Source: Candidatus Absconditabacteria bacterium
GTDB taxonomy: Bacteria > Patescibacteriota > Gracilibacteria > Absconditabacterales > Absconditicoccaceae
Assembly: GCA_028693445.1 (NCBI GenBank)
Contig: JAQUVI010000001.1
Coordinates: forward strand, 1-64,000
Length of the DNA stretch: 64,000 nucleotides
Reading direction: 5' to 3'
The notes under the pieces were generated by a model, which was not told the DNA's origin, made no database searches, and was given only the letters and a program-made list of their open reading frames with translations. The translations under genes were made by a program, and so were the position numbers. Position 1 is the first letter of the stretch, and the number at the start of each line of letters is the position of its first letter. Shown here in pieces: positions 1 to 64,000 of the stretch.

Positions 1-2865
1 ATGAAAAAATTGTTTTCAATTGTTGCTACACTTGCACTAGTTGCTGGAGTATTCGCTCCTTTAACAAATGCATCTGCAGCTTATTCTGACGAATTAAATG
101 GAGCGTATGATTATGCCTACGGAATGGGTATAACTACTATGTCTTCTATCGACAACGCTGATATGTATGGAAGCCTTACAAGAATTGCTCTTGCTAAAAT
201 GGTTTCTAATTACGTATTAGAATTATGATTACAAACTGCTGACACATCTGCTGAATGTTCTTTCGCTGATGTATCTGCTACTTTAGATGCTCAATATGGT
301 GATTGAGTGACAAATGCTTGTCAACTTGGTCTTATGGGAGTTGGAATCGAAAATTTCAGACCATATGACGCAGTTACTAGAGCTGAATTTGGTACTGTTC
401 TTTCTAGAGCTATCTGGGGAGATGCTAATAACGGATCTGATCCTTATTATGTAGATCACTTAAATGCTTTGAAAGATGAAGGTATTATGACAAACATCTC
501 TAACCCAAACATGAAAGAAGTTAGAGGTTATGTAATGCTTATGATGCAAAGAGCTGACGAAAGTGGTGTTGCATCTGGATTACCTGCTGTTTGTTCAACT
601 CCAGAAAACATCTTGGCTTGTTCATTAGGTTTGGATTCTTGTCCAGCTGAATGTCTAGAAGACGAAGAAGAAGAAGTTGTTCTTCCTGGATTTGCTACAG
701 TTGCTAGAGTTGGATCTACAGAAACAAAAGATACTCCTTACAATGCTCAAGGTGTAAAAGTTGGAACTATTAAATTGACTGCTGGTGACAATGATTCTAC
801 GGTTTCATCTGTAGTTATCGCTAGATCTGGTTTAGGTCAAGTTTCTAATGTTTCTAACGTTTGGTTAGCTAGAGGTGATATGATTACTGATCCAAGAACC
901 TTCAGTACATCTTCACAATCTGCTACTGTTAGATTTGCTCCTGCTTTGAATATTAAAGCTAGATCATCTATGGAATTTGATGTATATGTAAGCTTAGATG
1001 GAACTGCTCTTGATGCTCAAAACAATACTCATACATTTGCAGTTTCTGCTGTTAATGTTGTAGATGGAACATCTTCAGGAACTCCTATAACTTTGAATAC
1101 AGTTAGAACTACATCATTTACTGTTTCTACAGTAGGTGTTGCTGTTGATGCTGGTTCAGTTACAAATGGAAAAACAAATCAACTTTTTGCTACAGTAAAA
1201 CTTACTCCAGCAAAAGAAGGAACAATCAAAAGATTTGTGGTTTCAAAAGGAGCTGGTGAAGATTATACAAAAGTTATGGCTAATGCAAAAGCTTACTTCA
1301 ACAATGAAGAAGTTGGTACAGTTAGCGTAACTACTGACAAAATAATTGTAAACGGTCTTAATATAGCTAGATTAGCTGGAGAACTTGCTGCTATCGAAAT
1401 TAAAGCAGATGCAGTTTATGTTGGTACACCAGCTAGTACTACATTCAAAATCGAAAATTCTTCTGATTTATCAGTAGAAGAAAAATCTTCTGGATATTAC
1501 ATGCCTTCTTCAACTTTGTTGCCAACAGCATCAGCTTTGGTAAGCTTAGGAGGTATTAATATCACTACTACAAAGAAAACTACAGGAACTCAAACAGTTG
1601 CTCCTGGTTCTTCAAATGTAGAATTGTTCAAAATAGAAGTTAAATCAGATGCTGAATTTGACGTATCTGCTTATGACTTCCTTCTTACTCCTACTACTGC
1701 AATAGACCTTACTGATTTTGTTGATGAAAAGGTTACTATCTATGTAGATGGTGTTGATTATGAATGGAAGAGTACAGATGGATTAACTAAAGCTTACACT
1801 GCTAATGCAGACAGATTTACTGTTACTCCTTCAAAACCAGTTATTATTAGAATCGTTGGTAATGTAAAATCAAACGCTCTTGTAGTTCCAGCTTCTTATC
1901 TATTCACAATGAATATAACTGAAGTTAAAAACGTTTCAAATGGAAATACAATGGTTGCAACTAAAACACAAGTATGAGATACAACATCTTTGAAAAATGG
2001 AACACTTGTTGTTAAATCTGCTAGTGTAGCTGCTCCTTCAACTCGTACAGTTCATGCTAACGGTTCTGAATTGGAAATTGGTAGATTTGGACTTAAAGCT
2101 GAAGCAGAAAGAATAACTGTAAGAAAACTTACTGTTGCTAATGTTGGTACATTAGCTGATTTTAATACAGCTCTTTCATCTGTTAAATTGATAAATGTAG
2201 CTACAAATCAAGAAATTAGTTCTTCTGTAACTATCAATGCTACAGATATCGTATTTGATTCTATATCTATCCAATTAGAGAAAGATGTTGAAATGAATGT
2301 AAAAGTTGTTGCACAAACAAATGGATTTGATTCTGTTTTGCATTCAGAAACAATAATATTGAATACAACTGTTAATACAGCTGATAAACAATCAGGTGGT
2401 ACTGCTACTTTTGCTCCTGCAACAATAGCTGGAACAGCTACATATAATCTTGGAATACAAGCTCCAGAAGTTACTCTTACTAAAAAAGATGCTAACACAT
2501 TTGTAGTGGTTGTGAAAAATGTAGATAGCGAATCTGATCTTAGCTTAGAATCTATTACAGCTAGAATTAGACCAGTTGCTACTGAAAGTTATGGTGCTTC
2601 TTATTTCTTAAGAGATAATGGATCTGCTATTACTGATAGTACTTCTCTTGGTGCTAACATCAGTATTGATGTTGGAACTGTTCCAGGTGCTGCTACTATA
2701 TTATCATTGGCAACTCCTCAAGTTATTTCTAAAAATGGTTCTACATACACTTACGAAGTTTATATAGACTCTGATTATGTAAATCCAGTTAATCTTCTTG
2801 GTGAAGTAACTGCTGTTACATACAATCTTGGAGTAACTGAAGCTTATCAATTATCTGCTCAATAA
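1..2865 (+). CDS. S-layer-like secreted surface protein
   Basis: Read with UGA = Gly this is one 954-residue protein ending at TAA. Residues 1-27 form a Sec signal peptide (MKK, hydrophobic core, then NASAA). Residues about 28-190 resemble an SLH-type anchor, with two SLH-like repeats containing LTRIALAKMVSNYV and VTRAEFGTVLSRAI. A Cys-rich, acidic linker near residues 195-225 (SCPAEC, then DEEEE) leads into a long Thr/Ser/Val-rich beta domain with no Cys. Only three UGA codons occur, at 226, 304 and 1975; all other glycines use GGN, mainly GGA and GGT, as expected of an abundant protein under codon selection. The family assignment is inferred from architecture. The ATG is the first base of the window, so nothing upstream can be checked. 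Confidence 0.8.
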
Positions 2866-2884
2866 TATCTAATTATTGACACAT

Positions 2885-2970
2885 ATAACCTCGCTTCGGC
2901 GTGGTGCAAAGAACCCTTGGACTTTTATCCGGCAGAATTGCGGGACCGGTCTGAGGGTTTTTTGTGTTGT
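2885..2970 (+). repeat. Island repeat R1: hairpin plus terminator
   Basis: First copy of the module-end repeat. It starts ATAACCTCGC-TTCG-GCGTGG, a UUCG-capped hairpin, and ends in a stem of AACCCTTGGAC with GTCTGAGGGTT followed by T6, an intrinsic terminator. The arm between these contains an internal CCGG/CCGG pairing. It ends the S-layer transcript. Related copies start at 3895, 5881, 6886, 7921, 9191, 10038 and 10820, and again in the second direct-repeat copy. Confidence 0.8.
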
Positions 2971-3017
2971 TGATTTTTTTGTCCTAACTTTGTCAGTATT
3001 TTTCTAGAAATAGATCT

Positions 3018-3037
3018 GTAAAGTTCACTCGCTTTAC
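3018..3037 (+). promoter_or_regulatory. 5' leader hairpin of the KilA-N gene
   Basis: GTAAAG, an 8-base loop and CTTTAC form a perfect 6-bp stem about 17 bases before the start codon. The same leader precedes the second KilA-N gene (6015-6034), pemK-2 (10256-10275) and their copies at 12860 and 17101. A conserved TTTGTCCTA...TTTGTCAG block lies just upstream. A role in expression is inferred from conservation before unrelated genes. Confidence 0.45.
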
Positions 3038-3054
3038 TTCGTAAACTAGGAAAG

Positions 3055-3882
3055 ATGAAAAAGACAACGGCAATCAATGTCCAATGAGTAGCTATTGGTA
3101 TAGTAGAAACCAACCAAGAAAGTTATATTAGTTTGACTGATATAGCTAGGTATAAGAATCCCAAAAGTGATTTGGTTATTCAAAATCGAATGAGAAATAG
3201 AAACACTATTGAATTTTTATGATTACGAGAATCTATAAATAATAAAAACTTTAAACCCCTCGAATTCGAGGGGTTTAGAAAAGAGGCTGGATTAAATTAT
3301 TTTCTTATGAGTCCAACCAAACGAATAAAAGTAACCAATGCTATATGAATAATAACCAAATCTTGAAAACATTTATGATGAACGTATGCACACAAAGATA
3401 TAGCTTTGGAATTTGCTAATCGAATTTCAGTTGAGTTTAGACTTTATTTCATCAAAGAATTTCAAAGACTCAAAGAACAAGAAGTTAAATCATTAGACCG
3501 AGATGTAAAAAGATTTCTGACTAAAATGAACTATAAAATTCATACTGATGCCATCAAAGATAATCTGATCCCCAAAGAACTTTCTCAAGACGAGATAAAT
3601 TATATTTATGCTGATGAGGCAGACGTTCTAAATAAGGCATTATTTGGACAAACAGCAAAACAACGAAAAGATCAGAACTTGGATAAAAGAGGAAATATGA
3701 GAGACTATGCAAACATAGAACAATTAATTATTTTAGCGAACCTAGAAAGTATAAATGCAGAATTTATCAAAATGTGACTAAATCAATCCAAACGTATTCA
3801 AATATTAAACCAAACAGCAATTAGCCAAATGAAATCATTAATTCAAAATCAGAGTAGTATTGTTTGATTAGAGAGTAAATAA
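3055..3882 (+). CDS. KilA-N domain protein 1
   Basis: 275 residues with UGA = Gly. The N-terminal half has the KilA-N core: YISLTDIA near residue 25, MRNRNTIEFLGL near 45, and GGTYAHKDIALEFAN followed by FRLYFIKEFQRLKEQE. KilA-N is a DNA-binding domain common in phage and large DNA virus regulators. The C-terminal half is helical and nearly identical to that of the paralogue at 6052. The gene sits between repeats R1 and R2 in an array of toxin-antitoxin and phage-regulator genes. A small inverted repeat inside the gene (CCCCTCGAATTCGAGGGG, 3256-3273) is coding. DNA binding is family knowledge; the target is unknown. Confidence 0.85.
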
Positions 3883-3894
3883 TTATTGACACAT

Positions 3895-3980
3895 ATAACC
3901 TCGCTTCGGCGTGGTACAAAGAACCCTTGGACTTTTATCCGGCAGAATTGCGGGACCGGTCTGAGGGTTTTTTGTGTTGT
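3895..3980 (+). repeat. Island repeat R2: hairpin plus terminator
   Basis: Same 86-bp element as R1, differing at one visible base (GTGGTAC for GTGGTGC). It lies 12 bases after the KilA-N stop codon and provides that gene's intrinsic terminator. Confidence 0.8.
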
Positions 3981-4160
3981 TGGGATTTTTTGTGGTTGTT
4001 GGCGTGGTTGCGGGGTTGTGTGGGTGTTGGGTGTAATATGGTGGGGTGTGGGGTGTACTCTAAGTCATTGCGAGAAGCCAAAGCGACGTGGCAATCTATG
4101 CGACTATTTTTTTGTCCTAAAGGCACTTGCCCCGCAGAATTGCCTGGTCAGTCCCGCTAA
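3981..4160 (+). repeat. G/T-rich spacer and GTCATTGCGAG palindromic repeat
   Basis: 3981-4060 is almost pure G and T on this strand and very unlike the AT-rich genes. At 4064-4098 lies an interspersed element beginning GTCATTGCGAG and ending GTGGCAATC, so ATTGC and GCAAT form terminal inverted repeats. Relatives are at 10175, 10910, 17020 and 17755. A CCCGCT/AGCGGG hairpin follows near 4153. No gene is supported here. Confidence 0.6.
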
Positions 4161-4212
4161 AGCGGGATAATTTACAACAGATCCAAAAATTATTTTTTTC
4201 TTTTTTTGTTGC

Positions 4213-4240
4213 TTGAAAAACTTATACAAATCTTTATAAT
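4213..4240 (+). promoter_or_regulatory. Promoter of hicBA-1
   Basis: TTGAAA, 16 bases, TATAAT, ending 30 bases before the hicB start codon. The 16-base spacing matches other native promoters here. The second copy is at 11058-11085. Confidence 0.65.
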
Positions 4241-4270
4241 GTACTTGGTTTTATATTTAACCAATAAAAA

Positions 4271-4519
4271 ATGTTTACAGATTATATTCATTATCTTCTA
4301 GCAAAAGCAGCTTATGAAAAAGATGAAAACTGATATATTGTTGCAAGTGTACCTTGATATCAAGGGTTTTTTTCACAATGACAAAATATAGAAGAAGCAA
4401 GAGAAAATCTTGTAGATGCTATTGAATGAGTTGTTTTTCATAAAATACAACATAACGATAAAAAAATAATTAAAGAAATAAAAACATTTATTTCCAAGCA
4501 AAATTTGCAATATGCCTAG
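4271..4519 (+). CDS. hicB: HicB-family antitoxin 1
   Basis: 82 residues. The HicB core is visible: GYIVASVPGYQGFFSQG, then NIEEARENLVDAIEG, the partial RNase-H-like fold of HicB antitoxins. These bind HicA and block its mRNA cleavage, and often repress their own operon. No C-terminal DNA-binding domain is evident in the short tail. hicA starts 8 bases inside this gene, so the two are translationally coupled. The order is antitoxin first. A TTGAAA-N16-TATAAT promoter lies just upstream. Confidence 0.85.
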
Positions 4520-4730
4520 ATTGGTTCCATTAAAACCAGAAGAAATTATCAAAAAATTAAGAAAATTATGATACGAATGACCTGAATCATGAGGTAGACA
4601 TTTACATATGATCAAATGACCAAATATAATACCAATTCCAAAACATTGATGAAGTGAAATATGAGTTGGTTTAATATCAAAGATCATTAAAGAAGTATGA
4701 ATTTCTAGAAACGAATGGATAGAATTATAA
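4512..4730 (+). CDS. hicA: HicA-family mRNA interferase toxin 1
   Basis: 72 residues with six UGA glycines. The family pattern is clear: LVPLKPEEIIKKLRKLGYE, then GGRHLHMIKG with the His of the HicA active-site loop, and IPIPKHGGSEIGVGLISKII. HicA is a small double-stranded-RNA-binding-fold ribonuclease that cleaves mRNA when free of HicB. It overlaps hicB by 8 bases and is followed by a strong terminator at 4794-4820. Confidence 0.88.
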
Positions 4731-4793
4731 TTAATCTCTTGTAGATCTAATTATTGACACATACGACTTTGTCTTCGGGCATCGTTCAGAAAG

Positions 4794-4820
4794 ACCCTTG
4801 GCTTCGGCTGAGGGTTTTTT
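4794..4820 (+). terminator. Terminator of hicBA-1
   Basis: ACCCTTGGC-TTCG-GCTGAGGGT followed by T6, a UUCG-capped hairpin. It is a short form of the island repeat without the 5' hairpin. The second copy is at 11639-11665. Confidence 0.85.
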
Positions 4821-4838
4821 GTGTTGTCAAAAAAAGAT

Positions 4839-4866
4839 TTGATTTTTGTATTTTTTCTTGTATAAT
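4839..4866 (+). promoter_or_regulatory. Promoter of dinD
   Basis: TTGATT, 16 bases, TATAAT, ending 30 bases before the start codon. The second copy is at 11684-11711. No LexA-type operator is recognisable. Confidence 0.65.
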
Positions 4867-4896
4867 TGTGGAAATTTATATTGTAATTAATAAGTA

Positions 4897-5727
4897 ATGG
4901 ATGAACTTAATACAGGTTTATTAATTAGTAAATTTGATAATATCAAAAATATAGATAGTTCTGTAGAATGGCGAAGAGCAAGAGATCTTCAAAAATTGCT
5001 TTGATATACAGAACGAAGAAATTTTTTCTTGGTAATAGAAAAAGCTAAAGAATCGTGTAAAACGTCTTGATCGGTTATAAAAGATCACTTTGTTGATGTC
5101 AACAAACCGATAATTGGTGGTAAGTGATCGATCCAACTTGTAGAAGATTTTATGCTTTCTCGTTTTGCTTGTTATCTTATTGCTCAAAATTGAGATCCAA
5201 GAAAACAAGAGATAGCTTTTGCTCAAGCTTATTTTGCTACACAAACAAGAAAACAAGAGATTTTAGAAAAATATATGGTAGAACATCAAAGACTTTTGAG
5301 TAGACAGAAATTAAAAAACACAGAAGCGGAATTTCAAAAGTTGGCATACGAAAGATGAGTTAATTGAGACTGAATAAGTAGAATAAGAAGTAAATGAGAT
5401 ACTGTTTTGTTTGGAGGTAAAACAACTCAAGATATGAAAAAATCTTATTGAATAAAAAGCTGACCCTTAGCTGATTATCTTCCAGAAGTTACTATCAAAG
5501 CAAAGGATTTGGCAACAGAAGTAACTAATTATAATATGAAAAACAAGAATCTTAAATGAGAGGATACTATAACACACGAACATATAAAAAATAATCAATG
5601 AGTTAGAGAGTACTTGATTCAAAGTTGAATAAAACCCGAAGAATTACCACCATCAGAAGATATTAAGAAGATTGAAAGAAGACACAAAAAAGACGAAAAA
5701 ATAATTTCCAAAAGATGATTAAATTAA
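4897..5727 (+). CDS. dinD: DinD-like DNA-damage-inducible protein
   Basis: 276 residues. The N-terminal half matches the DinD family: SSVEWRRARDLQKLLGYTER, NFFLVIEKAKESCKTSG, DHFVDVNKPI, FMLSRFACYLIAQNGDP and QAYFATQTRKQEI in the usual order. DinD inhibits RecA filaments in Escherichia coli and shares a BRO-like domain with phage antirepressors. The C-terminal half is also family-like (GDTVLFGG, then DYLPEVTIKAKDLATE). The ATG at 4897 follows a clear promoter. Unlike the toxins, it has no opposing RNA gene downstream. RecA inhibition is known only from the family. Confidence 0.85.
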
Positions 5728-5738
5728 TCTCTCTTGGA

Positions 5739-5882
5739 GATCTAATTGTTAGACATATATAACTAAACCAACCAAAGAATCTGTAAAGAAATTGCTTTGG
5801 ATTTGTTAAGAATACCGCTGATTTGAGAAATTGTAAGTCATTGGAATTGAAATGAATTACAACTTTCGAAAACAAGCGGTAT
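5739..5882 (+). repeat. Two-hairpin 3' module after dinD
   Basis: Contains CCAAAG...CTTTGG and then a long imperfect hairpin bounded by ATACCGCT and AGCGGTAT (5812-5882), with an inner arm pairing AAATTGTAAGTCATT with AATGAATTACAACTTT. The same module follows the Bro-N gene (9048-9192) with few changes, and both recur in the second direct-repeat copy. It joins directly to island repeat R4. It may be an RNA structure or a small non-autonomous element. Confidence 0.55.
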
Positions 5883-5967
5883 AACCTCGCCTCGGCGTGG
5901 TACAAAGAACCCTTGGACTTTTATCCGGCAGAATTGCGGGATCGGTCTGAGGGTTTTTTGTGTTGTT
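5881..5967 (+). repeat. Island repeat R4: hairpin plus terminator
   Basis: Full-length module-end repeat with CTCG in place of TTCG at the first hairpin tip and GGGATCGG for GGGACCGG in the arm. It ends with the AGGGTTTTTTG terminator. The second copy is at 12726-12812. Confidence 0.8.
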
Positions 5968-6051
5968 GTTTTCTTTTGTCCTACTTTTGTCAGTTTTTTT
6001 CTTTTTTTGTATCTGTAAAGTTCACTCGCTTTACTTCGTAATATAGGAAAA

Positions 6052-6873
6052 ATGAAAAAAACGACAGCGATCAATGTCCAATGAGTAGCTATTGGCATAG
6101 TAGAAACCAACCAAGAAAGCTATATTAGTTTGACTGATATGGTAAAAAATTTTTGAGACGATGCTATGATCTATAGTTGGATGAGAAACAGATCTACTTT
6201 ACAATTTATTTGATTATGGGAACAGTTACACAATCCAAATTTTAAAGGTAACGAATTCGAGACCTTTAAAAAAGAAGCATGATTGAACACATTCAATTTA
6301 ACACCAAGAAAATGGATAGAAGCGACTAATGCTATATGAATAATTTCAAAGGCGTGAAGATATTGAGGATGAACTTATGCACACAAGGATATTGCATTTG
6401 AGTTTGCCTCTTGGTTAAGTCCTGAATTTAAACTTTATCTTATCAAAGAATTCCAAAGACTCAAAGAACAAGAAGTCAAAGCATTAGATCGAGATGTAAA
6501 AAGATTTCTGACTAAAATGAACTATAGAATCCATACAGACGCTATTCAAGATTATCTTGTGCCCAAAGAACTTTCTAAAGACGAAATAAACCATATTTAC
6601 GCCGATGAGGCAGATGTGCTAAACAAATCATTATTTGGACAAACAGCAAAACAGCGAAAAGATAAGAATTTAACAAAAAAATGAAATATGAGGGATTTCG
6701 CGACAATAGAACAACTAATAATCTTAGCAAACCTAGAAAGTATCAATGCAGAGTTTATCAAAATGTGAATAAACCAATCCAAACGTCTTCAGATATTAAA
6801 CCAAACAGCAATTAGCCAAATGAAATCATTGATCCAAAATCAGAATAGAATTGTTTGATTAGAGAATAAATAA
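6052..6873 (+). CDS. KilA-N domain protein 2
   Basis: 273 residues, paralogue of the gene at 3055. The first 25 residues and the last 150 are almost identical to that protein, while the DNA-binding core (residues about 30-110) differs strongly, with MIYSWMRNRSTLQFIGL and WIEATNAIGIISKAGRYGGG. GGTYAHKDIAFEFASWLSPE is the KilA-N signature. Divergence confined to the recognition domain suggests different DNA targets with a shared partner or oligomer surface (inference). It has the same leader hairpin as its paralogue. Confidence 0.85.
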
Positions 6874-6885
6874 TTATTGACATAT

Positions 6886-6972
6886 ATAACCTCGCTTCTG
6901 CGTGGTGCAAAGAACCCTTGGACTTTTATCCGGCAGAATTGCGGGACCGGTCTGAGGGTTATTTGTGTTGTT
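6886..6972 (+). repeat. Island repeat R5: hairpin plus weakened terminator
   Basis: Module-end repeat with the T tract interrupted (GGGTTATTTG), so termination here is probably weaker. The second copy is at 13731-13817. Confidence 0.75.
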
Positions 6973-7009
6973 GGGATTTTTTGTGGTTTTTTGTTGTTGG
7001 CGTTGTTGC

Positions 7010-7054
7010 GGGGTGGGTGTTGGGTGTAGGGTTGGGTGTGCGTGTAGGGTTGGG
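7010..7054 (+). other. G-quadruplex-capable G-run cluster
   Basis: Consecutive runs GGGG-T-GGG-TGTT-GGG-TGTA-GGG-TT-GGG, followed by two more GGG runs. This meets the usual G3-loop pattern several times over on the + strand. It sits in a G/T-rich spacer and recurs at 13855-13899. Folding has not been shown. Confidence 0.6.
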
Positions 7055-7096
7055 TGTGCATGTGTGGTATTTGGTGCGTGTGCGTGTATGGTATGT

Positions 7097-7120
7097 AGAG
7101 ACGCGATTAATCGCGTCTCT
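7097..7120 (+). repeat. 24-bp perfect palindrome
   Basis: AGAGACGCGATT followed by its exact reverse complement. Related or identical palindromes lie at 9377-9400 (GGCGCG variant), 13942-13965, 16222-16245 and, in frame within a gene, at 28774-28797. It is an interspersed palindromic repeat. Confidence 0.8.
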
Positions 7121-7220
7121 AACCGTAACCGTAACCGTAACCGTAACCGTAACCGTAACCGTAACCGTAACCGTAACCGTAACCGTAACCGTAACCGTAA
7201 CCGTAACCGTAACCGTAACC
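7121..7220 (+). repeat. (AACCGT)n tandem array
   Basis: Nearly 17 exact 6-bp units directly after the palindrome. Every reading frame through it is open, which creates spurious open frames with periodic peptides such as TVTV or RNRN. An array of the same length is at 13966-14065. Confidence 0.95.
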
Positions 7221-7329
7221 ACGCCAAAACATTATTATCAACCAACAAAAATCTTTGTCCTACTTTTGTCAGTTTTTTTCTTTGTAAAATTGTATATAGT
7301 CCGCATATTTAATTTTTAACTTATAAAAA

Positions 7330-7824
7330 ATGTGCGATATTGTAATACAATCCTTAAAAGAAACCATACAATCCTTGGACGAAAACCAAAAATTAGAATG
7401 AGAAAGCTTTGTTTATCGATCAAAGAAAAAAATTAAAATACATTTCAAAAAGATAGAAGGTATTTTTGTACCACATAAATGAGAAATATACTATGTTCAG
7501 TTATGAAAAAATATTTCTACAGAATTAAATAAGAAAAGACCATGTATTGTTTGGAGTGAAAAAAAATATAATGCATGATGAAATCTTCTTATATTACCAC
7601 TGAAAACTTATCGTAATAAATTTCAAGAATGATACAATGTTGTTATAGACTCTACCAAAAACAACTGATTAACAAGAAAATCAATAATTACAATAACAGA
7701 TATAAAATCAGTTTCAAAAAATAGATTTTGAGGTAAAATATGAAACATTGAAGAAAAATATATGCAAATTATAGATCAGAAATTACAAGTTATTTTATGA
7801 TTAAAAAAACCCCTAAGCTACTAG
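7330..7824 (+). CDS. PemK/MazF-like toxin 1
   Basis: 164 residues with UGA = Gly. After a 55-residue N-terminal extension comes the PemK/MazF core: GEIYYVQLGKN, KKRPCIVWSEKKYNAGGN, LLILPLKTY, then SIITITDIKSVSKNRFGGKIG. These match the beta-barrel ribonuclease fold (G-IYYVDLG, RP-LV, PLT, QI--ISK-RL-KIG). No antitoxin gene is adjacent. Instead an apparent small RNA gene converges on the 3' end and its terminator overlaps the last 22 bases. The short N-terminal extension is shared in kind with the other two toxins. mRNA cleavage is inferred from the family. Confidence 0.82.
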
Positions 7825-7880
7825 AACTTAGAGGTAGATTCGCCCAATGTCTTGGGAACTAAGGATACTTCCTTAGAGAT
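7803..7880 (-). ncRNA. Predicted convergent small RNA 1
   Basis: On the minus strand a promoter at 7887-7914 is followed by about 78 bases that fold into three hairpins: CTAAGGA-AGTA-TCCTTAG, CCCAA-GACA-TTGGG, and a terminator CTAAG-loop-CTTAG followed by T7. The terminator lies inside the 3' end of the toxin gene, so the RNA is antisense to the last 22 bases of the toxin mRNA. No open frame of use is present. It is a candidate RNA antitoxin or regulator; transcription is inferred. Confidence 0.6.
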
Positions 7881-7886
7881 GATGCA

Positions 7887-7914
7887 ATTATAACAAAAAC
7901 ATTCCAAATTGCAA
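7887..7914 (-). promoter_or_regulatory. Promoter of small RNA 1
   Basis: Minus-strand TTGCAA, 16 bases, TATAAT, inside a stretch conserved at all three RNA types (TTTTGATTTGCAA upstream). Start expected near 7880. The second copy is at 14732-14759. Confidence 0.65.
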
Positions 7915-7920
7915 ATCAAA

Positions 7921-8004
7921 ATAACCTCACTTTTGCGTGGTGCGAAGTCCTCCGCGAAGTCGGGGGCAAAGAACCCTTAGACTTCAGTCTGAGGGTTTTT
8001 TGTG
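7921..8004 (+). repeat. Island repeat R6, variant with extra hairpin
   Basis: Starts ATAACCTCAC, carries an inserted CCTCCGCGAAGTCGGGGG hairpin, and ends with the compact terminator AACCCTTAGAC-TTCA-GTCTGAGGGTT plus T6. The second copy is at 14766-14849. Between here and 8130 an ACCGAT...ATCGGT hairpin lies near 8077-8108. Confidence 0.75.
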
Positions 8005-8130
8005 AAAATAAGCAAAGAATCTGTTGCTTAGTTGCTTGTACCCTTTAGGGTGCTTTGCTATATTTGAACAATACCGATGTGTTGAGTCGCCATCAAGAAA
8101 CCAATCGGTGTTGTGTTGTCAAAAAAAGAT

Positions 8131-8159
8131 TTGATTTTTATTTGTAAATTGTTTATAAT
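8131..8159 (+). promoter_or_regulatory. Promoter of the Bro-N gene
   Basis: TTGATT, 17 bases, TATAAT, ending 29 bases before the start codon. The sequence before it (GTTGTCAAAAAAAGATTTGATTT) equals that before dinD. The second copy is at 14976-15004. Confidence 0.65.
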
Positions 8160-8188
8160 TGACGTGTTTAGCTTGTAATCATATAAAA

Positions 8189-9040
8189 ATGTCAGGTATA
8201 AATAACACTATCACTGAAATTTCTTTATTTGATGTTTTTGAAGTTAGAAAAATTCGATACAATGAAGAACGATATTTTCCCATTAATGATATCGTTTTTG
8301 TTCTTACAGAAAGCAAAAATGTTGTTGATTATATCAAAAAATTGAAAATTAGAGATAAAGAGCTCTTGAAAGGATGGGGACAAATTGTCACCCCCCTTTG
8401 GGTAGATACCAAATGATGACGCCAAAAACTCAACTGTACCAATACAAAATGAGCGCTTAGAATCCTCCAATCTATCTCATCTCCCAAAGCAGAACCATTT
8501 AAACAATGGTTGGCTTCACTTTGAAATGAAAGGTTGGATGAAATTAATAATCCAGAATTATGAATTCAAAGAGCAAAAGCTAGAGCTATTGAGATACGAA
8601 GAAAACAATGACATGATGAAAAATGGATTACAAAAAGATTACAAAGTATAGATACAAGAAATTCTTTTACAGATTTACTCAAAGAGAGAGGAATCAAAGA
8701 TTGGTTTGAGTATGCTTTGTTGACCAATAAAGTTTATAGTGTTTGATTGTGAGTACCTGGTTGAGCGTCGGAATATAGAAATATAAAATGAATCAAAAAA
8801 ACAGATAATCTTAGAGATCATATGGATAATTTGGAAATAGCATTAGTTGATTTAGCAGAAGCATGATCCCAAAAAATTATGGAAGAGAAATGAAGTAAGT
8901 GATTTGAAGAAGTCCAGGATGCTGTAATTATATGATCATGAGTCGCATGAGAAGCTAGAGATACTATAGAAAAATATATATGAAAACCAATTATTTCTGA
9001 TAAAAATTATAAACCGGATTCCAAAAAATGATTAAATTAA
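8189..9040 (+). CDS. Bro-N / phage antirepressor-like protein
   Basis: 283 residues. The Bro-N core is visible: ISLFDVFEVRKIRYNEERYF, INDIVFVLTESKNVVDYIKK, GWGQIVTPLWVDTKGGRQKL, then ISSPKAEPFKQWLA, a hallmark of prophage antirepressor proteins. The following part (ARAIEIRRKQGHDEKWITKR, then FTDLLKERGI) is the usual C-terminal extension of this family in bacteria. It ends in KKGLN like DinD and is followed by the same two-hairpin module, so the 3' halves of the two units are related. The DNA-binding role is family knowledge. Confidence 0.85.
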
Positions 9041-9047
9041 TCTCTCG

Positions 9048-9192
9048 AGATCTAATTGTTAGACATATATAACTAAACCAACCAAAGAATCTGTAAAGAA
9101 ATTGCTTTGGATTGGTTAAGAATACCGCTGATTTGAGAAATTGTAAGTCATTGGAATTGAAATGAATTACAACTTTCGAAAACAAGCGGTAT
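9048..9192 (+). repeat. Two-hairpin 3' module after Bro-N
   Basis: Nearly identical to 5739-5882, including the ATACCGCT/AGCGGTAT closing arms. It runs directly into island repeat R7. Confidence 0.55.
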
Positions 9193-9272
9193 ACCCTCGC
9201 CTCGGCGTGGTACATAGAACCCTTGGACTTTTATCCGGCAGAATTGCGGGACCGGTCTGAGGGTTTTTTGTG
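9191..9272 (+). repeat. Island repeat R7: hairpin plus terminator
   Basis: Module-end repeat starting ATACCCTCGC and ending AGGGTTTTTTGTG. After it come a G/T-rich stretch (9290-9376), a variant palindrome (9377-9400) and a GTCATCCCT...GGGGATC hairpin near 9439. No gene is seen in 9273-9564. The second copy is at 16036-16117. Confidence 0.75.
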
Positions 9273-9376
9273 AAAATAAAATTTTGTTGTGTGCAGGGTT
9301 GGTGTGGTTGCGGGGTGCGGGGCGGTGTCGGTTGGGATGTGTAATGTGGTTGCGTGTGTGCGTGTATATGATATGT

Positions 9377-9400
9377 AGAGGCGCGATTAATCGCGCCTCT
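9377..9400 (+). repeat. 24-bp palindrome, GC variant
   Basis: AGAGGCGCGATT plus its reverse complement. Compared with the palindrome at 7097, the A-T pair near each end is exchanged for G-C on both arms, so the change is compensated and pairing is kept. The second copy is at 16222-16245. Confidence 0.75.
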
Positions 9401-9564
9401 AACCGTACATCATTTCATCGTTTTGTTTGTTGTTTCTTTGTCATCCCTAACTTGATTGGGGATCTTAGCTGAATGTTTTTTTTCATGGGGATGATATAGA
9501 TGACCAATCTGGATTTCCTCTCCAAATTGCAATCCAAACGGTATCAGTAAATCATTACATTGTA

Positions 9565-9592
9565 TTGAATTTGTCAAAAATATTGTTAAAAT
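9565..9592 (+). promoter_or_regulatory. Promoter of hicBA-2
   Basis: TTGAAT, 16 bases, TAAAAT, ending 31 bases before hicB-2. The second copy is at 16410-16437. Confidence 0.5.
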
Positions 9593-9623
9593 TCAGACAC
9601 ATTTATGATTTAACTATAAAAAG

Positions 9624-9836
9624 ATGGAAATAATAATAAGAAAAGATGGGGAATGATACATAGCAGAAGTAAAATCTAAACCAAATATTTATGCTTTTTG
9701 ATATTCAAAAGAAGAGGCTTTGAGTGAGTTAAAAAATGTAGTAGATATGATGGTTGATTTTTATTCACAAGAAATGTCTTTTCAAAAGAAAGTTAAAAAG
9801 TTTTTGATAAACAAATCTTATACATATGCCGTATAA
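9624..9836 (+). CDS. hicB: HicB-family antitoxin 2
   Basis: 70 residues. IIIRKDGEGYIAEVKSKPN and YSKEEALSELKNVVDMMV give the compact HicB fold. It is much shorter than many HicB proteins and lacks a DNA-binding tail. It overlaps hicA-2 by 11 bases. It differs in sequence from hicB-1, so the two systems are likely separate pairs. Confidence 0.8.
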
Positions 9837-10041
9837 ATTCCGCGATATAGAAAGAAGGCTCAGAAAATTGTGATTTGATATTGTAAGACAAAAATGATCT
9901 CATGTGATTTTTTCTGATTGAAAGATAACTTTCCCTGTTCCAAACCATTGATGAAAGGATATATCTCCATGAGTAGAAAAGAAAATTCTAGAATTCATCT
10001 CCAAAAATAAACAAGATTTTGATAAAATTTTAGATATATAA
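9826..10041 (+). CDS. hicA: HicA-family mRNA interferase toxin 2
   Basis: 71 residues. RDIERRLRKLGFDIVRQKGSHVIFSDGK contains the GSH active-site motif, followed by FPVPNHGGKDISPGVEKKIL. This is closer to the canonical HicA consensus than HicA-1. Its TAA stop lies inside the first bases of island repeat R8 (ATAACC), so the repeat abuts the coding region directly. Confidence 0.85.
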
Positions 10042-10103
10042 CCTCGCTTCGGCGTGGTACAGAAAAACCCTTGAACTCCGGTCTGAGGGTTTTTTGTGTT
10101 GTT
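10038..10103 (+). repeat. Island repeat R8, short form
   Basis: ATAACCTCGCTTCGGCGTGG hairpin, then AACCCTTGAACTCCGGTCTGAGGGTT plus T6. The central arm is deleted. It supplies the hicA-2 stop codon and terminator. The second copy is at 16883-16948. Confidence 0.8.
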
Positions 10104-10174
10104 GGATTTTTGTGGTTGTTGGCGTGGTTGCGGGGTGCGGGGCGTAATTTGGTGGTGCGTGTGCTGTGCTCTCA

Positions 10175-10203
10175 GTCATTGCGAGCGACAGCGCGGCAAT
10201 CCA
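10175..10203 (+). repeat. GTCATTGCGAG palindromic repeat
   Basis: GTCATTGCGAGCGACAGCGC followed by GGCAATCCA; ATTGC and GCAAT pair. It lies before pemK-2, after a G/T-rich spacer. The second copy is at 17020-17048. Confidence 0.6.
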
Positions 10204-10292
10204 TACGGTTATTTCTTTGTCCTAACTTTGTCAGTTTTTTTCTTTTTTTGTATCTGTAAAGTTCACTCGCTTTACTTTGTAAACTAGGAAAG

Positions 10293-10721
10293 ATGAAAAA
10301 GACAGATGTGATTTTTGATTTGTGGAATGGTAAAAAGAAAAATATAGAAAAAGAAACATCCAAAAAGATAGTCAAAAAAAGACAGATTCGATTATATTAT
10401 GTTTGAATTAATGTATGAAACGAGGAAAGCAAAGACAACCCTTTTATTAGACCTTGCTTGATTGTAAATAATTATTTTAGATGAGATCTTGTTTTAATTG
10501 TTCCTATGACGACCAAAATAAATACAAATCTCAAAGATATTTATTATCAGATTGATTGAACTAAATATTGATTAAACAAAACCAGTTATGTCTTATGTAA
10601 CCAAATAAAAGTAATAAGTAAAAAAAGATTAAATAGAAAACTAAATGATACAGATGATATCTCTCTGCTAAATAATGATGTTTTTTTGGAAATTATAGAG
10701 AAATTAAAAAGTTTTATATAA
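10293..10721 (+). CDS. PemK/MazF-like toxin 2
   Basis: 142 residues. The core runs from QIRLYYVGINVG through IRPCLIVNNYFRGDLVLIVP and TTKINT to SYVLCNQIKVISKKRLNRKL. The RP-LIVNN and PMT motifs and the QIK-ISK-RL segment are family marks. It has an N-terminal extension of about 35 residues starting with a FDLWN motif shared with toxin 3 (FDIWN). It uses the KilA-N type of leader hairpin. No antitoxin gene is adjacent; a convergent RNA gene begins beyond its 3' end. Confidence 0.82.
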
Positions 10722-10779
10722 AAAAATCCCCTGCAGTATTGCAGGGTCAGGTGGATACGCAAAAGCTATCCTTATTTGT
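10720..10779 (-). ncRNA. Predicted convergent small RNA 2
   Basis: About 60 bases on the minus strand after the promoter at 10786-10813. It has a GGATA...TATCC hairpin and a perfect terminator CCCTGCA-ATAC-TGCAGGG followed by T7. It reaches only the stop codon of the toxin gene. Its sequence is unrelated to small RNAs 1 and 3, although promoter and layout match. Confidence 0.6.
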
Positions 10780-10785
10780 ACTATA

Positions 10786-10813
10786 ATTATAGCAAAAGAT
10801 TTGTGAAATGCAA
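10786..10813 (-). promoter_or_regulatory. Promoter of small RNA 2
   Basis: Minus-strand TTGCAT, 16 bases, TATAAT, with the same TTTTGATTTGCA block as the other two RNA promoters. The second copy is at 17631-17658. Confidence 0.65.
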
Positions 10814-10819
10814 ATCAAA

Positions 10820-10905
10820 ATAACCTCGCCTCGGCGTGGTACATAGAACCCTTTGACTTTTATCTGGCAGAATTGCGGGACCGGTCTGAGGGTTTTTTGT
10901 GTTGT
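10820..10905 (+). repeat. Island repeat R9: hairpin plus terminator
   Basis: Full-length module-end repeat (AACCCTTTGAC arm). A GTCATTGCGAG element at 10910-10943 follows and marks the junction between the two long repeat copies. Confidence 0.8.
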
Positions 10906-11115
10906 CAAAGTCATTGCGAGGAGCCAAAGCGACGTGGCAATCCATGCGGTAGTTTTTTTGTCCTAAAGGCACTTGCCCGCAGAATTGCCTGGTCAGTCCC
11001 GCTAAAGCGGGATAATTTACAACAGATCCAAAAATTATTTTTTTCTTTTTTTGTTGCTTGAAAAACTTATACAAATCTTTATAATGTACTTGGTTTTATA
11101 TTTAACCAATAAAAA

Positions 11116-11364
11116 ATGTTTACAGATTATATTCATTATCTTCTAGCAAAAGCAGCTTATGAAAAAGATGAAAACTGATATATTGTTGCAAGTGTACCTT
11201 GATATCAAGGGTTTTTTTCACAATGACAAAATATAGAAGAAGCAAGAGAAAATCTTGTAGATGCTATTGAATGAGTTGTTTTTCATAAAATACAACATAA
11301 CGATAAAAAAATAATTAAAGAAATAAAAACATTTATTTCCAAGCAAAATTTGCAATATGCCTAG
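11116..11364 (+). CDS. hicB: HicB-family antitoxin 1, second copy
   Basis: Same sequence as the gene at 4271-4519 (82 residues), within copy B of the long repeat. Same promoter (11058-11085) and the same 8-base overlap with hicA. Confidence 0.85.
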
Positions 11365-11575
11365 ATTGGTTCCATTAAAACCAGAAGAAATTATCAAAAA
11401 ATTAAGAAAATTATGATACGAATGACCTGAATCATGAGGTAGACATTTACATATGATCAAATGACCAAATATAATACCAATTCCAAAACATTGATGAAGT
11501 GAAATATGAGTTGGTTTAATATCAAAGATCATTAAAGAAGTATGAATTTCTAGAAACGAATGGATAGAATTATAA
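11357..11575 (+). CDS. hicA: HicA-family toxin 1, second copy
   Basis: Same sequence as 4512-4730 (72 residues), followed by the UUCG-capped terminator at 11639-11665. Confidence 0.86.
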
Positions 11576-11741
11576 TTAATCTCTTGTAGATCTAATTATT
11601 GACACATACGACTTTGTCTTCGGGCATCGTTCAGAAAGACCCTTGGCTTCGGCTGAGGGTTTTTTGTGTTGTCAAAAAAAGATTTGATTTTTGTATTTTT
11701 TCTTGTATAATTGTGGAAATTTATATTGTAATTAATAAGTA

Positions 11742-12572
11742 ATGGATGAACTTAATACAGGTTTATTAATTAGTAAATTTGATAATATCAAAAATATAGA
11801 TAGTTCTGTAGAATGGCGAAGAGCAAGAGATCTTCAAAAATTGCTTTGATATACAGAACGAAGAAATTTTTTCTTGGTAATAGAAAAAGCTAAAGAATCG
11901 TGTAAAACGTCTTGATCGGTTATAAAAGATCACTTTGTTGATGTCAACAAACCGATAATTGGTGGTAAGTGATCGATCCAACTTGTAGAAGATTTTATGC
12001 TTTCTCGTTTTGCTTGTTATCTTATTGCTCAAAATTGAGATCCAAGAAAACAAGAGATAGCTTTTGCTCAAGCTTATTTTGCTACACAAACAAGAAAACA
12101 AGAGATTTTAGAAAAATATATGGTAGAACATCAAAGACTTTTGAGTAGACAGAAATTAAAAAACACAGAAGCGGAATTTCAAAAGTTGGCATACGAAAGA
12201 TGAGTTAATTGAGACTGAATAAGTAGAATAAGAAGTAAATGAGATACTGTTTTGTTTGGAGGTAAAACAACTCAAGATATGAAAAAATCTTATTGAATAA
12301 AAAGCTGACCCTTAGCTGATTATCTTCCAGAAGTTACTATCAAAGCAAAGGATTTGGCAACAGAAGTAACTAATTATAATATGAAAAACAAGAATCTTAA
12401 ATGAGAGGATACTATAACACACGAACATATAAAAAATAATCAATGAGTTAGAGAGTACTTGATTCAAAGTTGAATAAAACCCGAAGAATTACCACCATCA
12501 GAAGATATTAAGAAGATTGAAAGAAGACACAAAAAAGACGAAAAAATAATTTCCAAAAGATGATTAAATTAA
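11742..12572 (+). CDS. dinD: DinD-like protein, second copy
   Basis: Same sequence as 4897-5727 (276 residues). Promoter at 11684-11711. The two-hairpin module (12584-12727) and repeat R4' (12726-12812) follow. Confidence 0.85.
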
Positions 12573-12725
12573 TCTCTCTTGGAGATCTAATTGTTAGACA
12601 TATATAACTAAACCAACCAAAGAATCTGTAAAGAAATTGCTTTGGATTTGTTAAGAATACCGCTGATTTGAGAAATTGTAAGTCATTGGAATTGAAATGA
12701 ATTACAACTTTCGAAAACAAGCGGT

Positions 12726-12812
12726 ATAACCTCGCCTCGGCGTGGTACAAAGAACCCTTGGACTTTTATCCGGCAGAATTGCGGGATCGGTCTGAGGGTT
12801 TTTTGTGTTGTT
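12726..12812 (+). repeat. Island repeat R4', second copy
   Basis: Same as 5881-5967; ends the dinD unit. Confidence 0.8.
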
Positions 12813-12896
12813 GTTTTCTTTTGTCCTACTTTTGTCAGTTTTTTTCTTTTTTTGTATCTGTAAAGTTCACTCGCTTTACTTCGTAATATAGGAAAA

Positions 12897-13718
12897 ATGA
12901 AAAAAACGACAGCGATCAATGTCCAATGAGTAGCTATTGGCATAGTAGAAACCAACCAAGAAAGCTATATTAGTTTGACTGATATGGTAAAAAATTTTTG
13001 AGACGATGCTATGATCTATAGTTGGATGAGAAACAGATCTACTTTACAATTTATTTGATTATGGGAACAGTTACACAATCCAAATTTTAAAGGTAACGAA
13101 TTCGAGACCTTTAAAAAAGAAGCATGATTGAACACATTCAATTTAACACCAAGAAAATGGATAGAAGCGACTAATGCTATATGAATAATTTCAAAGGCGT
13201 GAAGATATTGAGGATGAACTTATGCACACAAGGATATTGCATTTGAGTTTGCCTCTTGGTTAAGTCCTGAATTTAAACTTTATCTTATCAAAGAATTCCA
13301 AAGACTCAAAGAACAAGAAGTCAAAGCATTAGATCGAGATGTAAAAAGATTTCTGACTAAAATGAACTATAGAATCCATACAGACGCTATTCAAGATTAT
13401 CTTGTGCCCAAAGAACTTTCTAAAGACGAAATAAACCATATTTACGCCGATGAGGCAGATGTGCTAAACAAATCATTATTTGGACAAACAGCAAAACAGC
13501 GAAAAGATAAGAATTTAACAAAAAAATGAAATATGAGGGATTTCGCGACAATAGAACAACTAATAATCTTAGCAAACCTAGAAAGTATCAATGCAGAGTT
13601 TATCAAAATGTGAATAAACCAATCCAAACGTCTTCAGATATTAAACCAAACAGCAATTAGCCAAATGAAATCATTGATCCAAAATCAGAATAGAATTGTT
13701 TGATTAGAGAATAAATAA
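12897..13718 (+). CDS. KilA-N domain protein 2, second copy
   Basis: Same sequence as 6052-6873 (273 residues), with the same leader hairpin (12860-12879) and the weakened terminator repeat at 13731-13817 downstream. Confidence 0.85.
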
Positions 13719-13730
13719 TTATTGACATAT

Positions 13731-13817
13731 ATAACCTCGCTTCTGCGTGGTGCAAAGAACCCTTGGACTTTTATCCGGCAGAATTGCGGGACCGGTCTGA
13801 GGGTTATTTGTGTTGTT
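13731..13817 (+). repeat. Island repeat R5', second copy
   Basis: Same as 6886-6972, including the interrupted T tract. A G-quadruplex-capable cluster (13855-13899) follows. Confidence 0.75.
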
Positions 13818-13941
13818 GGGATTTTTTGTGGTTTTTTGTTGTTGGCGTTGTTGCGGGGTGGGTGTTGGGTGTAGGGTTGGGTGTGCGTGTAGGGTTGGGT
13901 GTGCATGTGTGGTATTTGGTGCGTGTGCGTGTATGGTATGT

Positions 13942-14065
13942 AGAGACGCGATTAATCGCGTCTCTAACCGTAACCGTAACCGTAACCGTAACCGTAACCG
14001 TAACCGTAACCGTAACCGTAACCGTAACCGTAACCGTAACCGTAACCGTAACCGTAACCGTAACC
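13942..14065 (+). repeat. Palindrome and (AACCGT)n array, second copy
   Basis: 24-bp palindrome at 13942-13965, then the 6-bp tandem array at 13966-14065 with the same number of units as copy A. Confidence 0.9.
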
Positions 14066-14174
14066 ACGCCAAAACATTATTATCAACCAACAAAAATCTT
14101 TGTCCTACTTTTGTCAGTTTTTTTCTTTGTAAAATTGTATATAGTCCGCATATTTAATTTTTAACTTATAAAAA

Positions 14175-14669
14175 ATGTGCGATATTGTAATACAATCCTT
14201 AAAAGAAACCATACAATCCTTGGACGAAAACCAAAAATTAGAATGAGAAAGCTTTGTTTATCGATCAAAGAAAAAAATTAAAATACATTTCAAAAAGATA
14301 GAAGGTATTTTTGTACCACATAAATGAGAAATATACTATGTTCAGTTATGAAAAAATATTTCTACAGAATTAAATAAGAAAAGACCATGTATTGTTTGGA
14401 GTGAAAAAAAATATAATGCATGATGAAATCTTCTTATATTACCACTGAAAACTTATCGTAATAAATTTCAAGAATGATACAATGTTGTTATAGACTCTAC
14501 CAAAAACAACTGATTAACAAGAAAATCAATAATTACAATAACAGATATAAAATCAGTTTCAAAAAATAGATTTTGAGGTAAAATATGAAACATTGAAGAA
14601 AAATATATGCAAATTATAGATCAGAAATTACAAGTTATTTTATGATTAAAAAAACCCCTAAGCTACTAG
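14175..14669 (+). CDS. PemK/MazF-like toxin 1, second copy
   Basis: Same sequence as 7330-7824 (164 residues), with the same convergent RNA gene at its 3' end. Confidence 0.82.
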
Positions 14670-14725
14670 AACTTAGAGGTAGATTCGCCCAATGTCTTGG
14701 GAACTAAGGATACTTCCTTAGAGAT
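14648..14725 (-). ncRNA. Predicted convergent small RNA 1, second copy
   Basis: Same as 7803-7880, with its promoter at 14732-14759 and repeat R6' at 14766-14849. Confidence 0.6.
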
Positions 14726-14765
14726 GATGCAATTATAACAAAAACATTCCAAATTGCAAATCAAA

Positions 14766-14849
14766 ATAACCTCACTTTTGCGTGGTGCGAAGTCCTCCGC
14801 GAAGTCGGGGGCAAAGAACCCTTAGACTTCAGTCTGAGGGTTTTTTGTG
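14766..14849 (+). repeat. Island repeat R6', second copy
   Basis: Same as 7921-8004. Confidence 0.75.
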
Positions 14850-15033
14850 AAAATAAGCAAAGAATCTGTTGCTTAGTTGCTTGTACCCTTTAGGGTGCTT
14901 TGCTATATTTGAACAATACCGATGTGTTGAGTCGCCATCAAGAAACCAATCGGTGTTGTGTTGTCAAAAAAAGATTTGATTTTTATTTGTAAATTGTTTA
15001 TAATTGACGTGTTTAGCTTGTAATCATATAAAA

Positions 15034-15885
15034 ATGTCAGGTATAAATAACACTATCACTGAAATTTCTTTATTTGATGTTTTTGAAGTTAGAAAAATTC
15101 GATACAATGAAGAACGATATTTTCCCATTAATGATATCGTTTTTGTTCTTACAGAAAGCAAAAATGTTGTTGATTATATCAAAAAATTGAAAATTAGAGA
15201 TAAAGAGCTCTTGAAAGGATGGGGACAAATTGTCACCCCCCTTTGGGTAGATACCAAATGATGACGCCAAAAACTCAACTGTACCAATACAAAATGAGCG
15301 CTTAGAATCCTCCAATCTATCTCATCTCCCAAAGCAGAACCATTTAAACAATGGTTGGCTTCACTTTGAAATGAAAGGTTGGATGAAATTAATAATCCAG
15401 AATTATGAATTCAAAGAGCAAAAGCTAGAGCTATTGAGATACGAAGAAAACAATGACATGATGAAAAATGGATTACAAAAAGATTACAAAGTATAGATAC
15501 AAGAAATTCTTTTACAGATTTACTCAAAGAGAGAGGAATCAAAGATTGGTTTGAGTATGCTTTGTTGACCAATAAAGTTTATAGTGTTTGATTGTGAGTA
15601 CCTGGTTGAGCGTCGGAATATAGAAATATAAAATGAATCAAAAAAACAGATAATCTTAGAGATCATATGGATAATTTGGAAATAGCATTAGTTGATTTAG
15701 CAGAAGCATGATCCCAAAAAATTATGGAAGAGAAATGAAGTAAGTGATTTGAAGAAGTCCAGGATGCTGTAATTATATGATCATGAGTCGCATGAGAAGC
15801 TAGAGATACTATAGAAAAATATATATGAAAACCAATTATTTCTGATAAAAATTATAAACCGGATTCCAAAAAATGATTAAATTAA
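15034..15885 (+). CDS. Bro-N protein, second copy
   Basis: Same sequence as 8189-9040 (283 residues). Promoter at 14976-15004. The two-hairpin module and repeat R7' (16036-16117) follow. Confidence 0.85.
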
Positions 15886-16035
15886 TCTCTCGAGATCTAA
15901 TTGTTAGACATATATAACTAAACCAACCAAAGAATCTGTAAAGAAATTGCTTTGGATTGGTTAAGAATACCGCTGATTTGAGAAATTGTAAGTCATTGGA
16001 ATTGAAATGAATTACAACTTTCGAAAACAAGCGGT

Positions 16036-16117
16036 ATACCCTCGCCTCGGCGTGGTACATAGAACCCTTGGACTTTTATCCGGCAGAATTGCGGGACCGG
16101 TCTGAGGGTTTTTTGTG
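16036..16117 (+). repeat. Island repeat R7', second copy
   Basis: Same as 9191-9272. A G/T-rich spacer and the GC-variant palindrome (16222-16245) follow, with no gene until 16469. Confidence 0.75.
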
Positions 16118-16468
16118 AAAATAAAATTTTGTTGTGTGCAGGGTTGGTGTGGTTGCGGGGTGCGGGGCGGTGTCGGTTGGGATGTGTAATGTGGTTGCGT
16201 GTGTGCGTGTATATGATATGTAGAGGCGCGATTAATCGCGCCTCTAACCGTACATCATTTCATCGTTTTGTTTGTTGTTTCTTTGTCATCCCTAACTTGA
16301 TTGGGGATCTTAGCTGAATGTTTTTTTTCATGGGGATGATATAGATGACCAATCTGGATTTCCTCTCCAAATTGCAATCCAAACGGTATCAGTAAATCAT
16401 TACATTGTATTGAATTTGTCAAAAATATTGTTAAAATTCAGACACATTTATGATTTAACTATAAAAAG

Positions 16469-16681
16469 ATGGAAATAATAATAAGAAAAGATGGGGAATG
16501 ATACATAGCAGAAGTAAAATCTAAACCAAATATTTATGCTTTTTGATATTCAAAAGAAGAGGCTTTGAGTGAGTTAAAAAATGTAGTAGATATGATGGTT
16601 GATTTTTATTCACAAGAAATGTCTTTTCAAAAGAAAGTTAAAAAGTTTTTGATAAACAAATCTTATACATATGCCGTATAA
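16469..16681 (+). CDS. hicB: HicB-family antitoxin 2, second copy
   Basis: Same sequence as 9624-9836 (70 residues). Promoter at 16410-16437. Confidence 0.8.
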
Positions 16682-16886
16682 ATTCCGCGATATAGAAAGA
16701 AGGCTCAGAAAATTGTGATTTGATATTGTAAGACAAAAATGATCTCATGTGATTTTTTCTGATTGAAAGATAACTTTCCCTGTTCCAAACCATTGATGAA
16801 AGGATATATCTCCATGAGTAGAAAAGAAAATTCTAGAATTCATCTCCAAAAATAAACAAGATTTTGATAAAATTTTAGATATATAA
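16671..16886 (+). CDS. hicA: HicA-family toxin 2, second copy
   Basis: Same sequence as 9826-10041 (71 residues). The stop codon again lies in the first bases of the short repeat R8' (16883-16948). Confidence 0.85.
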
Positions 16887-16948
16887 CCTCGCTTCGGCGT
16901 GGTACAGAAAAACCCTTGAACTCCGGTCTGAGGGTTTTTTGTGTTGTT
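16883..16948 (+). repeat. Island repeat R8', second copy
   Basis: Same as 10038-10103. A GTCATTGCGAG element (17020-17048) and the leader hairpin (17101-17120) follow before pemK-2. Confidence 0.8.
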
Positions 16949-17137
16949 GGATTTTTGTGGTTGTTGGCGTGGTTGCGGGGTGCGGGGCGTAATTTGGTGG
17001 TGCGTGTGCTGTGCTCTCAGTCATTGCGAGCGACAGCGCGGCAATCCATACGGTTATTTCTTTGTCCTAACTTTGTCAGTTTTTTTCTTTTTTTGTATCT
17101 GTAAAGTTCACTCGCTTTACTTTGTAAACTAGGAAAG

Positions 17138-17566
17138 ATGAAAAAGACAGATGTGATTTTTGATTTGTGGAATGGTAAAAAGAAAAATATAGAAAAAGAA
17201 ACATCCAAAAAGATAGTCAAAAAAAGACAGATTCGATTATATTATGTTTGAATTAATGTATGAAACGAGGAAAGCAAAGACAACCCTTTTATTAGACCTT
17301 GCTTGATTGTAAATAATTATTTTAGATGAGATCTTGTTTTAATTGTTCCTATGACGACCAAAATAAATACAAATCTCAAAGATATTTATTATCAGATTGA
17401 TTGAACTAAATATTGATTAAACAAAACCAGTTATGTCTTATGTAACCAAATAAAAGTAATAAGTAAAAAAAGATTAAATAGAAAACTAAATGATACAGAT
17501 GATATCTCTCTGCTAAATAATGATGTTTTTTTGGAAATTATAGAGAAATTAAAAAGTTTTATATAA
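17138..17566 (+). CDS. PemK/MazF-like toxin 2, second copy
   Basis: Same sequence as 10293-10721 (142 residues), with the convergent RNA 2 at its 3' end. Confidence 0.82.
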
Positions 17567-17624
17567 AAAAATCCCCTGCAGTATTGCAGGGTCAGGTGGA
17601 TACGCAAAAGCTATCCTTATTTGT
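17565..17624 (-). ncRNA. Predicted convergent small RNA 2, second copy
   Basis: Same as 10720-10779, promoter at 17631-17658. Confidence 0.6.
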
Positions 17625-17664
17625 ACTATAATTATAGCAAAAGATTTGTGAAATGCAAATCAAA

Positions 17665-17750
17665 ATAACCTCGCCTCGGCGTGGTACATAGAACCCTTTG
17701 ACTTTTATCTGGCAGAATTGCGGGACCGGTCTGAGGGTTTTTTGTGTTGT
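17665..17750 (+). repeat. Island repeat R9', second copy
   Basis: Same as 10820-10905. The GTCATTGCGAG element at 17755-17783 follows, where the long repeat ends. Confidence 0.8.
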
Positions 17751-17871
17751 CAAAGTCATTGCGAGCGGCAGCGTGGCAATCCATGTGGTTGTTTCTTTGT
17801 CCTAACTTTGTCAGTTTTTTTCTTTGTAAAATTGTATATAGTCCACAAACTTTATATACTAACCAAAGAAA

Positions 17872-18273
17872 ATGGACAACAAAAAGGAGTTGTTTGATAT
17901 TTGGAATGAGGAAAAAAAACATGTTGCACAAAAAGAACAGAAAATATATTTTAAGGAAAGAGATGTATTTTTCATAAGTATGTGAAAAAATATATGACGA
18001 GAACAGAATGGTAAATGAAGTAAATTCGCAAGACCTGTAATAATTATAAAAAAATTTACAAACAATTTATTTCGATGAGTAGCATTAACAACCAAAAAGA
18101 AAACATGAATCTATTATTATGAATTTGATTTAAAAAGTAATAAATGAAAAAGAATAGCTATTTTATCTCAGATAAAACTTTATGACTCAAAGAGAATGTT
18201 AAGCAAAATCTGATTTATTGATGAGAAAGATTTTTTATATATAAGAAAAAAACTTACTGAACTATTGCAGTAA
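17872..18273 (+). CDS. PemK/MazF-like toxin 3
   Basis: 133 residues. The FDIWNEE N-terminus resembles toxin 2 (FDLWNGK). The core is DVFFISMGKNIGREQNGKG, FARPVIIIKKFTNNLFRGVA, TTKKKTG, then RIAILSQIKLYDSKRMLSKIG. This is the best PemK match of the three: G-IGREQNG-G--FARPV is close to the MazF/PemK consensus. The leader up to the start (GTAAAATTGTATATAGTCC) is shared with pemK-1. No protein antitoxin is present. A convergent RNA gene overlaps its last 28 bases. Confidence 0.85.
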
Positions 18274-18369
18274 GCATGTTTTCTGTCCCAACATAAGTTA
18301 GGACGATCCCGAAGGAGTTTTTGTGCCTGTGCCAGATAGTCCGGCAAAATGGGACGAACCCTTCAGACA
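18246..18369 (-). ncRNA. Predicted convergent small RNA 3, highly structured
   Basis: About 124 bases on the minus strand. An outer stem GTCCCA...TGGGAC encloses GCC-GGACTATCT-GGC and a CCTTCGGG hairpin. After it comes a perfect terminator CTTACTG-CAATAGTT-CAGTAAG followed by T7, lying within the toxin gene's 3' end. It is longer and more folded than RNAs 1 and 2. This is the strongest structural case for a functional RNA in the island. No known RNA family is recognised. Confidence 0.62.
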
Positions 18370-18375
18370 CAATTA

Positions 18376-18403
18376 ATTATAACAAAAACTTTTCAAATTG
18401 CAA
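18376..18403 (-). promoter_or_regulatory. Promoter of small RNA 3
   Basis: Minus-strand TTGCAA, 16 bases, TATAAT; the core and the TTTTTGTTATAATT context equal those of RNA 1. Confidence 0.68.
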
Positions 18404-18409
18404 ATCAAA

Positions 18410-18450
18410 ATACCCTCACCTAGGCGTGGTGCGAAGTCCTCCGCATAGTC
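18410..18450 (+). repeat. Truncated island repeat R10
   Basis: ATACCCTCACCTAGGCGTGG hairpin and part of the R6-type insert, without the terminator. It is the last trace of the island. From here to rpsL there is no gene; an ATCAGAC...GTCTGATTTTT pairing near 18508-18566 may act as a weak terminator. Confidence 0.6.
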
Positions 18451-18577
18451 GGTAGATTTTAACCAAATATTTCCTTGTATTCTCTTTATAAATATGTAAA
18501 AATATCAGACGATATGCCATTAAATTTATCAATAATAATCAAAATACAAAAAAAGTCTGATTTTTCTTCATTTTCTC

Positions 18578-18605
18578 TTGAAATTAATTTTCATATTCAT
18601 ATAGT
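18578..18605 (+). promoter_or_regulatory. Promoter of the rpsL operon
   Basis: TTGAAA, 16 bases, TATAGT, about 50 bases before rpsL. Confidence 0.6.
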
Positions 18606-18656
18606 GTCGTACGCGCAATTTTCGCATTATCTTTAATTATTTGAAAAATATAGTTT

Positions 18657-19082
18657 ATGCCTACTATTAATCAGCTTATCAAAAACGGAAGAAAAGAAAG
18701 GAAAGCGAAGTCAAAAGCTCCTGCCCTTCAGTTCGGTATCAATAAACTCAAAGGAAACAAAAAAGTTGAAAAGCCTGCTCCATTTAAAAGAGGAGTATGT
18801 CTCAAGGTTTCTGTTATGGGTCCAAAAAAACCAAACTCAGCTCAAAGAAAGTTTGCCAAAGTTAGACTTTCAAATGGAGCAGAAGTATTGGCATATATTC
18901 CTGGAGAATCTCATACTTTACAAGAACACAGTGTTGTTTTGGTAAGAGGATGAAGAGTTAAAGATCTTCCATGAGTGAGATATCATATCCTTAGAGGTAA
19001 ATATGATGCTAATCCAGTAGACAAAAGAAGACAAAGCAGATCATTGTACGGAGCAAAAAGACCGAAAGCTGCTGCTAAATAA
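18657..19082 (+). CDS. rpsL: 30S ribosomal protein S12
   Basis: 141 residues, normal length. [49 protein letters not shown] and [19 protein letters not shown] are the universal S12 motifs. The second Gly of VRGGRV and the Gly of LPGVRYH are encoded by UGA; both are nearly invariant, which fixes the genetic code. Part of the decoding centre. rpsG follows after 29 bases, as usual, but fusA and tuf do not. Confidence 0.98.
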
Positions 19083-19111
19083 TTATTTTAATCATTAATA
19101 ATCTTGATCTC

Positions 19112-19546
19112 ATGATTGATCAAAATCAAAAAACCACAAAAATAATTAACTTTATTATGAAAAGTGGTAAAAAGAGTGTTGCAGAAAAAATATACAACAA
19201 AATGCTTCAAGAAATCAAAGCAAGTTGACATATGAATCCTTTTATTGTAGTAGAAGCTGCTATCGAAAACGCTGCTCCTACAATTATGATAAAATCAAAA
19301 AGACTTTGAGGCTCTGTATATCAAGTGCCAGTAGAAGTAAAACCAGCAAAAAGATTGTTTTTCTCTATCAAATGGCTTTTGGATGCAGCTAGATCAAAGA
19401 CAGGGAAACCTATGTACAAAAAATTGGCTGAAGAAATTTTGGCTGCTTACTCAAATCAATGATATGCAGTAAAGAAAAAAGAAGAAGCACATAAAATGGC
19501 TGAAGCAAACAAAGCTTTTGCATATATGGCAAAGTATATCAACTAG
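19112..19546 (+). CDS. rpsG: 30S ribosomal protein S7
   Basis: 144 residues, about ten shorter than usual because the N-terminal arm (RRR...) is missing. The S7 core is clear: KIINFIMKSGKKSVAEKIYN, NPFIVVEAAIENAAPTIMIK, SKRLGGSVYQVPVEVKPAKR, then AAYSNQGYAVKKKEEAHKMA. It nucleates the 30S head. It uses few UGA codons, as do the other ribosomal genes. Confidence 0.96.
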
Positions 19547-19651
19547 ACTTTTAGATAGATTAGGTTTTTAGACAGATTAGACATTTTAGGTTCCTAATCC
19601 ATCTAACCCATCTAATCCACCATAAATCCTTTAATATTTAAATTGTTTACA

Positions 19652-19918
19652 ATGTGAAATACAAGTGGTGCAAAATATAAGCACATGTTATATAATGTAA
19701 GTCGAGCAAGAAGAAAATCTTGAGATAAACTTAAGAAAGCTATAGAATGGTATATTTTAGTATTGAAAAAAGAAACATTATTGGGTGAAACCAAATGGGT
19801 AATCAACACAAAAAAATGTGCTGAAGCTAGACTCAAAAAAATGTGAATTACCAAAAATATGGTAATAGAAACATTAGAAAGAAAAGGATTGAAAGATTTA
19901 TTATCTAAAATAAATTAA
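19652..19918 (+). CDS. Small basic protein of unknown function
   Basis: 88 residues, not recognised. It is Lys-rich and apparently helical (KYKHMLYNVSRARRKSGDKL, then ECARL-like KKCAEARLKKMGI). It sits inside a ribosomal operon with three bases between its stop and the next start, so a ribosome-linked role is plausible. The preceding 105 bases hold a TAATCYATCTAA-type inverted repeat (19550-19612) that may end or process the rpsG transcript. Confidence 0.6.
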
Positions 19919-19921
19919 ACT

Positions 19922-20065
19922 ATGGCTAGATTGAAAACAAACGCAAAAAGAAAAGTAAATAAAGCGTTGGTAAGAGTAGAAAAAACAGTGATTATGGATG
20001 TTAGAAAGTCTCTTGAACAACAAAGAAAACGAAAAGCTAAAGTAATGAACAAAAAAGGTAAATAA
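19922..20065 (+). CDS. Very small basic protein
   Basis: 47 residues: MARLKTNAKRKVNKALVRVE, then a helical KSLEQQRKRKAK stretch. Strongly basic, like a ribosomal protein. S20 was considered because of the basic helical character, but it is far too short and no diagnostic motif is present. Its start lies three bases after the previous stop and rplS follows after 24 bases, so it is coupled to the ribosomal operon. Confidence 0.55.
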   Translation: MARLKTNAKRKVNKALVRVEKTVIMDVRKSLEQQRKRKAKVMNKKGK

Positions 20066-20089
20066 TTTTATTCATTGATTTTTTTAAAA

Positions 20090-20470
20090 ATGAATTTTGA
20101 TAGACTTAAAGCGGTTCACGCGCAAAATAATGTAAACATATTAGAGGTAAAGCCTGGAATGTTTTTGGAAATTCACGAAAAATTAAGTGAATGAGACTGA
20201 AAAAGAGTTTGGAGATTTAAATGACTTGTGATCAAAGTAAAAAATCCAAACCAAGCTGATGGTACTTTTACAATCAGAGGAACTGTTGCAGGAGTTGAAA
20301 TAGAAAAAATATATCCTCTATCATTCAAAAAATTTGAAAAAGTGTTGTTGTTGGATGAATACAAAGTAAGAAGAGCAAAATTATACTATATTAGAGAAAA
20401 GATTTGAAAAGACGCTAGAATGAAAAGTAAAATAACTGCAGATAGAAGAAACAAAAACATTCTTAAATAA
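20090..20470 (+). CDS. rplS: 50S ribosomal protein L19
   Basis: 126 residues. GDGKRVWRFKGLVIKVKNPN, TFTIRGTVAGVEIEKIYPL and KVRRAKLYYIREKIGKDAR are the L19 signatures. The first two glycines of the EGDGKR loop and of FKGLV are UGA codons. Located at the 30S-50S interface. Confidence 0.95.
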
Positions 20471-20502
20471 TCAAACTTATATTTTATTCTTGTTGTAAAT
20501 AA

Positions 20503-21126
20503 ATGAAACTTAACGTAAATATTCGTCAAGGAGAAAAATCAAAAGATTTGAGAAAAGAAGGAAATATTCCAGCAATAATTTATGGAAAACATCTTTCTGC
20601 TCCTGTATCTGTTTTTTGCAAAAAAAACGATTTTATCAAAAAATTCAAACAAGCTTGATATTCTACAGCTTTGACATTAGAAGGTAAATGAGTTGAAGAA
20701 TTGGTTCTTGTACAAGATATGCAATTAGATCCAGTTAGTGATATTGTTTTGCATGTAGACTTCTTGGCTGTTAAAAAAGATGAAAAAGTAAGCACAGAAG
20801 TACCTGTAATATTGGTTTGAGAAGCTCCAGTAGAAAAACTTGGAGAAGGAAAAATCCAATTAATAAAAGATTTCGTAGAAGTTGAAGCATTCCCTCAAGA
20901 TCTTCCTCATGATATCAAAATAGATATTTCAGTTATAGCTACATTAAATGATGTTGTGTTTGTAAAAGATTTGAAATTATCTGACAAAGTAAAGATCCTT
21001 GATGATATGGAACAACCAATCCTTACTGTAGTTACATTGGCTGAAGAAGTTGAAGAAGAAGCTCCAGTAGAAACTGCTACAGCAGAATGAGAAGCTTCAG
21101 CAGCTCCAGCTCCAGAAGCAAAATAA
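20503..21126 (+). CDS. rplY: 50S ribosomal protein L25/CTC
   Basis: 207 residues, the long TL5/CTC form. The N-terminal 5S-rRNA-binding domain has [20 protein letters not shown] and [20 protein letters not shown]; the C-terminal beta domain includes [20 protein letters not shown] and [17 protein letters not shown]. The tail is an Ala/Glu/Pro-rich disordered end. Several glycines are UGA. Confidence 0.93.
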
Positions 21127-21154
21127 TAATTTTTAATTGTTTTTATTCCAAAAT

Positions 21155-21343
21155 ATGGCAAGAGTTTGTGACTTTACAGGAAAGTGAACAAAATCCTGAA
21201 ATACAAGATCTCACTCTATGAGGTCTAGCAAAAGAACTTTCAAAGTAAATCTTATTTATAGAAAAGTAAAACTAGATGATGGTTCTACTGTAAGAATAAA
21301 GATTAGTTCTAAAATATATAAAAAACTCAAAGGGTTCATCTAA
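21155..21343 (+). CDS. rpmB: 50S ribosomal protein L28
   Basis: 62 residues. MARVCDFTGKGTKSGNTRSH followed by SSKRTFKVNLIYRKVKL matches L28. The GKG and SGN glycines include UGA codons. tRNA-Lys begins 14 bases after the stop. Confidence 0.93.
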
Positions 21344-21357
21344 GAACCTTTTGTTAT

Positions 21358-21433
21358 GGGGTAGTAGCTCAGGTGGTAGAGCAATAGCCTTTTAAGCTAG
21401 TGGTCTCGGGTTCGAATCCCGACTACCCTACCA
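21358..21433 (+). tRNA. tRNA-Lys (anticodon UUU)
   Basis: 76 bases with encoded CCA. Acceptor GGGGTAG/CTACCCT (G-U at 1:72), D-stem GCTC/GAGC, anticodon loop CTTTTAA with UUU at 34-36, and T-arm TCGGG-TTCGAAT-CCCGA. One A-G mismatch closes the outer end of the anticodon stem. Confidence 0.95.
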
Positions 21434-21493
21434 TAGTAATTCTTATTAATCAAAAATATAAAAGGTATCCAGGAGATTGGGTATTTTTTTTAT

Positions 21494-21518
21494 AAAAAAA
21501 ATCCCACCAAAGTGAGAT
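21494..21518 (-). terminator. Terminator of murB
   Basis: Minus-strand ATCTCAC-TTTG-GTGGGAT followed by T8, starting directly after the murB stop codon. Confidence 0.75.
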
Positions 21519-22550
21519 TTATACATATATAACTTCTGGGGAGAGGGATACGGAGAACATCTCTTGTACTTTGTCTTGGATTTCCCCAGCCAGATTTGCG
21601 ATTTCACGTCATGTGGCTCAACCATAATTTACCAATATCAAAGCGTGTTTATCATAAACTCCGACCTTGCCTTTTCTGTATCATTTGAATCTAGCCAATT
21701 CTATCAATTGTCCTGCAGAAAGTTTTACATAAGCTGGATCATTTGGAATATCGAAACTCACTAAATGCACAAAATTTGTTCTCAATAAAGCTACTCTTTC
21801 TTTGGAGACAATAGGATTTTTAAAGAAGCTTCCAGCCGTTCAAAGTGTTTTCCAATCAGGAAGTTTGCTCGCTCTGATTTCTGATATAGCTTGAGAAAGT
21901 GTTTTTATGTTGATTTCTTTTCCACTATCTGCGATATATTGTTGGACATCTTTGTAGTTTGTATTTAGTATATAATCTGGAGTATAAACATCCAAATTAA
22001 ATCTGACTCTTGTAATTAAAAAATTATCCTTGAATTGTTGTTTAAAAATGCTTTCACGATATCAAAATCCACATTCGCTGTTTGATATGGTTGTAGTTTC
22101 TTTTGTTGCTGTGTTGATTCCAGTAACCGATACTATGCGGTCTTTTGCCTCCATTCCATATGCTCCAATGTTTCCAAATGCTGCTGCACCAACACTAGAA
22201 GGTATAGATATCATATTTTCTATTCATGCCCATCATTGATCTATAGTTCGTTCCACAAAATTATTTCGATCTTCACCAGCTCCAACTTCCACAACAACAT
22301 TATTATCATTTTTTTCTACTATATTTTTTCAGAATATATTTATTTTTACCACCAATCAATCAAAATCTCTAGTAAATAAAACATTAGCACCAGTTCCCAA
22401 AAATAAATGTTGATTGTTTTTCCATTCTCATGTTTCCAAAAGATCCAAAAAATCTGATTCAGAATTTATTTCTACAAATAGTTTAGCTTTTGCTTGTACT
22501 CAAAATGTTGTATATCTAATTAAATCAGCATTTTCTTGAAAATTTAGCAT
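21519..22550 (-). CDS. murB: UDP-N-acetylenolpyruvoylglucosamine reductase
   Basis: 343 residues, the length of the E. coli type. It reduces enolpyruvyl-UDP-GlcNAc to UDP-MurNAc with FAD and NADPH in peptidoglycan precursor synthesis. FAD-binding motifs: FLGTGANVLFTRDFDGLVVK near residue 50 and SIPSSVGAAAFGNIGAYGME near 115. Catalytic regions: GFGYRESIFK, GSFFKNPIV, and KGKVGVYDKHALILVNYGG then ATGREI at the end. It ends at the terminator beside tRNA-Lys and is divergent from prmC. Confidence 0.93.
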
Positions 22551-22672
22551 AAGAAAAGATGAAAAATAAATGGCGGGATTTTCAATATAATCAAAAAAAA
22601 TCTGACTTCAATTGAATTTTACAAACTAAATCATAAAACAAGTCAGTATTATATTTATTTATAAAAATTTTT

Positions 22673-23572
22673 ATGAACATAGCAGGATTACTTTCAAACC
22701 CAGATTTCAAAGAGAAACATATTCTCCAAAAATTGATTATGGAGTACACAGAATGTTCTAGAGAAGAAATGTGGATTAATTGAGATATAGAGATTTCTCA
22801 GGATATTTATGATAAAATTATCCGTGGATACAAATTATCTACTGAAGAAAAAATGCCTTTGGACTATGTTTTGTGACATGTTAGTTTTTTTGGAAAAGAA
22901 TTTATTGTAAACGAAAATACACTCGTTCCTCGTCCAGAAACCGAATACATGGTCCAAGCTGTCACCGAACATATCCAATATTCCAAATCCTCTAATCTAT
23001 CTAATCCCTCTAATCTATCTAATCCCTCTAATAATCTAATCCTAATGGACATCGGAACTGGTTGTTGAGTTCTTTGAACTTCAGTTCTCTTACAAAATCC
23101 AGAACAAATTTCTACGGTATTTTTTACAGATATTTCAGACAAAGCCTTGCTTGTTGCCAAGCAAAATGTAGATAAACATTTGCAATGATTCAAACAAGAA
23201 ATGATTTTCATCTGGACAGATTTGCTTGCCTTTGTGGACAATTACAAAGAAGTTTGGCAAGATAAATCAATAGTTCTGGTAGCAAATCTTCCATATATTC
23301 CAGAGCAAATGTTTGATCAAAACTCTCCAGAAAATGTCCAAAAACGAGAACCAAGATTGGCCTTTGTATGAGGTGAAGACTGACTTGTTTATTATAGACA
23401 AATGCTTGATCAAATGCCCGAGGCGATGAAGAAAACCACGATTTGTTTCTTCGAAATGATGACTCGACAAGTCGAAATCCTCGCCAAAGAATACCAAAAA
23501 GATCGACACTTTGAGGAAGTGAAGACCTTTCATTTCAATATTAGAATTGTAAAAGCGACATATAGAAATTAG
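22673..23572 (+). CDS. prmC: Release factor glutamine methyltransferase
   Basis: 299 residues. LVPRPETEYMV, DIGTGCGVLG and NLPYIPEQMF are the PrmC/HemK motifs; the substrate-binding motif reads NLPY instead of the usual NPPY. It methylates the GGQ glutamine of release factors. A low-complexity insert at residues about 104-119 (SSNLSNPSNLSNPSNN) comes from a tandem CTAATCTATCTAATCC repeat just before the SAM motif. Since UGA is sense here, only RF1-type termination is needed, so the substrate should be RF1. Confidence 0.9.
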
Positions 23573-23646
23573 AACATTGGTGACACTTCGTTATTAGTAA
23601 CGCTTCGCTTTAGAATTAAGAATTATAATAAACTAAGTGCTAAAAA

Positions 23647-24993
23647 CTAAGCGGCTTGTTTTACTTTGTTTCCACCAAACCAAGAAGCAAGTTTGGATTG
23701 TTCTGTTTCCATTTTCTTATAGTTAAATTGGTCGATTCATTGATTTCTAGCTTCTTCCAATATTTTTTTACAATGATTATTGAATACTTTTGCAGATCGT
23801 TTATTGGCTTTGAAAAAATGATCAAATAATGTTCATCAAATAGCATATCATGCCGCAGCTCACACAGCTCATCAAACTATAGTTCATAAAACAGGGACAG
23901 CTCATGTTCAAAGTGTTGCTCATCAGAATCCCAACGCAGTAGCAGCTCCAGCTTTTCAAAGTGGTTTTCCAAAACTATCTACAAGTTGTAGTCAAAATAT
24001 TTTTGCTTTATCATACCAAGGAAGCTCTTTTCATTTTGGTAGTTTTCCTGCTTGATGAATAAAAAACATAGCACTAAATGCTCATGAAACCGTGTCGCCA
24101 CCAGGAAGCCATCCAAGTACTGTGTCTATTCCAAAATTGTCCATAATTTTTCCATATTTTTCTGTGGTTTTCTGTATTTCTTCTATATCTTTTTGGTCTT
24201 CTAATTTCATGTTCTTCAAAGAAGACTCAGAAAATATATTTTGAATTTCTTGTTTAGCCCGTTCTTTTTCTATATCATTTCATTCGTTCAACATTCATTT
24301 CAATTCTTCAGCTTCATTATTTTGTGCATTTCTTTGTTGGGCCAATTGTTTTGTATAAGTTTTATTATGTTGTTTGGTTTCTTTGTTTAATTCTTCAGCT
24401 TCTTGGTTTGTAGATAGTTTATTTTGTTCTTCATACATAATTTCTTGTCATAGGTCAGCAGAGGATTCTAAAATTGGTTTGATATTTTGAATTACAGGCA
24501 AGGCTGGTCTAAGTTGTGGAATAACCATAGCAGCTTTTTCCAAAATCCACAATTTATTTTTGATGTTTTTTGCATCTTTTTTGATGTTTTCCATAAGATC
24601 TTCATTTGCGATATTATCTGGTTTTTTTAGTAATCAAAGATGTATCATAAATCTAATTCCAGCAGACATAGTCTCAAAAGAATCTTTTGTTAATTGTTCT
24701 TTAAAACTTTCTTTTTGAAACAACCTAACCAAAGGACTTCTAAAAGGAGAACTGATAGGGTTCATTATTTTCATATTTCTTTTCATGCTTCAAGTCGTAG
24801 TGAAAGCATAATCACCATCTTTATAAATTTGCTCTTTTTCTTTCTCAGAAAAATTATTCCAAGTATTGCTAAAATCTTGGAAAAGTGAATTATTTTTTAT
24901 TCTATCAAGAGAATCTTTTACAACTTTTTTGCTTTGTTCTTGATTGACGTTGATATTTTTTGCTATATCAAGAGCTTTGTTTTTGTCCAACAT
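23647..24993 (-). CDS. Glycine-zipper membrane protein, unknown
   Basis: 448 residues, not recognised. Residues about 1-90 are helical and charged; the middle is Gln/Glu-rich coiled coil. Near residue 310 comes GIDTVLGWLPGGDTVSGAFS, which resembles the DUF4112-type LIPGVGD motif. Then a long glycine-zipper segment ALGFGGATLGTGAVPVLG and VGGAVGAAAGYAIGG, where most glycines are UGA, suggests packed membrane helices. A basic soluble tail ends ASWFGGNKVKQAA. It lies after another membrane gene (25017-26093) on the same strand, 23 bases apart, so the pair is probably co-transcribed. Confidence 0.75.
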
Positions 24994-25016
24994 TTTTATT
25001 TTTTAAATAATAAAAT

Positions 25017-26093
25017 TTAGGCTTTTGCTTTTATGTGAAGTGGAATTTTGTCTTCGCCATCTTTAATATAAACTTTGTAAGATGTTTTCTGTCCTTCGTA
25101 ATAAGGTGAAATGATACTAAGAAAAATATCTTTATTTATCTTAGTTATTTGTTCTTTTGTTTGTTCTTGTCATCGAGCTTTTCAAGTAGCCTCTATAGTA
25201 AGATTTATTTCACCGTTTTCTATTTTTATTTTTTTAAATTTTGTTTTTATAATAGTTGCATCTACTTTTGCTGGAAATGATCTTCATGTTTCGACGTCTC
25301 TTTTGATAAATTCATCAGTTTTTAATCATAATTTTTTATCTCAAAACAAAATAGACTGAGATCATTCATCAAATCAGATTTCTTTTGGACATCATTTCGC
25401 TTCTAGATTTGCTTTGTCTGGTCAATAATTTATTTTAATAGGATATCTTGTAGAATCTTTTATGCTTTTGGTAATATGTTCATTTCTTTTTTTGATTTCT
25501 TCTGTTGTCAGGTTTTCTGTGATTTCATTATCTTGTTCTGACTGATCGTTATCTTCGTCTTCTTTATCGTCTTTTTCTTTTTCGTCACCCAAACCAATTT
25601 TATCTTTGAAATTATTCCATCTTTCTTCTCAAACAATCGCTTTTACACCCAAAAAAGCACCAACAGATAACGCTCAAATTCCAAGCCACTTTCATACTTT
25701 ATGATATCGTTTCTTTTCTTCTTTTTCTTCTTTCTTTTCTTCTTTTTTCTTGAAAAGCTTTCTTAATAAAAAAAATCATCATGTAATACCAGCTCCTCGC
25801 CAAACCTTTTTTTTGTTTTTCTCTCGCCAAGAACCTTTTAGTTCTTCCATTTCTTTTTTGAAAGAAGCTATACTATTACTTTGTTCTATTTTTTTTAGTT
25901 GTTCAACGGTTGTGATTTCCAACTCTTGTTCTTCGAGTTTTTTTTTAATTTCTTCCTTGTATAGTTCGTATCTTTGTTTCTTGTCTAAATGATCATCATC
26001 AGTGGTTTTAATTTCTATTTCAAGTTTAGCCAAAAAATTACGAAAATTTTCTTTTTTCATGTTTTCCAAATAATGTTCTACATTTTTATTCAT
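25017..26093 (-). CDS. Membrane-anchored charged protein, unknown
   Basis: 358 residues. A coiled-coil N-terminus (MNKNVEHYLENMKKEN onward, Lys/Glu-rich) leads to a Lys/Glu stretch and one membrane helix GKWLGIGALSVGAFLGVKAI near residue 130. An acidic Asp/Glu linker and a C-terminal beta-rich domain (INLTIEATGKARGQEQTKEQ, then YYEGQKTSYKVYIKDG) follow. The ATG at 26093 is preferred to a TTG two codons upstream. Function unknown; likely works with the next gene. Confidence 0.72.
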
Positions 26094-26164
26094 TTCCAAG
26101 ATTTACTAAGGTTAAAAGATACATCATAATTATATCGCTAAATCCCAAAAAAATCAAAAAAAAC

Positions 26165-26188
26165 AAAAAAATCCCCAACAAGGGGATT
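26165..26188 (-). terminator. Terminator of dnaX
   Basis: Minus-strand AATCCCC-TTGTT-GGGGATT followed by T5, 22 bases after the dnaX stop. Confidence 0.8.
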
Positions 26189-26209
26189 GACTTATATCCA
26201 AATTATAAT

Positions 26210-27640
26210 CTATCCTATCATTCCAGCAAACAAATCTTCTTTGCTTTGAAATTCAATTTTGATTTGAAGAGGAGAACCATATTCTTCCGACAATAGTTTT
26301 TCTAGATAATCTCTATTCTCATGATTTTCCAAAGCCATTTGAGCAAATTTATTAATTATTTTTACGTTGGCTACTCAATTTTCCAAAGAAGAAATAGAGC
26401 TAAGATCTTTTAGACTTTTTTGCAAAGAACCTTTCTCTATGCGATTTACAACACGCGTCCAAATATCAGGGTTTTGTGCATTATTTGTTGGTTGTTCTTG
26501 TTTAGTTGATTGATTAGATTCAGAGTTTTCTTGGATTTTTTCTATAACAGGTTCTGATTTTTCGATAGAAGTTATTTTTTCTTCAATCTTTTCAATTACA
26601 GGCTCTGGTTTTTTGTCAACAACAACAGGTTGTACAATAGAATTTGTTCCATGAATATGTTTATGTAATACTATTTTATAGATAAGCGCTGGATAAGGAT
26701 AATTTCTAATTCCTGCCAAAATTTCTCCAAATTGTTCTGAAATTTTGATATACAGATCCATATTTTCAAACAAATGCGCATCCAAATACATCAATACTTG
26801 TTTGGCAAAATGTTGCAAATCTACGCCTTTATCAGTCAGTTTAGATATTTCTTCAAATAAGGCATCTTGGTTTTTATCTACGATATATTTTATAAACTCA
26901 ATGATCTTTTGTTCTGATGCGACACCCAAAAATTTCATTACATTTTCTTCGTTTAGGTTTCCCAAAATACTTACTTGATCTACATATTTTACAGCATCAC
27001 GTACGCATCATTCAGACAATTTTGCTATAAGTGATAGAGAATTTTCATCATATTCCAATCATTCTGATTTACATATTTCTTGCAAACGACCTACCATTTC
27101 CTTTTCAGGAACTTTACGAAAATTAAATACCTGACAGCGAGAAATAATTGTTTCAGGAACTTTTTGAATTTCTGTTGTCGCCAAAATAAACGCCATATTT
27201 TCTCTAGGTTCTTCAATAGTTTTGAGTAATGCATTAAAAGCTCATTTAGATAGCATATGTACTTCATCTATCACATAGATTTTCTTTTTTAGTATTGTTG
27301 GAGGATAAAGAGCTTTGCTAATAACTTCGTCTCTAATATTGTCTACTCCTGTATGAGAAGCAGCATCTATTTCTACATAATCCAAAGTTTTTCCTTCGTC
27401 AATAGTTTTACAGTTTGCACATTCATTGCAAGGATTTCAGTCTTGAATATTTTGACAATTCATAGCTTTTGCAAGAATTCTGGCACAAGACGTTTTCCCT
27501 GTTCATCTTGGTCAAAAAAATATAAAGTTGCTATGACTGCCTTTATCACTTTTGATTTTTGCTTTGAGAATTCCGGTAATATGGTCTTGTCCAATAATTG
27601 TATCAAAATTTTTTGGACGATACTTGTTGGCTAGGGACAT
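26210..27640 (-). CDS. dnaX: DNA polymerase III subunit gamma/tau
   Basis: 476 residues. AAA+ clamp-loader ATPase: YRPKNFDTIIGQDHI, Walker A GPRGTGKTSCARILAK, zinc-binding CQNIQDGNPCNECANC, Walker B YVIDEVHMLSKGAFNALLK, and sensor TTEIQKVPETIISRCQ. After residue 330 comes an acidic, Pro/Glu-rich linker (PVIEKIEEK repeats) and a short C-terminal domain (IKIEFQSKEDLFAGMIG). There is no obvious A-rich frameshift site for a separate gamma form. Loads the beta clamp. Confidence 0.93.
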
Positions 27641-27746
27641 TATTGCGTGTTTATTGTTAAAAGTTGTTTGTTTTTATGATAAGTTTAGAACTTTGTCTCT
27701 CTGAGTTAAACGAAGAGAATAAGCTCTCTTATTCATTTCGACTTCG

Positions 27747-27835
27747 CTCAATGAGACAAAGAGACTACGCTCAATGAGACAAAGAGAATAGGCTAAATGA
27801 GACAAAGAGAATAGGCTAAATGAGACAAAGAGAAA
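27747..27835 (+). repeat. 23-bp tandem repeat between dnaX and the 16S rRNA methyltransferase
   Basis: About four units of CTMAATGAGACAAAGAGAATAGG in a divergent intergenic region. A related fragment lies near 43235 (CTCAATGTGACGAAGAGAA). No gene is seen in 27641-27930. Confidence 0.7.
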
Positions 27836-27930
27836 ATCTAAACCTGAGTCTAAACATTCCTTTTCATTTTTCAATTTGAATATCAGTAAATAATCCCTAT
27901 ATCAGAAAATGTTTATTTCAAAAATTAATC

Positions 27931-29268
27931 ATGCCAAAAATATCATATATCGATCATATAGCCAAGCTTCTTCCCGATCAAGAAGTCGAAGCATTTCAAT
28001 CATGCTATCTACAAAAGCTTCCCAAAACCATCAAAGTCGTGACATCGAAAATACCAACAAAAGACTTTATTAAAATAGTTGGTGATATGGGTTGGGAATT
28101 GGAACAAACAATACAATCTGATGTTTTTTATGTACGTAAATTTACTGATTCAGCTACCCTTGGCCAACACTTTTTACATCAGGGATGATTTTTTTATATT
28201 CAGGAATTGTCGGCAAGTATGTCGGCGCCGCTCTTGGATGCTCAGAGATGAGAGATAATCCTCGATATGTGCGCGGCGCCAGGCGGTAAAACAATTCAAC
28301 TTGCGGATACCGGAGCATTCGTAATCTCAAATGAACCTCTCAATCCCCGCCGCAAAGCCCTCATCTACAATATCAATAGAACTTGAATGATCAATACGGC
28401 AGTGACCAACATAGATGGTAGTCGTTTCGGTCAAGAATATCCAGAATTTTTTGATAAAATATTGGTTGATGCACCTTGTTCGGGAGAGTGAATGAGCTAC
28501 AAAACTGGTGGCCCTATTTCTCGAAACGAATGACTGATAAAATCCCTCGCTAGGATACAAATTAAACTTTTGGAGTCAGCAATTGATGCATGTAAAGTTT
28601 GATGAAAAATTGTTTATTCAACTTGTACACTCAACGAAATCGAAAACGAAGAAGTAATTTCTACAATTACAGAAAAATATAAAGGAGTTGTCGAGTTGGA
28701 ATTTAACAAGAAATATCGACCACATCGTGATCACTGCGGGGGATTTTTTGTCGCGGTGTTTCGTAAAATCGATAGAGACGCGATTAATCGCGTCTCTACA
28801 AATAAAATAACACAAAAAATCCCCCTCAAAATCCCTGATTTCAACATCTCAGACAAACTACAATCCCAAGTAAAATTATACCTCACTGAGCAATTCGATG
28901 TGTCAAAGATACATTCAAACTCATTATTTTACTCAACCATCAACTCAATATATCTCACTACAACTGATTATCTTACTCTTCATAGCAAACTTTCATTAGA
29001 TAAAGTCTGAATTCCTTTATTTGATGTTGGTCGTGATGGAAAACGGATTCCTGTACATTCACTATGAAATATTCTGGGAAATTTGGCTTCAAAAAACGTA
29101 TTAGAACTTTCTGATCAACAATCTCAGGCTTACGCAGAGAAAAAAGACTTAAAAATAACTCCAAATATTCAGACCACAATAGATAATTTTCTCCTATTAA
29201 AACGAAAGAATTATGGTTTCTCCTTGTCCAAGAAAGTAGGTGATTTTCTCAAAAATAAGTTATCCTAG
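27931..29268 (+). CDS. RsmB/RsmF-type 16S rRNA m5C methyltransferase
   Basis: 445 residues, Nol1/Nop2/Sun family. SAM site [14 protein letters not shown], then DAPCSGEGMSYK and [13 protein letters not shown] with both catalytic cysteines, and the domain end [14 protein letters not shown]. At residue about 282 an in-frame 24-bp palindrome (28774-28797) encodes RDAINRVS, between the methyltransferase domain and a C-terminal region with [14 protein letters not shown]. The arrangement is RsmF-like, but the exact target base cannot be read from the sequence. Confidence 0.88.
28774..28797 (+). repeat. 24-bp palindrome inserted in a coding region
   Basis: Same palindrome as at 7097-7120. It lies in frame in the methyltransferase gene at a domain boundary and adds no stop codon. 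Confidence 0.85.
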
Positions 29269-29326
29269 ATATATCAATGCTTTTTTTGACGATAAAATAA
29301 TACGAATTATCCATTGATATATTTTT
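29269..29326 (+). terminator. Terminator after the methyltransferase gene
   Basis: ATATATCAATG and CATTGATATAT pair perfectly around a 32-base loop that has its own inner pairing; T5 follows. Confidence 0.6.
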
Positions 29327-29377
29327 GCTGTTATCTATAATTTTTTTGACAAGATTTATCTGATATAGTAAAAAACA

Positions 29378-30370
29378 ATGATTCATCCACACGCACTTAT
29401 CTATTCATCTCATCAAGAAATCACTATAGGAAATCTCAAAGAATCAAATTACGATCCTAGTATTGATACTAGCCTTGTTGCCCATTGGATGGATACTCGT
29501 GAGGTCAAAGCAACCGTCGAATGAGATATCGATTATCCTAGTAAACTTCTCAAAATTACCTCCAGACCATATATTCTTTATTACAAGTGAAATCTAGATC
29601 TTCTCAAAAAACCACTACTTGGTATTGTTGGTCCAAGAAAACATTCTGATTTTGCAAAATCCATGGTCCAAAAACTTATACATCAGGCTACTCATCACGA
29701 TTTGGCTACTATTTCTGGATTGGCTATGGGAGTAGATCAACTTGCTCACAAATTTTCTTTGGAAAATAATATTCCTACGATAGCAGTTTTGGGTTGATGA
29801 TTTTCTCATTTTCTCAAATCAAGAGACCATGATCTTCTCCAAAGAATTATCGCAAATTGATGACTTATCATCTCAGAATTCAAGCTGTCGCAAATTCCAC
29901 AAACCTATACATATCCACAAAGAAACCGTATTATTGCAGGCTTAGCTGATGTCCTCTTTCTCCCCGAAGCCAGCAAAAATTCTGGCAGCCTCATCACCGT
30001 AGAATTCGCTCAAAAACTCCAAAAACCTATCTACGGTACCCCAAATCTCAGCTCGCCATCTATGAGCGAATGACTTCACGAGCAACTCCAAAATGGCTGA
30101 GTGAGAGCACTTTTGGACATCCCCGCTATGTTTCAAACTCATTTTTCCGTTGACCAGAAATCCACTGGAGGAGTCCGCTTATCTCTGTTGCCTAGTTTCG
30201 ATCCAGATACTCAGCAACTTCTAGATTCTTTCCAAAGCCAGTCCTCACTTACCATTTCCACCCTCCTCCAACAATGATTCCCCCAAGAAAAGATCTATCC
30301 CTCACTTGCCCGTCTAGAGATGGAAAACATAATTCACCAACAAGAACCAGGTATATACAAGCTTTTGTAA
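29378..30370 (+). CDS. dprA: DNA-processing protein DprA
   Basis: 330 residues. The Rossmann-like core has GIVGPRKHSDFAKSM, TISGLAMGVDQLAHKFSL, AVLGGGFSHF, ISEFKLSQIPQTYTYPQRNR and FLPEASKNSGSLITVEFAQ, the DprA/Smf pattern. DprA protects incoming single-stranded DNA and loads RecA during transformation. A C-terminal winged-helix-like end (TISTLLQQGFPQEKIYPSLA) is present. Two type IV pilin genes follow, consistent with DNA uptake. Confidence 0.93.
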
Positions 30371-30442
30371 ACATTTACTTGGATTTTTTTTGTAAAACCA
30401 TAAAACCCAAAACAATAATTGTTTTTATCACAGTTTTTTGTT

Positions 30443-31009
30443 ATGCAGAAATTTAGTAGAAAAAAATGATTTACACTTATAGAAATGCTTGTAGTGATTG
30501 TTATTATTGGGACTTTGGTTTCGGCATTGGTACCTAGGCTTTCATCTGCTAGAGCAAAGGCAAATGATATATCTATCAAGGCTGATTTACAACAAGTAGC
30601 CACGGCTTTGATTTCTTATCAGATAGATAAATGAAACTTTCCTAGCGGTATCAAATTTTTTTCTGATCATAATTTTCAAAAAGTGCTTATCAAATGATGA
30701 ATGAATTCTATCCCTTCTATAGGTGATAATCAACGGACAGGTATGGATACCCAATTAGCAGCCGGATATATGTATTATCCTATGAAAAAAAACGGAGCAA
30801 TCAACAACGGTTTTCTCCTTGTAGCAAAAACAGAATCAGAACAAATGTCCAATTATGTATATTGTGGTGAAATAGCAGCAAGAGAACAATGAGATATTGA
30901 TGTTGATTTGTTGCAACTTTGTGATAGCGTAACTTTTGGCGAATCTTGTAACTCACCTGCTTGTATAGCAAAAGAAAAAGCAGATCTTAGATATATCTAT
31001 AAATATTAG
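30443..31009 (+). CDS. Type IV pilin-like protein 1
   Basis: 188 residues. A short basic leader, then GFTLIEMLVVIVIIGTLVSA, the class III prepilin motif cleaved after the Gly, which is a UGA codon. The soluble domain has a Cys-rich end (CDSVTFGESCNSPAC). It shares the end motif ADLRYIYKY and the central GYMYYPMKKNG with pilin 2. Confidence 0.92.
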
Positions 31010-31126
31010 AAAGACCAATTCAAATCTAGTTTTTTAATACAATAAAGCCTCCCAAAAATTTCCTTGCAAAATATATAAAAAACTATAAACTACGGCAAAC
31101 ATTTTATTTTTTATGTAACAAAACAA

Positions 31127-31696
31127 ATGAAAATTTTAGGTAAAAAAAGATGATTTACCCTTATAGAAATGCTTATCGTTATCGTAATTATCTGAGTTCT
31201 AGCATCAGCATTGATACCAAGACTTGGTTCAGCTAGAGGTAAAGCAAACGATGTAGCTCGTAAAGCTGATCTTCAACAAATAGCAACAGCAGTTATTTCT
31301 TATCAAATTGATAAAAATGCATTTCCATGAGACGCAAAAAATCTTACAGATTCTGGTTTTCAACAAAATCTTAAAGATGGAGGAATGGCTAGCATCCCAG
31401 TGGGAGATACAAGTATAGTATGGACAGGAATGGATAATTTATCAACTAGTGGATATATGTATTATCCAATGAAAAAAAATGGTTCAGCAGATAATGGATT
31501 TTTGTTGGTTTCAAAAACGGAAACAGAATGATGATCTAATTATGTATACTGTGGAGATGTTGATCAGATTGTTGCTCTTGACTGATCAACAGACGTAGAT
31601 GATATAACATTATGTACTGTTTCTGTTGGCGAAGATTGTGGTCCTTGTCCATATTCTTGAGACAAAGCTCAACTTAGATATATCTATAAATACTAA
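31127..31696 (+). CDS. Type IV pilin-like protein 2
   Basis: 189 residues, paralogue of the previous gene with the same prepilin motif (GFTLIEMLIVIVIIGVLASA, Gly = UGA), GYMYYPMKKNG, and four Cys in the tail (CTVSVGEDCGPCPYS). A strong terminator follows at 31713-31743. Pseudopilin or minor-pilin roles cannot be separated from sequence. Confidence 0.92.
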
Positions 31697-31712
31697 AAAT
31701 ATCTTACTTTCC

Positions 31713-31743
31713 AAAAAACTCCGGTGAATGCCGGAGTTTTTTT
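31713..31743 (+). terminator. Bidirectional terminator between pilin 2 and rsmA
   Basis: AACTCCGG-TGAATG-CCGGAGTT with A6 before and T7 after, serving both converging genes. Confidence 0.9.
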
Positions 31744-32611
31744 ATCTCAAAATTTCTCAAATTTCTCACCAGCTCAACTTTTCCAATCTTTCTCCTTCTA
31801 GTTCTTTTGGGATATTCCGTTCTTTTCATTTTTTCTTTTTGAGCATGGTTGCTATAGATCTGAGTGTCTTCCTCGAATACGGAGCAAAATCTTCGAGAAA
31901 ATTTAGTAATTTATTAAAACTAATATTAATTTCTAAGTTCTTCCTTCTAAGCTCTATAAGTGCACTCGTCACTTTTGGGGCAGGGGAAAATGCTTTGGCA
32001 GGGACAGTCTTGAGATATATCACGTCGTAAGCGAAGTTGGTTATCCACCAGAGATATGATTTTTTCGCAGCATCTGTACAAAGCTTATCTGCCACTTCTT
32101 TCTGTACCATAAAAACCCCTCCTACATAATCTTGCTGCCCCTCGCCAAAAAACTTTCTCAAAATCGGGGACGTGATATAATACGGCAAGTTTCCTACAAC
32201 AAGGGTTTTATTGGCTTCCTTTCATCTCTTTTGAAGCTCTGCATTCACATCTACATCCAATACGTCAGCATGAATCACACGGACATTTTCCAGTCATTCT
32301 ACCTTCAATTTATCCTCAGCAATCAGATTATTATCTCTTTCAATTACAAAAAATTCTGGACTTATTTCATGTATAAGTTTGGTCAATGATCATTTTCCTG
32401 GTCCAATTTCGATCAGTACTTCACATCACGATTTCTCATAAATATCCTTGATTTTGTTACCAAGATAATGTCTGATTTTGGTATCTGTTAGAAAGTTTTG
32501 TCCTAGATATGTCCCCAAAATATTATAAAAACAATATAAAACTATCAAGGTCGATGCACAGCGACATTTTTCAAACTCTAAGTGAAAATGGAAAGCTATG
32601 TTGTTAGCCAA
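31742..32611 (-). CDS. rsmA: 16S rRNA m6-2A1518/A1519 dimethyltransferase
   Basis: 289 residues from this ATG. LGQNFLTD, LIEIGPGKGSLTKLIHE, VIERDNNLI and VVGNLPYYITSPIL are KsgA motifs; the tail has FSPAPKVTSALIELRRK and a basic end. The ATG places LGQNFL near residue 36, after sequence unlike KsgA. A TTG at 32518 would give 258 residues, close to the usual family length, and may be the real start. The region upstream (32600-32710) may hold an RNA gene on the other strand. Confidence 0.85.
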
Positions 32612-32710
32612 TAGGGACCCCTGGAACTGTTGGTGGGTAATTGGCTTGTTTATCTAGAGTAATATGGAAGAATATCTGGTGGGAGCTCTGCTAGCGACTA
32701 GACTTTTTTT
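32600..32710 (+). ncRNA. Possible structured RNA, unidentified
   Basis: A GC-richer patch in an AT-rich intergenic region. GCCAAT and ATTGGC (32607-32645) enclose an ACCC/GGGT inner stem; CTAGAG and CTCTGCTAG follow, then GACTAGAC and T7. No match to tmRNA, SRP, 6S or RNase P signatures was found by eye. It overlaps the 5' end of the longer rsmA reading frame on the other strand. Confidence 0.3.
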
Positions 32711-32712
32711 GT

Positions 32713-32741
32713 AACTTTTTTGTGGCAATGACAAAAAAGTT
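32713..32741. terminator. Inverted repeat between rsmA and rsmH
   Basis: AACTTTTTTGT and ACAAAAAAGTT, a perfect 11-bp stem with a 7-base loop. Could terminate in either direction. Confidence 0.45.
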
Positions 32742-32842
32742 AATAAGAAAAAGAATATACAAAAAGCTTATATTTACTTGCTCTTGAAAATCAATAATTC
32801 ATTAGTACAACGACAAGTAACTTAATTAATTATCAATAAATA

Positions 32843-33700
32843 ATGATCAAACACGTACCTGTTCTCCTCAACGAAGTCCTCCAAAGTATCCCTCAAAATG
32901 CTCATTTTCTCGTAGATGGAACATTGGGACACGGCGGGCATACGCAGGCAATCTTGGAAAAGTTTCCCCAGGTTTCCGTACTCTGAATCGACAGAGATCC
33001 CTCGATTTTTCAAGCAACCCAAGAAAAATTACAGACATACGCAGATCGTTTCCAAGCAATTCAATGATCATACGCAGATATGGATACCTTACAAACAAAA
33101 AAACCAGACTATATATTATTGGATATTTGAGTAAATATGCAACATTACAAAGACACATCACGCGGATTTTCCATCAAATGAGATGCCCAGTTGGATATGA
33201 GATTTGACCCTAGCCAATGAATCTCAGCACAGCAACGAATCGCCAGAGCTTCCGCATCAGACCTAGAAACCTGTTTCATCGACTACGCCGATTTCACGCC
33301 CCCAAAAGCCAAAGAACTTGCAAACGCAATTCTTCGTGCAAGAAACAAATCTCCAATTGTTACAACTCGTGATTTAGTCTCTGTTTTGTATACTTGTGGC
33401 TTGTGATGACCAGCTTCAAGCATTATCTTTCAATCAATCAGAATTGAAATCAATCAAGAACTAGAACAACTCAAAATATTCATCCAAAAGTTGCCCGAAC
33501 TTCTAAATCCTGGTGGAAGATGTGCAATTATCACGTTCCACAGCATCGAAGATAGAATAGTAAAAAATGCCTTCAAAGCCTTGTCAGAGACAAAAGAACG
33601 AAATCTTTATAGCAAAAAAGCAATCCAACCAAATTATCAAGAAGTCCAAAAAAACAAAGCTTCTCGCAGTGCAAAATTTAGAATTATCGAAAAAATATAA
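32843..33700 (+). CDS. rsmH: 16S rRNA m4C1402 methyltransferase
   Basis: 285 residues. HVPVLLNEVLQSI, LVDGTLGHGGHTQAIL, RGFSIKGDAQLDMRFDPSQG, then NPGGRCAIITFHSIEDRIVK and ASRSAKFRIIEKI. It is the first gene of the division/cell-wall cluster in many bacteria; here only an FtsL-like gene follows. Confidence 0.95.
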
Positions 33701-33810
33701 AATCGTTTCAAGAACACTTGCAAAACAGATATGTTTTCATTAGAAGTAAATATGTAAATTAAAATCAATAAATATTCTAAGTTCTAAATCCTAAGACCTA
33801 AGTTCTATCC

Positions 33811-34185
33811 ATGAAGACATTTGCCTTCTTACCTACAAATTCAATCAAAAGTTGATACGAAAGTATTCTGATAAAATATAGAAATCAGGATGTTTTTATG
33901 GATTTGTTAAAAATTTGAGTATTAATTTTTGTTTTTCTTTTTTGTATGTTTATTTATTTGCGTTATGTAAGTCTGTCTTCTACTCACTGATATTTTTTGA
34001 GACAAGAAAACCAAAATCTAAACAATGTCTCATTTCAACATGAAATTTTCAAAACTCAGATACTTGATCAAAGACAAAAAAATCGAGAAAAGTTAAATTC
34101 TACAAAATCTGCCAAGAAAGAGGTAGTAACTGTAACTTCACAAATAGTTACAATTCCTGTAATGACAGAATTATCTATGAATTAG
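33811..34185 (+). CDS. FtsL-like small membrane protein
   Basis: 124 residues. A cytoplasmic N-terminus, one membrane helix (LKIGVLIFVFLFCMFIYLRY, residues about 33-52) and a helical extracytoplasmic part (QENQNLNNVSFQHEIFKTQI). Position after rsmH and topology fit FtsL, but sequence identity is weak. A CCCG...CGGG hairpin after it (34186-34212) may be a terminator. Confidence 0.6.
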
Positions 34186-34281
34186 TTCCCGCAATTTTTT
34201 TTGGTCGGGAATAAAAAATATTCCAAATATAGATAAGTGCCTATAATTCTATATATCTATTTATCTATTTAACTTGTCTCA

Positions 34282-34539
34282 ATGATCGATATTATTTTCA
34301 AAACGCTTTCAGACAAAAATCGTAGAAGAATTATTCAACTTCTCAAGCAAAAAGAAATGACAGTTTCAGAGTTACTTACTCATTTTGAAATTACTCAAGC
34401 ATCACTTTCTCATCATCTCGATATTCTCAAAAGATCGAATCTGGTTATTGACGAAAGAAGGGGACAATTTGTTTTTTATTCACTCAATCAAAGTGTTTTT
34501 GAAGAAACAGTTAATCTGATTTTGAATTTGTTAGTATAG
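34282..34539 (+). CDS. ArsR-family transcriptional regulator
   Basis: 85 residues. FKTLSDKNRRRIIQLLKQKE, then TVSELLTHFEITQASLSHHL, LKRSNLVIDERRGQFVFYSL: a complete ArsR winged helix-turn-helix. No metal-binding CxC is present in the recognition helix, so the effector is unknown. Confidence 0.92.
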   Translation: MIDIIFKTLSDKNRRRIIQLLKQKEMTVSELLTHFEITQASLSHHLDILKRSNLVIDERRGQFVFYSLNQSVFEETVNLILNLLV

Positions 34540-34540
34540 A

Positions 34541-34625
34541 TGTCATTTCCGCATTGTTTTATTGGGGCGGAAATCCAGATTGATTAGCTAGATTCCCGCC
34601 GCAAATTCTTAAAGCGGGAATGACA
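34541..34625 (+). repeat. 85-bp double-hairpin element, copy 1
   Basis: Begins TGTCATTTCCGC and ends GCGGGAATGACA, so the ends form inverted repeats. Each half is also a hairpin: TTTCCGC/GCGGAAA and GATTCCCGC/GCGGGAATGAC. The second copy is at 35366-35450, and the pair flanks truB. Confidence 0.75.
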
Positions 34626-34641
34626 GATAAGTAATAAATAT

Positions 34642-35337
34642 CTAAAGAAAAATTTCACATCATATCAATCACTCATCTCATATTTTTACCATTTTCATCT
34701 CGTTGAGATTATATTTTCCAATAGCTGTTCTTCTAAGCTGTGTCAAAATTCATCCGAGTCAAAATTCTTGACCAAGCCAATATCAAATAGATCTAATATA
34801 AGTTCCAGATCATACATGCAGATATAATTCCAACAAAGGAAAATTATAGGAAATAACTTTGCTTTCAAAAGTTTTCATTATCCTTTTTTCTGTCAAAACT
34901 TGTCCATCTCTAGCAAGTTCATACATCTTTTTTCAGTCAATTTTTTTTGCGCTAAATGGTGTCAATGGAAGCTCCTTTTCTGGGATGAGAGAAGATAATT
35001 TTTCCTCAATTTCCAATTGGCTTGGAGCAGCAATAAATTGTGTATTTTTTGTAATTCAATCTTTTGTAAATTCATATTTTTCGTGTTGTTCTCGATAGTC
35101 GACATCCCGTGTATCGCTCATTTGAGAAAAATCTATAATTGTTTCATATTTTTTATCTAATCATTGAATCTGAGTTAACAACTTGGTTCATTTACCTATT
35201 CATATTATCAGAAGTCCTGTTGCCAATGGATCCAATGTCCCACTATGTCAGATTTTTTCTTTTGGAAAAGCTCTTTTGAGTCTACGAATTACATCATAGC
35301 TAGTGATTCATGTTGGTTTATCGATAGCAACAAGCAT
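34642..35337 (-). CDS. truB: tRNA pseudouridine-55 synthase
   Basis: 231 residues. GHSGTLDPLATGLLIIGIGK holds the catalytic Asp; LVAIDKPTGITSYDVIRRL, YETIIDFSQMSDTRD, LTPFSAKKIDGKKMYELARD and LYLHVGSGTYIRSIGYWLG are TruB motifs with UGA at conserved glycines. It lacks the C-terminal PUA domain of the E. coli protein. Confidence 0.94.
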
Positions 35338-35365
35338 AATTTAATTTTACTTTGTAAAATCGTTT

Positions 35366-35450
35366 TGTCATTCCGACTTAAAGAAATTGGAGTCGGAATC
35401 TTAGATGTTTACTTTAGATTCCCGCTCCAACTGGCAACGCGGGAATGACA
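35366..35450 (+). repeat. 85-bp double-hairpin element, copy 2
   Basis: TGTCATTCCGACT...AGTCGGAATC, then GATTCCCGC...GCGGGAATGACA. It has the same length and layout as 34541-34625. The first-half stem differs in sequence yet still pairs, so base pairing rather than sequence is conserved. Confidence 0.75.
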
Positions 35451-35461
35451 TATAAGATCAA

Positions 35462-35998
35462 TTATTTTAAAAAATCTTTAATATTTACTCATTTTTCTTC
35501 TGCAATGCGAAGATAATTTTTGAGGAGTTCTATTGTTGCTTCAACATCTTGAAAAGCTCTGTGAGCACGAGAATTTCTTATACCAAAATGTTCGCATAAG
35601 ACGGCTAAATTTCTTTTTGGTAATTCGGGAACAAGATGTTTAGCAAGGTTTCTTGTACATAATGTTGGGTTTGAAAAATATTCTCCAAAGTGAGCATAAC
35701 GAGCGTGGTTTAAAAATCATAGATCAAAAGAACTATTGTGGGCTACAAAAATATCATCTCCCAAAAAATCAATAAAATTGGGTAATATGCTTTGTATAGT
35801 AGGTGCTTCAGAAATCATATCATTCGTTATTCCTGTCAATTTAGTAATAAAACTAGGAACATGTCTTTGTGGATTTACCAATGACTGAAATGTTTCAACA
35901 ATGTTTTTACCATCAAATCTTACAGCAGCAATTTCGGTAATTCCATGTTTATGAGGACTCAATCATGTTGTTTCAAGGTCAATAATAACAAAATTCAT
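35462..35998 (-). CDS. DnaQ-type 3'-5' exonuclease
   Basis: 178 residues, DEDDh family. Exo I FVIIDLETTGLSPHKHGI, Exo II FVAHNSSFDLGFLNHAR, Exo III RAHRAFQDVEATIELLK with the His and Asp. It may be the Pol III epsilon proofreading subunit or a stand-alone exonuclease; no clamp-binding motif is obvious. Confidence 0.9.
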
Positions 35999-36179
35999 AA
36001 TTGTTTTTTATTACAGATAAATTATCCGAGCAACTATACAAAAAATAACAATATATGCAACCAATAGTCATCCTTCTTACATATTTCTCCCAAAAATGGT
36101 AAATAATCAGACTTTTTTTGTCACAATTTGTCTACTTATTCGTATACATGAGTAGAAAGTTTATTATTATATTACCCAT

Positions 36180-37511
36180 ATGAAACTCCAAGAATATTTT
36201 AATCAAAAGAAAGACCATTGATTGTCTGACATTGAAAAAATGGATGTCTACTATGCAATCATGGATAAAAACATGAAAAAGTCTTTTCAAAGAAAAAGGT
36301 CTTTTTTGCATGTTAAATCTTTTGTTTATACATCATTCTTGTTTTTCTTTTTGGTAGGTTTTTATGGAATGTATCTTTTTCAATGACCATCATTAGATGA
36401 TAGCGAAGGTTATATTCTTAGTCGTTTAGCAAATACAAATGTTGTTCAAGCAGATTTTGTAGCAAAGATAGTAGATTTCAATGGTATTTTTTATATAGAA
36501 CAATGAGGAAAAACAATTCAAACAAGTAATATAAAAGATTGAGATATTGTTATTCTCAAACAAAATGCACAGGTAATTTTTCATATAGACAATGATACAA
36601 AAGCAAAAATAATTGGTCCTGCAAAATTCGTAATCAACAAAACAGCAGAAATGTCTTATAAAGTTGCTATGTTGTATGGTGAATATGTAGAAGTTTCATC
36701 TTTGCAGAAAGAAAACAAACATATGATAGAGTTGGCTATTGATGGTCTTTTGGTAGCTCAAGGTGAAAATAAAAAGCCATTAGATTTTCAATTAGTTAAA
36801 CAAGGTAATGGTCATGTTATCAAAAATAATTGAGCAAAATTGTTGGTTACCTCTGATGATCAAAAATCAACAAGCGTAGCAAACAAACAAGTTTTGTCTG
36901 TTCAATGAAATGATATATCATTGTTTGATAGTTTTGATAAATTTGCAAAAGCAGTAAAAGAAAAAGATTTGAGTCAAACATTTACATTTGTTGACACTAT
37001 AAAAACACAAGAAGAATCAACAAATTTAGATCAAGAAGAAGAAATAAAGGAGTTGGATTGAGAAGAAATTCTTAATATAGAAGAAAAGGATGTTCCAAAT
37101 ATAGATTTAGGTCTATTTGATGATCAAAAAGTAGCAACTCCAGAACAAACTAAACTAATTGAAACACAACTTAATAAACGATCTTTGCAAGATAATATTG
37201 ATCAGTTAGTACTGTCATACAATGAATCAAACGCATCAGTTTTCAATAGATCGTTTGGTGATTTAGAAAAAAGAATATCTATTATAGCAAAATCGTTTCA
37301 ATATGAGTATACTTCTATAAACTGATCTGAACAAGAAAAAATCCAATCAATTATTTCTACAATAGAATCTTTGGCAGATCATATCAGCAACAAATTTTTG
37401 TTGCCACCAAAATATGTAGAAAGCTTGAGAGCTATTATCCCATTGCTTTCTCCTCTCAAAAATCTTCCTTTTGAAAAGGTTAGTGAGGTAGAATCTGATG
37501 AAATATTATAA
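36180..37511 (+). CDS. Membrane-anchored FecR-like domain protein
   Basis: 443 residues. A cytoplasmic part, one membrane helix (FVYTSFLFFFLVGFYGMYLF, residues about 48-67), then an extracytoplasmic domain with DFNGIFYIEQGGKTIQTSNI, KDGDIVILKQNAQVIFHI and KAKIIGPAKFVI, which resembles FecR. An acidic linker (EEIKELDGEEILNIEEKD) and a helical C-terminus follow. No sigma factor gene is adjacent, so classic FecR signalling is not supported. A terminator follows. Confidence 0.65.
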
Positions 37512-37531
37512 TTTACAAAAATAAACAAGAG

Positions 37532-37555
37532 GCTGATGGAAACATCAGTTTTTTT
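37532..37555 (+). terminator. Terminator after the FecR-like gene
   Basis: GCTGATG-GAAA-CATCAG followed by T7. Confidence 0.85.
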
Positions 37556-37619
37556 GTTGAATAACAACATTGTTTATATAATAACATAAGTAATAAATAT
37601 TTAGCAATTAATCAAAAAA

Positions 37620-37862
37620 ATGTTATTAGCTAGTTGTCCCAGTGATTGAAGAAAATTGAGATATTTGATAAATTGATTATTGAAATCTTGATTAGTACAA
37701 GAGATTAAGAGAATAAACTATGTAAAGTCTTATTATCTTATAGAAAAAACTATAGAGAAAAAAGAAGAAAAGCTTCTTATTATTGTTTGATTAGATAACG
37801 AAAAAATCAAGCAATTTGTCCAAAAACAACGACCAGAAGTTTCTTTTTTATCAGGTTTGTAA
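37620..37862 (+). CDS. CutA-like protein
   Basis: 80 residues, shorter than usual CutA. MLLASCPSDGRKLRYLINGL, INYVKSYYLIEKTIEKKEEK and LLIIVGLDNEKIKQFVQKQR follow the CutA1 trimer pattern, including the YYLIE position where CutA usually has YWWEG. Family members bind divalent metals; function here is uncertain. uvrC starts 20 bases later. Confidence 0.6.
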
Positions 37863-37882
37863 TTTTTATATAAAACTTTTCT

Positions 37883-39487
37883 ATGGAAAATATTGCTCTC
37901 AATAACATTCCCCAAGAGCCATGAGTGTACTTTTTCAAAGATAGAAAGGACATAGTTTTGTATATTGGAAAAGCAAAAAATCTCCAAAAAAGAGTGGCGC
38001 AATATTTTGCGGCAGGATCAGTTTGGAAACAAGATATGATGCAAAAAGCAGAGAAGGTCGATTTCATCGTTGTCCAAAATGAATCGGAAGCATTATATCT
38101 AGAGGACAACTTAATCAAGCAACATCTGCCCGAATACAACAACCTGCTCAAGGCGGATAATAGCTATACTTATCTCAAAATCACCAATCACGAATATCCA
38201 GAAATCTATCTAACCAGAAAAAAGATTCCAGATTGATCAATATATATCTGACCAAAACACAACACCCAAGAACTCAAAAAATTACTCCAATATCTAAGAC
38301 AAATTCTCAAACGGAGATGATGCAAAAACACACAATTTAAACAAAAAAAACTTTGTTCAGATTATTATTTTGGTTTGTGTAAAGGACGATGTGCGTTAGC
38401 AGATCTTGGTTCTTACCAGCCAATAATTTCTGCGATAACTTCTTTTTTCAAATGAAATACCAAACCGATAGACCAAGAAATTCGCCAACAACTCAAGGAT
38501 GCGATCGACAATCAACACTTCGAACGAGCGGGGAAACTGAGAGATATTTTGTTGTCATTGCAAGCATTTACTGAGCAACAAACCGCGGTTATTGCTTCGC
38601 CAATCACTGGTCATATACTGGAAATTAGAGAAATTTGAGACCGACGAGTCTATGTTGTTCTTTATCTTTATCAGTGAAAAGTCATCGATGTTATTCGTCA
38701 AAAAATTAATAAATCTGATTATGATAAGGATTCATTATTAGCAAATCTAAGCGCAATCTACAATTCATTTACGCCACTAGACGATCATTATGTAGCATTA
38801 ACCAAGAAACTCAAAAAGGCTGAAAAAGAGGAAATAAATAAATTTTTCCAGCGCTGCTTCGAGTCCTTTGTCGTGTCGACATCTTTCGAACAAGAAAATC
38901 TTTTAAACGATTTACTCTCGACACTTCAAAACAGATACGCTTTCAAAAACTTTCCTTATCGTATTGAACTGCTCGATATCTCGCACCTATCGGGCTGACG
39001 AGCAAGTGGCGGAATCTCTTGTTTACTAGGAGGAATACCGTATTTCAAGGGCTATCGCAGATACAAAATATCTTCCAAAGTCAAACAACAAGATGACTAC
39101 TCAGCCCTCAAAGAAGTCTTGATCCGTAGATTTCTTGGCGACAAAGAACCCAATTTGCCAGATGTTTTCATCCTTGATTGATGAAAAGGACAACTCAATG
39201 TTGTCAAAGAATTGCTACAAGAAAAGCCGGATTTCCAAGAAATCTTCGACAAAGTTGTTTTTGTCTGACTATGAAAATGAGCAGCCAGAAAAACCACAAA
39301 TATCGGTAAACAAAAAGCTTGAGAAGATATTACCGAGAAAATATATAGCTTTGATGCTTCCTTAAAAATCAAGGAAACCAAAGTTATTTATGATGACGCA
39401 GACAAAATCTTAATCAAACTCCGCAATGAAGCGCATAGATTTGCAAACGTTTATAGACAAAAACAAATGAGTAAGGAATGGAAGTAG
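37883..39487 (+). CDS. uvrC: Excinuclease ABC subunit C, short form
   Basis: 534 residues. N-terminal GIY-YIG nuclease: EPGVYFFKDRKDIVLYIGKA and KNLQKRVAQYF. Cys-containing middle (CSDYYFGLCKGRC), UVR motif (LKDAIDNQHFERAGKLRDIL), and RNase-H-like C-terminal nuclease (LLDISHLSGGRASGGISCLL, VFILDGGKGQLNVV). It ends at HRFANVYRQKQMSKEWK, where typical UvrC continues into a tandem helix-hairpin-helix domain; that domain is absent. Confidence 0.93.
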
Positions 39488-39666
39488 TAATAATTTTTTC
39501 GCAATAAAAGACAACAAAATTCATTTCTCATTAAGGCAGTATTGTTGTTGAGTTTTTATGTCTAGCTTAGATTTAATTCCTGCTTTGACTACTAATAATG
39601 TTGTTTTTGTAATGATTCATTTCTTTTGTTTGTCTTCTTTATTGCTCGAGTTATCCGAGTTATAAA

Positions 39667-39873
39667 CTATTTTTTCTTGAAAATTTTAATCACAGTATAG
39701 GTTCCAGTCACAATTGCTATCCCTGCGTAAATCATCCAGTTAACTTCTGTTAAAACTGGTATAACCGTTGCCAACAATAAACCAATTACTACCAAATAAA
39801 TTTTCAATACTGCCCAATCCCAAAATCATAATTTTTTTACTCCATCCATAGCTTTTTTGTAAAGTTTGATCAT
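39667..39873 (-). CDS. Small membrane protein
   Basis: 68 residues with two hydrophobic helices (VLKIYLVVIGLLLATVIPVL and NWMIYAGIAIVTGTYTVI) and basic ends. Not recognised. Upstream of it on the same strand is folA. The gap 39488-39666 holds no gene. Confidence 0.6.
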
Positions 39874-39960
39874 TATATTTTTGTAAAAAAATAAAGAACT
39901 ACTTTGGAACTTTTAATTTTTACCCAACATTCTAAATACCAATGTTCCAAAAACTAAATA

Positions 39961-40425
39961 CTAACGTTCTAATTTCTTATACACCACAAAATCCAATTCT
40001 TCTCAAACCTCTCTAGAAACCTCTACAAATTTATCTTCAAACGCTGGGAAGAATGTATCTCCATCATATTCTTTTTTGATTTCTGTCAAATACAAAATAT
40101 CGGCTTGGTCTATAAATTGCTGATATACAAAAGCTCATCATATTACAAAAAATTCTGAAACTCATTCACTTTCTAATTTTTCCATCAACGCAGGGATACT
40201 TGTGTAGTATTCTACTCATTGAATAGGTTCCTTGCTTAAAACAATATTCCTTCTATTGGGAAGCTGTCTTCCAAGCGATAAATAGGTGTTATATCACATT
40301 ACTATAATGTTTCCTGTAGTTATTCTTTTGAAATGTTGTAAATCTTCAGAATAATGTCGTGGTAAAGTATTATTTTTGCCAATAACACGATTTTTTGCCA
40401 TTCCAGCGATAATATTAATTTTCAT
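39961..40425 (-). CDS. folA: Dihydrofolate reductase
   Basis: 154 residues. MKINIIAGMAKNRVIGKNNT, LPRHYSEDLQHFKRITTGNI, VMGYNTYLSLGRQLPNRRN and VIGGAFVYQQF are DHFR motifs. The common W after LP is R here. It regenerates tetrahydrofolate used by ThyA, encoded just upstream on the same strand 71 bases away. Confidence 0.93.
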
Positions 40426-40496
40426 AGAAAATATTTTATAAATAAAAAAAGGGGAATATTCCCCTCATTGTTAGTTTTTTAAAAGAATAATTCAAG

Positions 40497-41351
40497 CTAT
40501 ACAGCAATTTCAAATTTAATTGTAGGATGTGGATCGTATCCTTGAAGATCAAAATCAGTATATTGCCAATCCCAAATACTTTTCCAATTAGTTAGTTCAA
40601 GTTTTGGTAATTCTTTTGACTCTCTATTCATCTGTTCATTAGCTCATTGGATATGATTTTCATAAACATGTACATCTCCCAAAGATCCCATCAAAATACC
40701 AGGTATCATATCTACTTCTTTTGCCAAAAGCATCAAGAGCAAAGCATAACTAGCAATATTGAAAGGTAATCCCAACATTGTATCTACAGACCTTTGATTC
40801 CAAGTTAGATTCAAAACTTTATTTCATTGATTATTTATAGTTACTATTACTTGCCAACTATAATGACAAGGAGGCAGAGCCATTTGATCTAATTCAGATG
40901 GGTTCCATGCATTTACAATCATGCGTCTATCAAATGGATTGGTTTTTAAAGTTTCAACAACCTTTTTTACTTGATCTATATTTTCCATCCAATCTCTCCA
41001 TTGTACTCCATAGATTCTACCCAAATCATCTTCTTCTAGCATTTTCTTTTTTGTTTCTTCATCATGTCCATAAGCAACTTTTTTTGGATTTGCCCATTCG
41101 TCCCAAATGTGACAATTGCGATCTTGAAATCGTTTTTTACTTGAGATTCCTTTTATAAATCATTCCAATTCAGCAGCCAAAACTTTCATAGGAACTTTTT
41201 TGGTTGTCAACAAAGGAAATCCATCTGCCATATTGTGTTTAATTGACCAACAGGCGATAGCATAAGTGCTTATGCCGGTTCTGTTTTCTTTCTTTGGCGC
41301 TTTTAGAATTTCTTTTACAAGTTCCAAATAATCTCTGTCGAGTTTGTTCAT
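40497..41351 (-). CDS. thyA: Thymidylate synthase
   Basis: 284 residues. GRIYGVQWRDW, NPFDRRMIVNAWNPSELDQM, ALPPCHYSWQ with the catalytic Cys, NLTWNQRSVDTMLGLPFNIA and HVYENHIQGANEQM are ThyA signatures. It converts dUMP to dTMP using methylene-tetrahydrofolate. The thyA-folA pair gives dTMP synthesis in a lineage that often lacks nucleotide pathways. Confidence 0.96.
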
Positions 41352-41524
41352 CTTTTAAAGGACCAAAAGAAATAAAACTTTATTCATATTTTTTTAGATT
41401 TTACTCTCTCATTTTTTGAGGGTATAGTTTTTAGATATTAAATCAATCAAAAAATCTGTAACATTTTTACAACAATTTCGTAATATATTTAGATATGTAA
41501 TTTTTATTTTTTATTTCTTATTTA

Positions 41525-42655
41525 ATGAAAACAAAAACATTAATTCTGACAATTGTTTGATTGTCGTTCTTTAGTTTCGGATCAGCTACATTTGCAAACA
41601 ATGCTTGTACAACTTATTATGATGGTTGTAATACTTGTAAAGTTGTAGATTGAAAAGTTGCCTGTACAAAAATGGCATGTAAAGCAACCCAAAAACCACA
41701 ATGTATTGATGGTATAGAAATAGAAATTATGCCAGATATTCCTACATCATCATCAGAAAAAGTGGAACGAATTCCTCCTTATTATCAAGGTGGTAAGACT
41801 TATAAATTTGACGAAAGATCAGTAAATGCTTTGAATCTCAAAGACAGCTCATTGTTGAAACTTAATTGTGACTGAGCTGCTGTTCTAAAATCTCTTGGAT
41901 TTGCAGGAAATACAAAAATGTTTTCTGTAGGTTTAGAAGAGGGTATATTTGATTATACGTTTGATATGAGAAATTGTAGTATGCGAGGAAACAAAAGAAA
42001 TTATGTATGGACAAATAATTCCGTTACCGAAAAAACTGCTATCGCAAAAGCAAAAGAATTTATGAGAAGTTCATTTTTTAAAGGAAAAATTTTTGATAAA
42101 TATGGAGAACCTATCGTAATGTATAAAAATACCAACGGTGGAGTGATGCCGTATAGATTAGAAAAATCAGATTCTAAAATTATGTCTGATATAGAAATTG
42201 ATCCAACAGATACAGGAATCTTGGAACCAGAATTTGTGTCATTTAGTATATTATTTCCTTATGTTATAGATGGAAAGCCAGTTTATAACGCCTATGGAAA
42301 CAAAGTTTGAATTACAGTTGAAGTTACAGCTGAATGAGTAACTAGCGTAAATGCTCAATTACTTCCATTTAAATGAGCAGTAAGATCTTCAGAAAAACTG
42401 ACAAATGAAGACGTTATTTCTTTTGTAAAAAGAGGTGGAAACAATCCATTTCGAGGAAATCAAGCAGAAATCGAGCTTCAGAAACCAGAGAGAGTAAATG
42501 TACTTTTCAATGTGTGGAGAAACAATATCAACGAAATATATCTTTCTTCTGGAATCAGATTTGGAAGCAAGGTTAGACTAGACCAACGAAATCCAAATAA
42601 TTATGAAATGATAATTTCAGATTATAAGATTGGAAACGGCGCTTATGGGTATTAA
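41525..42655 (+). CDS. Secreted protein of unknown function
   Basis: 376 residues. Signal peptide of about 25 residues (MKTKTLILTIVGLSFFSFGS, then ATFANN). A Cys-rich N-terminal region (CTTYYDGCNTCKVVDGKVAC and two further Cys) is followed by a mixed alpha/beta domain (GGVMPYRLEKSDSKI, VGITVEVTAEGVTSVNAQLL). Not recognised; likely exported and disulfide-bonded. A clear terminator follows. Confidence 0.75.
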
Positions 42656-42702
42656 AATAGCTCTTAGTGCTTAGAGCTTAGCTCTTAGGTTTATAACAGA
42701 AT

Positions 42703-42725
42703 CCCTCAGAAATGAGGGGTTTTTC
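42703..42725 (+). terminator. Terminator of the secreted-protein gene
   Basis: CCCTCA-GAAA-TGAGGGG followed by T5. Confidence 0.85.
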
Positions 42726-42732
42726 TTAAATC

Positions 42733-42762
42733 AAAAAAAACTGCCAAGGGAATCCTTGTCAG
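42733..42762 (-). terminator. Terminator of the small minus-strand gene
   Basis: Minus-strand CTGACAAGG-ATTC-CCTTGGCAG followed by T8, supporting a minus-strand transcript from 43038. Confidence 0.75.
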
Positions 42763-42846
42763 TTATGCGTCGTAGCATTAATACCAGCCCACAACATCAC
42801 TGGAATCTTTTTTAAAGATAAAGATCATAACTTTTTTGCACCTTAC

Positions 42847-43038
42847 TTACTGATTTTCACCAGATTTCAGGTTTTCCAGGTATTCATTTTTTGTGATGAG
42901 GCACCCAGAGCTAATAACAAGTTTTTCCTTCATCGCAGGGTTAAGCGATAGCCTTCTAGCTATTCTATCCCGTCTTTCCTGCCCAAAATGAGGGTGTGTT
43001 TGCCTATTTTTTCTGAAACTAGGTTTGTTGGTTTCCAT
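42847..43038 (-). CDS. Small basic protein of unknown function
   Basis: 63 residues: METNKPSFRKNRQTHPHFGQ, then RRDRIARRLSLNPAMKEKL. The ATG at 43038 is chosen because a strong promoter lies at 43064-43091 just upstream, which rules out the longer 116-residue frame. A minus-strand terminator follows. Function unknown. Confidence 0.55.
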   Translation of the reverse strand: METNKPSFRKNRQTHPHFGQERRDRIARRLSLNPAMKEKLVISSGCLITKNEYLENLKSGENQ

Positions 43039-43063
43039 ATCAATAAGTTTTAGGTGTGTCTTG

Positions 43064-43091
43064 AATATAAACAAAAAAACACAAAAGTCAA
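43064..43091 (-). promoter_or_regulatory. Promoter of the small gene at 42847
   Basis: Minus-strand TTGACT, 16 bases, TATATT. The gap from here to 43289 holds no gene. Confidence 0.7.
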
Positions 43092-43288
43092 TAGCTTTTT
43101 GTAGAATATGTTGTAATATTATGGCAACAATGTGTTTGCCTAGGTTAAAACAGTTTTTTATTGTTTTTAACTTTTTCTCTTGCCTTCTTTTTTTCAAATC
43201 TTACAATCAAGATAATATTTTCTCTTATACATTTCGACTACACTCAATGTGACGAAGAGAAAATAAAATTAATTCTTAACTAATTCCA

Positions 43289-44491
43289 ATGTCCGTCTAC
43301 TCTTTTTCTCAACTCCAACTATTCCAACAATGTCCTCGTAAATATCAGTACAAATACGTTGATCAGGTCAAAGAAAAAGAGTTTGAAAGTTCGCCAGATT
43401 TGATATTGGGGCAAAGCGTGCACAAGGTTTTGGAAAACCTTTACAATAATGTTAATGTTTTCAAAATTCCAAGTCTAGAAGATGTTATGGAAGATTTTCA
43501 CAATACTCGAAATGAGGAAATGGAAAAAGCAACCAAAGAAAAGCCACTACAAATCAAAGGACAACAAACTTTGGAAGATTATATTAGAAGAGGTGAACAT
43601 TATGTAAATGCATATTATAAAAAATATTCTCCATTTGAAAATGTCAAAGTTATTGCAACAGAAAGCATGATGCATTTTCAATTAGACAAAGATGGACAAA
43701 AGAAATTTCGTGGCGTGATTGATAGAATCGATAAAGATGGTGATACCTTTATTATAAACGATTACAAAACCAACAAAAACCTACCGCCAGAACAAAAGCA
43801 AGAATACATAGAGCAGCAAACGCTTTATGGTTTGTGAATCCAACAAAAATACGGAAAATATCTCAAAAATATAAAAGCCAGATTGCATTATTTACATTTT
43901 GATATTACTGACGAACGAGAGATTACGGACGAAGTTTTGGCTCCTATTGTAGAGAAATATTCTAGCATTATCGAGTGAGTAGAACACAAGAAATTCGCCT
44001 ACAATATGGGGAACAAAAGGGCTTTTGAACCAATTCAAAACGAGTATTGTAAGTATTGCGAGTATATGACGATTTGTCCCCTCCGGGCACATATGAAGTA
44101 CGATGATGAGGTGATATGAGGAGAACTGGGAGAAAAAACGGTTAAACACCTAGTCGACGAATACGTCCAGTTCTCCAAACAAGAATCCGAATCAAAAGCC
44201 CAAAAAGAGCTTCTCAAAGATATGTTGGTAGAATATCTCGAAAAAAAATGATTCCTCAAATTGTTTGGAAATACTTACAAAATCTCCGCTAGCCAATGAG
44301 AATCAATTTCTATAAAAGATAAAGATTTGCTTTTGACAAAACTTCAAGAACTTGGAATATTAAACGAAGCTTTGGATATAGACAGATTTAAAGTGCAAAA
44401 ATTAGTAAAAGAATGAAAATTAGATACCACAAAACTTGATTGATCTGTAGAGAAAAAACCAAGTCGAACTTTGAGATGAAGTAAGTTATAA
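43289..44491 (+). CDS. PD-(D/E)XK family nuclease, RecB-like
   Basis: 400 residues. SVYSFSQLQLFQQCPRKYQY is the N-terminal signature of RecB/AddB/Cas4-type nucleases. The catalytic part is FRGVIDRIDKDGDTFIINDYKT, with D, D and K in the expected order. CKYCEYMTICP near residue 255 supplies the remaining cysteines of a 4Fe-4S cluster. A helical C-terminal part follows. No helicase partner or CRISPR locus is nearby; a repair role is likely. Confidence 0.85.
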
Positions 44492-44517
44492 AAAACCCCT
44501 GCTTATGCAGGGGGTTT
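44490..44517 (-). terminator. Terminator between converging genes
   Basis: CCCCTGC-TTAT-GCAGGGG with T6 on the minus strand; it ends the 44528-44914 gene and may also stop the nuclease transcript. Confidence 0.8.
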
Positions 44518-44527
44518 AGATAGTAAT

Positions 44528-44914
44528 TTAGTTTTCAGATATCAAGGAAAGAAATTTTTTGGCAAAGTTTTCAATATCTTCTTCCTTATATTTTCCTTTA
44601 AATAAGATATTGAAATTTTCTTCTTCTGTGTAATCATCGCCAATATGGTCGATAAAATTTCCTATTTTCTTAAACTTAGCATCGAAAGCATCCTCATGGA
44701 GCCTAAATATAAGTGGTGCGTTTCTTTTTACAAAACGCATAGCCTGATCTTCGCCATGTTTATCCAAAAGAATTTTTGTTTTTTCAGATACATTGGCCAA
44801 AAAGAGTTTTTGCTTATCTATCATTTTGTTAAAAACTTTCGTTATAAACGAAATTATAAAAAAAGAAAAGACAGCAAATAAAGCTAAAATAATTAAAAAA
44901 GTTCCTGGTTCCAT
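44528..44914 (-). CDS. Small membrane-anchored protein
   Basis: 128 residues with an N-terminal membrane helix (TFLIILALFAVFSFFIISFI) and a charged helical domain. No internal UGA. Not recognised. It has its own promoter at 44941-44968 and a terminator. Confidence 0.7.
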   Translation of the reverse strand: MEPGTFLIILALFAVFSFFIISFITKVFNKMIDKQKLFLANVSEKTKILLDKHGEDQAMRFVKRNAPLIFRLHEDAFDAKFKKIGNFIDHIGDDYTEEENFNILFKGKYKEEDIENFAKKFLSLISEN

Positions 44915-44940
44915 AGTTTTTTGTTTTTTTTGTTTTTTGT

Positions 44941-44968
44941 ATTATAAGAAAAAAACAGGAAAAGTCAA
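44941..44968 (-). promoter_or_regulatory. Promoter of the gene at 44528
   Basis: Minus-strand TTGACT, 16 bases, TATAAT, 26 bases before the start codon; one of the clearest promoters in the window. Confidence 0.75.
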
Positions 44969-44982
44969 TTAAACTATTTTTT

Positions 44983-45483
44983 TTAGTGGAAAACTATGTT
45001 TCCTCTACCAATGAATTCTTCTTCCTCATCTTCATCCGGTTTATCTGCGATTTCTTCCTCACATTTGGGACAGTGTTTTATAAAAGGATCCTGAAGTTTA
45101 ATAGACTGAACAACCATAGGTTCAAGATCTATTGATTCATCTCTAGCATTTATAACAAAAATTTCTTCTTCGCTTGTTTCTTGTTCTTCTTGTTTAATTT
45201 TTTCATCAATAACAAATCTGGCAATATATTCTGGATTTTCAATTTTTCTTGTGTAGCTTGTTCAACAACGATCGCAAACATCTTCAATGTTACACAAAAT
45301 ATCCTCCAAACTTACATACAAAGAATCTTGATTTAATGATTTCAAAACAACAGTTCATGATATTCCTTTTTTATCAAGCCCAGGCAATTCTGATGTTAAT
45401 TTTCATTCAAATTCAATAGAATCTGATTTTCATCCTTCTTTTAATAAATCTCCAACTTTGATTACAAAACTTTTATCTTTCAT
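44983..45483 (-). CDS. yceD: YceD/DUF177-family protein
   Basis: 166 residues. GDLL-EG-KSDSIEFEGKLT, GISGTVVLKSLNQDSLYVSL, then CDRCGTSYTRKIENPEYIAR: the DUF177 pattern with its central CxxC. HCPKCEEEI gives a second CxxC near the end, where an acidic tail follows. The family is linked to 23S rRNA synthesis and is often beside rpmF, which is not here. Divergent from tilS. Confidence 0.75.
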
Positions 45484-45565
45484 TTATGCTAAAAAAATGT
45501 AAAATAGCTTTATCTATATAATACTTAACTATAAATTATCTTTTTGCTTTTGTTTTTCAATATCT

Positions 45566-46783
45566 ATGCAAAAAAGTCGAACTATCAAAACAAGTAAAAT
45601 AAAAGAAACACCATTGTTTAAATTTTTTCTCCAGAAAATAGATAGAAATGTTTCATCAAAAAGCATTGTTATTGTTTGAGTTTCTGGAGGAGTAGACAGT
45701 ATGGTACTTAGCTTTTTTTTATATCATTTTTTTCTTCAAAAATGATATCCATTACAAAATTTGATTTTTGTTCATCTAAATCACAGTGTGAGAAAAGATA
45801 GTTTTGATGAAGCAAAAAAAATACAAAAATGGTTCTCTTCTTGTAATTTAGAATATCTTATTAGAGAAGCCGTCTCTAAAGAAAAGGAAAATGACCTTAG
45901 AAACCGAAGATATGAAATTTTTCATTACCTCATGAAAAAACATAAAGCCAAAGTTATTTTTCTATGACATCATTTTGATGATCGTGTAGAAACCAGTTTG
46001 TTAAATATTAAACGTGGGTGTGGAATAGACGGTTTTATGTGAATTAAACCAAAAGAGAAACATCATCTTTTATGATGAAAATTGGTAATCAGACCATTGC
46101 TTGATATTCGTAAAAACGATATTATCAAAGAATCCAAACTTCAAAAAATTCCTTATGTTCAGGATCAAACAAACTTCGATTCTGATGTTAGCAAAAGAAA
46201 TTATATAAGAAATCAGATTCTTCCCAAATTATATGAAGATCCAAATTTTGAAATAATGTTTCGTCAACGATATCAAAAATATGACAGCAAACCAATCCAA
46301 AATAGTATTTCCCCAATAACTAAAAGCAAATTTCGATGAGTAAAATCAGCATATGTATTGTCTATTCCAAGAAAAGAAATTAACTGAGACCTATTAAAAG
46401 GCGTTTTGAAAAAATTAAATAGTAGTTGATGACTTACCAAAAAAACAATAGAAGATTTTTTGAAATTTGTTCAAAACGCAAAAAAATGACGAAAACAAAT
46501 CAATAAAACTATCATTATGATAGCCCACGAAAAAGTTTATTTTTTTGAAGCGAAATCCGGTTTCCGAGAAAAAACCGTTGATAAAAGCAAAAAAATAAAT
46601 AAAGAATGACTTGTCGAAAGATATCCACAAAAAAATGATAAATATAAATGAAAAACTCGAAACAAATATTGTATTACAGAAAAAATCCCCCTATTTTGGA
46701 GAAATTTTATTCCAGTAATTGCACAAGGAAGCAAAATTATTTCTCGAGATAAAAAAACACGAAAATCCTCAACTGTCTACTAA
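45566..46783 (+). CDS. tilS: tRNA(Ile)-lysidine synthase
   Basis: 405 residues. The P-loop motif VGVSGGVDSMVLSFFLYHFF, FVHLNHSVR, RRYEIFHYLMKKHKAKVIFL and GHHFDDRVETSLLNIKRG are TilS marks; PLLDIRKNDIIKESKLQKIP and DVSKRNYIRNQILP continue the domain. It modifies C34 of the AUA-reading tRNA-Ile to lysidine. Confidence 0.93.
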
Positions 46784-46806
46784 CTTTAACACTAAAATAA
46801 AACATA

Positions 46807-47292
46807 ATGCTAGATTATATCCAACCAATTATCAATCAAATAACTTCAACACGATGATACATTATATATACTCTATGAGCCAAAACTGGACGAACTCCTT
46901 GGATAGTTGAATATGTTATTGTTCTTTGAATTCTTTATATTATTGCAGTTTATATTCTTCACAAAATATATCGTTTTTTTGTTTCTTCCACTAAAAAACA
47001 AAAGGCAGATTACTTTCTAGCTTGTGACAAAATTTTGTACGAATTTCAACTAGAAAGTTCAAAAAATTATCAAGATTTAGAACGGATAAAAGATATAACA
47101 AAAAAAGCTTCCTATGAGGAATCTTATAAATTTTTTGTAGAAAAAACTACTGAATTAGAATCTGATGTTTTCCAAAAACAACTCAAAAATACATATCAAT
47201 CTTACAATAATGCACTTAGGAGAAAAACTTTTTGTGGTATTTTTTTGTTACTTATTACATTGGGTATATATAAATTATTCTTGGAAAATTAA
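46807..47292 (+). CDS. Membrane protein with two helices, unknown
   Basis: 161 residues. TM helix near residues 33-52 (VEYVIVLGILYIIAVYILHK), a long helical soluble loop, and a C-terminal TM helix (FCGIFLLLITLGIYKLFLEN). Follows tilS by 23 bases and converges with the next gene, overlapping it by 4 bases. Confidence 0.7.
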
Positions 47293-47528
47293 TTTGGTAT
47301 AACAGGTAGTCTTTGATTACTTCGCTCTTTTTCATATTGTTCTGTTTTTTCTGAAATTTGATGTTCATCAGAAGTTTTTTTATCTGTCTTTTTTGATCAA
47401 CCAGAAAAAGTACTCAATAATTCGCGAATACCCAACATCATTAAACTTTCTTTTTTAGCAATTGTTTTTGCTAAATCTTGTGTTGCTAAATCTTGTGTTC
47501 TATCTTCTAACTGATTAGTTGTAGTCAT
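47289..47528 (-). CDS. Small hydrophilic protein
   Basis: 79 residues: MTTTNQLEDRTQDLATQDLA, IRELLSTFSGGSKKTDKKTS, with one UGA glycine. A short duplicated RTQDLATQDLA segment. Not recognised. Overlaps the end of the converging gene by 4 bases. Confidence 0.5.
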
Positions 47529-47609
47529 ATTTATTTTTAAATAATTAAATTTGTCTAATTATATGCTTTTTTTTCAAAAAATCAAATATAGAAAACAAAT
47601 CAAACAATC

Positions 47610-47640
47610 AAAAAAAAGGTTCCAGTAAAAAACTGGAACC
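47610..47640 (-). terminator. Terminator of the type-IX-like cluster
   Basis: Minus-strand GGTTCCAGT-TTTTT-ACTGGAACC followed by T8. Confidence 0.85.
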
Positions 47641-47664
47641 CTCTAATTTTATTTACTGGCATCT

Positions 47665-49005
47665 TTATTTGCTACGCCAGATCTCTTCACCATCCTTTAA
47701 AATCCAAAACTCTTCTTTTGCTTTAATTGTTCCTTTGCTCCAGAATATTGCATATCTGGAACCACTTTTTAATAGGGCAATAAAAGGAATTGAACCTTGA
47801 GGTTGTGTAGGAAAACACTCTTTGTCCACAATAGATATTTGTTTATCAATCGCTAGGTTGATATCATCAAAAACCTGATCAATGATAAATTTTCTCAAAG
47901 GAGATTCATCTATTTGGTCAAAAATATCCATACGAATATTTTCCTCTTTTACACAAGGAAAGCGTTTCTTAAACAGAATTATATCTGTTAGATATTTTTG
48001 ATATGCCCCAAGCTGGATTTCTGCTTTTATAGAATCTAAACCAAACTCATTAATTTTTACAATGAGTTGTTGTCTTGGCGGCAATGAATCAATAGGTACT
48101 TCTTCGACAATTTGTTTTGTAATATCAGGCAAACTGTCCTGAACAGGAATCGAATCCAATTGTACAATAGTAGTATCAGGGGGCGCGATAAGTTTTGGCT
48201 TTATTAGCTGATAAATATCATATCCGCCTATACCATTAGAGCGGTTTGATGCAAAATAAATCGTTGAATCATTATATTGACGATAATCTTGATCATCAAA
48301 TTCCGTATTGATAGGATAAGGAAGTTTTTGTGGTTCTTCCCATATCTCATCAATCAGATTAGAACAATAAATATCAAACGTACCATCTCGATTTGAACTA
48401 AAATAAAGTTCTCTTCCAGAAGGAGAAATCCATAAACCAACTTCATCAAAAGGAGAATTTAATGTATCTACAGGAATCGGTTTATTGGTACCAACTTGAA
48501 AATAGATATCATAATTACCACTACGATTGCTCGTAAAGTAAAGAGAATCTCCTTTTGTAGCAATACTATTTTCATCCCAATCAGAAAGTATAAATGGAAT
48601 CTTTTTTAATTGTTTGATATAAATTTCTTGTTTTCTTGGTGCAACAAAAATCTCACCATTGTCAGGGAAATAACTTTGGTAGAAAAAGAAATTAGAATCG
48701 GAACAACCAACTAATGCACTATTTGCATCAGAGTTTGCCTTATAACTAAATTTCTTTATCTTTCCAAAACTAGTATCCACAACTAAGGTATAATAGACCT
48801 TTTCTGTGTATTCAAGTAGTTTGTCTTCCAGAGAATTTCTTCTCATAGAGGTAAACAATAACATACTATCAACCAAAAAAGGTCCATAATCATCAGCAAC
48901 TGAATTTATTGACAAGTTTTTGGCTTGCCAAGTTGAATCCAGTTGCTGAGCAAACATACCAAAAAAACAAAAAATTGCAGATAATATTAGCAATAGCTTT
49001 TTCAT
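47665..49005 (-). CDS. PD40/TolB-like beta-propeller protein
   Basis: 446 residues; signal peptide (MKKLLLILSAIFCFFGMFAQ). Repeats GDSLYFTSNRSGNYDIYFQV, GRELYFSSNRDGTFDIYCSN and STIYFASNRSNGIGGYDIYQ are PD40/WD40-like propeller blades, as in type IX secretion accessory proteins of Bacteroidota. The C-terminal part includes KINEFGLDSIKAEIQLGAYQ, as in SPOR-like tails. No internal UGA; stop TAA. It starts at the ATGA overlap with the PorP/SprF gene. Confidence 0.82.
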   Translation of the reverse strand: MKKLLLILSAIFCFFGMFAQQLDSTWQAKNLSINSVADDYGPFLVDSMLLFTSMRRNSLEDKLLEYTEKVYYTLVVDTSFGKIKKFSYKANSDANSALVGCSDSNFFFYQSYFPDNGEIFVAPRKQEIYIKQLKKIPFILSDWDENSIATKGDSLYFTSNRSGNYDIYFQVGTNKPIPVDTLNSPFDEVGLWISPSGRELYFSSNRDGTFDIYCSNLIDEIWEEPQKLPYPINTEFDDQDYRQYNDSTIYFASNRSNGIGGYDIYQLIKPKLIAPPDTTIVQLDSIPVQDSLPDITKQIVEEVPIDSLPPRQQLIVKINEFGLDSIKAEIQLGAYQKYLTDIILFKKRFPCVKEENIRMDIFDQIDESPLRKFIIDQVFDDINLAIDKQISIVDKECFPTQPQGSIPFIALLKSGSRYAIFWSKGTIKAKEEFWILKDGEEIWRSK

Positions 49006-49910
49006 GAGCCACTACCTTTAGACGTTTTTGAATAAGGCAATTTCAACATCAAAACTATTTCATGCTTGGTAAACGGATAGTTGTATTGTCCAGTTGTACC
49101 AAATGAATAGGAGCCACAATATCCAAATGATAAATTTTGAACATTAACTCCAAAACCACCTTTTATCACAAAAGAAGAAGCATAGCCAACGGTAAACAAC
49201 AAATCTTTATTAAGAATGAATTTACCTGATGCGCCATACATTATTCCTTTTAGGTCTTGAATATTGCTACTCATAACATATGCACTACTTTCTAGTAATA
49301 ACACATTTTCCAATAAGCTAAAGGTATACATACCATTTGCAACATAAGTGATATTTGTTTTATTTTCAAACTCACTTACCATCCAATTGGTTTGTTTTGG
49401 TAACAAATTATATGCAGCCAAACCAACATAATACCTATTAACTTGAGAAAACGCTATACCAAAATTAGAATTGAACCAGTTGCCTGATTCAGAGCCTTGA
49501 AGAATTGGATCACTAGGATCATAAACTTCTACTCGGTCTCTCATTAACTGCAGCTGGTTAAAACCACCACTCAATCCAAACGAAAGTTTACTTCCTCCAA
49601 TAGGTACGTGATAAATAAATGTTGCCTCGGCTGATAAATTATGTAAAATACCAGCTTCTTGTGAAGCTATTTTAAAACCACCAGCCACTCTTTTATTGTT
49701 AAATGGCGATGTCCCCCAAAGAAAGAAAGATTGTGGATGGTAATCATAAGCCCCCATTTCTGTTTGATATAGAGTACCTATTTTCACCATTTCATTATAA
49801 CCACCCAAACTTGGATTGGCGAGATATGGATCGTAACCACTTCCCGTTTGTGCAAATACTCCCGTTGATAATACTACCAACAAAGAGCAAATTCTGAATT
49901 TATTTTTCAT
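49002..49910 (-). CDS. PorP/SprF-family type IX secretion membrane protein
   Basis: 302 residues; signal peptide ending near VFAQT. YDPYLANPSLGGYNEM matches the NPAYAG motif of the family, and the rest is an even run of beta strands (GGFKIASQEAGILHN, LSFGLSGGFNQLQLM, YVGLAAYNLLP) ending in HEIVLMLKLPYSK, as in an outer-membrane beta barrel. It ends at TGA, overlapping the next ATG. In this organism that TGA would be read as Gly, extending the protein by five residues (GKSYC) to a TAA. No internal UGA. Confidence 0.88.
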   Translation of the reverse strand: MKNKFRICSLLVVLSTGVFAQTGSGYDPYLANPSLGGYNEMVKIGTLYQTEMGAYDYHPQSFFLWGTSPFNNKRVAGGFKIASQEAGILHNLSAEATFIYHVPIGGSKLSFGLSGGFNQLQLMRDRVEVYDPSDPILQGSESGNWFNSNFGIAFSQVNRYYVGLAAYNLLPKQTNWMVSEFENKTNITYVANGMYTFSLLENVLLLESSAYVMSSNIQDLKGIMYGASGKFILNKDLLFTVGYASSFVIKGGFGVNVQNLSFGYCGSYSFGTTGQYNYPFTKHEIVLMLKLPYSKTSKGSGS

Positions 49911-49935
49911 TTAAATTTGTTTTTGTCAGTTAGCA

Positions 49936-52479
49936 CTAATACAACACAGTTATTGTTTTTCTAAATTCTCTTGAGGTTCCATTATCTTTTGTTTGTTTTA
50001 TGTAAACAAAGACAATAGTTCCAGATGGTACTAAATTATCTGAGGTATTTTTTCCATCCCAAGAGATTGAACAATCGTTTGTTTCAAACAAAGTATTTCC
50101 TAATCTATCAATTATAATAACTGAAACGTCTGAATAATAACAAAGATTATTAATATCTAGAATATCATTGATACCATCACTATTTGGCGTAATTACACTA
50201 GGAATACAAACCTCAGTTCCTGTTAATATTTCAACAGAATCAATTGCTGTACATCCGTTAGAATCAGTTATTATTACGGAATACCAACCAGTGACTAATG
50301 AATCAATTTCAAAACTAGTCTCGCCATTTTCCCAAAGATAATTAAGTGGGTCTAAACTATTTTCAACATAATTTACCCAAACTTTACCATCTTCAGCTTC
50401 TGGACAATAAGTTGTCTCAGTTCCAAAGTGAATACGCAATCTTTCAATGGGTTGGGTAATAGTATAGTTTTGATTAGCGGTACAACCATTATCATCAGTA
50501 ATAAGTATAGAATAGGTTCCTGCTCTAAGTCTTGTTGCTAAAAAGTTTTCTGCAGGTTGTAAAATAGTTACAGTTGTATCTTGTCCTAAGTAATCTTCTC
50601 CATTAAGTACAAACGTGCTATTTGGACCAGAAGTTCCACCGTTTACAGTTATTCCTATTTCTCCATTACTCCCTCCAAAACATTTATTGTGAAGAAGATG
50701 AGGATACATAATAATTGGTAATTGTTGAACAAAAGTAATTGTTGTATCAAAATCACAAGTACCATTGGAAATAGTTACCAGATGCTCTCCTATAGGTAAA
50801 TCACCAAAACTTGTTGTATCATCAAATGAAACAGTTTGAGTAATTCCATCTACAGTAACATCAAGATCAAAAGCTTCCAGATTATGAACTCTTATTGTTC
50901 CAAGCTCGTCGTTACAGTTGATGGGAGTGTTTACAAATTCAAATTGGAAATTTGTCGGATTAGTTAGTGTCCAGGTTGTGTCAAAAACACATCCAACACT
51001 ATCTTTGAGATGTAAGTCATAAACTCCACTACCAAGATTTGTTATAGCATTGGTATTATTATTCATAACTACGTCATCTTTTTTCCAGACAAAAGAGTTT
51101 CCTCCATTTCCACCTACAACAGTTGTTGTAATACTTGCATTGGAATAATTATAACAAGCAACAGGTATAACGATATCAGTCACATGAAGTCGAACTGGTT
51201 CATTTACAATAACTGCTGGCGGAATAAATGTACAACCATTTTCATCAGTTACTGTTAATGTATAGGTACCAGCGGCAAGATTATCAATAGAAGCAGTGGT
51301 TTGTCCACTGTCCCAAGAATAATCCAGTTGGCCAGTCCCTCCATTAAAGTTAGCAGTAATTGAACCATTATTGGATTGAAAACAAGTCAGATCTTTTCCA
51401 ATTAATTCACCTTGAATAGGTAAATCAGGCTGAAGAATAGTTACACTTTGATCCAAAGAACATCCCGTAGAATCTTCTACATGGATATTGTATCTTCCAG
51501 CAAATAAGTCAGTCACTGCATCATTGTTACTAGAAAATCCGCTTGGACCAGTAATTGTGTAATCAAATTCACCCCAGCTTCCTTCAGCAACTGCAGTAAT
51601 ACGACCAGTATTATCACCAAAACAAGAGATGTTTCTTTGTGTCCAAGTGATTTTTATAGGTGTAATTACGCTGTCTACAATCCAAGAATATCTAAATCCT
51701 TTATTGTCGTTTGTTACAACTTTAAAGATATTCCTTCCTGGATAAACATCTGAAGAAAAGCTTTCCAAGGTATCTGACGTACTTGTTCGATAAGGACGAG
51801 GACCAGACAATAGTTCTACAATAGTGATTGTATCTTCAGGAAATTGTACAACAGTTGGTAAATTAGCTGGTACCAAAACAGGTCTGACATCACTTATAGG
51901 AGCAGTGCTACGATAGCATGCTGTATAGTCAATATCAAACGTAGTTGTAATTCCTGAAGATTCTCCAACACTAACAGTATCATGTCTTTGACATCCATTT
52001 AAATCAGTAAGAGTAATAAAATACGTTCCTGAATATAAACTGGCAAAAACATTATTAGTTTGTGTTTTTACTTCTGTAGTTGTACTATCAATCAATTCAT
52101 AAGCCATCCAGCCAGTTCCACCACTTGGTGTAATAGCAATACTTCCGTTTGGCAAAGGCCAATTGGAATTTGGTACTATTGCATACGCAGCAGTGATTGG
52201 TGTTGGATCAGTTAAATCATAACTAAATACCTGACTTACAAGTAAGGCATCAGTTACAGTTACAGTATAGTTACCAGAAGGCAACCCTTCAATAGTTTGT
52301 TCTGTGCTTGCTGTATTCCAGAGATAGGTATAAGGACCAGTCCCAAAATCAGAAACCACAAATAACCTTCCCGTGGCTTCGCCAGGGCAGTATATTCCTT
52401 GTATCTCTACAATCTGAGTAAATGCAAAATTACTCAAAAGGATAAACAAGGAAATCAAAATCGTTAGTTTTCTCATCAT
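49936..52479 (-). CDS. Large secreted protein with CHU_C / gliding-type C-terminus
   Basis: 847 residues; signal peptide (MMRKLTILISLFILLSNFAF). Repeated SprB-like units: SGNYTVTVTDALLV, AGTYTLTVTDENGCTF, AGTYSILITDDNGCTA, TGWYSVIITDSNGCTA. The end, IPSVITPNSDGINDILDI, then DRLGNTLFETNDCSISWDGK, is the gliding-motility-associated C-terminal domain that routes proteins to type IX secretion in Bacteroidota. No internal UGA over 847 codons; stop TAG. It is first of a three-gene operon with the PorP/SprF partner next. Confidence 0.9.
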   Translation of the reverse strand: MMRKLTILISLFILLSNFAFTQIVEIQGIYCPGEATGRLFVVSDFGTGPYTYLWNTASTEQTIEGLPSGNYTVTVTDALLVSQVFSYDLTDPTPITAAYAIVPNSNWPLPNGSIAITPSGGTGWMAYELIDSTTTEVKTQTNNVFASLYSGTYFITLTDLNGCQRHDTVSVGESSGITTTFDIDYTACYRSTAPISDVRPVLVPANLPTVVQFPEDTITIVELLSGPRPYRTSTSDTLESFSSDVYPGRNIFKVVTNDNKGFRYSWIVDSVITPIKITWTQRNISCFGDNTGRITAVAEGSWGEFDYTITGPSGFSSNNDAVTDLFAGRYNIHVEDSTGCSLDQSVTILQPDLPIQGELIGKDLTCFQSNNGSITANFNGGTGQLDYSWDSGQTTASIDNLAAGTYTLTVTDENGCTFIPPAVIVNEPVRLHVTDIVIPVACYNYSNASITTTVVGGNGGNSFVWKKDDVVMNNNTNAITNLGSGVYDLHLKDSVGCVFDTTWTLTNPTNFQFEFVNTPINCNDELGTIRVHNLEAFDLDVTVDGITQTVSFDDTTSFGDLPIGEHLVTISNGTCDFDTTITFVQQLPIIMYPHLLHNKCFGGSNGEIGITVNGGTSGPNSTFVLNGEDYLGQDTTVTILQPAENFLATRLRAGTYSILITDDNGCTANQNYTITQPIERLRIHFGTETTYCPEAEDGKVWVNYVENSLDPLNYLWENGETSFEIDSLVTGWYSVIITDSNGCTAIDSVEILTGTEVCIPSVITPNSDGINDILDINNLCYYSDVSVIIIDRLGNTLFETNDCSISWDGKNTSDNLVPSGTIVFVYIKQTKDNGTSREFRKTITVLY

Positions 52480-52718
52480 TTTTTTAAAATTTGGTTTATA
52501 TTTGTTAATAGTTTATTTTTTGTTAAATAACCGCTGAATATGCCAAAAAAATAGACATTACAGCCATCATATAATATGTAATTATTAGAATAAAAAAGTC
52601 AATACAATATTGGGTTTTAATAGAATAAAACAAAATTTAAATCAGATTGATTTTTTTGTAAAATTTCCTATATTATCACCTCAGCAAAAAAAGTGCTATT
52701 TATTATTAACATACGAAT

Positions 52719-53780
52719 ATGGATTTTGACCCAAAAAAGGATTATTATAAAATATTGGATATTCCAGAAACAGCTACAGCGGAAGACGCAAAGAAAGCTT
52801 TCAAAAAAGCCGCAGTAAAACATCACCCAGACCGCTGATGAGATAAAGCAAAATTCCAAGAGATCAATGAAGCTTTTCAAACCCTTTGAGACGAAAAAAA
52901 GAAATCTCAATATGACGCTTATCGTAGTTGATGATTTTGATGATTTGGTGGTGGTCAGTGATGATTTGATTTTTGATGATTTTGATGATGACAGTGAGGT
53001 TTCGATTTTTGATGAGTAGATCTTGGAGATATTTTTGGTAGTGTTTTTGGTTGATGATTTGGTTGACAACAATCTAGAGCAGAATCATTTAGTGGTGAAG
53101 ATATTAAAGTTGGTATAGAAATATCTTTTGAAGAATGATTTTTGGGAGTAACCAAAAAAGTTACTTATACTAGAAAAGTAAAAATGTCAGGGATTGATGA
53201 AAAACAATGTTCTACTTGTAAATGACAAGGAAGAGTTTCTAGAACTGTACAAACACCTTTTGGAATGATGCAAAGTCAAACCGTTTGTCCAGATTGTGGA
53301 GGTGTTTGACATCAATATACCAAAGATGGTAAAAATATTACATCCCCATTTGAAAACAAAAAAGAAACTATTGAAGTAAAAATCCCAGAATGAATCGATG
53401 ATGGTGTATATATCAAATTTGCAGGTAAATGACATCAATGATTAAATGGTTATGATGGTGATCTATATATTAAGATAATTATTAAGCCATCTTCATTATA
53501 CGAAAGGAAAGGAGATAATCTTTATATAAAAATACCTGTTACTATTTTTGATATGGTTCTTTGAGCAGAAAAACAAATCACTCACCCAGAAGGTAAACTC
53601 AAAATAAAAATCCCAAAAGCTACTCAAGTATGAGATATGGTGAAAATATCTGGAAAGTGATTTGTAAAATGATGAATTTTTGGTAAGAAAGGTGATTTAT
53701 ATTTGATTCCTAAAGTAGAAATCCCTAAAAAATTAAGCAAAGAAGAAGAAAAACTTTGGAAAGAGTTAGCTTCTATGTAG
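52719..53780 (+). CDS. dnaJ: Chaperone protein DnaJ
   Basis: 353 residues. J domain with [20 protein letters not shown] and HHPDRGG. A G/F region at residues 71-115 (SGGFGGFGGGQGGFDFGG...) where nearly all glycines in the GG pairs are UGA; this is the plainest evidence for the code. The central domain has only two CxxCxGxG motifs (CSTCKGQG, CPDCGGVG) rather than four, so one zinc centre. C-terminal peptide-binding domains follow ([20 protein letters not shown]). Partner of DnaK. Confidence 0.94.
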
Positions 53781-53952
53781 TTTTTAGGACTTAGAGGGTA
53801 GAACTTAGAGATCAGGAGTTAGATAATAAACGAATATATAACAAGAGAGCGCTTGTATTTTTAGCCGTTAAGAAAATGCAACAGCGAACGGTTATATATC
53901 GTTTTACTTAGAACTCAGACTTTAAGAATTTTATAAATTTTATAAACAACCC

Positions 53953-54513
53953 ATGCTCATAACCATTACTTGAAAAGCCTGAAGTGGAAAATCTACTGCA
54001 GCCAAAGCTCTTGCAGAAAAGCTTTGATACGAATATATTTCTATTTGAAGCATGAAAAGAATTATAGCACAGCAAATGTGACTTAGTATTCTAGAATTTA
54101 ACGAGCTTTGAGAGCGCCCAGAAAATCAAAAAGAATTTGATTTCAAATACGAAGATTATCAAAAAAGTTTAGACCCCAAATCAAAAATTGTTTTGGAAAG
54201 TAGATTATGATTTTTTTGTCAGCCAAAATCTTTTAAGATTTTTTTAACTGTTGATGAAGAATCAGCAGCAAAGAGAATATTTAAAGATAAGAGATCTACT
54301 GATAATTATATTTCTTGGGAAGAAGTTTTGGAAAAGACAAAAATAAGAGACAAAGAAGATGTCCAAAGATATCAAAAATTATATTGAGTGGATTATAGTG
54401 ATCACAAAAATTACGATTTAATTTATGACTCTACAGATAAAACAATAGAGGAAACAGTAGCAGATATTATAAAATCATTTGATATCTGGAAACAAAAAAA
54501 CCAGGAGAGATAA
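53953..54513 (+). CDS. Cytidylate-kinase-like protein
   Basis: 186 residues. ITITGKAGSGKSTAAKALAE (P-loop), LGYEYISIGSMKRIIAQQMG, then a CMP-kinase-like core with IVLESRLGFFCQPKSFKIFL and an Arg-rich lid (RIRDKEDVQRYQKLYGVD-like). It resembles archaeal-type (d)CMP kinases. It could also be a shikimate- or adenylate-kinase relative; the substrate is not certain. Confidence 0.72.
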
Positions 54514-54527
54514 AAATCCTGGTTTGA
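54499..54527 (+). terminator. Hairpin at the end of the kinase gene
   Basis: AACCAGG and CCTGGTT pair across the stop codon. After it, 54528-54758 holds only a 51-codon minus-strand frame (54534-54689) without a start codon, possibly a remnant. Confidence 0.5.
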
Positions 54528-54758
54528 TATAAATTAATTTTTTTTAATAGCATTTTTGTTTATTTCTTTCGCTAGTTCAACTAAGTAGTAAATGTTTTCG
54601 CTAGTCAAAAACGAAAGATCCTCATCATCATTTTCATTTATTGATGATGATAGTCAGTTTTTTTTGTGTTTTATTGGTTTGATTGGATACTATTCTTTTC
54701 GCTGGAAAAAACAATAAATTTTATTACAGTAGAAAAACTTTATATTTCAATATCTAAA

Positions 54759-56075
54759 ATGTTTAAATCAAAACAATTTTTCGTAGCACTTGGATTAGCG
54801 ATCTTAATATGAGCTCTTGTCTGAGGTGTATATATTACACAAAAAAATAATCTTCCAGAAATTTTTGATTACGTACCAACAGGTATGGATCAGGTTATGA
54901 TAAATCGAGCAGAACAAAATATTCAAAATAATACAAATATGCTAGTTGAAATACCGCAAGCTGTACAAGAGCAATTTCAACAAATCAAAGTTATGTTGAT
55001 AGCTCAGGATGAATCATTTTCTTGAGAGCAATTACTATTTATTCAAACAAAATCTGGTTTTTCTCCAGAAAATTTTTTACAAACTATCAATCCAGAAGAC
55101 GAAACAATATCAACATATCTTCGTTTAGCCGATGGACAATATCTTTTTGCTCCACAAAAATTGGTTCAAGAATATTCAAAACCCACAAAAGAAGAAGCTC
55201 TTTTTTATCAACCACAACTCAAAAAATATATTTCAAAAATAAGAAGAAGTTCTTTGAGTGTTATATCGCACAATAATGAGTTATTGAATATGCAAAAGCA
55301 ATATTCATCATTATTAGATTCTGCAGAGTATTTGTTGATGCATATCTCTTCAGATAAATGAAAATTTGATTTTTCTTCTTACGTATTATTTTCCAAACCA
55401 CAGACATGATTGCAAACGTTGTTTAACCCAGAATTTAAATCAAGTTTAACAGAATCTACAATTGCATATTTGGAAATTGGTAAAATATTGGCATGAATTG
55501 ATTTTTCTTCTCAAGATTGAACATCTTCAATGTATGCTGAATTAGCAAAAAAAATATTATCAAACAATCTTGCTATAGTTGTTAGTAAATGAGCAAATAT
55601 AATGAATTTATGAATAACTATTTTATCAGAAGATGAAACATTATTTTCAGATTTAGAAATGTTTTTCCCTTTTGTTTCATTGCGATTACAAGAATATTTT
55701 GGTATACCAGAAGATCAAATAACAAGTGTTCAACAACCAGGCAAAATTTGATATGATGTTATGATTCAAGGAATTCAAAAGATTTGAATTTATTTAGAAA
55801 AGTCAGATAATGAAACAAAACTAACTATATGAAATCCAATCATAGAAGGTAAAAAGAAAAAATTTCCAAAATATTCAAAAAACACATTAGTGGTTTTACA
55901 TGTCGATATGAACCAACTTTTGTGATTGTACAAACAATTCGCAAATATTTGAGCAAATCCATGACTATTAAATGAATCTCAACAAAACGCATTAGACCAA
56001 ATGAAAGATAAAATATTATATTGAGAAGTTTCTGTTGATGAAGAAAAAATTAGTATAGAAGGCTCTATAAAATAA
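54759..56075 (+). CDS. Membrane-anchored extracytoplasmic protein, unknown
   Basis: 438 residues. N-terminal membrane anchor (FVALGLAILIGALVGGVYIT), then a large soluble part with repeated sheet-forming segments (YLEIGKILAGIDFSSQDG, VVSKGANIMNLGITILSEDE, LVVLHVDMNQLLGLYKQF). The layout resembles DUF3352-type proteins, but only loosely. The next gene starts 22 bases later on the same strand. Confidence 0.65.
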
Positions 56076-56097
56076 TCGTTTACTCAAACCTTAGTGA

Positions 56098-58542
56098 ATG
56101 AAAAAACACTTATCAGAATTTCAGAAAAAAATAAAAGCTACTCCTTTTTTGTGAAGGACTATTATAGTTTTATATTGTATTGCTTTGTTTGCAAAACAAA
56201 TATTTCTTTTTTTTACGTATAAACATCTTTTTATTTTTTCAAATTATTTGGAGTTTTTTGTAAGTGATTTTTTGCTATTGTTTTTCCTTTTGTGACTTCT
56301 GGCTATAAATTTTTTGTTTAAAAAATTGTTTATAAAAATAATAAATAATCTGATTATGTTTTTGATATTTCTACTTTTTATAGTAGATATTTTTACCATA
56401 TTCTTTTTCAAAAGCAGGGTTTCTGTTTTTGATACAGTTCAATTTATGGATTCTTCTGCACAGATGTTTTCTTCTATTATACCAATAGTTATACTAGCAT
56501 TGGTTTCTTTATTAGTTATTTTTTTCTTCTTTGTGCAGAGTAAATTTTTCCAAAAATATCAAAAACTTTTTGTTTCAATTTATTTTTTGTTATTCGTTTT
56601 TTCTTATATATGAGTTATAATAAATTCTCCTTACGGTATGAAATCTATACCAGAAAATGTACTTTCAATGAATTTCTGAGCATTAAAAGATGGTCAAAAA
56701 ATAAAAGAAGAAAAATTTGCTACTTATCAAGATTATTTTACTTTACAAAAATGACTTGATAAAAAACCAAATATTATAGTAGTTTTTGCTGAATCATTGT
56801 CTGCAATAGATTCTTTGAGAGTTTGATGAAAAAATGACAACCTTACTTATTTTGATAAAATTCAAAAGGATTGAATAACATTTACAAATTTTATTTCCAA
56901 TGGTTGTACTTCTGATACAGCACATGTTTGACTATTATTGGGTATAGATCCAATGAAAATGCTTTGACCAAATATAACTGCATATTCTGGATATAAAAAG
57001 CCAACAGAACCATTACCAAAATTTTTTGGACAACAATGATATGATTCTACTTTTGTTAGTACTGTAAGTTTGGATTTTCTCAATCAAAGAAATTTTCTTT
57101 CCGGTGTTGGTTTTGATAAGATTATTTGAGAAGAGTATTTCAAAGATAATAAAAAATATGTTTTTAAAGCAGCTCCGGATTATGATTTATACAACAAAGC
57201 TTTGGAAGTTGTAACCAATAAAACGACGGATCCATATTTATTGGTTTTACAAAATATTTCTTTTCATAAGCCTTATGATACTCCATATGGTAAGACAGAA
57301 CAGGACGCTTTGAGATATTCTGATAGGATGCTTTATTATTTTTATCTTCAACTCAAAAAAGCGAACTTTTTTGAAAACTGAATCTTGGTAATCATAGGTG
57401 ATCATAGAAAAATGGAACCATTGGAAGAATGAGAAAAAGAAACTTTATGAGATTTTCGATACACAAGATCGTTGGCGACAGTAGTTTGAAAATGAGTAAA
57501 ACCATGAACAACAAATCCAAATATTATTCAGCCAACAGATTTTTTTTATAGTTTGAAACAATTAATTTGAGAAGATATGCACTTGAGCTCAAAATTATTT
57601 AACTATATTTTTTCTTTGGATAAAAAAAGAGATCGATGATTTGTCTATTGTAAATATTTTGATACAAATCAATACGCAATTATTTCTTCTACAAATACAG
57701 GTAAAATATTTAATAGTCTTTCTGAAATTTCTACATCACATCCTTTTGTCTATGATTATATTTCATCTTATCTTTGATTCCAATATTGATCATCAAATAA
57801 CATAATAGAGCAAGATGATTTATTGTTGATTGCCCATAGATGAACTCCTTACAAATCCCCAGAAAATTCTTTGCAGTGATTTTTATTGGCAAAACAAAAT
57901 TGAGCTCATTCTATAGAGTTGGATGTTTCTTATACAAAAGATAAACAAAATATTGTAGCGCATTGAGAGTCTATGTGATGAACTGTTTGTTGAAAAAACT
58001 ATTTAGTTTATAATCATTCTCTACAAAAACTCAAAAAAGAATGCCCATTAAATAATTGAGAAATATTAAAATCTTTGGAAGAAATGCTTAGAGATTTGGA
58101 TTGATTATTTGATTATTATTTTGTAGATATCAAAGTTTATAAAGAAGATGATGCAGAACAACAAACACTGGATGTAATAAATACAGTAAAAAAACTTGGT
58201 ATGCAAGATAAAGTGATTATCAGTAGTTACAACAAAAAATCAAATTATATTCTATGATCTCATCATGATGTTTTGGCATGACGAGACGCTTATACATTAA
58301 ACGAACGAGACCTGCTTCCAAATATCAATCATCAATATTATTTGATACCTTATGAATTTGTCTCAGAAAATACAGCTCAAGAACTAGCTGATATTGGTAA
58401 AAAATTAGTTGTTTATACTGTAAACAATACAGGTGATATAGAAAAATTATATCGTCGATGAGTTCGCATGATTATGACAGACGATATTCCCATGATGAAA
58501 GAATGGCTAGAAAATCAAAGAAAACCAGAATCAAAAAATTAG
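56098..58542 (+). CDS. LTA-synthase-like sulfatase fused to glycerophosphodiester phosphodiesterase
   Basis: 814 residues, two enzymes in one. Residues 1-180 contain about five membrane helices. Residues about 205-530 are an alkaline-phosphatase-superfamily domain of the LtaS type: PNIIVVFAESLSAID (metal and nucleophile region), GCTSDTAHVGLLLG, FHKPYDTPYG and VIIGDHRKMEP. Residues about 555-800 are a GDPD domain: LIAHRGTPYKSPENS, GAHSIELDVSYTKDKQNIVA, YFVDIKVYKEDD, VVYTVNNTGDIEKLYRRGVR and MIMTDDIP. The first part transfers glycerophosphate-type groups; the second hydrolyses glycerophosphodiesters. Confidence 0.88.
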
Positions 58543-58590
58543 AAAATTATTTCAAATAAATTCCAACTTGAAAAAACAAACAAATACTAT

Positions 58591-58633
58591 AAAAGGATAG
58601 ACAGGAAATAAAAATTCTGATTTATCCTTTTTT
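58591..58633 (+). terminator. Terminator between the fusion gene and topA
   Basis: AAAAGGATA and TATCCTTTT form a perfect 9-bp stem followed by further T residues. Confidence 0.65.
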
Positions 58634-58646
58634 GTATATATCGAAA

Positions 58647-61019
58647 ATGGCAGAAAATTTAGTTATCGTGGAGTCTCCTGCGAAATCACAAACGATTAAA
58701 AAATTTCTTTGACCAGATTTTGAGGTAAAAGCGTCCTTTGGACACGTAGTAGATCTTCCTCAAAAATCACTTTGAATTGATATAGAAAATAATTTCCAAC
58801 CACAATACGAAGTATCACCAGACAAGAAAAGAGTAATTTCAGAACTCAAATCTTTGGCAAAAAATGCCAAAAAAGTCTGGATCGCTACCGATGAAGATCG
58901 TGAGGGAGAAGCTATTGGACGACATGTAGCAAATCAACTTTGACTAGATATTAAAAAAACTGCAAGAATAGTTTTTCATGAAATTACCAAGAATGCTATA
59001 CAACATGCAGTAGAAAATCCAAGAACTTTGGATATGCATTTGGTTGATGCTCAACAAGCTAGAAGAGTACTAGATAGACTTGTGTGATTTGAGTTATCAC
59101 CGGTGCTTCGAAGAAAAATTAAAGCAGGTCTAAGTGCCTGAAGAGTGCAATCAGTTGCAGTAAGATTGATTGTTGAAAGAGAAAGAGAAATCCAAAAATT
59201 CCAATCAGAATCCAGCTTTAAAGTAGTTGGATTTTTTGTGTGAGAAGTAAAACAATCATTTAAAGCTGAGCTTTCAAAAGAATTCAAAACCCAAGAAGAA
59301 GCACAAAACTTTTTGGAAGAAATAAAATCAGCACTATATAATATTTCAGATATTGAAGTGAAACCAGGGAAAAAATCTCCTTCTGCTCCATTTACTACTT
59401 CAACACTTCAACAAGAAGCAAGTCGTAAAATGGGATTTCCTGTTGCTAGAACAATGCAAGTTGCTCAAAAATTATACGAAGCAGGGTTGATTACTTATAT
59501 GAGAACTGATTCTGTAAATCTTTCTGAAACAGCAGTTAATGCTTGTCAGCAAGAAATAACAAAACTTTATGGAAAAGAATATTCAAATCCAACATATTAT
59601 AAAACCAAATCAAAAGGCTCTCAAGAAGCTCACGAATGTATCAGACCTACGCATATGGAAAATTCTATGGCATGAGACGATCCTCAACAAAAAAAACTTT
59701 ATGACCTTATTCGAAAAAGAACATTAGCATCTCAAATGGCTCCTGCAGTAGTTGAAAAAACTAAAGCAACAATAGATATTTCTTCAAGTAAACTAAAATT
59801 TATTGCAACAGGAGAGGTAATAAAATTTGAATGATTCCTCAAAGTATATTTAGAATGACGTGATGATGAAGACGAACAAAATCAAGAAGGTATGTTACCA
59901 ATTTTAAAAGAATGAGAAAATTTAATTTCAGAATCTATTTTAGCTTGAGAAAAATTCAAAAAACATCCACCAAGATATACAGAAGCAAGTCTGGTTAAAA
60001 AACTCGAAGAACTTGGAATTTGACGTCCATCTACTTATGCTCCGACAATTTCAACGGTTCAAAAAAGAGGCTACGTAGTCAAAGAAGACAGAACAGGGGA
60101 ACAGAGATCTTTTGTAGAAATGACACTAAAAAACGGTGAAATCACTACGGAAACCAAAACCCAAATTACAGGTGCTGAGAAACAAAAGCTGTTCCCAACA
60201 GATGTTGGAATGGTTGTTACAGATTTTCTTGTAGAGCATTTTTGAGATATCATGGATTATAGTTTTACTGCAACAGTGGAAGAAGATTTTGATAAAATCG
60301 CAGAAAATCAATTGCAACGACAAGATATGATGTTGAATTTTTACTGATCTTTTCATGCATCGGTTGTTGATACTCTTTGAACAGCAGAAAGACAAAGTGG
60401 TGAAAGAGACTTGGGAATTGATCCTGTAAGTTGAAGAAAAGTTATTGCAAGAATTTGAAGATTTGGTCCTATGGTACAAATTGGTCACCAAGATGAAGAA
60501 GAAAAACCAAAATTTTCGTCACTTCCTGCAGGTAAAAATATAGAAACAGTTACATTAGAAGAAGCGCTAAAAATGTTTGCATTACCTAGAGTTGTAGGTA
60601 ATTATGACGGTCAAGAAATGACTTCAGCAATTGGTAAATTCTGACCATATATCAAATGGGGTTCTACTTATGCATCTATTCCTCGTGATGCTGAATATGA
60701 TGTTTTTACAATAACTTCTGAGCAAGCTGAAAACTTGGTAAAAGCCAAAGTTGAACAAGTTAAAAATAGAAATATAAATATATTTGATTATGAATGAAAA
60801 CAAATTGAAGTACTTAGATGACAATATGGTCCATATATAAAATACAATAAAAATAATTTTAAAATCCCAAAATGATGAAAAGATGCAACAGATCTTACGC
60901 TTCAAGATTGTATAGCTATCATAGGTCCAAAAGCGCTTGGTTCAGAAACTCCAACAAAAACAACAAAGCCAAAGAAAAAATCACCAGCAAAAAAAGCTTC
61001 ACCTAAAAAGAAAAAATAA
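58647..61019 (+). CDS. topA: DNA topoisomerase I
   Basis: 790 residues. Toprim: [20 protein letters not shown] and [20 protein letters not shown]. Active site [12 protein letters not shown] with the catalytic Tyr; [20 protein letters not shown] and [19 protein letters not shown] follow. C-terminal repeats are of the Toprim-Crpt type ([39 protein letters not shown]) with no zinc fingers. It ends in a Lys-rich tail, [17 protein letters not shown], a likely DNA-binding end. The stop overlaps the next start (TAATG). Confidence 0.96.
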
Positions 61020-62023
61020 TGTTTTACCTTCGATATGAATATCTATCAGAAAGTTTTCCAAGATGTAATGTTTTCAAAGTTCGTGATAACAAGGAACTTT
61101 TGCATTACACGATACATGAAGATCTTTCTAGTATTGTTAGACAATCATCAGAATATCCAAGATACGAACATTTTTTCTTATTGGATGAAAGTAGATTTTC
61201 TTTTTTTAGATGTGATGTAAATCATATTTTTGAAGAAGAGATAACAATTCATACACTCAATGAGCTTTTAAAAGAGAAAATAAGAGAAACAAAAAACAAT
61301 CATCAGATTTGATGAGAAGTTGTGATGAGCCATATTGACACTATATTTGTAGATTGACAAGAAAAGAAATTTCTTATTTGACAAAAAGGTCAGATTTTCT
61401 TTAGATTATATATTGTATTTTTGGCAAAAACGAGTCTAAATATCTTTGATTCTGTCTATGGTAAAACATTGGATAAAAAAAATATCAATCTGATTCCACA
61501 ATCATTGTATACCTTGCTATTTTTGAGAAACAACCTCAAGAAAGAAAATTTTGTGTTGCTGTATATTACCGAGAGCTACGCAAAAGCAATTACGGTAAAA
61601 GATGGTTTTTATGATTGAATCGATGTATTAAACCTTTGATTAGGATCGCTCAAACAAATGTACAAAGATAATTGAGTTGTCCAGTATCGATACAAAGAAT
61701 ATCAAGCAATCGAAGCAAATCCTCTTGCAAAAGAACTGGTAGTAGAAACATTGGAATTTTATTCACAACTCTTTTGCAAACGATTACTCGAAAAAAACCT
61801 TGGCGGTATGGATATTATTGTTATTTCTCCGATCACCAAAAACGAACATTTCATCGAGACATTCAATAAAGAATATAGAAAAATGAGTAACAATTATATA
61901 GTTCCTTTCCATCATTCAAATTCACTAAATTCTTTTGGCAAAGAGCGAGAACCAGAAGATATGGACAGCTTGGTTTTTGTAAACCAAGAGGATAAAATTA
62001 GAAAATTTATATTGTGAGAATAG
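61019..62023 (+). CDS. Unknown protein coupled to topA
   Basis: 334 residues, not recognised. Its ATG shares a base with the topA stop, so translation is coupled. Sections such as NFVLLYITESYAKAITVKDG and FYDGIDVLNLGLGSLKQMYK recall actin-fold ATPases of the PilM/FtsA type, and GGMDIIVISPITKNEHFIET could be a later strand-loop of that fold, but no phosphate-binding motif is certain. Confidence 0.65.
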
Positions 62024-62096
62024 ATTTATTTGATTGATATTGGGACTCGTTTCCATAGTATTGGTAAGCATTTAAATTTTTAATAAAACTTTATTT

Positions 62097-63377
<1,281 letters not shown>

Positions 63378-63651
63378 TTGAGTTTTGATTCAAAGCTCAA
63401 TAAAGTTTTAGTAGGCATGGATATTAATTCTTTATTAGCTGAGCAATAAAAAGAATAAATAAAAGAAGGAAATCATCATCAAATCAACGTTTTTTGTAGC
63501 CAAAAAGCAGCGATACAATTGTAATTAGACTATGATTCCAAACACGATATTGCCTTGATGATTGATGAATTTTATTTATTTTTTATTGCGAAGCATTTAT
63601 TTAGTTCAAAATGACAAATTAATTATATCTTTTAATCTTTTATAAAACCTT

Positions 63652-63990
63652 ATGAAAAAAATTATTATCGCTACACTAGCTATCAGTGCTATAATCCTTA
63701 CAGGGTGTACTCAAAAAACTCCAGAAGTAGATTTAGATACATTTGCTCAATGTCTTACAGAAAAAGGGGCAACGATTTACACAACTCAAACTTGTGGATA
63801 TTGTCAAAAACAAAAAGCAATGTTTGGTGATAGCCGACAATATATCAACAATGTTGATTGTAATGCACAACCAATTATTTGTTCTCAAGAAGGTATTCAA
63901 TGAGTACCAAATCGAAAAATAAACTGAGAAGATCTTATGTGATTACAATCCTTGGAAACTCTAGCAGAAAAAACAGGTTGTGAAATTTAG
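63652..63990 (+). CDS. Thioredoxin-fold lipoprotein
   Basis: 112 residues. Lipoprotein signal IAISAIILTGC-type (LTGC at residues 16-19). Then ATIYTTQTCGYCQKQKAMFG with a CxxC redox site, IICSQEGIQGVPNRKINGED with the cis-Pro region, and a final Cys. It resembles the soluble thioredoxin-like partner of VKOR-type disulfide systems. The gap 63378-63651 before it holds no gene. Confidence 0.8.
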
Positions 63991-64000
63991 TTTCTCTTGA

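What the first reader, a model, noticed from the sequence alone, without database searches (positions are those of the whole stretch)
7330..7914. Second type of toxin with its own convergent RNA
The same layout as at pemK-3 with a conserved promoter but a different three-hairpin RNA. The RNA terminator stem lies within the toxin's last codons, so the coding end is constrained to fold on the other strand. Conserved promoter plus variable RNA body is what specific toxin-RNA pairs would give.
Basis: partly seen in the sequence, partly recalled or inferred. Interest (0 to 1): 0.8.

Follow-up and report, generated by a model that had tools for sequence, protein, structure and literature searches.

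The report
RNA-partnered PemK toxin of Patescibacteria
A predicted RNA-cutting toxin gene of the PemK/MazF kind is nearly always accompanied, at its far end and on the opposite DNA strand, by a small folded RNA gene; the pairing recurs across the tiny-genome bacteria called Patescibacteria, so the RNA is very probably the toxin's antidote.

Summary
At 7330-7824 lies a 164-aa PemK-domain protein (code 25). On the other strand lies a small RNA: -35 TTGCAA, 16 nt, -10 TATAAT, predicted start near 7880, three hairpins, and a T7 terminator over the toxin's last codons.

Beyond this window, 123 of 127 PemK proteins with an N-terminal extension have such an RNA by automated scan, against 2 of 27 without one. 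A pattern of promoter and RNA alone, run through 257 Gb of genomes and viral contigs, landed beside this toxin family in 95 of 119 stretches: mostly Patescibacteria, plus Campylobacterota and a viral contig.

Stems covary, wobble pairs fit the minus strand, and RNA bodies track the toxin (Mantel r 0.25) while promoters do not. Intact RNAs occur without a toxin; toxins hardly ever without an RNA.

Best explanation: an RNA antitoxin, more likely binding the PemK protein (type III-like) than acting by antisense alone (type I). Layout and toxin family exclude classical type III. The RNA matches no Rfam family. A likely relative exists: C. jejuni plasmid pVir carries this toxin family, and its RNA antitoxin CjrA is reported as type I; their identity was not verified. 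There are no expression or binding data here.

The parts
7330..7824 (+). PemK/MazF-domain toxin (clade 2), 164 aa, code 25; PemK domain aa 50-156, N-terminal extension aa 1-49
   Evidence: ORF; PF02452 E=3.1e-20; clade-2 alignments
7909..7914 (-). -35 TTGCAA of the RNA gene
   Evidence: sequence; consensus over 99 relatives TTGACT/TTGCAA/TTGATT
7887..7892 (-). -10 TATAAT of the RNA gene
   Evidence: TATAAT is the commonest -10 (46 of 99) with 16-17 nt spacers
7803..7880 (-). predicted small RNA, about 78 nt (+1 placed 7 nt after the -10, as in relatives)
   Evidence: fold z=-3.3; start position
7859..7876 (-). RNA hairpin 1, CUAAGGA-AGUA-UCCUUAG
7843..7856 (-). RNA hairpin 2, CCCAA-GACA-UUGGG
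7803..7834 (-). intrinsic terminator (hairpin 3 plus U7), stem straddling the toxin stop codon 7822-7824
14175..14669 (+). second copy of the same toxin in the 6.9-kb duplication
14648..14759 (-). second copy of the RNA and its promoter (identical)
10293..10721 (+). PemK toxin 'pemK-1' (clade 1, FDxWNxKKK extension); copy at 17138-17566
10721..10779 (-). its short-form RNA, 59 nt, starting ACAAAU; promoter TTGCAT/TATAAT 10813-10786
   Evidence: (z=-4.5)
17872..18273 (+). PemK toxin 'pemK-3' (clade 1)
18244..18369 (-). its RNA, about 125 nt, with an extra 5' hairpin; core recognised by covariance model R1 at 18321-18282, E=2.5e-7; promoter 18403-18376
   Evidence: (z=-5.9)

Best explanation
A two-gene toxin-antitoxin system: a PemK/MazF-fold endoribonuclease with an N-terminal extension, and a convergent small RNA antitoxin with its own sigma-70-type promoter. 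Shown here: the RNA gene is nearly obligatory beside this toxin family, has conserved structure on the minus strand and varies together with its toxin. Inferred: the RNA neutralises the toxin, mainly by binding the protein. The unpaired 5' end, which begins at the predicted start site with AC(A/U)(A/U) (most often ACAAAU), would sit in the active site as a mimic of the toxin's cleavage product, and the two hairpins would provide pair-specific contacts. MazF enzymes commonly cut in front of ACA (established knowledge of E. coli and B. subtilis MazF), so an RNA that begins there leaves nothing to cut. Because the toxin mRNA reads through the RNA gene, antisense pairing could add a second layer of control.
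For: Near-obligatory link: strict scan 99/127 versus 1/27; relaxed promoter+two-hairpin scan recovers 24 of the 28 strict failures, versus 2/27 unextended PemKs and 8% of shuffles. Link found from the RNA side: 95 of 119 promoter+RNA pattern matches in genome and viral contigs lie at the 3' end of this toxin. Covariance model R1 over 482 kb: the 36 matches with E<0.01 sit at the 3' ends of PemK toxins on the opposite strand. Structure: covariation score 0.387 versus at most 0.162 for slid partners and 0.167 shuffled; hairpin 1 is 98% paired with two-sided changes. Two-hairpin energy median -26.6 versus -13.2 shuffled. Strand: internal G-U versus A-C 61:13 in stems, shuffled 29:25. 5' motif AC[A/U][A/U] in 71/99, in 63 with A exactly 7 nt after the -10, against 15-20% in control windows. 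Base +3 is A in clade 1 and U in clade 2 (39:17 versus 1:14, p=1e-5). RNA body tracks toxin, promoter does not. Asymmetry: about 12 intact RNAs without a toxin, one (L292) with only a toxin C-terminal remnant. No protein antitoxin gene adjoins the finding. Nearest solved structures are MazF/EndoA, which bind ACA-type RNA.
Against: No expression, toxicity, binding or cleavage data. Promoters and terminators are consensus matches. Co-variation of linked genes partly reflects common descent. Clade-2 RNAs, this finding's included, are not recognised by the clade-1 covariance model, so their homology rests on layout. The window 7330 RNA lacks a clean AC(A/U)(A/U) start. In some clade-2 toxins the residue aligned with the catalytic Thr of EndoA is Lys, so catalysis is not assured. 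CjrA on C. jejuni pVir, possibly a member, is described as a type I antisense antitoxin (PMC10470494, PMC7826846).
Confidence: 0.62

Rival explanations
1. Type I antisense control: the RNA pairs with the 3' end of the toxin mRNA (which reads through the RNA gene) and triggers RNase III decay or blocks translation, as SR6/yonT and RatA/TxpA do in B. subtilis.
For: Same convergent 3'-overlapping layout as SR6/yonT (PMC5848175, listed). In 71 of 99 pairs the terminator lies within the toxin's last codons. CjrA of C. jejuni pVir is described as an antisense type I antitoxin, and pVir carries a member of this toxin family.
Against: An antisense RNA needs no conserved fold or shared sequence across divergent toxins, yet stems covary and the core is shared over a phylum. 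Many hairpin-1 loops are UUCG, a stability loop rather than a pairing loop. In 28 of 99 pairs the RNA does not reach the coding region. Intact RNAs persist without a toxin. Type I toxins are normally small hydrophobic peptides (PMC6563280); these are 130-165-aa PemK proteins.
Confidence: 0.25
2. Type II system with a protein antitoxin elsewhere or in the N-terminal extension; the convergent RNA only tunes toxin expression, like aMEF on E. coli mazEF.
For: The domain is PF02452, annotated as type II. An antisense RNA on a mazEF system is known (PMC8749433). The N-terminal extension could be a built-in inhibitor.
Against: No adjoining antitoxin gene at 7330; a mechanical small upstream ORF is less common for extended toxins (16/122) than for unextended ones (8/24). 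An accessory regulator would not be near-obligatory with a conserved fold or persist alone.
Confidence: 0.08
3. The stems work on the plus strand as a 3'-UTR element of the toxin mRNA; the minus-strand promoter and T-run are incidental.
For: Stems fold on both strands.
Against: G-U versus A-C asymmetry 61:13, T-runs on the minus strand and sigma-70 promoters with 16-17-nt spacing all point to the minus strand.
Confidence: 0.03

Closest known systems
Type III toxin-antitoxin systems (ToxIN, CptIN, TenpIN)
   Same: MazF/Kid-like endoribonuclease proposed to be held by a small structured RNA encoded next to it (PMC5086642)
   Different: Type III is a single-promoter operon with tandem RNA repeats upstream of the toxin and a terminator between them. 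Here the RNA is single-copy, convergent, has its own promoter and overlaps the toxin's 3' end; the toxin is PF02452, with no Pfam or PDB match to ToxN, CptN or TenpN
CjrA RNA antitoxin of C. jejuni plasmid pVir (Shen et al. 2016, cited in PMC7826846 and PMC10470494)
   Same: RNA antitoxin on pVir; pVir encodes an FDEWNEVKKHIEK-type PemK/MazF toxin (WP_011117588.1) with a promoter-like, hairpin-rich region convergent at its 3' end
   Different: Classified as type I antisense. The paper itself is not held, so that CjrA is this RNA, and its partner this toxin, is unverified; the pVir RNA carries an extra hairpin
B. subtilis type I systems with 3'-overlapping antisense RNA (yonT/SR6, txpA/RatA, bsrG/SR4)
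   Same: Convergent toxin and antitoxin genes overlapping at their 3' ends
   Different: Small peptide toxins; the RNA acts by base pairing; no shared RNA fold across families is expected
Type II PemK/MazF systems
   Same: Toxin domain PF02452; nearest solved structures are EndoA/MazF
   Different: No adjoining protein antitoxin; extra N-terminal extension (FDxWNxxKKxI in clade 1, FLxWFxxKIxINF in clade 2); obligatory RNA partner

Membership tests
Type III toxin-antitoxin | antitoxin RNA encoded upstream of the toxin in one operon | tested here: not met
   RNA gene is downstream and convergent with its own promoter; definition from PMC5086642
Type III toxin-antitoxin | antitoxin made of tandem repeats | tested here: not met
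   single copies of hairpin 1 and hairpin 2 in the RNAs
Type III toxin-antitoxin | toxin of the ToxN, CptN or TenpN family | tested here: not met
   all 78 aligned clade-1 toxins match PF02452 and no type III family; no ToxN chain among PDB matches to E=10
Type III toxin-antitoxin | RNA binds and inhibits the toxin protein | not testable with these tools
   inferred from conserved structure only
Type I toxin-antitoxin | RNA antisense to the toxin mRNA | tested here: inconclusive
   71/99 overlap the toxin CDS by part of the terminator, 28/99 do not; complementarity to a read-through 3' UTR is automatic
Type I toxin-antitoxin | small hydrophobic peptide toxin | tested here: not met
   130-165-aa soluble PemK-domain proteins
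Type I toxin-antitoxin | neutralisation by RNA-RNA pairing | not testable with these tools
   none
Type II PemK/MazF | PemK/MazF toxin domain | tested here: met
   PF02452, E=3e-20
Type II PemK/MazF | adjacent protein antitoxin gene | tested here: not met
   upstream gene (KilA-N) ends 456 nt before the toxin; no adjoining small ORF judged an antitoxin
Rfam family | match to a known RNA family | tested here: not met
   no match at gathering in the window, none at these RNAs at E<1 in 18 loci

The most novel reading that the evidence does not exclude
A separate class of RNA-antitoxin system, widespread in Patescibacteria and spread to Campylobacterota and phage-like elements, in which a single-copy, convergently encoded structured RNA inhibits an N-extended PemK/MazF toxin by binding it with a 5' end that mimics the toxin's cleavage product.
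Probability: 0.45. Interest if true: 0.85.

Novelty: new variant of a known kind. Interest (0 to 1): 0.76.

Why it matters
Extended PemK proteins are annotated as type II toxins without antitoxins. If the RNA is their antitoxin, many 'orphan' toxins of Patescibacteria have a partner, a conserved RNA family absent from Rfam gains a role, and the line between type I and type III systems can be tested in one family that has both antisense layout and conserved RNA structure. Free-living relatives (Arcobacter sp. CECT 8985) and recodable genes make it testable in laboratory E. coli. It also gives an annotation rule: an N-extended PemK predicts an RNA gene at its 3' end.

Tried and rejected
Rfam search of the window and of 18 loci: no family. 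PADLOC and NCBIfam: no specific family for the toxins. A plain MAFFT alignment misplaced hairpin 1 by one column, so trimmed seeds were used; hairpin 2 stays imperfectly aligned (66% paired). The N-terminal extension alone did not correlate with RNA distance (r=0.05): it is short, so this is uninformative. The upstream-ORF count is weak because the ORFs are mechanical. The -10/-35 calls for L001/L026-type rows can pick a wrong start (L026 did). CjpT identity: searches of the library did not settle it.

Full report
Setting. The window is G000:C11:1-64000 of a 1.17-Mb genome read with TGA=Gly (code 25, used by Absconditabacteria/Gracilibacteria). The first 18 kb hold a toxin and phage-related-gene island: HicA/HicB, Bro-N and KilA-N proteins and three kinds of PemK, with a 6.9-kb tandem duplication at 99.7% identity, so the finding occurs twice (7330 and 14175).

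The observation. On the strand opposite the toxin, -35 TTGCAA and -10 TATAAT are 16 nt apart, followed by hairpins at 7876-7859 and 7856-7843 and an intrinsic terminator (7834-7803) whose stem straddles the toxin stop codon. The RNA folds better than all 200 shuffles (z=-3.3), as do those beside the other two window toxins (z=-4.5 and -5.9). The promoter block is shared with pemK-3 at 95% over 38 nt; the RNA bodies are not.

Spread and association. PF02452 searches of relatives and profile searches over the class and phylum found two groups of PemK proteins with N-terminal extensions: clade 1 (FDxWNxxKKxI) and clade 2 (FLxWFxxKIxINF, which includes 7330). In a tree of 153 toxins each is one side of a branch with 97% SH-aLRT; one origin or two cannot be told apart. 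A scan requiring promoter, terminator and position succeeded for 79/107 clade-1 and 20/20 clade-2 toxins, 1/27 unextended PemKs, 6/381 shuffles and 1/51 other window ORFs. A relaxed promoter+two-hairpin scan recovered 24 of the 28 failures, with 2/27 unextended PemKs positive; two of the last four (L124, L148) show the RNA by eye. So about 98% of extended toxins have the RNA. Both code-25 and code-11 lineages are included.

From the RNA side. In 95 of these 119 the toxin profile matched directly upstream in the right frame and orientation. Hosts are mostly Patescibacteria (Nomurabacteria, Kaiserbacteria, Zambryskibacteria, Gracilibacteria, SR1 and others), with Campylobacterota (including Arcobacter sp. 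CECT 8985, between radC- and hsdM/hsdS-like genes), a Verrucomicrobiales and a Clostridiales bin; assignments are by record title. Of the rest, about ten look like chance matches and about twelve are intact RNAs without a toxin; in L292 only a C-terminal toxin remnant survives. Toxins almost never lack the RNA, whereas RNAs can lack the toxin: the asymmetry expected of an antitoxin. It was not checked whether the solitary RNAs face rearranged or unrecognised toxins. Plasmid and phage records add relatives in Campylobacter, Helicobacter and Nitratiruptor, annotated as type II PemK/MazF toxin or MazF; the four loci inspected have hairpin-rich convergent regions.

Structure and strand. Covariance model R1, built from 14 clade-1 cores, gave 51 matches (E up to 1) in 482 kb; those with E<0.01 sit at toxin 3' ends on the opposite strand, including pemK-3 of the window (E=2.5e-7), which was not in the seed. 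Hairpin 1 is 98% paired with U-A, G-C and C-G exchanges; the covariation score is 0.387 against at most 0.162 when partners are slid. The alignment was fitted to the model, which inflates this somewhat, and hairpin 2 is imperfectly aligned. Inside stems, G-U outnumbers A-C 61 to 13 while shuffles give 29 to 25, so the RNA is the minus strand.

The 5' end. In 71 of 99 RNAs an AC(A/U)(A/U) motif follows the promoter, in 63 with its A exactly 7 nt after the -10, the expected start. Base +3 is A for most clade-1 and U for nearly all clade-2 toxins (p=1e-5), and within clade 1 it follows the toxin's nearest relatives at distance 0.4 or more (p=0.01) while a promoter base does not. MazF enzymes commonly cut before ACA (established knowledge), and EndoA, a U^ACAU cutter, is the nearest solved structure. 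This suggests, without showing it, that the RNA's start imitates a cleavage product in the active site. A preference of RNA polymerase for starting with A could explain part of the motif.

Toxin-RNA co-variation. RNA-core distance correlates with toxin distance (r=0.25; clade 1: 0.32), promoter distance hardly (0.06), and no mismatched pair was seen. Common descent contributes; swap experiments are needed for specificity.

Mechanism. Type I antisense action cannot be excluded: the layout equals that of SR6/yonT (PMC5848175), and CjrA on pVir is reported as type I. Conserved fold, UUCG loops, RNAs that do not reach the coding region and solitary RNAs speak for direct action on the protein. Classical type III is excluded as a filing by layout, absence of repeats and toxin family, not as a working analogy.

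Known or new. No Rfam family. Literature searches found no report of this pairing in Patescibacteria; only open-licence papers were searchable. The decisive precedent, the CjrA paper, is not held. If CjrA proves to be this RNA, one member is experimentally known and the novelty lies in the conserved structure, the breadth and the likely mechanism.

Noticed in passing
4053-10966 and 10899-17805: 6.9-kb tandem duplication at 99.7% identity covering HicAB, Bro-N, KilA-N, PemK units; could be real or an assembly effect (reported contamination 6.15%).
   Followed up: partly
7121-7219 (copy at about 13966-14064): About 17 tandem CCGTAA hexamers upstream of the toxin.
   Followed up: no
e.g. 6885-6970, 7925-8005, 10815-10905, 18405-18455: A recurring hairpin-rich element (CCTCGC..GCGTGGTGC..AACCCTTGGAC..GTCTGAGGGTT) follows nearly every gene of the island, as if genes were exchanged as cassettes; it also lies directly upstream of the RNA promoters.
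   Followed up: no
6052-6873 and 8189-9040: KilA-N and Bro-N proteins match PADLOC candidate defence families PDC-S22 (E=5e-121) and PDC-S13 (E=2e-79).
   Followed up: no
47665-52479 (-): Three long ORFs with 0-1 TGA codons that by eye resemble Bacteroidota gliding-motility/type IX secretion proteins, in a genome that uses TGA for glycine; suggests recent gene transfer or a chimeric contig.
   Followed up: no
7330-7824, clade-2 toxins: The position aligned with the catalytic Thr of EndoA is Lys in several clade-2 toxins, 7330 included.
   Followed up: no
L214, L229, L234, L235, L239, L243, L250, L288, L291, L292, L295, L304: Intact RNA genes with promoter but no recognisable toxin upstream; possible toxin losses or anti-addiction RNAs.
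   Followed up: partly
L314 (IMG/VR contig), L275, L286: Members beside phage-like or integrase-like genes, and in L251 (Arcobacter) between radC- and restriction-modification-like genes.
   Followed up: no
L041 and L069 (L084): RNAs of about 140 nt carrying an additional hairpin before the usual core; pemK-3 of the window also has extra 5' hairpins.
   Followed up: no

Follow-up and report, generated by a model that had tools for sequence, protein, structure and literature searches.

The locus at positions 17872-18403 of the window (the whole 64-kb stretch of DNA that was analysed) raises the question of how a toxin of the MazF/PemK family is kept in check when no protein antitoxin is its neighbour. 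The original prediction held that there is none beside the gene and that a small RNA from the opposite strand may take its place. Indeed, no protein antitoxin can be recognised next to 17872-18273; the nearest toxin-antitoxin genes are a HicA gene (16671-16886) and its UPF0150-like partner, which scores below its cut-off. We consider it likely that the locus is a toxin-antitoxin module made up of an N-terminally extended MazF endoribonuclease and, convergent with its gene at the 3' end, a gene for a small structured RNA that neutralises it.

The toxin

A sensible reading of the 64-kb window requires TGA to specify glycine (NCBI code 25), and the toxin ORF (17872-18273, plus strand, 133 aa), which contains seven TGA codons, is open solely under that reading. 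The protein matches the PemK_toxin family PF02452 with 31.7 bits (E 1.9e-7), above the curated cut-off of 23.1. The 20 PDB sequence matches obtained by profile search are named MazF, PemK, EndoA or Kid, the AlphaFold2 model (pLDDT 80.8) has the MazF fold, and the best 50 of 106 Foldseek matches at E <= 0.001 are all MazF-type. Profile and fold searches alike group the toxin with MazF/EndoA, and ToxN is absent both from the 20 PDB sequence matches and from the best 50 of the 106 fold matches.

Ahead of the MazF core the protein carries an N-terminal extension with the motif FDxWNxEKK, for which the model proposes a helix (residues 4-19, low confidence). In the alignment of 20 extended toxins behind our profile A1, the residues F8, D9, K15, R54 and T73/T74 are nearly invariant. 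R54 and T73/T74 are presumably the catalytic residues of a MazF-type toxin, and the protein is a putative endoribonuclease.

The predicted convergent RNA

The promoter that had been predicted on the minus strand, TTGCAA-N16-TATAAT, is present at 18403-18376; it can equally be read as TTTGCA-N17-TATAAT (18404-18376), has a TG ahead of the -10 element and is conserved at homologous loci. A sigma-70-type promoter of its own would start the RNA. In agreement with the approximately 124 bases proposed originally, the predicted transcript runs over 125 nt (18370-18246, predicted ends) and folds into stems with -44.5 kcal/mol (z -5.15; none of 200 shuffles equal). It consists of a further hairpin module at the 5' end, a conserved core of two short hairpins (18324-18277) and a terminator, which was also correctly placed within the 3' end of the toxin gene: a stem-loop at 18275-18252 is followed by a T-run to about 18246. 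The RNA overlaps the last codons and the stop codon of the toxin by about 28 nt, and the conserved core lies entirely past the stop codon. With covariance model R2 the core scores 41.8 bits (E 1.6e-6), the sequence itself being among the 26 on which R2 was trained.

In an Rfam 15 search of the window only tRNA was found, and 12 further loci have no match at E <= 0.5 that overlaps the RNA. A LOOT RNA (RF03000, 74.3 bits) lies at 2153-2270 of locus L164, about 670 bp from an RNA-toxin locus in genome G351. The scan of the DNA detected four terminators where shuffled sequences led us to expect 1.1, and 16 promoter-like sites against 13.9 expected. A lone promoter-like site is unremarkable in such AT-rich DNA, and the case therefore depends on conservation.

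Other PemK genes of the window and the genome

Two other PemK/MazF toxins are encoded in the window, both on the plus strand. The extended toxin at 17138-17566 (PF02452, E 1.8e-13) is followed by a convergent promoter at 17659-17631 and a predicted RNA at 17624-17565 (z -3.82), the second of whose two hairpins is the terminator (17591-17574). The third toxin, with a longer N-terminal extension (14175-14669; E 3.1e-20), has its convergent promoter at 14760-14732 and its predicted RNA at 14725-14648 (z -3.32). The promoters were located by pattern search, and they recur on the minus strand at the exact duplicates of the two genes: at 10814-10786 for the copy of the second toxin (10293-10721) and at 7915-7887 for that of the third (7330-7824). 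Every PemK gene of the window, the duplicate copies included, has the promoter block at its 3' end.

These duplicates belong to two stretches, 4131-10920 and 10976-17765, which agree at every position over 6790 bp (offset 6845), so that an array of KilA-N, BRO-N, HicA and PemK genes is present twice in tandem; the exact duplication is either very recent or an assembly artefact. Within 2885-17755 an intergenic element (GCCTCGGCGTGGTAC..CCGGTCTGAGGGTTTTTTGTG), about 86 bp long, separates the array genes about ten times, for example at 17665-17750, 16036-16117, 13731-13816 and 12726-12811. An intergenic hexamer tract, (CCGTAA)n, lies at about 13966-14066 and has its duplicate 6845 bp upstream.

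In the 1.17-Mb genome PF02452 has ten matches, which represent eight distinct genes. Reading of the 3' ends revealed a convergent promoter, hairpins and a terminator at seven of the eight. The eighth gene (C11:303553) lacks the convergent layout and is preceded by a gene encoding an HTH and a SocA_Panacea domain; with this SocA/Panacea protein antitoxin in place of an RNA it provides an internal contrast. A relaxed pattern of the promoter block occurs at seven places in the genome, six of which are PemK 3' ends (four distinct toxins, two of them duplicated); the seventh, beside the end of an FtsX-like gene, is taken as chance. The block follows none of the KilA-N, BRO and HicA genes of the array.

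Conservation in the family, class and phylum

Within the bacterial family, PF02452 matches were obtained in 18 of the 49 genomes. By reading, the convergent RNA is carried by those toxins that have the FDxWNxEKK segment or a longer N-terminal extension. The short classical PemK genes of the family are without it, and nine of them have an antitoxin-like gene upstream. A Pfam search with four of these nine upstream genes returned SocA_Panacea, MazE_antitoxin, RHH_1 and, in one case, no significant family; the others we assume to be antitoxin-like.

Profile A1 matches at least 91 of the 288 genomes of the class (E <= 1e-8) and at least 43 of the 379 of the phylum (E <= 1e-15). From these the strongest loci were chosen, 81 class regions (83 gene matches) and 26 phylum loci, which are thus not a random sample, and part of them was read by eye. 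The layout is present, by reading, in all 26 phylum loci.

Under a fixed scoring rule (best convergent promoter within 230 nt after the stop codon, threshold 10 of 12), a strong convergent promoter follows 100 of the 128 extended MazF genes and 48 of the 240 control ORFs from the same loci (Fisher p 1e-27); the scores of toxins and controls overlap, as the 48 control ends show. In the same-strand direction the threshold is reached at 34 of the 128 extended MazF ends. Seven of 155 loci were left out, four with too little downstream DNA and three containing N. Among 20 further PemK loci that score below 60 bits with A1, eight reach 10; six of these are extension-type toxins with the RNA, and two (G036, G030_a) are without it. 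With a looser weighted score (pass at 9), 121 of the 134 loci with a profile score of 45 or more pass, and 12 of the remaining 13 show the layout by eye. The idea of an RNA antitoxin has therefore survived a search for homologous toxin loci without promoter and hairpins, in the genome (seven of eight genes) as well as in the phylum. The single clear miss is G113:C76:1248, where there is no convergent RNA. At that locus (L112) two extended MazF genes stand in tandem on one strand, and the miss is one of the two.

These comparisons also bear on the possibility that the hairpins are merely terminators, or repeat- or integron-like elements that end a gene array by chance. Such a reading could appeal to the repeat-rich array with its 6.8-kb duplication in which the toxins of the window lie, and to the terminator-like stems that a permissive scan, run without a shuffle control, found on both strands (113/121 loci on the RNA strand, 70/121 on the other). 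It is extremely improbable, given that six of the seven pattern matches in the genome are at PemK genes and none follows the other array genes, that the block recurs in unrelated contexts throughout the phylum, on plasmids and on a prophage, and that the spacing from promoter to hairpin is near constant across loci. An integron-cassette interpretation, with the hairpins as attC-like sites, was dropped, as the block is tied to PemK 3' ends and occurs phylum-wide in other contexts.

RNA structure and covariation

The core of the RNA has a recurring order: the leader ACAAA(U) is followed by hairpin 1, which a short linker joins to hairpin 2, and then by an A-rich tail or U-tract. The RNA would end at a terminator that lies at the 3' end of the toxin gene or within it. 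Hairpin 1, which often has a UUCG loop, takes forms such as GUCC-UUCG-GGAU, GGC-UUCG-GCC, GGCC-ACUA-GGCC and GUCUAGA-UAAA-UCUAGAU. A hairpin of at least 3 bp that starts 4-8 nt into the RNA is predicted at 77 of 121 loci, compared with 489 of 3630 shuffles, and 55 distinct hairpins are found among these 77; at the other 44 of the 121 loci the predicted fold has no hairpin 1 in the expected place. Two or more hairpins are predicted at 90 of 121 loci and in 27% of shuffles (mean folding z -2.5). The RNA is usually a single unit, two imperfect units being visible by eye in a few cases (G004_b, G043_d). From the predicted start of the RNA to the toxin stop codon the median distance is 57 nt, so that the 50-nt core lies mostly outside the gene.

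Since MAFFT could not align hairpin 2, further sequences were aligned with R1, a covariance model built on three. It yielded 33 matches at E <= 1, three of them elsewhere in their loci (L033:1232, L179:919, L081:2097), and a stricter set of 26 was used. The counts lean towards the structure of the model by which the alignment was made: 95.6% of the cells are paired, compared with 68.7 in shuffled and at most 58.4 in slid alignments. Two-sided changes occur in all 11 pairs, and none of 500 shuffles was as high on each of five measures. The alignment holds 22 G.U cells and one A.C cell, which favours the minus strand, though the model leans that way. The covariation that the original prediction had proposed as a check is thus found across homologous loci.

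Protein and peptide antitoxins

Of 126 extended toxins, 57 are preceded by a same-strand ORF of at least 40 aa that ends near the toxin start. A recurring protein family was not found among these 57 upstream ORFs, which are mutually unrelated except for three pairs.

An antitoxin could also be a tiny peptide translated from the convergent transcript, and 39 of 119 RNAs do have an AUG in their first 10 nt. As the frames that it opens range from 2 to 52 codons, a conserved peptide is unlikely; with 80 of the 119 RNAs lacking such an AUG and hairpin lengths that vary freely, we regard this explanation as very improbable. A crude count, which includes runs into the toxin gene, gave an ORF of at least 15 codons in 50 of 134 RNA stretches and was set aside. 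A small peptide antitoxin on the opposite strand is disfavoured by the frame lengths.

RNA copies without an intact toxin

A 20-nt pattern derived from the RNAs, applied to one genome per species, has 12 matches, eight of them in Patescibacteria. The other four (Verrucomicrobia, Pirellula, Nanoarchaeota and Spirochaetales records) have neither a toxin nor a visible promoter, about two matches being estimated by chance. Six of the eight Patescibacteria matches are loci already in our set, and their toxins are therefore no new evidence. The two new ones are L161, a Campbellbacteria record in which the locus is cut by the contig end and the C-terminus of a toxin can be made out by eye, and L154, where the RNA has no toxin. 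The same pattern has no match in viral contigs, where two protein scans gave no confirmed relative either.

Model R2, built on the 26 sequences, has 28 matches in 23 of the 288 class genomes. An extended MazF gene adjoins 22 of the 28, and 20 of these 22 are training sequences. Among the eight untrained matches, two adjoin intact toxins (G013:C15, G102:C69), one adjoins a toxin remnant of 28 aa (G059), a further two are orphan RNAs that have a terminator (G209, with a clear promoter, and G002, where the promoter is not clear), and three (G105, G041, G048) look like chance. In addition, the toxin gene at G043:C1:1063994 is broken by an in-frame stop and its RNA is intact. Copies without an adjoining toxin lie at 194-300 of L154, about 1500-1590 of L197 and near 950-1000 of L204; they are candidates for leftover or anti-addiction RNAs. 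RNAs that outlast their toxins are to be expected of an antitoxin.

MazF toxins are open to inhibition by antitoxins encoded at other loci. It could be argued on that ground, and from the strength and conservation of the convergent promoter, that the RNA regulates transcription only (through convergent interference or as a protein-bound attenuator), or is a guide or substrate of MazF, with the true antitoxin elsewhere. We hold this to be quite unlikely: orphan RNAs keep their structure without a toxin, conservation extends to the structure of the RNA itself, and no protein family recurs upstream.

The similarity of the RNAs follows that of the toxins (Mantel r 0.456, reached by none of 500 permutations), whereas the flanking DNA follows it much less (r 0.085, also 0/500). 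Common descent of the unit explains this coupling as well as pair specificity does.

Relatives outside the phylum

A tblastn search with a member that uses the standard code identified relatives on plasmids and phages; among those read, the ones with the N-terminal motif belong to the Campylobacterota. The toxin of a Nitratiruptor plasmid (MEEVNPFDQWNKIKK...) is encoded about 0.8 kb from a replication gene. Relatives of this toxin were also seen on Campylobacter plasmids (H30-H57), in three tblastn pieces per plasmid. At the 3' ends of the genes on the Nitratiruptor plasmid, on a Helicobacter suis plasmid and in the Campylobacter phage CJIE4 a convergent -10 element (TATAAT, TACAAT and TATAAT, respectively) and hairpins are found. 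The fold of the Nitratiruptor RNA has a z of -4.4; the values for Helicobacter suis and CJIE4, -3.0 and -2.2, refer to stretches that include promoter DNA. Model R2 has no match in the RNAs of these three, and the relationship of the Campylobacterota loci to the others thus rests on layout and toxin and does not yet extend to an RNA sequence model.

A proteomic study detected the CJIE4 MazF protein in each of five isolates; its authors could find no gene for MazE (PMC3995785). A dRNA-seq study of C. jejuni includes the CJIE4 carrier RM1221 and reports small RNAs of the Campylobacter pTet plasmid by Northern blot (Dugar et al.; PMC3656092).

Proposed mode of action

The original prediction left open whether the RNA would act by base pairing or by direct binding. 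Conservation and covariation support an RNA antitoxin, whose neutralising effect would most likely come from binding to the toxin protein and blocking its RNA-binding site. Classical PemK proteins encoded in the same genomes lack the N-terminal extension, which is a candidate RNA-binding element. Being convergent, the toxin and RNA genes may in addition interfere with each other's transcription.

An antisense mechanism resembling type I systems appears unlikely; in it, base pairing of the RNA to the toxin mRNA at its 3' end would cause decay of the message or block its expression, and the RNA would not bind the protein. The overlap with the last codons of the toxin (about 28 nt in the window) and the complementarity to any read-through 3' UTR would suit it, and convergent overlapping RNA antitoxins are described for small-peptide type I toxins (PMC6563280). 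However, the RNA is far from the toxin start, and the two-hairpin shape is kept, with compensatory changes, outside the gene. Direct binding is favoured over pairing by this conserved shape and by the accumulation of the MazF protein in growing CJIE4 lysogens (PMC3995785).

Comparison with known toxin-antitoxin systems

A convergent RNA antitoxin for MazF was not found in published reports within the open-licence PMC literature. On balance, we lean somewhat towards a new kind of toxin-antitoxin system in Patescibacteria and on Campylobacterota plasmids and prophages, in which a MazF with an N-terminal RNA-docking segment would have exchanged its protein antitoxin for a convergent two-hairpin RNA and diversified into many toxin-specific pairs (seven in the 1.17-Mb genome). 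The convergence would couple the two genes, transcription of the toxin lowering the supply of antitoxin and the reverse. Such a system would supply an antitoxin to many MazF toxins of ultra-small, mostly uncultured bacteria that seem to be orphans, and also to the Campylobacter prophage MazF for which the lack of a MazE gene is on record (PMC3995785). It would also mean that an RNA can act as antitoxin to a true MazF, and that neither an upstream place nor tandem repeats are needed. The profile can be used to find more such modules, and the Nitratiruptor plasmid pair, which uses the standard code, makes the system testable in E. coli.

With the type II systems MazEF and PemIK the modules share a toxin of the MazF/PemK family, but an adjoining MazE or other conserved protein antitoxin is lacking here and the toxin has an extra N-terminal segment. 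Convergent overlap of 3' ends is also known from type I pairs of B. subtilis. In the C. difficile pairs the RNA likewise overlaps the 3' end of the toxin gene, but their toxins are small peptides, countered by an RNA through long complementarity (PMC6563280), whereas the toxin of the window is a 133-aa protein with the RNase fold of MazF, not a small hydrophobic one, and the core of its RNA lies outside the gene. The MazF of prophage CJIE4 (CJE1470) shares the N-terminal motif (FDKWNNEKKK), a convergent promoter and a terminator hairpin, and no MazE is reported for it (PMC3995785); its RNA differs in having no match to the core model from Patescibacteria.

The likeness to type III systems (ToxIN, CptIN, TenpIN) that was originally proposed stands as a comparison of mechanism and fails as a class membership, since layout, as the prediction itself noted, toxin family and RNA architecture differ. 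Common to both would be a structured RNA that inhibits a MazF/Kid-like endoribonuclease, a strong output of RNA and a terminator beside the toxin. The published description of type III lists as criteria an operon with one promoter, upstream tandem repeats, a terminator, a ToxN-type toxin and a pseudoknot (PMC5086642). In those systems, as described there, the antitoxin lies upstream on the same strand, shares the promoter of a ToxN-type toxin and is built of tandem repeats and pseudoknots (PMC5086642). Here the RNA lies downstream on the opposite strand with a promoter of its own, adjoins a true MazF, and is usually a single two-hairpin unit, as predicted by folding that considered nested structures only. 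By the printed criteria the system is thus not type III, and by the proposed mechanism it would work like one.

Follow-up and report, generated by a model that had tools for sequence, protein, structure and literature searches.

How three genes with the marks of Bacteroidota type IX secretion (T9SS) come to stand, without any internal UGA, in a bacterial genome that reads UGA as glycine is the question raised by this locus. The DNA analysed (the window) comprises the initial 64 kb of contig 11, which is 444,707 bases long and belongs to a 1.17 Mb assembly, here called G000. G000 is congeneric with Candidate division SR1 bacterium RAAC1_SR1_1 (G381, hereafter RAAC1), whose closed chromosome is CP006913.1, and is therefore an Absconditabacterium (SR1) using code 25. 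A third species of the same genus, G380, was also compared. The features of the locus are as follows.

52719-53780, plus strand: native DnaJ gene, upstream flank of the trio; UGA at 31 of 57 Gly codons.
52597-52602, minus strand: TTGACT(TTT), the -35-like element of the trio promoter; it precedes the SprB start by 123 bases and is conserved in the three congeners, with a less clear -10.
52480-52530, minus strand: leader of the SprB gene, rich in A and poor in G; over its last 36 bases A is about 0.6, against a native mean of 0.39.
49936-52479, minus strand: SprB-like adhesin of 847 aa with signal peptide, SprB repeats and, at the C-terminus, CHU_C, which is a T9SS type B sorting domain; none of its 69 Gly codons is UGA.
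49002-49910, minus strand: PorP/SprF family protein, a putative beta-barrel, of 302 aa (or 307 aa with the terminal UGA read as Gly); no internal UGA.
49002-49004, minus strand: the trio's sole in-frame UGA, in an ATGA overlap with the PD40 start; read as a stop under code 11 and as Gly, followed by four more residues, under code 25.
47665-49005, minus strand: PD40 beta-propeller-repeat protein of 446 aa (PF07676, 1.4e-12); 20 Gly codons, no UGA.
47610-47640, minus strand: intrinsic terminator, GGTTCCAG-TAAAAAA-CTGGAACC followed by a U run; hairpin common to G000 and RAAC1.
47289-47528, minus strand: native 79-aa gene on the downstream side of the trio; RAAC1 and G380 have homologues in the same position.
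44528-44914, minus strand: 128-aa membrane protein, a possible further member of the gene class described below; no UGA among 5 Gly codons, TTGACTTT-N15-TATAAT and a nearly pure A/C, A-rich leader.

All three genes are open under table 11, and the families that the sequence-only reading had named for them (SprB-like repeats with CHU_C, PorP/SprF and PD40) held in profile searches. The SprB-like protein matched PF13573 (1.4e-22), PF13585 (1.6e-13) and TIGR04131. Its CTD lies at the very C-terminus (residues 759-829 of 847) and scored 51 bits with PF13585 and 43.1 with TIGR04131 (cut-off 35), as a T9SS type B cargo protein does, and this CTD is conserved in RAAC1 and G415. The second protein matched PF11751 (1.7e-33; 116.7 bits, cut-off 22.3) and TIGR03519 (107.3 bits, cut-off 90.55), which places it in the PorP/SprF family. 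The PD40 protein has homologues in RAAC1, G380 and G415, and its conserved C-terminal region carries the motif EIQLGAYQ and appears SPOR-like by eye only. It was also considered as a PorE or PD40-OmpA T9SS protein, and this was rejected: the PD40 repeats are there, the match to the PorE/CHU_0125 models was weak and partial (PorE 42 bits, cut-off 600), and the profile search gave no OmpA domain. Solved structures offered no match, and the AlphaFold models of PorP (mean pLDDT 26) and the PD40 protein were of too low quality for a fold search.

The trio thus resembles the PorP/SprF-SprB cassettes of the Bacteroidota T9SS in placing a PorP_SprF protein beside a PD40 protein and a protein that combines SprB repeats with a type B CTD, with signal peptides and purifying selection. 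It differs from them in its setting, a UGA-recoded SR1 genome without detectable BamA, in lacking OmpA on the PD40 protein, and in its SR1-type promoter. A Bacteroidota-type origin fits these families, an argument that rests on where the families are known from and not on a tree. In a search for named Bacteroidota donors, the genome scan returned only RAAC1 and a lake-sediment bin, and plasmid and viral scans gave nothing.

The three genes had been described as 1595 codons without internal UGA between flanking genes using UGA as Gly, and this was confirmed. The flanking genes are open under code 25 only, and UGA makes up 46% of the Gly codons in the window outside the trio. The binomial probability of so little UGA was 4e-19 for the SprB gene, 1.5e-8 for the PorP gene (read-through UGA counted) and 5e-6 for the PD40 gene. 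Of the window's other genes, 61 are 100 aa or longer, and the 128-aa gene, with its few Gly codons, is alone among them in lacking UGA. The ATGA overlap had been taken as a stop that only a standard-code organism would read. The overlap is real, but it is no proof of a standard-code owner, since UGA read as Gly adds just five residues (GKSYC) before a UAA, and the RAAC1 homologue of PorP stops earlier, at UAG.

A chimeric contig, as the sequence-only reading had proposed, or a contaminated one might come to mind for an assembly of 11 contigs with 6% estimated contamination. However, the same arrangement with homologous junctions is present in the closed RAAC1 chromosome, and we regard this explanation as almost inconceivable. 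In RAAC1, the same three genes stand between the same neighbours and are likewise UGA-free, and in G380 the PD40 gene alone of the trio, also UGA-free, is found at the same place. Across the three congeners, alignment was possible on both flanks: upstream from DnaJ up to and including the TTGACTTT element, and downstream over the 79-aa gene. Fourfold-site divergence between G000 and RAAC1 was 0.51 for SprB, 0.62 for PorP and 0.36 for PD40, compared with 0.44-0.48 for native genes, and dN/dS was about 0.29, 0.09 and 0.30, respectively. The shared locus and flanks, native-level synonymous divergence and low dN/dS indicated that the cassette is functional and older than the species split, so that the recent transfer suggested earlier from the sequence does not hold. 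We conclude that the trio is very probably an old, vertically inherited and functional Bacteroidota-type cassette in SR1, one of several, in which the absence of UGA and probably also the leader composition are under selection.

A second operon without UGA, whose last gene encodes a type A CTD protein, shows synteny across G000, RAAC1 and G380, and its neighbours on both sides use UGA in G000 and RAAC1. It lies at L112 6541-10197 (G000 contig 8), L053 3958-7593 (RAAC1) and L121 10073-11383 (G380), and its first two genes diverge fast. These two loci bear on the explanation that each gene is a fairly recent import from Bacteroidota, with shared positions reflecting integration hot spots or repeated replacement and with no time for UGA to enter. 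The families, leaders and codon usage do look foreign, many CTD genes are not common to different species, and the UGA stops retained by PorP in G415 and by CTD genes in G387 and G388 are what unadapted imports would be expected to show. However, both operons are syntenic in the congeners with homologous promoters, the trio also with a shared terminator; synonymous divergence is at the native level, and trio GC3 tracks that of each genome (0.205 against 0.206; 0.236 against 0.233). Recurrent import is therefore improbable in our judgement.

The absence of UGA from old genes was then compared with the rate at which native genes gain it, using UGA counts from samples that cover about a third of each genome (stretches of about 424 kb in G000 and 413 kb in RAAC1). 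In native orthologues, UGA occupies in G000 about 37% of the conserved Gly sites that are GGN in RAAC1. At native sites with GGN in both other species, UGA was found at 32% in G000, 10% in RAAC1 and 13% in G380, and a two-state hidden-ancestor fit (hidden states relabelled) gave UGA gains of about 0.23, 0.06 and 0.11, respectively. The trio has 96 conserved Gly sites, and the GGN codon had changed at 57 of them, never to UGA, where about 20-30 gains would be expected in G000 alone; at the lower gain rate, the chance of zero UGA is near 2e-11 in G000. This result demonstrated that UGA is excluded by selection. The same pattern was seen in a CTD pair of another genus (G415/G394: 73 conserved Gly, 50 codons changed, 0 UGA) and in two G415 paralogues (22 conserved Gly, 8 changed, 0 UGA). 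Homologues with UGA glycines in related genomes had been named earlier as the sign of old native genes; homologues do exist and are old, and still have zero UGA.

The trio belongs to a wider class. The type A T9SS signal (PF18962) was detected in 31 of 49 SR1-family genomes and CHU_C in six. In addition, most genes of L072 (G383 contig 4, 8.2 kb) lack UGA; this is perhaps a contaminating contig, and its CHU_C match is not to be counted. Among the best 29 CTD loci, 26 had no UGA; of the other three, the first carries a single UGA directly behind the CTD, the second has UGA solely ahead of its likely start, and the G390 gene uses three. In the pooled class (45 genes from nine genomes), UGA accounted for 2 of 2019 Gly codons, both at gene ends, compared with 0.24-0.64 in native genes. 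UAA or UAG served as stop in 33 of 35 examined CTD genes and is read alike in both codes. Class genes thus give the same protein under both codes, the G000 PorP being excepted by five residues. Besides lacking UGA, most members carry a CTD T9SS signal or a Bacteroidota-type signal peptide, and they have an A-rich leader, often with an SR1-type promoter.

Leaders of class genes are strongly skewed (A 0.67, G 0.02; native leaders 0.38 and 0.09) and often stand behind the SR1-type TTGACTTT promoter. The Bacteroidota promoter TAnnTTTG was not found upstream, apart from one chance site. When genes were picked by TTGACTTT plus an A-rich leader with codons ignored, 11 of 11 in RAAC1 and 8 of 10 in G000 were UGA-free, a supportive rather than independent result, as the selection overlaps the genes that prompted it. 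The picks include small proteins without known domain or recognisable T9SS signal. Neither element is exclusive to the class: the TTGACTTT promoter also precedes two native, UGA-using secreted genes, and nine G000 genes with an A-rich leader use UGA.

Such leaders also bear on translational efficiency, by which very abundant proteins would avoid UGA as a slow or error-prone Gly codon. A strong promoter with an unstructured A-rich leader suggests efficient expression, and UGA is scarce in EF-Tu, an S-layer-like protein and further proteins presumed to be abundant. In contrast, UGA use in ribosomal proteins is average (0.54 in G000), the class reads AGA at only 0.55/0.53 of its Arg codons against 0.92/0.95 in abundant genes, and a large native secreted protein has UGA at 64 of its 129 Gly codons. 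Codon selection for high expression was thus rejected as unsupported, and secretion as such was rejected because the native secreted giant uses UGA freely; efficiency in general seems to us a poor prospect. The S-layer-like protein lies in the window at 1-2865 (plus strand) and has 3 UGA among 68 Gly codons (1 of 41 in the part seen in RAAC1), indicating that native-looking proteins can avoid UGA.

The main rival is conditional decoding within SR1, in which the class would be expressed in a cell state such as dispersal or attachment, when the UGA-reading tRNA-Gly is scarce or cleaved; this would make it a codon regulon with no host translation. The shared leader and frequent promoter, the small members without recognisable T9SS signal, the exclusion of UGA by selection at independent loci, and the UGA avoidance of EF-Tu and the S-layer-like protein are all consistent with it. 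On the other hand, it leaves unexplained why most members bear T9SS or Bacteroidota signals in cells without BamA, and why their Arg codon use is not SR1-like. We consider it unlikely, though a serious contender. In Streptomyces, TTA/bldA-type codon regulons are gene sets marked by one codon, possibly tied to life-cycle state. The class here is alike in its one-codon marking and differs in that the mark is the absence of a reassigned stop codon, with tRNA control being hypothetical.

Searches for secretion machinery found no BamA/Omp85 in six SR1-family genomes including G000, while the control did match, in line with the earlier remark that the outer membrane presumed by these families should be absent from Patescibacteria. 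SprA (PF14349) also gave no match in six SR1 genomes, where the control likewise gave none. With no BamA found, the putative barrel protein and the T9SS signals have no evident home in SR1. Since high expression and secretion are unable to explain the class and its T9SS signals lack an evident home in SR1, readability in the standard code is favoured. We infer that class genes most likely have to remain translatable in a setting where UGA terminates, perhaps via host machinery.

The proposed explanation is that SR1 would transcribe the class genes and that the protein would have to come out right where UGA means stop, so that the genes would be kept bilingual. The likeliest place would be a Bacteroidota host or prey, with SR1 mRNA reaching its translation machinery either through a joined cytoplasm, where host RF2 would cut short UGA-bearing messages, or through message delivery. 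The products (the adhesin, the PorP carrier and the CTD proteins) would then use the host T9SS and outer membrane, which are apparently absent from SR1. As a whole, an old selected UGA-free class together with a need for bilingual reading is a tentative explanation that may well be wrong. The step that brings in the translation apparatus of a Bacteroidota host is more doubtful. The most specific version, in which host ribosomes translate the bilingual genes and the epibiont dresses the host surface with adhesins and other proteins via the host T9SS, is decidedly speculative. The SR1-type promoters, in place of the Bacteroidota TAnnTTTG, count against the host model, and we found no earlier case of SR1 sharing mRNA or ribosomes. 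Its main difficulty is the CTD genes that do use UGA, which indicate that a CTD can sit on genes only SR1 can translate. They occur in G429 (22 of 66 and 8 of 20 Gly codons), G423 (10 of 17), G391 (8 of 41) and G390 (3 of 30), mostly behind T-rich native leaders; the exclusion of UGA in the class is thus not absolute. UGA-using genes with T9SS signals were located at L150 7466-10891 (G429), L151 7148-7999 (G423), L154 1198-2721 (G391) and L161 7695-8657 (G390), and might be read as naturalised members. A decayed PorP fragment was present in G419.

Phages of Absconditabacteria and Gracilibacteria are free of in-frame TGA in a code-25 host, for which the authors proposed the advantage of serving hosts of both codes (PMC10746230). 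The trio shares this freedom from TGA in a code-25 host, whereas it consists of chromosomal, syntenic and vertically inherited surface-type genes. The UGA recoding of SR1 and Gracilibacteria has been discussed in terms of their being genetically isolated from neighbours (PMC8080830). In the present case, selection keeps a portion of a recoded genome equally legible in either code, and this portion encodes secreted proteins with signals for a seemingly missing machine. What recoding means for the relationship with the host thereby becomes testable, by asking where the class proteins are made and where they end up. A UGA-free reading frame with an A-rich leader could also serve as a simple genome-wide marker of candidate host-interaction genes in uncultured epibionts. 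Literature searches linking type IX secretion to Gracilibacteria, or the T9SS to the Candidate Phyla Radiation, gave no results.

Several further observations were made. Apparent pyrF and pyrE neighbours (L082 10545-12070 in G000; L091 2593-4253 in RAAC1) are nearly UGA-free in both species; they are cytosolic genes with class-like features, including some A-rich leaders, and the G000 pyrE-like gene has a phosphoribosyltransferase domain. The window also holds an exact direct repeat of 6790 bases (4131-10920 and 10976-17765, shift 6845) with several short native genes inside, which is either a very recent adjoining duplication or, this close to the start of the contig, an effect of the assembly. 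Elsewhere in G000, a UGA-free lipoprotein-like gene (L044 8055-9308, plus strand) starts with MKRLLLIPIAFFFFLSCEKEE, which we take to resemble the Bacteroidota surface-lipoprotein export signal.
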